In this document: positions 1-34,679 of the stretch, in pieces
Position numbering within the stretch: position 1 is the first letter of the stretch
Layout of the letters: every line of letters starts with the position of its first letter
Source: Candidatus Rifleibacteriota bacterium
GTDB lineage: Bacteria; Muiribacteriota; Ozemobacteria; Ozemobacterales; Ozemobacteraceae
Reading direction: 5' to 3'
Length of the DNA stretch: 34,679 bases
Assembly (NCBI GenBank): GCA_905236865.1
Contig: CAJOQX010000246.1
Coordinates: 1-34,679 of the forward strand
Position numbers and translations under genes: made by a program
The notes under the pieces: generated by a model
Seen by the model: the letters and a program-made list of their open reading frames with translations, nothing else
Told to the model about the DNA's origin: nothing
Database searches by the model: none

Positions 1-2
1 TA

Positions 3-887
3 TCAAAGCTTACGGATTATCTTGCGTGCAATAAGATTATTACCGAGTATAAAGGCAGATTAGAAAAAGACCAGAACGATGACATAGCAAACAGGAAAAA
101 GGAATTTGATAAAAAGGTTAATGAAGCTCTGATTCGTGCTTTTAATGAAGTGATAAAATATTCAGCTAAGGAAGGATTAAAAACTTATGAGCTGAAAGAT
201 TACTCATATAATTTTTCCACACAGATAAATACAAATCTGTTGAACGAAATAATTGAGGAAGAATGGATTATAAAGTCTGTTGGCAGAAAACTTCTTGAAA
301 ACATCAATATGCTACCAACTACTGGTTATAATGTTAAGATTAAAGATCTTTACGAAGCTTTTTTGAGATATGACGACAAGCCGATGATTACAGGACAAGA
401 AGCTATAAAAGATACAGTAAACCGCTTCTGCTCAAATAGAACTTTTAATGTGGGAGTCGGCACTGCAACTAAGTTTACTAACATTTATTCAGGTCAGAAT
501 GTTCCATTCTTGGATGTTAATTCTGATGAATATTGGTTGTTAGACCCTTCGGTTGTAATGGAACTTCCTGGAAAAGATGAAAAACCAGAACCAGGAACTG
601 AACAGAAACCCAACCCACCTTCTCCATCTACACCAAAACCGAAACAGGAACCAGAACCTGTAGCAAAGACTTACAATAAAATCATAATTAGTGGTAATGT
701 GCCAATAGAAAATTATTCTCAACTCTTTAGCAGTTTCATTAATACCTTGAAGAATAATAGATTAAAGATAGAAGTGAAGTTTACAGCTTCTTCTACAGAT
801 TCAAACCCACTAATGGAAAACTCGCAATTAATTAAGAGCGTGAAAGAATCAGCATCTCAGCTTGGGCTCAAATTTGAAGAAAATTGA
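3..887 (+). CDS. DUF499-family ATPase-like protein, C-terminal fragment (5' end outside window)
   Basis: The frame of the listed ORF (GTG at 150) stays open to the left edge (SKLTDYLACNKIITEYKGRLEKDQNDDIANRKKEFDKKVNEALIRAFNEVIKYS...). The C-terminal Pro/Glu-rich linker followed by IIISGNVPIENYSQLFSSFINTLKNNRLKIEVKFTA...KESASQLGLKFEE resembles DUF499 C-termini. A helicase gene follows immediately. Confidence 0.7.
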   Translation, partial: SKLTDYLACNKIITEYKGRLEKDQNDDIANRKKEFDKKVNEALIRAFNEVIKYSAKEGLKTYELKDYSYNFSTQINTNLLNEIIEEEWIIKSVGRKLLENINMLPTTGYNVKIKDLYEAFLRYDDKPMITGQEAIKDTVNRFCSNRTFNVGVGTATKFTNIYSGQNVPFLDVNSDEYWLLDPSVVMELPGKDEKPEPGTEQKPNPPSPSTPKPKQEPEPVAKTYNKIIISGNVPIENYSQLFSSFINTLKNNRLKIEVKFTASSTDSNPLMENSQLIKSVKESASQLGLKFEEN

Positions 888-913
888 GAAAGAAGGTTTT
901 CTAAGGAAATAAA

Positions 914-3900
914 ATGATAGAAGAAGGAAACATAGTTAAAAACCTGATAGCTACAGAAGCTGTAACAATCGACAAAATAAAGAAGCTTGGAAGCAAGTAT
1001 TCTTTAAGTTATACAGGGGTAAACTCTTTAAAACGAAGTTCTAAGATAGTCAGTGAAGAGCAGATAAATACTCTAGAGGTTCTAACCTCCGATGGTCAAT
1101 TCAACTTTAAAGGTGACCCAGAAAAATTCGTTTTGTTTGCCGAAGCCGAACGCATTAATTCCGCTTATCAATTTGACCCTCTCTTTGCCATCAACTGTAG
1201 CATTGTAGACCCTTTACCCCATCAAGTAGAAGCTGTTTACAAGTTCCTTCTTCCACAGCCCAAAATCAGATTTCTGTTAGCAGACGATACAGGAGCGGGT
1301 AAAACCATCATGACGGGTTTGCTACTTAAAGAACTGCTTATGAGAAAAATCGTTGAACGAGTATTAATCGTTACTCCTGGCGGTCTTACAAAACAGTGGC
1401 AGGAAGACGAAATGGGAGTTAAGTTTAATATTCCATTCAAGCTGGTAAATCGTGAAATCTTCTCTTCGGAACCCACTATATTTCAAAACAGCGATAGAAT
1501 TGTAGCTTCTATTGATTTTGTTTGTCGAGATGACATTTTACAAATTCTTTCGAAGACAATGTGGGACTTAATAATATTTGATGAAGCTCATAAACTCTCT
1601 GCTTACGAATATGGAGATAAAATTTATAAATCTAAGAGATATGAAGCGGCTTTGACTCTTTCCCAGAACTGCGAACACCTTCTTTTACTAACCGCAACTC
1701 CACATAGAGGGCGTAAAGATACTTTTAAAAGATTACTCCAGTTATTAGATGAAGACATTTTTGCTACTGCCAGCCTATCTACTGAACGAATAAAAGAACT
1801 TAGTATAAACGGAGTAAATAAGTTTTTTATTCGCCGTTTGAAGGAAGATATGAAGGATTGGTCAGGAAACCCATTATATAAGAAGCGTTTTACAAAAACT
1901 GTAGCCTACGATTTAACTAAAGATGAGAAACATTTGTATGACGCTGTTACAGACTATCTTTCTGTTCGTAAACAAGAAGCTTTTGCCACAAAAAATATAC
2001 ATGTTTCTTTGGCATTACAGGTTATGCAACGCCGTTTAGCAAGTTCTATTTTTGCTGTGAGAAATACTCTGCAAAAGCGTTGGTTGGCTTTACAGGGCTT
2101 AGCAGACGAATTAGACAAGAATCCAGCTATTTGGAAACAACGTGTCAAATTTGACGAAATGGAAGTTTCAACAATAGATGATCTTGATGAATTAGACGAT
2201 CAGGAACGTGAATCATTGGATAATATTATGTCTGATCCAAGAAAATTCAAGTTGTTTACTACATCTAAAAGCCCATTAGAGATTAAAGAGGAAGCAAAAC
2301 AGGTAAAAGCTCTTTATGAAATGGCTGATAATCTGTATAACCAGAAACAAGAAGAGCAGAAATATATTGAGTTAAAGAATCTGCTACTTTTTCAGGGAGT
2401 CTTAAATGGCGAAAAGCTTGTAATTTTCACCGAACACAAAGACACTTTGCTTTATCTGGAAGACAGGCTTACCAATAATGGCTATTCTGTAGCTACCATT
2501 CATGGAGGAATGTCTGTAGATGAGCGTAGAGAGTCTCAGTGCAGGTTTATGACAAATGAAGTTCAAATTCTTATTTGTACTGATGCCGCCGGAGAAGGTA
2601 TAAATCTTCAATTCTGCAAGCTGTTGATAAATTGGGATATTCCATGGAATCCAAATCGTCTTGAACAACGAATGGGACGTATTCACCGCTATGGACAGAA
2701 ATCTGATGTTATTGTTTTCAACATGGTTGCAAGCAATACCCGTGAAGGACAGGTTTTAAAAAAGCTTCTTATAAAGTTAGATACAATTCGTGAACAGCTT
2801 GGTGATGACCGTGTTTACGATGTAATACAAGATGTTTTAAAAGGAATCTCACTTGATGATATTATTTCATCTGTTTTGAATGGAAAAGAAAGTGAATTAG
2901 ATTTATTTATAGATAAAAGTTCTAAAGATTTAGGTGATATTTTTGTAAACTCTATTAAAGAGCAAAACAACGCTATTGCTCATTCAGAAATAGATTATAA
3001 AGATGCTAGAATTTTAAAAGAAGATAGTGATGAACACCGTTTACAGCCAATTTACATAAGGCAGTTCTTTGAAAAAGCTTTTAAACAGCTTGGTGGTAAG
3101 TATAAAGAAGTTGAAGAGGGGATTTTCCAAATAACTTATATTCCTGACATTCTCGTTAAAAGGTTGAAAGAGGAGTATCGTATCTATGCAGATAATCTGA
3201 CCAGGCTATATTTCTTCTTCGACAAACAGAAGTTTTTAGAATATCAAAATACTACGGCAAAGTTTGGAAAAGCTCATTATATTAACCCTGGGAATGCTCT
3301 TTTTGATTCTCTAATTTATACTATTAGAGACAAATATCGTGAAGAAATGCTTAAAGGCACCATTCTTGTTTCACCAGAAGATTCAAAGCCTTTTTTTGCA
3401 TATTTTATAAAGAATCAGATACAGGACAACAGGCCTACACAAAGTGGTGAGCCAAATGTGGTAAACGAATTGCTCTCTTTGGTCTGTCAGAATGAAGATT
3501 CTTCTTTTTATCAAACTTCACCAGCAAAACTATTAGACTTGGTTGCTCCAAATGAGTTCGCAAAAGAGATAACTCCACCACAGCCAGCTAAGGAAGATGA
3601 AGTGCTAGAATGGAGTTTTAACAATCAGACTGAGCCATTGTTAAAAAGCACTGAAAAAAAAGTTACAGAAGATATTAAAAACCGTCGTGAATACTTAGAA
3701 ACAGCTTTCCAACAGCTATTTATTGATTTACAGGGCGAAATTAACGAATTACAGGATAAAATTCTATATGTAGATGATGAAAAGATACAGCAGAAATTGA
3801 TTAATAAAGAATCACGGCTTGAAGAAATGAAAGTCAGACGTAAAGAGCGTCTTGAAAAGCTGGATTCTATGGTTGAGGTATTCCCTACAGAACCAGAGGT

Positions 3901-4333
3901 TTTGGGTTGTGCTTATGTAGTGCCATTAAATCAAGTTGAATATCGAAAGAATTATGGAATGAGCCGTGACGATGAAGTAGAAGCCATAGCGATGAAGATA
4001 GTAATGGATTACGAAAAAGCTAATGGTTTTCTTCCTGAAGATGTTTCTAGTAAAAATCTTGGTTATGATATTAAAAGTATTGATTCAGATGGAAACAAAC
4101 GTTATATCGAAGTTAAGGGGCGTTCAGGAATTGATGGCGTAATGCTCAGCGAAAATGAAATGAATAGACTTTCACAGTTAGGAGAAAAAGCCTGGATTTA
4201 TATAGTTGCCAACTGCAAGGGCAAACCTGAGCTGGCTAGAATTCAAAATCCAGCAAACAAACTATCTTTTGAACGGAAAACCAAAGGGGTGCAGTTTTAT
4301 TTGCCACTAGAGGAGTGGCAGCAAAAAGGCTGA
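914..4333 (+). CDS. SNF2/DEAH-type helicase with C-terminal DUF3883-like domain (DrmD/Hma-like)
   Basis: Walker A LLADDTGAGKTIM, DEAH box (IIFDEAH), TATPHRG, and motif VI QRMGRIHRYGQ. C-terminus GYDIKSIDSDGNKRYIEVKGRSG...WIYIVANCKGKPEL is DUF3883-like. Confidence 0.9.
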   Translation: MIEEGNIVKNLIATEAVTIDKIKKLGSKYSLSYTGVNSLKRSSKIVSEEQINTLEVLTSDGQFNFKGDPEKFVLFAEAERINSAYQFDPLFAINCSIVDPLPHQVEAVYKFLLPQPKIRFLLADDTGAGKTIMTGLLLKELLMRKIVERVLIVTPGGLTKQWQEDEMGVKFNIPFKLVNREIFSSEPTIFQNSDRIVASIDFVCRDDILQILSKTMWDLIIFDEAHKLSAYEYGDKIYKSKRYEAALTLSQNCEHLLLLTATPHRGRKDTFKRLLQLLDEDIFATASLSTERIKELSINGVNKFFIRRLKEDMKDWSGNPLYKKRFTKTVAYDLTKDEKHLYDAVTDYLSVRKQEAFATKNIHVSLALQVMQRRLASSIFAVRNTLQKRWLALQGLADELDKNPAIWKQRVKFDEMEVSTIDDLDELDDQERESLDNIMSDPRKFKLFTTSKSPLEIKEEAKQVKALYEMADNLYNQKQEEQKYIELKNLLLFQGVLNGEKLVIFTEHKDTLLYLEDRLTNNGYSVATIHGGMSVDERRESQCRFMTNEVQILICTDAAGEGINLQFCKLLINWDIPWNPNRLEQRMGRIHRYGQKSDVIVFNMVASNTREGQVLKKLLIKLDTIREQLGDDRVYDVIQDVLKGISLDDIISSVLNGKESELDLFIDKSSKDLGDIFVNSIKEQNNAIAHSEIDYKDARILKEDSDEHRLQPIYIRQFFEKAFKQLGGKYKEVEEGIFQITYIPDILVKRLKEEYRIYADNLTRLYFFFDKQKFLEYQNTTAKFGKAHYINPGNALFDSLIYTIRDKYREEMLKGTILVSPEDSKPFFAYFIKNQIQDNRPTQSGEPNVVNELLSLVCQNEDSSFYQTSPAKLLDLVAPNEFAKEITPPQPAKEDEVLEWSFNNQTEPLLKSTEKKVTEDIKNRREYLETAFQQLFIDLQGEINELQDKILYVDDEKIQQKLINKESRLEEMKVRRKERLEKLDSMVEVFPTEPEVLGCAYVVPLNQVEYRKNYGMSRDDEVEAIAMKIVMDYEKANGFLPEDVSSKNLGYDIKSIDSDGNKRYIEVKGRSGIDGVMLSENEMNRLSQLGEKAWIYIVANCKGKPELARIQNPANKLSFERKTKGVQFYLPLEEWQQKG

Positions 4334-4356
4334 AAACCTTTTTTAACAAAAGAAAA

Positions 4357-5175
4357 ATGAACAAACAAGAATACAGAAACTTAATTGATAGATTTTATGA
4401 ATATATAAGTAAATTCAGAGATTCAGACAACAAATTGTGTAATATGCTGAATGAAAAATTAGAACACATAAAACGTGTGGCTTCTAATGCTGTTTATATT
4501 GCTAAAAATGAAAGATGGTCAGATGATGACTGTTTGATAGCCGAAATTTGTGGTTTATATCATGACATAGGCCGTTTTTCACAGTATAAAAATTACAAAA
4601 CTTTTTCAGATTCAAAATCTATTAATCATGGACAAGAAGGTTATGAAGTAATAATTTCTAATAATTTATTTGATATACTAGACGACAAAGACACACAAAT
4701 AATATTAGATGCCGTTCATTTCCATAATAACTTGAATATACCTACGGACTTGTCTGATGATTCTATACGTTTCACAAATTTGACAAGGGATTCAGATAAA
4801 ATAGATATTTTTTTTATGCTTACAGAAAGTATAAAAAACAACAGTATAAAAGAACATTCCGATTTACTTTGGAATCTTCCTATTGGTGAACCAAACCCAG
4901 TTATAATAAAAAAGCTTATGAATAATTCACAAGCTTTATATTCAGATATAAAATCTGGAACAGATGTCTGTTTACTTCAACTTTGCTGGTTATACGGAAT
5001 GAATTACAAATCTTCATTAACAAAGCTCAAAGAAAACCAGACATTAGAATTTTTGGCAAGTTTATTGCCTCAAACAAAAGAAATACAAGATTGTTTGGAA
5101 CATATAGACAGGTATTTAGGGAGAAGAGAAGAGAAGAGAGGAGGGAGAAGGGAGAAGTTGAAAACTGAAAACTGA
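4357..5175 (+). CDS. HD-domain phosphohydrolase
   Basis: H (EHIKRVASNAVYIA), HD (CGLYHDIGRF), H (AVHFHNN) and D (RDSDKIDIF) are all present. ATG at 4357 preferred over the overlapping GTG at 4315. Starts 23 bp after the helicase gene on the same strand. Confidence 0.8.
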   Translation: MNKQEYRNLIDRFYEYISKFRDSDNKLCNMLNEKLEHIKRVASNAVYIAKNERWSDDDCLIAEICGLYHDIGRFSQYKNYKTFSDSKSINHGQEGYEVIISNNLFDILDDKDTQIILDAVHFHNNLNIPTDLSDDSIRFTNLTRDSDKIDIFFMLTESIKNNSIKEHSDLLWNLPIGEPNPVIIKKLMNNSQALYSDIKSGTDVCLLQLCWLYGMNYKSSLTKLKENQTLEFLASLLPQTKEIQDCLEHIDRYLGRREEKRGGRREKLKTEN

Positions 5176-5177
5176 AA
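5119..5177 (+). repeat. Degenerate purine-rich repeat, 7-bp phased (gagggag/aagggag/aagttga/aaactga/aaactga/aattttt)
   Basis: Read directly; overlaps the 3' end of the HD CDS and encodes its tail GRREEKRGGRREKLKTEN. Confidence 0.75.
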
Positions 5178-5183
5178 TTTTTC

Positions 5184-5243
5184 TGGATGGACTTCGTTTT
5201 GCTTTCAGCAACGCCACGGCGTTTTCAACGCCTCGCAATGACG
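5184..5243. repeat. Hairpin-containing intergenic repeat unit ending CTCGCAATGACG
   Basis: GGCGTT-TTC-AACGCC stem-loop followed by CTCGCAATGACG. Confidence 0.6.
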
Positions 5244-5261
5244 AATTAATTTTGGATGACA

Positions 5262-5296
5262 GTGAGACGCGAGACAATTTAAGAGATGAGAGATGT
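5262..5296 (+). repeat. Heptamer-phased repeat gtgagac/gcgagac/aatttaa/gagatga/gagatgt
   Basis: Read directly; five consecutive 7-mers in register. Confidence 0.5.
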
Positions 5297-5300
5297 AAAC

Positions 5301-5339
5301 TGGATTGCCACGCAGTCTAACGACTGCTCGCAATGACGG
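5301..5339. repeat. Hairpin-containing repeat unit TGGATTGCCACGCAGTCTAACGACTGCTCGCAATGACGG
   Basis: GCAGTC-TAAC-GACTGC stem-loop; shares the CTCGCAATGACG end with 5184-5243. Confidence 0.65.
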
Positions 5340-5372
5340 TAAATTATAAGGTAAGAATTGAGAGTTGGGAGA

Positions 5373-5389
5373 GAGCCTAACGGCTCTCG
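5373..5389. repeat. Short hairpin (G)AGAGCC-TAAC-GGCTCT(C)
   Basis: GC-rich stem with a TAAC loop, the same loop as the hairpin at 5301-5339. Confidence 0.6.
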
Positions 5390-5403
5390 TTGTAAGTGAT
5401 GAT

Positions 5404-5928
5404 TTATTCTAAACTAGCAAGAATATGACGACGTTCCTGATTATTCATTCTATAATTTCTTGTTGCTTGAAAAACTTTCTTCCTTAAACTGTCATAAAAC
5501 TGTTGTTTTTCATCTTGTTCGTCTTCGATTATTATTTTTGGTGGTTCGATTATATCAAAACTCTTATTTGCAGAATATCTTTCACCTAAATCATTGTCGT
5601 GAAATAATACCGTTAGTGCCACATCAGACCTATTTTCAAATTCATCAATAAATTTTTCAGCAAGTTCTTGATTTATAGTAGTTTCAACCTTTTCTTGAGC
5701 CTGCAAGAGATTTGCTTCTTCTTCTAGGATTAAATCAATTGCTTCTTCTTCAGCAACCATCTTTTCTTCGTGATCTTTATATTCACGTTGTTGAAATTCT
5801 TTTAAACGTTCTTGTAAAGATTTTATTCTTGCATTTAAATTTTGATTTTCAATGCTTGAAGCAAGAGAAGCCGAATTACTTAAAGATAATAAAAAAGCTA
5901 TACCTAGTCCAATAGCAATTTTTCGCAT
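5404..5928 (-). CDS. Secreted coiled-coil protein of unknown function
   Basis: Start at MRKIAIGLGIAFLLSLSNSASLASS (signal peptide) preceded by GGAGATAAACAA; Glu/Gln/Lys-rich helical body. Confidence 0.75.
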   Translation of the reverse strand: MRKIAIGLGIAFLLSLSNSASLASSIENQNLNARIKSLQERLKEFQQREYKDHEEKMVAEEEAIDLILEEEANLLQAQEKVETTINQELAEKFIDEFENRSDVALTVLFHDNDLGERYSANKSFDIIEPPKIIIEDEQDEKQQFYDSLRKKVFQATRNYRMNNQERRHILASLE

Positions 5929-5973
5929 TTGTTTATCTCCTAGAGCCAAGTTGATTTTTCTTTTCTTCGATAG

Positions 5974-6001
5974 GTATCGGCGAATTGTTAAAAATTTATT
6001 A
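5974..6001 (-). promoter_or_regulatory. Candidate flagellar sigma28-type promoter (TAAT-N16-GCCGATAC)
   Basis: The minus strand reads TAATAAATTTTTAACAATTCGCCGATAC upstream of the 5404-5928 gene; the -10 matches the FliA/SigD consensus GCCGATAA at 7/8 positions. Confidence 0.45.
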
Positions 6002-6005
6002 GACT

Positions 6006-6039
6006 TTTTAAGATAGAAATAATTATTTCTATCTTAAAA
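6006..6039. repeat. Perfect 34-bp palindrome TTTTAAGATAGAAATAATTATTTCTATCTTAAAA
   Basis: Identical to its own reverse complement; lies in the divergent intergenic region. Confidence 0.9.
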
Positions 6040-6143
6040 GAGTAGAAATATTTAGTGAAATGGAGTATTCTATGGTAGAACTATTGTTAAAAGTTCGTAA
6101 ATCATTGACTTACTATCACTCTTCGTGTTAGTTTTATTGAATT

Positions 6144-6620
6144 ATGTCAGGTAAAATAAAAATAATAATAATCATATTAGTAGTACTTCTCATTACTTTA
6201 GGTATTGGAGCTATTGCTTATATAGCTTCAAAGAAAGCCACTACTGGCGGTCCGAATGTTGATCCTCCGCCTCCCACACAGGAACAAATTAATAATGCTA
6301 ATAATGCTCCTAAAATGGGACGTTTTGACTTAGGTGAGTTTACAGCTAATACAAGAGATGAAGAACTTCATTATATTAGGCTTCAAATAGAAATTGGCTA
6401 TGTTGGGCAACTAGAAAACGAACTTGAAGAACGTAAGGCCGAATTGCGCGACAGAGTTAACAATCATCTTATGAAGCTTAATGCTCAGCGTGCAAAAGAA
6501 GATTATGTAGATCATTTTATGCACAAAGATTTGGAAAGAGAACTTAATAATGTTTTAGGAAGATCAACTTCAGAAAGTAGAATTATTCAAGTAGTTATAC
6601 CTACTTTCTTAATTAATTAA
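6144..6620 (+). CDS. fliL: Flagellar basal body-associated protein FliL
   Basis: N-terminal TM helix, then FDLGEFTAN...RLQIEIGY...LERELNNVLG...VVIPTFLIN; first gene of the flagellar cluster. Confidence 0.85.
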   Translation: MSGKIKIIIIILVVLLITLGIGAIAYIASKKATTGGPNVDPPPPTQEQINNANNAPKMGRFDLGEFTANTRDEELHYIRLQIEIGYVGQLENELEERKAELRDRVNNHLMKLNAQRAKEDYVDHFMHKDLERELNNVLGRSTSESRIIQVVIPTFLIN

Positions 6621-6652
6621 CCTAAAAATTTTATTCTCGTTGGAATTATTAT

Positions 6653-7807
6653 ATGATTGACACTCTGAGTCAAAATGAAATAGATGCTTTATTGTCAGCA
6701 TTGCAACCTACTGATGATGCTCTCCCAGGAGGAGGAGCTTCAGGCACGAGCAATAATGCATCTGATTTAAATGATTTTAGCAGTAACAATTCAAACAATT
6801 CCAGTAACAATCCGAGTAGCCCGCCACCATCTAGTAGCGAACCAACTACTACTCATGGGAAGAAAAAAGGCAAAGAAAAACCTTATGATTTTAGACGTCA
6901 AACAAAGTTTTCTAAAGAACAGTTAGGAACGCTTGAATTAATTCATGCTTCTTTTGCACGTTTGATAGGAACAGATATTTCTACACGTCTAAGATTAGGG
7001 GTGACGGCAACAACCATAGCGGTCACCCAAGAAACTTTTGAAGAATTTATAAGTTCTATTTTTCCACCAACTTTTATAACAATTTTCCGTTCAGACAGCC
7101 TTGATGGTCAAGCTTTGATTCAAATGGATCTAAGCATTGTATTCTCAATACTAGACCGTTTGTTAGGTGGTAACGGAGCCCCATTATCTACCCTTAGACA
7201 GCTAACTGATGTTGAAAAGCAGATAATGCAGAAAATAATGGTTGGCATTATAGATAGACTCCGTGAAGCTTGGATCAACGTAATTGATTTAATGCCTGTT
7301 ATAGAATTGGTCGAATCTAATCCGCAGTTTGCTCAAATAGTTCCACCAAACGAAGTTGTAGTATCTATCAAGTTTGAAATTAGTTTGCTTGATACAACAG
7401 GTTTACTAAAATTATGTATTCCTTATAGTACTGTAGAAGATATCACTCAAAAATTTAATGCAGCATCATGGTTCGCTTCTGTTGCGGTAAGAAAAGAAAG
7501 TGAATCAACAAAAGCCAATGTCGATATAATTACAAAACAAGTAAAAGAAGTAACTTTGCCCGTAGTTGCCGAACTCGGTCGCGGTGTTTACCCACTTGAA
7601 GATTTAGTAAATATGAAAGTAGGGGATACGCTAATAACCGACCAACTTGTAAAAAACGATATTAAAATTAGAGTCGGAAATCAAGTTAAATTCAATGGTA
7701 GAACAGGCAAAAAAGGCAAAAAGATGGCGGTCGTAATAACTAAAGTTTTAGATCCGCCAAATAAAAATTTTATAGAAGAAGAAGAGGAGGAGGATGATTT
7801 AACGTGA
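6653..7807 (+). CDS. fliM: Flagellar motor switch protein FliM
   Basis: N-terminal [13 protein letters not shown] peptide, [14 protein letters not shown], FliM core, C-terminal SpoA-like domain; Asn/Ser-rich linker after the N-terminal peptide. Confidence 0.95.
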
Positions 7808-9105
7808 GCGGTGATGGCGTTCTCTCACAAGAAGAAATTAATGCACTTCTTGGTGGCGGATTAGAAGACATGAGTAGCTCTCCTAATTCTGAGCCAATTA
7901 CAAACTCTGCTCCAATACCTAATGGAAGCACGAGATTTACCCAAGAAGACATTAACCAATTAACAGAAGTAGCTAAACTTTCATTAGGAGCTACATCTTC
8001 TGTCGTTCAAATGTTTGTAAATCAACCGAACGCAGATATTGTTCTTGAGCAAGTCAGACTTATTTCTTATTCTGATTTGGTTCAAGAATGTGGTGACGAA
8101 GAGTATTTAATTCTAAAAATTTCTTATACTGAAGGTTTTAGCGGAGTAACCTACCTGTTACTGAAAAAGAATACTGTTGCAATCATAGGCGATTTAGCAA
8201 TGGGTGGCTCTGGGGTAGATGTCCAGTTTGAAGAAATACATATTTCTGCAAACCAAGAAATGTTAAATCAAATGATGGGCAAAACTACAACAAGTTTAGC
8301 CGAAATATTCAAGAAGAGGGTTGACATATCTCCGCCTACAGCTTCAATGGTTCGTTTCAATCAAGAAATTCCACAAGATATGACGGATTTTCATGAAGGA
8401 ACAGACTTTTTAAGAATAGGTTTTAGTATTAAATTAGGCGATGTAGCAACAACCGAAATGCTACAATTAATACCAGCGGATTTTGCATTACTGATGGCAC
8501 ACGAACTAAATAAACCTAAAGAACCTCCAAAACCTCAACCACAAACTCCACCGCAAATGCCTAATATGGGGCAAATGCCACAACAGCCTATGCCAGGGCA
8601 AATTCCTGGTCAGATGCCTAATATGGGTATGCCTGGACAAATGCCGAACATGATGCCTAACATGATGCCCGGACAAATGCCTAACATGATGCCTAATATG
8701 GGTATGCCCGGACAAATGCCTAACATGATGCCGAATATGATGCCTGGACAAATGCCTAATATGGGTATGCCTGGACAACAACCCAATATGTTCCAAGCTA
8801 ACCCAGCCGAATTTAATATGCTTCAAATGACTCAATCAATGGGTTTACAATCGAATATAGACCTATTGCTTGATGTTCCACTTGAAATAACAGTTGAATT
8901 AGGCAGAACAAGAATGTTAATAAAAGATGTTCTTGAATTAGGTATAGGTTCTGTAGTAGAGTTAAATAAGTTAGCGGGTGAATCTGTTGAAGTTTTTGTA
9001 AATAACAAACTAATAGCTAAAGGCGAAGTAGTTGTTATTGATGAAAATTTTGCAGTTCGCATTACAAATATAATCAATCCTCAAGATAGATTACAGGCTC
9101 TCTAA
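7804..9105 (+). CDS. fliY: Flagellar motor switch protein FliY/FliN (CheC-like domain plus FliN domain, Met/Pro-rich linker)
   Basis: GTG start overlapping the fliM stop; [12 protein letters not shown]; CheC-like middle; [50 protein letters not shown] (FliN). Confidence 0.9.
8557..8790 (+). repeat. In-frame repeat encoding [17 protein letters not shown] motifs
   Basis: Repeated atgcc(t/g)aacatgatgcc.ggacaa units inside fliY. Confidence 0.9.
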
Positions 9106-9121
9106 GGAGACTTCCTTTTAT

Positions 9122-9484
9122 ATGGGAAAAACAATTTTAATAGTTGATGACGCAGCTTTTATGCGTATGATGATTAAAGACATTCTATCGAAGAACGGTT
9201 TTGATATTATTGGTGAAGCTCAAACAGGAAAAATCGCTGTTGAGCTTTATCAAAAACTCAAACCTGATTTGGTAACAATGGATATTACTATGCCAGAAAT
9301 GAATGGTATTGAAGCAGTTAAAGCCATAAAGAAGCTAGATCCATCCGCTAGAATCATTATGTGTAGTGCAATGGGACAGCAGGCAATGGTTATTGATGCT
9401 ATTCAAGCTGGTGCACGTGACTTTATTGTTAAACCATTCCAACCAAATCGTGTTATTGAAGCAGTTCAAAAAGCTCTTCGATAA
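9122..9484 (+). CDS. cheY: Chemotaxis response regulator CheY
   Basis: Single receiver domain: ILIVDDAAFMR, DLVTMDITMPEMNG, IIMCSAMGQ, DFIVKPF. Confidence 0.92.
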   Translation: MGKTILIVDDAAFMRMMIKDILSKNGFDIIGEAQTGKIAVELYQKLKPDLVTMDITMPEMNGIEAVKAIKKLDPSARIIMCSAMGQQAMVIDAIQAGARDFIVKPFQPNRVIEAVQKALR

Positions 9485-9501
9485 AAAGAGAAATAAAAAA
9501 A

Positions 9502-10350
9502 ATGAATAAGTCTTTAAAAATTTTTTTGCTGTACATATTTGTGTTTATGACAGAATTGTTCTGTTGCCAGACTGTTTTAGCAACAGATTCAGATGTAATT
9601 TCTTTACCAATAAATAATTCTAATGCGGCAAAAAAATATATAAAAGACACTAAAACAGAAGAAACAGAAGATTTCATTATCTCTTCAAATAAAATTAAAA
9701 TAAAAGAAGAATTTAATGATTCTGCGACAGATTCAAGTAAACTTGCCACAGTTGAAGAAACAAATCTTCAAACAGTTAATGCTTCTCAATATACAAATAC
9801 TATAGACGATGGATCTTTACCTCTTTTTTCAACAAGACCATCGAACGCTTCTGCGACAGGTTTTATTCCTTCTGCTAATGCAATGACTTCAACCCTAAGT
9901 CTGATAACTTCTTTAATAGGTATAATAATTATCGCACTTGCAATTTCTTGGTTTATTCAGAAAAAAACAGGTTTTGGTGCTAATAATTTTGGAAAAGTTC
10001 TAGGCATAATTCCACTAGATAATAGAAGATTAATCTATATTGTTTATGTCGCTGGTAAAATTATTGTGTTAGGAGTAACAGAAAGTAATATAAATTACCT
10101 TACTGAAATAACTGATAAAGACACAATAGATACCTATAAACTAAAATACAAATTGACTGCTACCGAACTAGACAAAAATTTTCCTTTTCCAACGACAACA
10201 GATACTAACAATAAACCAAACAACAACATAAACAAAAGCGAAGAAATAATCAAACTTGAAACAGAAAGAAAATCAGAACAAATTAAAAACGAAATAGAAG
10301 AAGAACGTTTAAGTCGTCAAGAACGTTTAAATAATCTCATTATTAAGTAA
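9502..10350 (+). CDS. fliO: Flagellar biosynthesis protein FliO
   Basis: Signal peptide, TM segment ALAISWFIQKK, then LGIIPLDNRRLIYIVYVAGKIIVLGVTESNINYLTEI; lies directly before fliP. Confidence 0.8.
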   Translation: MNKSLKIFLLYIFVFMTELFCCQTVLATDSDVISLPINNSNAAKKYIKDTKTEETEDFIISSNKIKIKEEFNDSATDSSKLATVEETNLQTVNASQYTNTIDDGSLPLFSTRPSNASATGFIPSANAMTSTLSLITSLIGIIIIALAISWFIQKKTGFGANNFGKVLGIIPLDNRRLIYIVYVAGKIIVLGVTESNINYLTEITDKDTIDTYKLKYKLTATELDKNFPFPTTTDTNNKPNNNINKSEEIIKLETERKSEQIKNEIEEERLSRQERLNNLIIK

Positions 10351-10363
10351 GAGAAATAGGGTA

Positions 10364-10399
10364 TTGACATATTTAAGTCAAATAGAGTAAATTTTCTAG
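10364..10399 (+). promoter_or_regulatory. Candidate promoter/operator upstream of fliP (TTGACA with TTGAC-N8-GTCAA inverted repeat)
   Basis: TTGACATATTTAAGTCAAATAGAGTAAATT; close relative of the sequence upstream of the 22647 lipoprotein gene. Confidence 0.35.
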
Positions 10400-10438
10400 A
10401 AAATTAGAATATTACTTAGGCAAATAAAAATCCATATT

Positions 10439-11299
10439 ATGCACCAATTTAGTAAAAAATCATTATTTTTGTATGTACACTTTTTTATAGTGATTTCATT
10501 TTTTTTACTCTTTGGTTCTGTATCGGCAAATGCACAACAATCAAGAGGAAATGCCAGAGTAAACATAAACGACAACACAAGAATAGACCGAACTCCCAAC
10601 GATAGCACACCTTTTCCAATACCTGCTATAACAATACAAGTTGACCCATCACGAGAAAGAAGTCAGATAGGAACAACATTACAAATATTAATTTTATTTA
10701 CAATTTTAAGTCTTGCACCATCTATTTTAATAATGATGACAAGCTTTACTCGTATTTTGATTGTTCTGAACTTTGTAAGGCGTGCATTAGGAACAAACAC
10801 AGAACCAAGTAACCAAATATTAATCGGTCTTGCTCTATTTATCACATTTTTTACGATGCACCCTGTCATAGACAGAGTTTACAATGAAGGAATAAAGCCA
10901 TACATCGACAGAGAAATAGATTATGTTGAGTGTTATAATCGCTCTATAAAACCTATCAGAACTTTTATGTTTAAACACGCTAGAGAAAAAGATTTACAGC
11001 TTTTTGCGGAAATGGAAGGTGCACCTAAACCCAATACCCGTGATGATTTCAGTACAATAGCCCTTATATCAGCATTTATAACAAGTGAATTAAGAACAGC
11101 TTTTCAGATGGGAGTTGTAATATATTTACCTTTTTTGGTCATAGATATGCTTGTATCAAGCGTGTTAATGGCAATGGGGATGATGATGCTCCCACCAGCT
11201 ATGATTTCTTTGCCTTTTAAGTTGTTGCTTTTTATACTGGTAGACGGTTGGAATCTTGTTATAAAATCTTTGGTAACTAGCATCGCAGGAGGAGGTTAA
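10439..11299 (+). CDS. fliP: Flagellar type III secretion protein FliP
   Basis: LSLAPSILIMMTSFTRILIVLNFVRRALGT...PSNQILIGLALFITFFTM...FLVIDMLVSSVLMAMGMMMLPP. Confidence 0.97.
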   Translation: MHQFSKKSLFLYVHFFIVISFFLLFGSVSANAQQSRGNARVNINDNTRIDRTPNDSTPFPIPAITIQVDPSRERSQIGTTLQILILFTILSLAPSILIMMTSFTRILIVLNFVRRALGTNTEPSNQILIGLALFITFFTMHPVIDRVYNEGIKPYIDREIDYVECYNRSIKPIRTFMFKHAREKDLQLFAEMEGAPKPNTRDDFSTIALISAFITSELRTAFQMGVVIYLPFLVIDMLVSSVLMAMGMMMLPPAMISLPFKLLLFILVDGWNLVIKSLVTSIAGGG

Positions 11300-11300
11300 T

Positions 11301-11573
11301 ATGAACGAATATGTTGTATTAGGACTATTAAAAGAAACATTCTGGATTTGTATATTATTGACCACACCAGTTCTGCTCATTGGTATGTGCGTTGGTATTC
11401 TTATAAGTATAATACAAACAGCCACATCTATACAAGAACAGAGTTTAAGCACTGTACCCAAACTAATAATCACAATTTTATCTATAATGGGAATGTCAAA
11501 ATGGATGCTTGGTTATATGATTGACTTTGCCACTAGATTATTAGGTTCTTTAAATACTTATGCTGCGATGTAG
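11301..11573 (+). CDS. fliQ: Flagellar type III secretion protein FliQ
   Basis: 90 aa with two TM helices; VGILISIIQTATSIQEQSLSTVPKL; lies between fliP and fliR. Confidence 0.95.
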   Translation: MNEYVVLGLLKETFWICILLTTPVLLIGMCVGILISIIQTATSIQEQSLSTVPKLIITILSIMGMSKWMLGYMIDFATRLLGSLNTYAAM

Positions 11574-11592
11574 CAGAGTATAAATAAGCATT

Positions 11593-12378
11593 ATGACGGA
11601 AGCCGCTTTTTTAAATGGAGTAGGATTATTCCTTATTTCGCTAGTGCGTTTTAGCGGTTTTTTTCTTATCACTCCTGTTTATTCAGACAACTTAGCCCCA
11701 ACAAGAGTCAAAGCTGGACTTAGTGCTCTTTGTGCACTTTTAATAGTTCCTCATTTGATGGCAACTACTAAGCTACCAAATTTAAGTATTTTTGGATATG
11801 GAATAATGGCTGTTAGAGAGCTAATTCTAGGTTTTATGCTTGGTTTTGTCGTATTGTTCATGAGTTCCTGTTTGAGATTTGGCGGAAACATTATCGGTAT
11901 GCAAATAGGTTTTTCGTTTGCCCAAGTAGCCGATCCTGGTTCTAACCAAAGTGTTGGGCTTATCTCAGAAATATTGCAGTTATCTAGTTCATTACTCTTT
12001 TTATTTTTCAATGGTCATTTAATCTTACTGCGTGCTTTGTTTCAGAGCTTTTCAATGGTCTCCCCTGCAGGACTAGTTTTAACAAATGGGGTTATAGAAG
12101 AAATACTATTATATAGCAGAATGATTTTTATCTGCGGTTTACAAATATCTATGCCTATTATATCTGTAATTTTAGTTAGCGATGTGGCATTAGGTCTTAT
12201 TGCTAGAACTGTCCCCAAAATGAATGTATTCCAATTAGGATTTGCAGTAAAAGTAATAGGTGGATTTATTGTTATCTATTTCTTCATTTATTCTCTTGCA
12301 GATGTAATCAGATCTCTATTAGAAGCAAGCTTAGATGAAGCAATGCTACTTTTAAAGCATTTAAACGGAACACCATGA
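11593..12378 (+). CDS. fliR: Flagellar type III secretion protein FliR
   Basis: Multi-TM protein: LVRFSGFFLITPVYSDNLAPTRVKAGLSALCALLIVP; RELILGFMLGF; GNIIGMQIGFSFAQVADP. Confidence 0.95.
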   Translation: MTEAAFLNGVGLFLISLVRFSGFFLITPVYSDNLAPTRVKAGLSALCALLIVPHLMATTKLPNLSIFGYGIMAVRELILGFMLGFVVLFMSSCLRFGGNIIGMQIGFSFAQVADPGSNQSVGLISEILQLSSSLLFLFFNGHLILLRALFQSFSMVSPAGLVLTNGVIEEILLYSRMIFICGLQISMPIISVILVSDVALGLIARTVPKMNVFQLGFAVKVIGGFIVIYFFIYSLADVIRSLLEASLDEAMLLLKHLNGTP

Positions 12379-13508
12379 GTGAAGAATCATATTTAAATAA
12401 GTACAATAACTATATTAAAGTTTCAGAAATACCTTTTGACTTGCAAATGTTTGCAGGTGAAAAGACAGAAGAAGCTACCGACAAACGTAAAGAAGAGGCT
12501 ACAAAAGAAGGTAACGTAGCAAAATCGCAAGATTTAGGCTCTGTAATCATATTGTTAGCTGGTTTTATGATGCTTAATTCTTACGGGGAAAAAATATTCA
12601 ATCATTGTGCCAATTTTATGCGTTATTCCTTCACCCAAACACTAGTTACAAATATTGCTTTTGGCGAGGCTATAGATATTTTTACACAATTTATAATTGT
12701 TGTATTAAATGTAATTTTACCTTTTATGATTGTAATAGTTATTGCTGGAGTTATAGCCAATGTTCTTCAAGTAGGCTTTCTTTTCAGATTTGACCCAATG
12801 ACTCCTAATTTTGACAGAATGAACCCTGTTTCAAATATTCAAAATATGTTTTCATGGAAGATGGTAGCAGAATTAGTAAAATCAATTTTAAAAATACTTA
12901 TAGTAGCATATATTCCATATTCAACCATAAAAGAAAGATTGGCTGAATTTGTAGGCTTTTTAAAAGCAAATCCAATGCCTTCTTTTGGAACAATGCTAGA
13001 AGTTTGTTATACAATGGCGATAAAAATCATTATAATCTTCTTGATACTTGCTATAGCAGACTATTATTTTCAGAAATGGCGACACGAAGAAGGTTTGAAA
13101 ATGTCTAAAGAAGACATAAAAGAAGAACATAAACAATCTGAAGGAGACCCTCACGTTAAACAAAAAATACGTGAACGACAGCGTCAAGCTTCCCAACGCC
13201 GTCAGATGGATGAAGTACCAAAAGCAACTGTTGTTGTTACAAACCCAACTCATATTGCTGTCGCAATCAAGTATATTCCAAATGAAACCCCAGCCCCTTT
13301 AATTGTAGCAATGGGAGCAGATTTACTAGCAAAAAAGATTAAAGAGATTGCTCGCGAAAACAATGTTCCAATAGTTGAAAATAAACCTTTAGCAAGAGAA
13401 TTATACAAGAAAGCTACAGTAGGAGATGAAATTCCTCAAGAACTCTGGACAGCAGTAGCTGAAATACTTGCTCAAATTTTCAAAAATAAACAACAAAGAG
13501 CTGCGTAA
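12375..13508 (+). CDS. flhB: Flagellar type III secretion protein FlhB
   Basis: FAGEKTEEATDKRKEEATKEGNVAKSQDL; autocleavage NPTH motif (VVTNPTHIAVAIKY); ATGA overlap with fliR. Confidence 0.97.
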   Translation: MSEESYLNKYNNYIKVSEIPFDLQMFAGEKTEEATDKRKEEATKEGNVAKSQDLGSVIILLAGFMMLNSYGEKIFNHCANFMRYSFTQTLVTNIAFGEAIDIFTQFIIVVLNVILPFMIVIVIAGVIANVLQVGFLFRFDPMTPNFDRMNPVSNIQNMFSWKMVAELVKSILKILIVAYIPYSTIKERLAEFVGFLKANPMPSFGTMLEVCYTMAIKIIIIFLILAIADYYFQKWRHEEGLKMSKEDIKEEHKQSEGDPHVKQKIRERQRQASQRRQMDEVPKATVVVTNPTHIAVAIKYIPNETPAPLIVAMGADLLAKKIKEIARENNVPIVENKPLARELYKKATVGDEIPQELWTAVAEILAQIFKNKQQRAA

Positions 13509-13585
13509 GGTGAGAGAGGAGAGGAGAGGAGAGGAGAGGTGGTAAGTGGTAGGTGGTAAGTGGTAGGTGGTAGGTGGTAAGTAAA
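13509..13585 (+). repeat. Heptamer array downstream of flhB (ggtgaga/gaggaga/ggagagg/agaggag/aggtggt/aagtggt...)
   Basis: Eleven 7-mers in register starting the base after the flhB stop codon. Confidence 0.85.
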
Positions 13586-13715
13586 AATGGCTGAAAGCAT
13601 TATTAAGATGAAAGATGATATGTGAGAACAAAAAAAATTTATTTTTCATTAAGATTTTTAAAACTTCTGTCGATTGTTTTGTGAAATTACTTATCTTATC
13701 AGGAGGGAATGATTC

Positions 13716-14780
13716 TTGAAGCGCTTCTTTTTTATCGCAGGAATGATGATTATAGGACTAGCTAGTCAATCTGGTGCCGCTATTTATTCCTACAGAGATG
13801 AACAGGGGCGATTGTTTTTAACAGACAGTCCTCCTAATAAAAAATATAAAATAGTAGTAACTAGCAAGAAAGAAAGCGAAGCACTCAACACTCCATCTTC
13901 AATTAATCCAACATCTTTGCCTTCTTCTGCAAGTCAAAAGTTTTTGCTTTCAAGTGATGAATCTTTTAGTGAATATATAAACGAAGCAGCAAATATTCAT
14001 GGTGTCGATCCATACCTTATTAAATCTGTAATTAAGGTAGAATCTGATTTTGACCCTGATGTAACATCTTCTAAAGGTGCTCAAGGCTTAATGCAGCTTA
14101 TTCCTTCAACCGCAAAAACTGTCGGTTGTTCAGATCCTTTTGATGCTAGAGAAAATATTCTCGGTGGCTCAAATTACCTTAGAATGTTGTTAAAACGTTT
14201 TGATGGAAATATTGATTATGCTCTAGCCGCATACAATGCTGGACCTGGTAATGTAGAAAAATATAAAGGAATTCCACCATTTAGAGAAACCAAGAATTAT
14301 GTTCGCAAAGTAAAACACTATTATAAACAATACGCTTCTTCAGGCAATTCCACAAAAAAAGGGAAAAAATCTGAAAATAAATCAAGAACAATCCCAACTA
14401 TTCATTCGGATTTAAATTTAAAACTTACAAAAGCTTATGAGAAATTTAATGCTGGTGATATAGATGGGGCTATGAGCTGTTATAGAGATATTTTAAACAT
14501 TTACCCCAAAAACACCCAAGCCTTATATAATCTTGCCTGTTTGCTTGATATGGAGCGATGTTACGATGAAGCAATAGATGTATATAAAGCATCATTAAAA
14601 CAAGATCCTTTTCTTGACAAAGCGTTGTATAATATGGCTGTAATATATGAACGAATTGGAATGAATTCGGAAGCAATCAAAACTTGGAAAAAATACGTTC
14701 AAGTAACAAAAGACGAAGATAAGATAGTTATGGCAGAAAAATTTATCCAAGAATTAAAAGAATATGCTTCTTTGAATTGA
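13716..14780 (+). CDS. Lytic transglycosylase (SLT) with N-terminal DUF4124-like segment and C-terminal TPRs
   Basis: TTG start after aggaggga; signal peptide; YSYRDEQGRLFLTDSPP; HGVDPYLIKSVIKVESDFDPDVTSSKGAQGLMQLIPSTA...YALAAYNAGPGNVEKY; TPR motifs near the C-terminus. Confidence 0.88.
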   Translation: MKRFFFIAGMMIIGLASQSGAAIYSYRDEQGRLFLTDSPPNKKYKIVVTSKKESEALNTPSSINPTSLPSSASQKFLLSSDESFSEYINEAANIHGVDPYLIKSVIKVESDFDPDVTSSKGAQGLMQLIPSTAKTVGCSDPFDARENILGGSNYLRMLLKRFDGNIDYALAAYNAGPGNVEKYKGIPPFRETKNYVRKVKHYYKQYASSGNSTKKGKKSENKSRTIPTIHSDLNLKLTKAYEKFNAGDIDGAMSCYRDILNIYPKNTQALYNLACLLDMERCYDEAIDVYKASLKQDPFLDKALYNMAVIYERIGMNSEAIKTWKKYVQVTKDEDKIVMAEKFIQELKEYASLN

Positions 14781-14793
14781 TAGGGGTTTTGAC

Positions 14794-15171
14794 GTGGCCA
14801 CAAAAGGAAGAACACTTTTTGAAAAATTAATTTACGTAGGAATAGCCACATTCTTTTTGTGGCCATTCGTTCAGCTTTGGTCTATTAAGGCTATACCTTT
14901 AGTCAATTCTGACACACATCTAAGAGCTTCAGTTGCTCTTGAAAATTTGATGGAAAGTGCATTAGAGCGTTCATTTGAAGCTTCTGGCTATTCTGAAAAT
15001 TACAAACCATTATCTGGTTATGAAGATATTTCGCTTATGGGCAAAGTAGAAGCATTACCAGTTAATGAATTTCCAGATTGTCTTTTACTAAGAGCACAAG
15101 TTAAATGGGGCAGTTTCCCTTTTAGTAAAACATTGAGTCTTGAATATTTAAAGTCGAGGACAAGACCATGA
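14794..15171 (+). CDS. Pseudopilin-like protein (GspI-like position)
   Basis: N-terminus KG|RTLFEKLIYVGIATFFLWPF has a prepilin-peptidase-like G^XXXXE motif plus hydrophobic helix. Confidence 0.55.
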   Translation: MATKGRTLFEKLIYVGIATFFLWPFVQLWSIKAIPLVNSDTHLRASVALENLMESALERSFEASGYSENYKPLSGYEDISLMGKVEALPVNEFPDCLLLRAQVKWGSFPFSKTLSLEYLKSRTRP

Positions 15172-15689
15172 AGAATAAAAGCGGATTAAGCGTTTGGGAA
15201 ATAATTTTATTTACAATCTTTTTAGCAATAGCTTGTGGCTCTTCGTTTTTTTTCTTTTTTATAAACTCATCTGATGTTCGCAAAGCTCAACAAAAATACG
15301 AATGGGTTTACGACATAAACGAAATGCTAGACGAAGTTTGCAGCGAAATATCCAATTCTATCTATTTAGATTCTCCATTTATCGGTGAATCTAAAGAATG
15401 TTTTTACTATTCACCTGTTGATCCATCAAAATTAGAAATAGGAAAAGATTTGGAAGGTTTTATTTTTGAAAACGGCAAATTAAACTATTTGATGAAAGAT
15501 GGTCGTCCAACAACAAAACGATTTGGTAGATTTTCCAACCCATTAGTAGCCTATTGTTCAGATGGAAAATTTGTAAGATTATCTGCTTCACAATTAGAAT
15601 TGAGTTTTAAAGCACAAAACCCAAGTTCAAATTCTGGAAATCAAGAAACAAAAACTTTTAAAAGAATAATAAATTTGAGGAACCAGTGA
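15168..15689 (+). CDS. Pseudopilin-like protein (GspJ-like)
   Basis: N-terminus KSG|LSVWEIILFTIFLAIACGSSFFFFF has a class III G^XXXXE signal; overlaps both neighbours. Confidence 0.6.
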   Translation: MKNKSGLSVWEIILFTIFLAIACGSSFFFFFINSSDVRKAQQKYEWVYDINEMLDEVCSEISNSIYLDSPFIGESKECFYYSPVDPSKLEIGKDLEGFIFENGKLNYLMKDGRPTTKRFGRFSNPLVAYCSDGKFVRLSASQLELSFKAQNPSSNSGNQETKTFKRIINLRNQ

Positions 15690-17461
15690 TGGACACAATT
15701 ACACAAAAAAAACAATCTCTGATTCCTATAGCCGTAATGGTAGGATTCACTTTTTTATTGCTTCTTTCTTTGTTATTCAAAGTTTATCGAGCTGACAGAG
15801 ACTTAGGTCATCTTCGCAGTCAGAAATATCAAGCTAGACTAGCAGCAGAATCAGGGATAAATTTTGCTATAACCAAAATGTGTGAAAGTATAAGAACTTC
15901 TGACAGACCAGTAAATCCAGAAGTTCTTACTCCAATGTTTTTTGAAGATAAAATTGAAATAGATAAGTGGATTACTTTCGGAATAAAAACCCATTCTTCT
16001 TTTAGGGTAAGTTCTATTAGAAAACTTTATCTTGATGATGATGAAAAAACTACTTTAATAGATGAAAGCCAACAGTATCAAATCATTGTCGAAGGCAAAA
16101 GCGGAAAACACATATATTCTACAGCCGCAATTGTTCAACTTTATGATTTGGCAAAAACCTTTGGTGTTTTCCAAAGTTTAGATGAATACTACTATGGTAA
16201 ACCTTTATTGCCATACATTGCCGCTTATGGTTCTTTTAATGAATTTTATAAAGCCAATTCTTCTTTCTTTGAATCTGGTCAGATAACAAATCAAGGAAAA
16301 ATATTAGATCCAAAACTATTAGTTAAAATGTACGAACCTAATGGTAAATCTCCATTTATCACGCCAGCTGAAAAACTTATAAAAGAAAATTACGGAATGT
16401 TCTTCAACAGAAGTGGAGTATCTCCATGCAATGGTCCGTTATATTGTAGTTTACCCATAATAGTTGACAATCATTCATTCAACGCCCCTGCTCAGACAGC
16501 TCTTTATTTTTACAGAAGACCAAATACAAGACCAGTATTAAAAGGTCTTAACACAGAACGAAATATGAATTCTAGTCCAAGAATTCAACATACTTCTGGA
16601 AATATTGAAGAACGAAACCTAACAAGATATTTTGTTGACCGTGATTCAATAAAATATTCTTCTTTTATTCCTTCTTGGAAACCAGATATTGACCATTTAA
16701 GGAAATTCTGTAAAAATCGTGGTATTTATATAGATTCTGAAGGGAAAGGTTTTCTAAATGGACAACCTATAGATATTGACTACCACCCAGGTATGGTTAC
16801 TCTTTATTCAGATAGCTATTTAACAGCAAATTCTGCTACATTAGAACAGGATGAGCTTAAAGATGAAAAATACATTGTATTAGCTAGCGATGTTAAATAC
16901 GGTGGTTATAACAACATTGACAGCGGTAATTTAAACGGCGCTAGAATTATTTTTTCAGAACGTTCTGTTTACATCAGAGGTGAAATAGGAACAGATTTAG
17001 TTATAGTTACACCAGGTCATATATTTATTACAGGACCAACAAATATAGATTCAAACCTAAATCTATTTTTGGTTGCAGCTCAAGGAACAGCCATTTCTAC
17101 AGTCGATTTGGAAGAAGTAATAAAAAACAAAAATCCTTCTTTTGCTTTTATCGATGCTGTTAGAATATGGAATATCAGAGCTATAATATACAAACCAGGA
17201 GCAGGAATATATTCTTCAGCTTCTCTAGCAAAATCTAATGATGGAAAAACAAGAATTAACTTCAGAGGTGTAATTGGTGGAAGAAGTCTTAAATTACACA
17301 TTACTGGTTCTTGCATCGGTGGAAATCTGCAAAGATGGCTAGATAACACAGAAACTAATTCTTTAGTTATAGACCATGACCCATCGTCTGCACAGCGTCT
17401 TGCCGTATCTCCTGTTACAGCTAATATATTAAGAATTAGGACAAGACCAGTAAAACTTTAA
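15686..17461 (+). CDS. Large pseudopilin-like protein (GspK/PilX-like)
   Basis: N-terminal hydrophobic helix (LIPIAVMVGFTFLLLLSLLF), then RLAAESGINFAITKM typical of PilX/GspK; start overlaps the preceding gene. Confidence 0.55.
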   Translation: MMDTITQKKQSLIPIAVMVGFTFLLLLSLLFKVYRADRDLGHLRSQKYQARLAAESGINFAITKMCESIRTSDRPVNPEVLTPMFFEDKIEIDKWITFGIKTHSSFRVSSIRKLYLDDDEKTTLIDESQQYQIIVEGKSGKHIYSTAAIVQLYDLAKTFGVFQSLDEYYYGKPLLPYIAAYGSFNEFYKANSSFFESGQITNQGKILDPKLLVKMYEPNGKSPFITPAEKLIKENYGMFFNRSGVSPCNGPLYCSLPIIVDNHSFNAPAQTALYFYRRPNTRPVLKGLNTERNMNSSPRIQHTSGNIEERNLTRYFVDRDSIKYSSFIPSWKPDIDHLRKFCKNRGIYIDSEGKGFLNGQPIDIDYHPGMVTLYSDSYLTANSATLEQDELKDEKYIVLASDVKYGGYNNIDSGNLNGARIIFSERSVYIRGEIGTDLVIVTPGHIFITGPTNIDSNLNLFLVAAQGTAISTVDLEEVIKNKNPSFAFIDAVRIWNIRAIIYKPGAGIYSSASLAKSNDGKTRINFRGVIGGRSLKLHITGSCIGGNLQRWLDNTETNSLVIDHDPSSAQRLAVSPVTANILRIRTRPVKL

Positions 17462-17480
17462 TGAAGCTAAAGCTTATTAG

Positions 17481-17543
17481 TAAGTGATAGGTGATAGGTG
17501 ATAGGTGATTGGTGATTGGTGTTAGGGGGTAGGTGATTGGTAT
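17481..17543 (+). repeat. Heptamer array (taagtga/taggtga x3/ttggtga/ttggtgt/taggggg/taggtga/ttggtat) ending in the yggS ATG
   Basis: Nine 7-mers in register; the last unit overlaps the ATG at 17542. Confidence 0.9.
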
Positions 17544-18222
17544 GGCTTTAAAAGAAAATCTTGAAAAAATAACGAAACAAATTTCTAATAGCATAATAAA
17601 CTCTGGTCGAAAAGAGGGTTCTGTTAAATTATTAGCAGTATCAAAAACCGTTGACTGCAACAAAATACAAGAAATGTTCAATCTTGGTCAGAGAGATTTT
17701 GGTGAAAACAGGCCACAAGTTTTACGTGATAAAGCAAAAGAACTTTCCAATCTTCCCATAAACTGGCATTTTATAGGGCATTTACAAAATAACAAGATAA
17801 AATACGTATATCCAATAGCTACTCTTGTTCACTCAATCGATAGACGAGAATTATTAGATGAGTTTGTCGAATGGGCAAAAAAAACAGGTCGAAAATGTCC
17901 TGTATTGTTAGAAGTTCATATTTCTAGGGAAGAAGCCAAACAAGGCTTTGATGTTGATGAAATCCTAACAGTGATAAAAGACTATAGAAACAATGAATAT
18001 CTTGACATTAAGGGATTAATGGGAATGGCACCGCTAGAAGGTGATGAAGCTATTGTTAAATCATGTTTCAAAGAATTAAAAGATTTGTTTGACAAAAGCA
18101 AAGAACTAGAAGGTCCAGCTTACAAAGCCCAAGAATTATCTATGGGTATGTCTGGCGATTTTCCAATAGCAATAGCAGAAGGAGCTACTATTGTAAGAAT
18201 AGGAACAGCTTTATTTCACTAA
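17542..18222 (+). CDS. yggS: YggS family PLP-binding protein (PLP homeostasis)
   Basis: KLLAVSKTVDCNKIQEMFNLGQRDFGENRPQ...WHFIGHLQNNKIKY...GLMGMAPL...LSMGMSGDFPIAIAEGATIVRIGTALF. Confidence 0.95.
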   Translation: MALKENLEKITKQISNSIINSGRKEGSVKLLAVSKTVDCNKIQEMFNLGQRDFGENRPQVLRDKAKELSNLPINWHFIGHLQNNKIKYVYPIATLVHSIDRRELLDEFVEWAKKTGRKCPVLLEVHISREEAKQGFDVDEILTVIKDYRNNEYLDIKGLMGMAPLEGDEAIVKSCFKELKDLFDKSKELEGPAYKAQELSMGMSGDFPIAIAEGATIVRIGTALFH

Positions 18223-18235
18223 TCTGCTCTAGTAG

Positions 18236-18312
18236 GAGGCTGTCTAAAAACTAAGAAATTATTAAAAATTCAGTGTATGGAGTAATGTCCTCGCCCCCTT
18301 ACCGACAGCCTC
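18236..18312. repeat. Inverted repeat GAGGCTGTC ... GACAGCCTC enclosing 59 bp
   Basis: Perfect 9-bp arms in the intergenic region; no T-tract follows. Confidence 0.6.
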
Positions 18313-18424
18313 TATTAAAATTATATCTAAAATTTTTAAATCTCACTTTCTAATAATTCTTTAATAATTTAGCAATTGCTGTTATACTTATGTGTACGCA
18401 ATTTTATTTGAGGAAGGTATATCT

Positions 18425-21400
18425 ATGAAAAATAGCCATATTTGGGGTTTGCTTACGATACTTGTAGCAACCACGCTATTTATTGGTTGTGGTTCTGCTT
18501 CAGATGATTTAACTGATTTTAGAAATTCAAATGATTCTAATGATCTTGTAACTTTTACAAATAAAGTAACAGCTAATAATTCTGCATCTGTTAGATTAGC
18601 TTCTAGAATAAGATTTGCTACAACTTTAACTGATTTATCTGGAATAACAGTATTTCTTGAACAAAACGGAGCACAACTTAATGGTGTTTTACCCGCCCTT
18701 ACAGACAATAGAGGTGTATATACACTTTTCAATGTTCCACAAGGTAATCATACAATAGTAGCTCAGAAATCTGATGGTGCTGGCGGATTTGTTTTCAGAG
18801 CACGACAAGAAAATGTCCCTATAGTTGTTCCTTCAGATAGTAATGAAAAAGTAGTTGATTATGTAGAATCAGCAAATGACCAATACGTTATGACTATGGA
18901 GCCATCGAATTATTCATTAGATATAGTTGTAACAGATAATGATGGTAATCCTTTAACAAATGGAAAAAATGGATTATCTGTATTCTTATGGGGAATAGAT
19001 TATGCTTTTAATAATCCAAATTCAAACACAATTTCCCTAAAAGATTTTCCTGAAACAATTGCAACTGCAACAATTTCTGCAACAGGTTTTAAAACCACTG
19101 TAATCCCTGTAGAATTTGGCGAAAATTATAATTCTGTAAAACAAATAAAACTTTTAAAAACTACTGAAAATATTAATCGTGCTCCAATAGTATCTATCAC
19201 TTATGATACAGATACTTCCACTATAGATAGAGATTTTAACGATATACTTACGATAAATCCTAACAGATACCTTTATTTAACAGCAACAGGTTATGATGCA
19301 GATGGAGATTCTATATCTTATGACTGGTCTGCTACAAGTGGTATTTTAAACAAAATAAGCAATAATAAAGCAACTTTTATTGCCACACAAACCTATAATC
19401 AAGTTATAATCACACTTACAGGCACAGATAGCAAAAACGCAATAGGTAAAGCAGAACTAAAACTTTCTGTTTCAGGCGGAACTATTCCTATCGCAACAGG
19501 AACTACACCAGTAGCCTCCGACACTCCAGATATTGCTTCTGGAACTGAAACTATCGGTTCTGACACTTCTGATATAGGTTCTGGAACTGAAACTATCGGT
19601 TCTGACACTTCTGATATAGGTTCTGGAACTGCTCCTATTGGCTCTGATACTTCTGATATAGGTTCTGGAACTACACCTATTGGCTCTGACACTTCTGACA
19701 TAGGTTCTGGAACTACACCTATTGGTTCGGACACTTCCGATATAGGTTCTGGAACTACACCTATCGGTTCGGACACTTCCGATATTGGTTCTGGAACTGC
19801 TCCTATCGGCTCTGACACTTCTGATATAGGTTCTGGAACTGCTCCTATTGGTTCTGACACTTCTGACATAGGTTCTGGAACTGCTCCTATCGGCTCTGAC
19901 ACTTCTGACATAGGTTCTGGAACTGAAACTATCAGTGGTAATGATTATTCATCTCTATTAGAAAATCCTGGAAATTGGTTTGATATTAGAGGAGCTTCAA
20001 TTAGTTTAAATGATGTATATGATATTTCATCTATTTTCTCTTCTTTAAGAACAGAAAATGCATATTTTGATGAATATAATGCAGAAACTGCAATTAATAT
20101 TGATTTAACAGAAAAGACAATATCTCCAGCAGAAGCAGAAGAATATGTTTCTTTTGATGAGGAAGATAATACATTAACAATCGAAGCTGCTGGAACTTAT
20201 GTCCTTTCAGGAACTCTAAATGGTCAAATAAGTATTCCTGAAGAATTAACTGATGGCGTTACTCTAGTTTTAAATGGTGCCACAATTATAAGTCAAACAA
20301 ACGCAGCAATATACAATGTAAATAAAGTAACACCACTTAAAGTATTGTTGATAAGCAAAACTACAAATACGTTGATGGATGCAACTTCTTACATTTATGA
20401 TGAAGGGTCTGAAAATGAACCTAACGCTTGTTTATTCTCTAACGGTGATTTAATAATAACAGGTAATGGAACTCTAAATGTCACTGCAAATTGTACTGCT
20501 GAAAATCAAGAATCTGATGGTATTTGCTGTAATGGTGACAATGGTATGATAATTACCGCTGGAAAAATAAATGTTTCTTCAGATGGTGCTTCTGCTATAA
20601 ACTGCCAATCATCATTAGTAATAGATACTTCATCACCGATAGTCTTGTCTTCTAAAGGCAATGGAATATTAACTCAAGGTGACATCTACTTTAAATCCTC
20701 AAATTTAACAATTACTTCTGATTGTGGAAATGCAATAATCTCTGAACAAGCAGTTTACTTTGACCAAGATGCAACAGTCGATGTTACTGCCAATGGTGAT
20801 GGTATACTAGCTAAAGAAAAACTTCTTGTAACAGGTGGTAATATTACTGTCGCTAATAATCCTAATACAAAATATGATATTGAATTAGAAAGTAGCAAAG
20901 GTTTGGTTTCCGATTCAATTCATATCTGTGGTGGAAAAATAAAGATTAGTAGCAATGACTGTGCAATTTATAGCGAAGGAAATATTGATATAAGCGGAAA
21001 TCCTGCACTAATAATTTCGCCTTCTAATCAAGTTTTAAATAACATAGATGAACTTGAAGATGGAAAAGGAATCTTAGGTAAAGGCGAAGTAACTATTGGT
21101 GCAAGTGGAACTCCTATAATACGAGTTATTTCTGCTGAAAATGCTATTCAAAGTGAGACAAATCTCACCATAGCAGGAGGCGATATAAAAGTTTGCTCGC
21201 TGGAAGATGGTTTGAATGTAGGAGGAGAAAAATCAAACTCCAAAGCCATAAATATTTCAGGTGGTGAAACTTATATTTATGCTAAAGGTAATGGTGTAAA
21301 TTCGATTGGAAATATTGGTATTACAGGTGGAACTTTGGTTATAAATCAAGATTCAAATAGTAATTCAACTTTTAATGCTGAAGGGTCTTTCTCATTCTCT

Positions 21401-21802
21401 GGAGAAACTCTAATTGCTGCTGGAAATAAAGGAATAGGCAGTGATAAAACAAATTCTGGTTCAGCTAATTTCCTGAAAATACACACTAATGGACTTCCAA
21501 AAGGTAAATTAATAAATATTCAAGAAGATAATGGAACTTCAATTATTACATTCGCCCCAACTCAAAATTCTGAAATTATTGAATTTGGTACTTCATTGCT
21601 AACAACTGGCAATACTTACAACATATATGTTGGAGGAAATTCAACATATACAAATATCAATAATGGAATTTTCTATGGAGGAGCATATTCAGCAGGAACT
21701 CTACTAGGTAGTGTAACTATTGATAATTCAACAAAAACTTATACTATAGAGCCAAAAACAAGTTCTAGTAGTTCTGGCACCACTCAAAAAAAATGGTTTT
21801 AG
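18425..21802 (+). CDS. Lipoprotein with PKD/Ig-like region, SD/GT-rich repeat linker and C-terminal carbohydrate-binding beta-helix-like domain (Cthe_2159-like)
   Basis: MKNSHIWGLLTILVATTLFIGC lipobox; DADGDSISYDWSATSG PKD-like; C-terminal GTYVLSGTLNGQISI...VTLVLNGATI...GDLIITGNGTLNVTAN...DGICCNGD... resembles the Cthe_2159 family. Confidence 0.8.
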   Translation: MKNSHIWGLLTILVATTLFIGCGSASDDLTDFRNSNDSNDLVTFTNKVTANNSASVRLASRIRFATTLTDLSGITVFLEQNGAQLNGVLPALTDNRGVYTLFNVPQGNHTIVAQKSDGAGGFVFRARQENVPIVVPSDSNEKVVDYVESANDQYVMTMEPSNYSLDIVVTDNDGNPLTNGKNGLSVFLWGIDYAFNNPNSNTISLKDFPETIATATISATGFKTTVIPVEFGENYNSVKQIKLLKTTENINRAPIVSITYDTDTSTIDRDFNDILTINPNRYLYLTATGYDADGDSISYDWSATSGILNKISNNKATFIATQTYNQVIITLTGTDSKNAIGKAELKLSVSGGTIPIATGTTPVASDTPDIASGTETIGSDTSDIGSGTETIGSDTSDIGSGTAPIGSDTSDIGSGTTPIGSDTSDIGSGTTPIGSDTSDIGSGTTPIGSDTSDIGSGTAPIGSDTSDIGSGTAPIGSDTSDIGSGTAPIGSDTSDIGSGTETISGNDYSSLLENPGNWFDIRGASISLNDVYDISSIFSSLRTENAYFDEYNAETAINIDLTEKTISPAEAEEYVSFDEEDNTLTIEAAGTYVLSGTLNGQISIPEELTDGVTLVLNGATIISQTNAAIYNVNKVTPLKVLLISKTTNTLMDATSYIYDEGSENEPNACLFSNGDLIITGNGTLNVTANCTAENQESDGICCNGDNGMIITAGKINVSSDGASAINCQSSLVIDTSSPIVLSSKGNGILTQGDIYFKSSNLTITSDCGNAIISEQAVYFDQDATVDVTANGDGILAKEKLLVTGGNITVANNPNTKYDIELESSKGLVSDSIHICGGKIKISSNDCAIYSEGNIDISGNPALIISPSNQVLNNIDELEDGKGILGKGEVTIGASGTPIIRVISAENAIQSETNLTIAGGDIKVCSLEDGLNVGGEKSNSKAINISGGETYIYAKGNGVNSIGNIGITGGTLVINQDSNSNSTFNAEGSFSFSGETLIAAGNKGIGSDKTNSGSANFLKIHTNGLPKGKLINIQEDNGTSIITFAPTQNSEIIEFGTSLLTTGNTYNIYVGGNSTYTNINNGIFYGGAYSAGTLLGSVTIDNSTKTYTIEPKTSSSSSGTTQKKWF
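19514..19933 (+). repeat. Ten 42-bp tandem repeats (consensus GSDTSDIGSGTxxI; first unit degenerate)
   Basis: Read directly from DNA and protein; 10 x 42 bp in frame. Confidence 0.95.
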
Positions 21803-21885
21803 AGCAATCAAAAAAATGTTAAAAAAAGAAAACAACTAAACAAAAGTAACACATAATATATACTCCTCAAATAACTCATAAATAT

Positions 21886-21917
21886 TCCCTTAAGTAAAAT
21901 CACTTAAGGGATTTTTT
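21886..21917 (+). terminator. Rho-independent terminator
   Basis: TCCCTTAAGT-aaaatc-ACTTAAGGGA followed by a T run; between convergent genes. Confidence 0.85.
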
Positions 21918-21921
21918 ATAG

Positions 21922-22458
21922 TTATTTTTTTAATAAAATCCAATCAACCGCTTCCGAAAGAGTTGGAAATGTTGGAATCTCTTCAAATTCTTTAAAAGGT
22001 TTCACTGCAATACAAACAGGAGAAACCCCTGAGCTTAAACCTATTTTTATATCAGACGTTCTATCACCAATTACAAAAGAATTTTCTTTATCTATATTAT
22101 AATCTTTCAATGCTTGCAAAATCATACCTGGTTTTGGTTTTCTACAACTACATTCTGTTACTCCATTATATGGAAAATCTGGATGATGTGGGCAATAATA
22201 TATTGCATCTAATCTTACTCCAAATTGTCCTAATAAATTATTCATCTTTTCATGAACAGCTTCTAGCTGTTTCTCTGTAAAGAGTCCTCTCGAAATTCCA
22301 GACTGATTTGTAACAAGAATTAATAAATAACCAGCGTTATGTAATTTTGCTAACGCCTCCCCTACCCCTTCAAATAAACAATAATCTTTTGGAGAAGAAA
22401 TATAACCAGGATCAGGATTCAAGGTCCCATCTCTATCTAGAAATATAGCTTTATTCAT
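21922..22458 (-). CDS. gmhB: D-glycero-beta-D-manno-heptose 1,7-bisphosphate 7-phosphatase / HAD hydrolase
   Basis: KAIFLDRDGTLNPDPGYI; VTNQSGISRGLF; YYCPHHPD...CSCRKPKPGMI; FVIGDRTSDIKIG. Confidence 0.9.
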   Translation of the reverse strand: MNKAIFLDRDGTLNPDPGYISSPKDYCLFEGVGEALAKLHNAGYLLILVTNQSGISRGLFTEKQLEAVHEKMNNLLGQFGVRLDAIYYCPHHPDFPYNGVTECSCRKPKPGMILQALKDYNIDKENSFVIGDRTSDIKIGLSSGVSPVCIAVKPFKEFEEIPTFPTLSEAVDWILLKK

Positions 22459-22571
22459 AATTTCACTACCTTTTCTATCTATTTTTTATTATAGTTTTTA
22501 CAAAAATCATCGGCTTTAATCAAAGCATTTATCATAAAACAAAAAAAATAAAAAAATATTTAATTGAACTA

Positions 22572-22601
22572 TTGACAATAGAAGTCAAATAAAGCGATAA
22601 T
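22572..22601 (+). promoter_or_regulatory. Candidate sigma70 promoter (TTGACA-N18-GATAAT) containing TTGAC-N7-GTCAA
   Basis: TTGACAATAGAAGTCAAATAAAGCGATAAT upstream of the 22647 CDS. Confidence 0.5.
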
Positions 22602-22646
22602 ATCAGATAAAATTAATAATAAAAGTTGAATCCGTGGGGGCAAATC

Positions 22647-25600
22647 ATGGCGGAAAATAACCGCAAATACACTATCTTAATGCTTGTTATCGCCTTAATA
22701 GGGGCAGTTATATTTTATGGTTGTGGATCTGCAACCTCTGATAGAATTCCAGATCAAGAGTATTCTATTTCAGGCTCATATTCATCACCAGGCTTATCAA
22801 ATGAAGATTTAGTTTCTACTCGTGCTGTTTATGGACCAACAAAGAATATTTATATTTATTCTGAATCAGATCCTAATAATTGTGCTGATATTGATGAAAC
22901 TAAAAGAACATTTATTTTAAAGAACTTAAAGCCAGGTAATCATTATTTAGTTTTTAAATATTTGCCTTACGGTTCAGATAGAGGAGATGCCCCAGTATAT
23001 ATATATAGAACCTCAAATCCAATTGTTTTAACAGAAAGTGCACCATCTAAAGAAATAAGCGAAAAACTTGCAGGAGTAGAATGCGATAGTGTTGTTTATG
23101 GTAAATTAACTAATGCAGCAGGACAACCGATTAATCCAACTCCGAGCCTTACTTTATGGGGACAAACTATCGAAGTAAATGGTTTGACAGGTGAATTTGT
23201 AACTCCTAAAATGCCTGGTGGAACTATTGCTAGTTTAGTTGTTGAAGCAGTAAATTATAGAAATACTTCAACACCTATTGAATTCAATCCAAATCCAGCT
23301 TATTATGAAATAAGTGCTGTAGAAACTACAAGCAACAATGTCCCACCTATCATTTCGTTAACTTCTAAGAATTCACAATACAATATCAAATCTGTTGTTA
23401 CCTTAACAGCAGTTGCAGAAGATGCCGATGGCGATGATTTAGAATTTGAATGGACAATAGATAGTTGTACTTCTCCAAACCAAGGTTATATGGAATTGTC
23501 AAGAGAAGAAACCAAAGGTTCATCACATATTAGTGAATATTATTGGAATGCACCTGAAGAAGACTGTCTAGCCACTATCTCTGTAAAAGTTACAGAAAAA
23601 TCGACTGCTAAATTGACTGCTAAAGCTAAATTAAAATTACAAATAGGTACTGGAAATTATAGCCCAAGCTCAAAACCTTATTTTGTTAGCACAACCATTT
23701 ATCCAGATGCTCCATATTATGGAAACAGAAAATATACAATTACCGCTATAGCAACAGATTCAGATGGAGATATTTTAACTCAGACTTTAGTCATTAAACC
23801 TAATGGTGGTATTTTAAACCAAACTAATCAAAATACTTGGGTATGGACTACAGAAGACTTAGAAAAAGCTAAAACTTATACAATGTTTTTTGAAGCAAGA
23901 GATATGAAAAAAAATGTAGCCAGTGTAACATTAGAAAACATTGTTGTTAATCCGACAAGAGCTAATTTACCTCCAACTGTTGTTAGTCAATCTCCTGCAG
24001 TTTCAACAATACAAGAAGTTACCAGCGGTGCTTCTATCACTTTAGTTTTAAAGGCAGATGATCCTGAAAAAGAAAAATTAGAATTCAATTGGAACAACAG
24101 ATTAGGACAACTAAAAGAATCGTCAAACAATAACGACACTGCCTCTGCAACATGGGTAGCTCCGTATATAAATGTAGCAACAATTACTTATATTACTGTT
24201 AAAGTAAATGACCCTGAACCTAAATATGTTACAGCTACATTTACCATTAAAATTATTCCAGATCCTAATAAAAAAGCTCCTAACGTTGAAATAAAAGTTA
24301 CAGGAACCAGCGATACTCACAACGGAATACCTCTTTTCAAAGCTGGCGAAACAGTAACATTCCACGGTTTGGCCACTGATACAAACAGAAATCTTGCTAT
24401 AGATCAAAGTCATTTTACTTGGTATTTAATTGACCCAAAAGGGACTTCAAAACAAATAGCAAATAGAACAAATACAGCAAACTATACAATTAACAATAAT
24501 TCTGAACAAGGCAATTATCTAATAAAATTATCTGCAATAGACTTAAACGGTATTACTGGTGACGGAACAGCCGATTTCAGAGTAAATAAACCACCAGTAG
24601 CACAAATAATCTGTAATGATAAAGCAATAGGAACATCTGGAAGATGTGAAGGTTACACAGAATCAGATTATAAATATACTTCTAGTAATGGTACTGATTA
24701 CGATGTCTATAATATAGACGATAAATTAAAGCTTGTAGCTAGTGCTACAGATGAAGAAACTCCATCATCTGTATTAGAAGTTAATTCGATTTGGCAAATT
24801 GATGGAACAGCATTTTATGGAAAAGAACAAATAGCAACCTTAACAAAAGGCGGATTAAATACTATCTCTCTAGTCACTAGAGATTCAAAAGATATTCTTT
24901 CAGCTAGTTCAACATACTCATTCTATGTTAATACTGCTCCAACTTTTGATATAGCCACAACCACAAAAAATAGCTTCATTAATTCTGACAGTATAAACAT
25001 GAATATAAAAATAACTGATGATGTAAAAATTGCTTCGTTAGCTATATTTATATCTAGAAAGAGTGCTGGAGATGCTAATTATTCTGAATACGAATTATTT
25101 AATATAAGTGGTGTAACTAACCCAGTTATTAATTTTGGAGAAAAGACTTATAATAAAAATATTCCTATATTAGCTAGCACATTATTGCCTACAGGAACTG
25201 ATTTTAAAATAAAAATAATTGCAGAAGACGATATGGGAGTAACCAAAGAAAGCATCGATGATATAAAATTTTCAATAGTTGAATCACATTTGATAAAAGA
25301 TTTTGTAGTTGCTAGTGGTACTTACAGTGAAAATCAGCGTCCTTATACTTTTGACGAACTAGAAGTATTAGAACCGTTAGTAGATTCTATAGTAGATGGT
25401 GTAGTAGCTTCTTATGTTTTTGAAGCAAAGCAAAAGTTTTCTATAAGAAGTGGTTCTATCGATAAAGAAGGGAAAACCAAATGGCAAGACGATATGGATT
25501 GGCTTTGGTATGACTCTTTTTGGGATAATGGAAAGCCTGGTAATTTTACAAGAATTGGTAACCAATACGTAGACAACTACACTTTAAACGGATACTCAAT

Positions 25601-27695
25601 TTCAGATAATTTCGGAACTCATACAATAAGACTTGAAGGAAAAAGTAAAACTTACGGAATTGTTGCGTCAAAATCTATTGATATATTTATTAATAGTACA
25701 CCAAAAGTTTCTTTCAATAATAAAGTAAACGGAACAATACGTTTTGATACAGGCTCTAATGCTACATTTACCGTTGCATTAGAAGAAGATAATAAAAACG
25801 AAAAAATTGGTTTAAGATGGACAATTAGAGATTTAAGCAATACTTGTGAACCTGTTGGAGCTTCAATGACATTTGAATCACATAGAGTTCCTGCCACATC
25901 AGACAAAACACCTGTTGATATGGCTGGTTCATCTAAGAAAAATGTTACAATAAATTGGAGTGACATTACAGACACTCCTTTACCTTCAGGGGCTAAACGT
26001 GTATTTGTTTGTGCTTATGATGGTTATGGTAAAGCAGCAACTCAATCAATAGACATATTAGTCAACACTTTACCAGTATTTAATGTTGTAGTAGAAGGTA
26101 CTGACAGAAAAATAGGAATAACAGTTCCTGATGAAAGTGACGACGGTAAAGATTATCAATATTTTAAACAACAGTATGCTACAACAACTGCGAATATACC
26201 TGTTTATTTAATTTCTGGCGAATCTAGTATGTATTTAAATTTTGAAGTTAAAGCTACTGATGCAGAAAATGGTGAAACATTAATGGACGGTGCGAGCGTA
26301 ACTTGGAATTTATCAAAAAGCACTGGTGTTCAAGGAACAATAGCTTCTGCTACAGGGAAATTAATTGGAGCTAGATTTGGGGTTGGTCGTAACACTATAA
26401 ATGTTGAAGTTCGCGATAGTTTCTATAATTATTACACATTAAATGGTGAACACGTTTACAATGATATGTGTGTTGCTACTTATTCAACAGATTTTTATTT
26501 ATGGCAAAGTTATGCAGAAGACTTACCTAAACGTGAAGGATTAGCAAAAACATTATATGATTGCAATAGCGATGGTACTTTTTACGTTTGTTATGATCGA
26601 GAAGTAGCAACTTATGTAGAAATGTTCCAAATTGACTTAGGTGTAAATCCTAGTTTAAGTTGGATAATCCCTGGTTTTTGTTCAGCTAGTATACCAAATA
26701 CAAAAATAGAAGGAGAAACTACTACTCTAGGAACAACAACAGCTAAGGTTATAACAATACTTCAAAGAGGTCAAACTGAATTTGAAATGCTGACAAATTC
26801 ACCAAAAACAAAATTAGAACCAAATAATGAAACTGGCTCAAATACTGTTGCTTATTTTGATGCAGCAACAGATTCAGAACGAAAGAAACCTTATGTTGCC
26901 CCTTATTCACTCGTTAAACTAAGAGATCAACAACAACCAAGTACTTTTTACTATAGTTTTGGCTGTGGTGGTGGAGATACCTATGAAAGTATGGTAGAAA
27001 CAACATATCCTAATAATGATGCCAATTTCCCTAAAAAAATATTATCAATGACTTATGCATCAGCTGATGATAATACTGCAGGAGCAATGTTGCTCAAAGA
27101 TTGGAATGGCAAAGCTGGAACTATTGCCGCTTACCATAATAAAAGATTAAGAGTAATACCAGAAACTACAAATGCTCCATTATCTTTTGTTGATGGTGCT
27201 TCATTAAATTTTAGTGAAAATTCAAAAATAAGATACTTATACAGACTAACAAATAGTGTCGGTCAAAGACTATTCTTTACCGATACAAACAACAACAGAA
27301 TAATCAGAATAAGTGAAGACTTTGGTGAAGCTAGTTCCATTATCGCTACGAAACCGATTGATATATGTGCCACAGCAGACGGAAATAAATATATGTTCTC
27401 ATTATCAGAAAGTGGAGCAATAGAAGATAATGAAGACAGAGCTATTTCTTTCTATGCTATTGATAGTGCTAGTTCAACGGTATTAACAAGATTTGGTAAG
27501 TTTGCAGATCCATCCGATAAGGCTAATTTACAAAAAAGAGCAGGAAAAGTTTTAAATCCAAAATCAATTATTTATTATGTAAAAGGGCAGAATAAAGATT
27601 ATTTTGGTGGTTTAATAATATTAGAAGAAGGCTCTACGGCAGATACAATGAGAATTCAAGTCATTAGATCTAACTTAAGATATTGGCTTGAGTAA
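22647..27695 (+). CDS. Giant lipoprotein (about 1682 aa) with multiple PKD/Ig-like domains
   Basis: MAENNRKYTILMLVIALIGAVIFYGC lipobox; repeated (A)DADGDxLxFxW-type beta-sandwich motifs. Confidence 0.85.
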   Translation: MAENNRKYTILMLVIALIGAVIFYGCGSATSDRIPDQEYSISGSYSSPGLSNEDLVSTRAVYGPTKNIYIYSESDPNNCADIDETKRTFILKNLKPGNHYLVFKYLPYGSDRGDAPVYIYRTSNPIVLTESAPSKEISEKLAGVECDSVVYGKLTNAAGQPINPTPSLTLWGQTIEVNGLTGEFVTPKMPGGTIASLVVEAVNYRNTSTPIEFNPNPAYYEISAVETTSNNVPPIISLTSKNSQYNIKSVVTLTAVAEDADGDDLEFEWTIDSCTSPNQGYMELSREETKGSSHISEYYWNAPEEDCLATISVKVTEKSTAKLTAKAKLKLQIGTGNYSPSSKPYFVSTTIYPDAPYYGNRKYTITAIATDSDGDILTQTLVIKPNGGILNQTNQNTWVWTTEDLEKAKTYTMFFEARDMKKNVASVTLENIVVNPTRANLPPTVVSQSPAVSTIQEVTSGASITLVLKADDPEKEKLEFNWNNRLGQLKESSNNNDTASATWVAPYINVATITYITVKVNDPEPKYVTATFTIKIIPDPNKKAPNVEIKVTGTSDTHNGIPLFKAGETVTFHGLATDTNRNLAIDQSHFTWYLIDPKGTSKQIANRTNTANYTINNNSEQGNYLIKLSAIDLNGITGDGTADFRVNKPPVAQIICNDKAIGTSGRCEGYTESDYKYTSSNGTDYDVYNIDDKLKLVASATDEETPSSVLEVNSIWQIDGTAFYGKEQIATLTKGGLNTISLVTRDSKDILSASSTYSFYVNTAPTFDIATTTKNSFINSDSINMNIKITDDVKIASLAIFISRKSAGDANYSEYELFNISGVTNPVINFGEKTYNKNIPILASTLLPTGTDFKIKIIAEDDMGVTKESIDDIKFSIVESHLIKDFVVASGTYSENQRPYTFDELEVLEPLVDSIVDGVVASYVFEAKQKFSIRSGSIDKEGKTKWQDDMDWLWYDSFWDNGKPGNFTRIGNQYVDNYTLNGYSISDNFGTHTIRLEGKSKTYGIVASKSIDIFINSTPKVSFNNKVNGTIRFDTGSNATFTVALEEDNKNEKIGLRWTIRDLSNTCEPVGASMTFESHRVPATSDKTPVDMAGSSKKNVTINWSDITDTPLPSGAKRVFVCAYDGYGKAATQSIDILVNTLPVFNVVVEGTDRKIGITVPDESDDGKDYQYFKQQYATTTANIPVYLISGESSMYLNFEVKATDAENGETLMDGASVTWNLSKSTGVQGTIASATGKLIGARFGVGRNTINVEVRDSFYNYYTLNGEHVYNDMCVATYSTDFYLWQSYAEDLPKREGLAKTLYDCNSDGTFYVCYDREVATYVEMFQIDLGVNPSLSWIIPGFCSASIPNTKIEGETTTLGTTTAKVITILQRGQTEFEMLTNSPKTKLEPNNETGSNTVAYFDAATDSERKKPYVAPYSLVKLRDQQQPSTFYYSFGCGGGDTYESMVETTYPNNDANFPKKILSMTYASADDNTAGAMLLKDWNGKAGTIAAYHNKRLRVIPETTNAPLSFVDGASLNFSENSKIRYLYRLTNSVGQRLFFTDTNNNRIIRISEDFGEASSIIATKPIDICATADGNKYMFSLSESGAIEDNEDRAISFYAIDSASSTVLTRFGKFADPSDKANLQKRAGKVLNPKSIIYYVKGQNKDYFGGLIILEEGSTADTMRIQVIRSNLRYWLE

Positions 27696-27707
27696 GTTAT
27701 AAGATAT

Positions 27708-27745
27708 AAAAAAAGCCACAGGTTTAAAAACCTGTGGCTTTTTTT
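27708..27745. terminator. Bidirectional rho-independent terminator
   Basis: AAAAAAAGCCACAGGTTT-AA-AAACCTGTGGCTTTTTTT between convergent CDSs. Confidence 0.93.
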
Positions 27746-27757
27746 ATTAAAACAAAT

Positions 27758-28372
27758 TTAATTAATATTTTGAAGTATTTGGCTGATTACATCTTCGATA
27801 GAAGTGTTAGGTGCAATATTAGGAGCAGTTCTTTTTATACTCTGAGTTATTTCCTTAGATGAATAACCTAGACTTTCTAAAGCTTCTCTAACATCTGCTT
27901 CAAAAGGAATAAGATTTCTTTCTTCTTTAGCTTCAATAACATTTGATGTCGAAAGACCTATTCCAAGTTTGGCTATTTTTTCTTTCAATTCAACAATCAA
28001 CCTAGAAGCTAATTTAGAACCAACACCTTTTAAAGCAGTTAGATTAGCAATATCTTCAGAAAGAATCATTGTTGCAAATGATTCTGGTTCAACAGAAGAC
28101 ATAATATTAATAGCCATTTTAGGCCCAACTTTATTAACACCAACAAGAAGCTTAAATAGTTCCCGCTCATCTTCTGTGAAAAATCCAAATAATAACGGAC
28201 TGTCTTCTTGTCGCCAATGAAGATAAGTTAAAAGTGTTGTTTTTTCGCCTTTATTTGGTAGTTTTTTACTAGTAGACAATGGAACTAGTAGATTTATGCC
28301 TATTCCATTTGTGTTTATAACTGCTCTTAGGGGTTCTTTTGTAAATAAAATGCCACTAACAAAATCTATCAT
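27758..28372 (-). CDS. ruvA: Holliday junction branch migration protein RuvA
   Basis: MIDFVSGILF...GIGINLLVPLST...TYLHWRQEDSPLLFGFFTEDERELFKLLVGVNKVGPKMAINIMS...LTALKGVGSKLASRLIVELKEKI. Confidence 0.93.
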   Translation of the reverse strand: MIDFVSGILFTKEPLRAVINTNGIGINLLVPLSTSKKLPNKGEKTTLLTYLHWRQEDSPLLFGFFTEDERELFKLLVGVNKVGPKMAINIMSSVEPESFATMILSEDIANLTALKGVGSKLASRLIVELKEKIAKLGIGLSTSNVIEAKEERNLIPFEADVREALESLGYSSKEITQSIKRTAPNIAPNTSIEDVISQILQNIN

Positions 28373-28451
28373 ATTCTTCTCCAATTTATTTTATTTTTTA
28401 TAGTAGTGTTGTTTAAATGTTTAAAATTATCTACGTTAATTATTAATAAAT

Positions 28452-28490
28452 AAAAAACGGTTCTATTTTATAAAAATAGAACCGTTTTTT
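28452..28490 (-). terminator. Rho-independent terminator downstream of yebC
   Basis: aaaaaacggttctattttataaaaatagaaccgtttttt, A/T-flanked hairpin. Confidence 0.88.
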
Positions 28491-28511
28491 ATTACTTGTA
28501 TTCAGAATAGC

Positions 28512-29276
28512 TTATTCGGCTTCCATAGCCTTTTCCATATCTTCATCAGATATTTCAGCATTATGGTAAACGTCTTGAACGTCATCGTGATCTTCAAGAG
28601 CATCAACAAGTTTTAAAACCTTTGAAACAGCATCACCAGTAACAGCAACAGTTGTTTTTGCTACTGACATAACTTTTGAATCTTGAGTCTTAACACCTTT
28701 TTCTTCTAAAGCCTGACTTATTGTATAAAAATCACCAGGAGCACAATAGATTTCAAAACCATCTTCTTGTTCTTTGAAGTCATCTGCACCAACTTCAAGA
28801 ACTAGTTCCATCATTGTATCTTCAGTTTGGTTTGGATTTTCTTCTTTGGGAACAAAGAAATAACCCTTGGTTTCAAAAAGATAAGAAACACAACCTGGAA
28901 CGCCCATATTTCCGCCAGCTTTGCTGAAAATTTTGTTTACTTCAGCAACAGTTCTGTTAGTGTTATCTGTAAGACATTTAGCCATAACAGCAACGCCATT
29001 AGCACCATAGCCTTCATACATAACTTCTTCGTAGTTAACGCCTTCAAGTTCGCCTGTACCCTTCTTAATAGCACGGTCGATATTGTCTTTTGGCATATTA
29101 CAGTCTTTAGCTGCTACTAGGGCAGTTCTTAAACGTGGATTAGAATCTGGATCTCCACCACCTAATTTAGCTGCAATTGTAATTTCTTTGATAACTTTTG
29201 TAAATGCACGGCCTCTGATGGCATCTACTTTTGCTTTTACGTGTTTTACCTTGGCCCACTTATTATGACCTGACAT
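28512..29276 (-). CDS. yebC: YebC/PmpR (TACO1) family regulatory protein
   Basis: MSGHNKWAKVKHVKAKVDAIRGRAFTKVIKEITIAAKLGGGDPDSNPRLRTALVAAKDCNMPKDNIDRAIKKGTG. Confidence 0.97.
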   Translation of the reverse strand: MSGHNKWAKVKHVKAKVDAIRGRAFTKVIKEITIAAKLGGGDPDSNPRLRTALVAAKDCNMPKDNIDRAIKKGTGELEGVNYEEVMYEGYGANGVAVMAKCLTDNTNRTVAEVNKIFSKAGGNMGVPGCVSYLFETKGYFFVPKEENPNQTEDTMMELVLEVGADDFKEQEDGFEIYCAPGDFYTISQALEEKGVKTQDSKVMSVAKTTVAVTGDAVSKVLKLVDALEDHDDVQDVYHNAEISDEDMEKAMEAE

Positions 29277-29306
29277 TCAAATCCTCCAATATTGGAAAGT
29301 AAAAAT

Positions 29307-29335
29307 ATTATAACCATAGTTGCTTTATCTCGCAA
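29307..29335 (-). promoter_or_regulatory. Sigma70-type promoter of yebC (TTGCGA-N17-TATAAT)
   Basis: Minus strand: TTGCGAGATAAAGCAACTATGGTTATAAT, followed by TTGGAGGA before the ATG. Confidence 0.7.
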
Positions 29336-29375
29336 CAATTTTTTTTAGCTAAATGTTAATTTTTGTTAATTTATT

Positions 29376-29403
29376 TATATTATTTCTTTTTAAATGCCGA
29401 TTA
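29376..29403 (+). promoter_or_regulatory. Weak sigma28-like promoter (TATA-N16-GCCGATTA)
   Basis: TATATTATTTCTTTTTAAATGCCGATTA upstream of the 29437 CDS; 7/8 match in the -10. Confidence 0.25.
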
Positions 29404-29436
29404 ACTATGTATAGCTATAGATACCTCGGAGGCAGA

Positions 29437-30867
29437 ATGATAGAACGAAAATTTTATGCTAAAATTAGACGAAAAGCCCATCGTTATTATTCAATAATAC
29501 TTTTAGCTATGATTCTTTTTCTTAATGGCTGTTCAACCCATAGAGGCAATTTGTCTTTCAATACATCATCAACCGAAACATTTACCATTTCTGGGAAAAT
29601 ATCTTTACCAGAAATAATAGAAACTGATTCTGCCAGAGCTTCTTTGACCACCTTAACTGATTTTTCTAATTTTACTATTACCTCTGGTGAAGCCTCTACT
29701 CAAGCGGATAAATACGGTTATTATAGTTTAAGCGGAATAGAGTTTTCAGACAGTCTAGTGCTAAAAGCAGTTTCCAATAAAATAGCTCTTTTACATAGAG
29801 TTACAGCAGATGAACTCTGTTATTCAGATTTAAGCAACATAGAAATAAACACAACAACTACTGCTGAAGCTTTAGTCTATCAACAAGGACTTCTTTTAAA
29901 GAAAGATTTAACTCCAGCAGATATAAAAGCACGTGAATATGCTGATGGGATAGCTTCAATAACAACTGCAATAAGACTTTCTATGCAACTTCCAAAAGAT
30001 TCTATAAGCAGTACTATTTTGGAATTACCTGCTGTAACATCTTCCGCAAAACAAGTAGCTTTAAACTGTATTTCAAGAGAAAACGTTCTAAAAGAAGCTA
30101 ATTCAGTTTTAAGGCACGCATTTATAAGAAAAGACATCGATTTAATTAAAACCTATATTTCTCCATCTTTTGGGAATGACTGGGATTCTTCTTCTAGTTG
30201 GTCAGACGTTGTTGAATATTTCACAAGATTTTTTCCAAAATATGAATTTGTTAGTCTAACATGGGATATATCTGACATAGAATTATTAGAAAATAGCAAA
30301 GCTAGAATTAGAACAAAAGTTAGAGCTATTATAAAAGAAACAGCTCCAGATGAAATTGTTTCAGACAAAATTTGGAATTTTGATGCAATTTGGCAAAAAG
30401 AAGGAAGTATTTGGAAACTTTATAGAAATATGCCCTACAGAGATACACATCCGACACAGGTTGATGCTGATCTTAGATGGGGTGAAATAGCTGCTGCTCA
30501 TGCAGAGCTTCAAGAAGCAATAAATAGAGAAAACATTGCTAGTTTGAGTTATAGAATTTCAGATTCATTTAGAAATGCTTTTGATGGAAATAGTACAAAG
30601 AATGAATTAATACTCATCGCTACTCAGAGATTCAATTCTATGGACGTTAAAATTTCTGAGTATTCTGTAGATTCAATTAAGTTCAATGGAAATGAACAAG
30701 CCGAAGTAACCTGTTCTGGAAGAGTAAAAGTAATAAATATTCTTTTAGGAAAAGACATTGACAGTGGATTGGTAAGAGCAAAAGTTATATGGCAAAAAGA
30801 AAACGGGGTTTGGAAGATTTATAGAGATTTGCCTTATAAATTTACACACCCTGTAACTATAAATTAA
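29437..30867 (+). CDS. Lipoprotein with two tandem NTF2/SnoaL-like domains
   Basis: SD cggaggcag; LFLNGC lipobox; duplicated IWQKEGSIWKLYRNMPYRDTHP / IWQKENGVWKIYRDLPYKFTHP modules. Confidence 0.75.
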   Translation: MIERKFYAKIRRKAHRYYSIILLAMILFLNGCSTHRGNLSFNTSSTETFTISGKISLPEIIETDSARASLTTLTDFSNFTITSGEASTQADKYGYYSLSGIEFSDSLVLKAVSNKIALLHRVTADELCYSDLSNIEINTTTTAEALVYQQGLLLKKDLTPADIKAREYADGIASITTAIRLSMQLPKDSISSTILELPAVTSSAKQVALNCISRENVLKEANSVLRHAFIRKDIDLIKTYISPSFGNDWDSSSSWSDVVEYFTRFFPKYEFVSLTWDISDIELLENSKARIRTKVRAIIKETAPDEIVSDKIWNFDAIWQKEGSIWKLYRNMPYRDTHPTQVDADLRWGEIAAAHAELQEAINRENIASLSYRISDSFRNAFDGNSTKNELILIATQRFNSMDVKISEYSVDSIKFNGNEQAEVTCSGRVKVINILLGKDIDSGLVRAKVIWQKENGVWKIYRDLPYKFTHPVTIN

Positions 30868-30882
30868 AATGAGGAGATAAAA

Positions 30883-31626
30883 ATGAAAAACATATTAGTT
30901 TCTGGTTGTGGTGGAAAGATGGGACGAACTCTTTCTAATTATATATGTTCTTTAGATAATTATAATTTAATTGCAGGTGTAGACCCTAAATTAGCAGGAA
31001 AAAGTCTGAAAGAAGTTGCTATAGATGCTCCAGATACTAAAATTAATGAAAATATAAAAGAAGGCTTAGCTAATAATAAAGTTGATATAGTTATAGATTT
31101 TACAGCTCCATCAGTTGTAGCAGATAATGCTGTAGAATGTTTAAAATCTAAAACCCCTATCTTGATAGGAACAACAGGCATTTCACAAGAAAACCAGAAT
31201 ATGCTCGATGAACTAGCGAAAAAAAATAACACTTCTATTATGATTGTTCCAAATTTTGCTATTGGAGCTATTTTAATGATGAATTTTGCAAAAATAGCGG
31301 CAAAATATATGCAAGCAGCAGAAATAATAGAGCTTCATCATAATCAGAAAGTAGACAAACCTTCAGGAACAGCTATTAAAACTAGAAAAGGTATGTTAGA
31401 AGCTATTGGTAAATTAGACGATGAAAACAACGAAGAAGTTATTCCTATTCATTCTGTTCGTCTACCAGGTTTAGTTGCCCATCAAGAAGTTATATTCGGA
31501 GATTTAGGACAAACTTTAACTATAAGACACGATACTTGCAACAGAGAGTCGTTTATGCCTGGTGTAGCAATGGCTTTAGCACAAATGGGAACATTTACTG
31601 GTTTAAGAGTAGGACTTGAACTATAG
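30883..31626 (+). CDS. dapB: 4-hydroxy-tetrahydrodipicolinate reductase
   Basis: ILVSGCGGKMGRTL; DFTAPSVV; GTTGISQ; NFAIGAILMM; ELHHNQKVDKPSGTAIKT; SD gaggagat. Confidence 0.95.
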   Translation: MKNILVSGCGGKMGRTLSNYICSLDNYNLIAGVDPKLAGKSLKEVAIDAPDTKINENIKEGLANNKVDIVIDFTAPSVVADNAVECLKSKTPILIGTTGISQENQNMLDELAKKNNTSIMIVPNFAIGAILMMNFAKIAAKYMQAAEIIELHHNQKVDKPSGTAIKTRKGMLEAIGKLDDENNEEVIPIHSVRLPGLVAHQEVIFGDLGQTLTIRHDTCNRESFMPGVAMALAQMGTFTGLRVGLEL

Positions 31627-31723
31627 TTTTATAAAATAAAAAAAAGTGTTAAATTTTTTATAGGCTTTGTCGATAAACAGGTTGGAGTTATATCTTAATT
31701 TAAGAGTTAGGGGGTTCTTTATT

Positions 31724-31972
31724 GTGATTCTTCCCAATACACCTTTATTTCAGGCAAAGACTGATGCTGAATTCAGAATTAGAATGATTCAGCACATCAA
31801 GGAAAACTATGGCGATCTACTTGGAAAAGACATTAATCTGTTAGATTTGCCAAATGGGTTGGAAATTGTTCAAGCAAAAATTCAACAGAGACTTTTCGAC
31901 ATGAGCAATGGACAGATAGACCTTATGAGCAAGAGCGAAGATACTACTATCAATCTACAAAAAGTTGCATAA
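31724..31972 (+). CDS. Small protein of unknown function
   Basis: GTG start with upstream agggggt; ILPNTPLFQAKTDAEFRIRMIQHIKENYGDLLGKDINLLDLPNGLEIVQAKIQQRLF. The track start (TTG 31667) is less likely. Confidence 0.55.
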   Translation: MILPNTPLFQAKTDAEFRIRMIQHIKENYGDLLGKDINLLDLPNGLEIVQAKIQQRLFDMSNGQIDLMSKSEDTTINLQKVA

Positions 31973-32005
31973 GAAAATATAAGATTTTTGTTATATAACA
32001 AAAAG

Positions 32006-32060
32006 ACAAGAAGCACCCCATGTGAGCTTATAAAAGCAGCATGAGGTGCTTCTTGTTTTC
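32006..32060 (+). terminator. Long hairpin terminator
   Basis: ACAAGAAGCACC ... GGTGCTTCTTGT then tttt. Confidence 0.8.
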
Positions 32061-32074
32061 AAATAAACTTACTA

Positions 32075-32102
32075 TAAATCATAATTAAGAAATAGCCGAT
32101 AA
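32075..32102 (+). promoter_or_regulatory. Sigma28-type promoter (TAAA-N16-GCCGATAA)
   Basis: TAAATCATAATTAAGAAATAGCCGATAA immediately upstream of the SD and ATG of the 32125 CDS. Confidence 0.6.
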
Positions 32103-32124
32103 AATAGGACGAATGGAGATAATT

Positions 32125-33933
32125 ATGACTGGCAAAAATATAAGTATTAGCTTTTTTCTCTTGTTGTGTTTAATATCTATTTTTACTTTTACAGGCTGTT
32201 CTAATGTTGGAGCTAACAAAAGAACAAACCCTGTTGCAGGAGAAACAGACGCAGAAACAAATGTTTCTACAGCAACAGCTTCTACAGATAGTGAAACAAA
32301 AACGATAAACAGCTCACTTTTGCCAGTTGTCAATTTGTATGCTTCACAAAAAGTCGTTGGTGCTGGTTCAGAGATTAATTTAAGAGCCGAAGCAATAGAT
32401 CCAGCAGGAGCACCAGTAACTTTAACTTGGGATTCTGATGAAGGAATATTGGTAAATGTTAATGGGTCATCGGCAGTATGGCAAGCTCCAGACCACACTT
32501 CAAATTCTGTTGTAAGTTGTACCGCAACTGATGTGAGGGGTGGAAAAACAACAGCTAACATAGAAATAGAAGTTATTGGAAATTCAAAATACAAACTTAA
32601 TATACTTGTAGACAGATGTTCGTTATATGCTACAGTTAATTCAGAAAATACAGAAGATGATTATGTTCCTGTTGCAGGTGCAAGAGTCATATTAAAAGCT
32701 TTCAATGAAGTAGCAGTATCAAATACTAATGGAGATGTAGAATTTGACGTTACACAAGCAGAAAAAATTGCAACTTATTCCGACATAGAAGTCACATTTA
32801 AAGATTGGGACATCACCTATAGAGCTAAGTTAATAGGTATTTCTGGAAATATAGTTAAAGATAATCTGATTTTTTCACCAGGATATAACAATATCAGTGT
32901 TGCTTTAGCGAATGGCGATTCTTTCGACTTAAAAAAAGGTATGCTAGAAGTTAATACAACAGAAAAAAATACTATAGGGCAGCTAGAACCTCTTTCAGAA
33001 GTATCTGTTAATTGTTCGGCAGGACAAGGAATATCAGACAGAGATACAGGAACAGCACTAATATCTTCTTCTTATGCTGGCACAAATACCAATATTCGTT
33101 TGACCAAAACAGGATATAGCAATATAGAAAATTGTAATGTTCCTTTAAATCAAAATTATTTAACCTTAGTATCAGCAGAAATGACAAGAAATGATAATAT
33201 TCCTGATTATGATGCAAATATTTCTTGGGTAAGCCCCTACAATTATAAGACTGGTGTTGAGGTAATGTCACCATTTATAATTGGCTTTGGTCAAGCAATG
33301 GAAACCATTACTGCATTCGATTCTATAAATCTAATGGTTCAAAATAAAAATACTGGTGAACATATATCAATTACTGGTGATGAGATTAAGAATTTATTTG
33401 ATATTGATTGGAAAAACAACACTTTGGTTTACCTCTATCCCAAAGCTGGTTATAAAGCCAACACAAGATATAGTATTGTAATTAATTATTGGAATGCAAA
33501 AGCGATTGATGGTAGATATTTGAAAAACTACAGCGGTACATATTTCGAGTTTATGACCGACTCTGACCCATCACCACAAATATTAGCCTTTGAACCTGTT
33601 AATGGAGCTACAAATGTAAGTAGAAACGGACCTTTTGTAATTTATTTTGACCGTAGCATATCACAAGAATCATTGTATGAAAATACAGAATTGGAAGTTG
33701 TAGCAGTTGATTCTGGTTTTAGTGCAACTTTAACAGGATCTTCAATCAGGTCTTTCTTTTCTGTAATTTGGAAAAGTAATAATACAGAATTACGACTAGT
33801 TCCATGTAAGACATTATCACCAAGAGCTACATATCAAATTAGAATAAAAAAATGTTGTTTTAAATCAGCCACAGGCAAAAGCATTTCAGGATTAGAAAAT
33901 TTCTGGACACAGTTTACTACAGGTGGAATTTAG
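32125..33933 (+). CDS. Lipoprotein with PKD-like and two SbsA Ig-like domains
   Basis: SD ggagataatt; LISIFTFTGC lipobox; SPYNYKTGVEVMSPFIIGFGQAM...LYPKAGYKANTRYSI and FEPVNGATNVSRNGPFVIYFDRSI...LVPCKTLSPRATYQIRI. Confidence 0.8.
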   Translation: MTGKNISISFFLLLCLISIFTFTGCSNVGANKRTNPVAGETDAETNVSTATASTDSETKTINSSLLPVVNLYASQKVVGAGSEINLRAEAIDPAGAPVTLTWDSDEGILVNVNGSSAVWQAPDHTSNSVVSCTATDVRGGKTTANIEIEVIGNSKYKLNILVDRCSLYATVNSENTEDDYVPVAGARVILKAFNEVAVSNTNGDVEFDVTQAEKIATYSDIEVTFKDWDITYRAKLIGISGNIVKDNLIFSPGYNNISVALANGDSFDLKKGMLEVNTTEKNTIGQLEPLSEVSVNCSAGQGISDRDTGTALISSSYAGTNTNIRLTKTGYSNIENCNVPLNQNYLTLVSAEMTRNDNIPDYDANISWVSPYNYKTGVEVMSPFIIGFGQAMETITAFDSINLMVQNKNTGEHISITGDEIKNLFDIDWKNNTLVYLYPKAGYKANTRYSIVINYWNAKAIDGRYLKNYSGTYFEFMTDSDPSPQILAFEPVNGATNVSRNGPFVIYFDRSISQESLYENTELEVVAVDSGFSATLTGSSIRSFFSVIWKSNNTELRLVPCKTLSPRATYQIRIKKCCFKSATGKSISGLENFWTQFTTGGI

Positions 33934-33954
33934 GAGAATTGAGAATTGAGGAAA
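33934..33954 (+). repeat. Short heptamer repeat gagaatt/gagaatt/gaggaaa between lipoprotein stop and next start
   Basis: Read directly; starts the base after the TAG stop. Confidence 0.6.
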
Positions 33955-33960
33955 CGATGA

Positions 33961-34494
33961 GTGAATAATCGTAAAAAAGTTAGAAAAATAGCTGAATGCG
34001 GTGTACTTATGTCACTCGCATTAGCTTTATCTTTTGTAAAAATATATTCATTTCCTCAAGGCGGATCTATCTCTTTAGATAGTCTGCCTTTATTGCTTAT
34101 TGCCGCAAGATATGGATTTAAAACAGGCTCATTATGCGGGTTCGGATTCGGTATTTTAAAATTAGGCAATGGAGCTACTTTTTTAAAACTTCTACAATAC
34201 TTATTCGACTATCCTTTGGCTTTTGCTTGTTTAGGTATAGCAGGTCTAATAAAATGGGATACTCCCCTAAAAGCAATATCGGCAACAACTTTGGCTAATC
34301 TAGTTAGATTACATATCCATGTTATTGCCGGTATTATTTTCTTTTATGAAGAAGAAAAAAACTTTAATGTAGCATCAATTAGTTCAAGCTACATATATAA
34401 CTGCGGTTATTTAATTCCTGAAACCATTATCTGTGCTGTTATAGTTTGGCTTATCGCCTCGAAGCACAGAAATCTATGTTCTCAGCAAATTTAA
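33961..34494 (+). CDS. thiT: ECF transporter S component, thiamine-type (ThiT-like)
   Basis: GTG start; YSFPQGGSISLDSLPLLLIAARYGFKTGSLCGFGFGIL...QYLFDYPLAFACLGIAGL...LVRLHIHVIAGIIFF. Confidence 0.8.
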   Translation: MNNRKKVRKIAECGVLMSLALALSFVKIYSFPQGGSISLDSLPLLLIAARYGFKTGSLCGFGFGILKLGNGATFLKLLQYLFDYPLAFACLGIAGLIKWDTPLKAISATTLANLVRLHIHVIAGIIFFYEEEKNFNVASISSSYIYNCGYLIPETIICAVIVWLIASKHRNLCSQQI

Positions 34495-34537
34495 CCAATT
34501 ATAACAACTTTTTTATGGTCTAAGCTTAACTGTATCA

Positions 34538-34678
34538 TCAAGCTGCAGTTACTTTATCACTGCCAAGACAACGAGTGCAAACATATCCAGTTACACGTTT
34601 ACCTTTTACAAGAACACGTTTTTTCTGGAGGTTGATGCTCCAGCGTCTTTTTGTGCGGTGATGAGAATGGCTTAATGC
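34538..34678 (-). CDS. rpmB: Ribosomal protein L28 (partial; N-terminus beyond window)
   Basis: Minus-strand frame ...ALSHSHHRTKRRWSINLQKKRVLVKGKRVTGYVCTRCLGSDKVTAA*. Absent from the ORF track because it is short. Confidence 0.9.
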   Translation of the reverse strand, partial: ALSHSHHRTKRRWSINLQKKRVLVKGKRVTGYVCTRCLGSDKVTAA

Positions 34679-34679
34679 A

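Follow-up and report, generated by a model that had tools for sequence, protein, structure and literature searches.

The Hma system was first named in the PADLOC paper (PMC8565338), and in newer naming it is the Type-1 DUF499-centred BREX-related (BR) system (PMC12839542). BREX type 3 (BrxC, BrxXI, BrxHII) has ATPase and helicase cores homologous to those of Hma, and in usual Hma systems the methyltransferase HmaB would shield the DNA of the host (PMC12839542). The gene order HmaA-HmaB-HmaC is usual rather than defining for Hma/Type-1 BR. Hma is not covered in a preprint on YprA helicases.

The window analyzed here is the complete contig C246 (34,679 nt) of the genome of a Candidatus Rifleibacteriota bacterium (G000; 3.56 Mb, 440 contigs, 78.6% complete, with about one fifth missing), and it begins inside HmaC. 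Three consecutive open reading frames occupy its left end, all on the + strand (3-887, 914-4333 and 4315-5175 in the ORF list). A preliminary description had proposed a DISARM/Hma-like defence operon at this place, made up of a DUF499-type ATPase C-terminus, an SNF2/DEAH helicase with a DUF3883-like tail and an HD-domain hydrolase as third component, with a methylase predicted upstream. The frames are close together on one strand, as described there. The features are as follows:

3..887, + strand: C-terminal part of HmaC (DUF499 ATPase), about 290-294 aa; 5' part truncated by the contig start
914..4333, + strand: HmaA, SNF2-type helicase with C-terminal NOV_C/DUF3883-like PD-(D/E)XK nuclease domain, 1139 aa (PADLOC, full-length relatives)
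1283..1306, + strand: HmaA Walker A DDTGAGKT, residues 124-131 (conservation in 86 aligned HmaA)
1580-1591, + strand: HmaA DEAH box (conservation in the same alignment)
3977..4240, + strand: HmaA NOV_C/nuclease domain, residues 1022-1109, with D1052, E1066 and K1068 (Pfam NOV_C)
4357..5175, + strand: HD-domain phosphohydrolase, resident lineage gene, judged to be outside the Hma system (Pfam HD)
G000:C276:1-801, - strand: HmaC N-terminal piece (HmaC protein query of G000)

The HmaC and HmaA genes

When the frames were searched with PADLOC and Pfam profiles, as the preliminary description had suggested, the second frame matched HmaA over residues 2-1099 (PADLOC, 5.2e-204). Its Pfam domains are ResIII, SNF2, Helicase_C and NOV_C (1.2e-20), the last of which corresponds to the DUF3883-like tail, so this part of the description was borne out. 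The protein thus has both the SNF2 helicase and the C-terminal PD-(D/E)XK nuclease by which HmaA is recognized, and it is 72-75% identical over its full length to HmaA of Prevotellaceae. The helicase motifs Walker A, DEAH and VI are intact, and so are the nuclease residues D...ExK, as in nearly all of 86 homologues: the G, K and T of Walker A are conserved in 85 of the 86 aligned proteins, D, E and H of the DEAH box in all 86, and the nuclease D, E and K in 85 each.

The first frame alone gave no significant Pfam or PADLOC match. It aligns over its full length, however, with the C-terminal ~290 residues of Bacteroidales HmaC (42-50% identity; 48-50% for the Prevotellaceae copies), which bore out the earlier view of it as a DUF499-type C-terminus. 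The HmaC of locus L118 (1110 aa) matches it with residues 817-1107 at 49% identity, reaching the conserved C-terminus, and this full-length copy is recognized as HmaC/DUF499 by PADLOC (1.2e-151) and Pfam (1.4e-39). When G000 was queried with full-length HmaC, exactly two pieces were found, one at the left end of C246 and the other, corresponding to residues 1-272, terminating contig C276. Both are open frames. A Swt1-like HEPN domain with the motif RNKCQH was recognized in the N-terminal piece (5e-6; its 27.2 bits are slightly below the cut-off of 27.5), and C276 stops just short of the Walker A region. The two end pieces display what is expected of HmaC, a DUF499 ATPase often with an N-terminal HEPN domain; ~545 residues (~1.6 kb) of HmaC, with the ATPase core and Walker A among them, are unassembled. 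A Pfam DUF499 search of G000 gave no match because only the terminal pieces are assembled. The simplest reading is that C276 and C246 carry opposite parts of a single putative HmaC gene.

Judged by these sequences, HmaC and HmaA are a predicted Hma-type defence locus, a known kind of anti-phage operon. The likeness to Hma/Type-1 BR lies in the helicase-nuclease with its intact motifs and in the HEPN-DUF499 protein; the differences are the order HmaC-HmaA, an HmaB that was not found and an HD neighbour that is not shared. DISARM, the other half of the original assignment, was rejected on the curated DrmD thresholds. The helicase core of HmaA is a distant relative of DrmD, but the NCBIfam DrmD models NF038317 and NF038318 reached only 376 and 218 bits where their cut-offs are 610 and 950, respectively, and in PADLOC the HmaA model outscores every DrmD model on this frame. 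To our knowledge, a DUF499 ATPase is not a DISARM component. BrxH models of BREX type 3 also match this HmaA (2e-108). The HmaA model nevertheless scores 678 bits compared to 362 bits for BrxH, and the frames neighbouring the Hma genes on C246 are unlike further BREX genes.

The HD gene and its surroundings

The third frame encodes an HD-domain protein (Pfam HD, 1.7e-7). Its start is probably ATG 4357, the position at which the nearest orthologues begin, and not GTG 4315; with this start it does not overlap HmaA and lies 23 bp behind it. Residues H37, H69-D70, H91, H123 and D145 are invariant in 11 relatives, in line with the intact H/HD/D residues reported earlier. The AlphaFold model is all-helical and confident (mean pLDDT 91), and its best fold matches in the PDB are HD hydrolases (2qgs, 2pq7) and the HD-GYP protein 4mcw, with E-values no better than 0.003. 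Since this fold search returned HD phosphohydrolases, none of them with E < 0.001, and an HD profile search of PDB sequences only weak dGTPase-like matches, no substrate can be named.

The preliminary description had suggested that the HD enzyme could be an effector and third member of a variant operon. The gene stands on the same strand as HmaA, its active-site residues are intact, and neither scan nor fold revealed a terminator in the 23 bp gap, so that co-transcription with HmaA is possible. However, when conservation beside the helicase was checked in other genomes, an HD homologue was found in the DNA around HmaA at 0 of 80 Hma loci. Clear relatives are encoded by 12 of 23 further genomes from the genus and family, including two congeners (64% and 60% identity), and a profile detected one full-length copy per genome in 7 of 7 genomes, the other matches being weak, partial and to longer proteins. 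In the two congeners the orthologues adjoin housekeeping-type genes (for NFACT and for an MscS channel), Hma is absent there, and these neighbours differ between the two, so the place of the gene is not fixed in the genus. We rejected the effector role on the basis of these neighbourhoods and consider it very improbable. The HD gene is judged to be an ordinary resident chromosomal gene of the lineage and not an Hma component, and there is no new three-part defence system at this place. The preliminary description had itself listed what would speak against it, namely the lack of any methylase or other defence gene upstream, or a conserved housekeeping HD gene apart from the helicase in relatives. 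For the three-component claim this is largely what was found; the Hma identification is left standing.

Downstream of the HD gene, a flagellar operon (6144-13508, fliM/fliY-type genes onward) is syntenic with congeners from 6144. The genes upstream of this operon differ in the relatives checked (G001, G003 and G008), indicating that on C246 a boundary, due to rearrangement or insertion, separates the Hma/HD block from fliL. Short repeats with 'tcgcaatgac' motifs occur in the spacer between the HD gene and the next gene (5130-5400), and the HD frame seems to run on into a purine-rich repeat over its final ~15 residues. Further along, 18392-21802 and 22626-27695 encode two very large proteins with weak PKD-like matches in both; the former also has a Cthe_2159 carbohydrate-binding domain.

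Gene order, methylase and relatives

On C276, a divergent gene lies ~170 bp upstream of the HmaC N-terminus, which we take from reading its sequence to be mnmA (tRNA thiouridylase); it is followed by what is presumably, read in the same way, a PfkB-kinase-like gene. This mnmA is 79-82% identical to the genes of two congeners, which assigns C276 to this lineage. Should C276 and C246 carry parts of the same HmaC gene, the order would be mnmA (reverse)-HmaC-HmaA-HD. A gap of 26 bp separates the HmaC stop from the HmaA start, and the two genes terminate at conserved termini.

On this reading, the DNA upstream of position 1, where a DUF1156 methylase had been predicted, would hold the N-terminus of HmaC and then mnmA, with no HmaB adjoining the Hma genes on either side. 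A profile of nine HmaB proteins found no match in the incomplete G000, and neither did a protein search; the same profile was positive in six Hma-bearing control genomes (three sources of the relatives and three of the same phylum). As about a fifth of the genome is missing, the absence of HmaB is likely, not certain. Among the relatives, HmaA-HmaB-HmaC lie in this order on one strand in each of the 49 in which the three genes are all visible, and HmaC was upstream of HmaA in none of the 69 that offer 1 kb or more of DNA ahead of HmaA. C246, in contrast, reads HmaC-HmaA. The ATPase-helicase order without an adjacent methylase is the sole unusual feature of the locus.

A scan of 84,980 species genomes yielded 80 kept HmaA loci, mostly from Bacteroidota. 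In the tree, HmaA of C246 is placed inside a clade (100/100) that otherwise contains only Prevotellaceae and unclassified Bacteroidales. A further 39 genomes from the phylum yielded no close HmaA, their best full-length proteins being 33-36% identical. Horizontal acquisition is the natural inference, and the locus was probably acquired from gut Bacteroidales. Plasmid matches to HmaA are only 30-34% identical, and scans of viral contigs detected relatives of neither HmaA nor the HD protein.

Several Bacteroidota Hma operons (L084, L095, L097, L099, L101, L103, L104, L105 and L128) carry other defence genes inside. This cargo matches PADLOC models for AbiE pairs, AbiU, Septu PtuA, HEC-01, HEC-05, PDC-S01, PDC-S02 and NsnAB, and its recurrent slots are the HmaA/HmaB and HmaB/HmaC intervals. 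One Prolixibacteraceae Hma locus (L087:2005-9280) is without HmaB and consists of HmaA, an AbiE pair, an HNH-type gene and a 191-aa HmaC fragment.

Competing explanations and predicted function

We consider it highly probable that the left end of C246 is a Bacteroidales-derived Hma locus, with HEPN-DUF499 HmaC followed by HmaA, and that the HD protein is an unrelated resident phosphohydrolase at an insertion or rearrangement boundary. The unusual order could also be an assembly artefact, either at the HmaC-HmaA junction or in the link between C276 and C246, with an ordinary HmaA-HmaB-HmaC operon as the true locus. The fragmentation into 440 contigs and the two contig ends inside HmaC would fit such an error. 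The junction, however, joins two complete gene ends and does not fall within genes, the HD gene with its orthologues in the genus and the congener-like mnmA tie both contigs to this lineage, and searches of G000 gave a single HmaA and a single set of HmaC pieces. We therefore regard an artefact as quite unlikely.

The locus may instead reflect the degradation of a system, or a variant that does without the methylase. Decay after transfer, with HmaB lost, the order scrambled and remnants without defence function, is a serious though minority possibility: the methylase was not found, the gene order is unusual, and L087 has AbiE and HNH genes at the expected site of HmaB and only a fragment of HmaC. 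A full-length HmaA with all motifs and two HmaC pieces in open frames are at odds with it. An Hma variant with ATPase-helicase order and no methylase would refine the preferred explanation, that of a Bacteroidales-derived Hma locus, and not exclude it. Such a variant would discriminate self from non-self without HmaB or self-modification, for example by infection-dependent activation of HmaC. It would account for the 26 bp gap between conserved termini, the divergent mnmA ~170 bp before HmaC, an HmaB profile empty here and positive in the controls, an order seen in no relative with enough upstream DNA, and the intact HmaA motifs. HmaB could nevertheless sit on missing sequence, the part of HmaC with Walker A is unassembled, and only a single such locus was seen; we hold the variant to be unlikely, and recognition of foreign DNA without self-modification just as unlikely.

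For the preferred reading, mechanistic steps can be inferred from the published model (PMC12839542). HmaC would most likely sense or assemble on invading nucleic acid via its winged-helix and RRM parts, and HmaA would most likely translocate on foreign DNA and cut it with the C-terminal PD-(D/E)XK nuclease. The HEPN domain of HmaC may serve as an RNase of last resort or suicide back-up (PMC12839542). The locus would then be restriction-modification-like in a putative protective role. Since the methylase that is normally part of Hma was not found, the system may be inactive.

Taken together, these results remove the false lead of an HD effector and point to a Bacteroidales-type Hma locus that has probably spread into another phylum. 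The absence of the methylase, if real, would make one ask how a helicase-nuclease system of restriction-like type avoids attacking its own genome.
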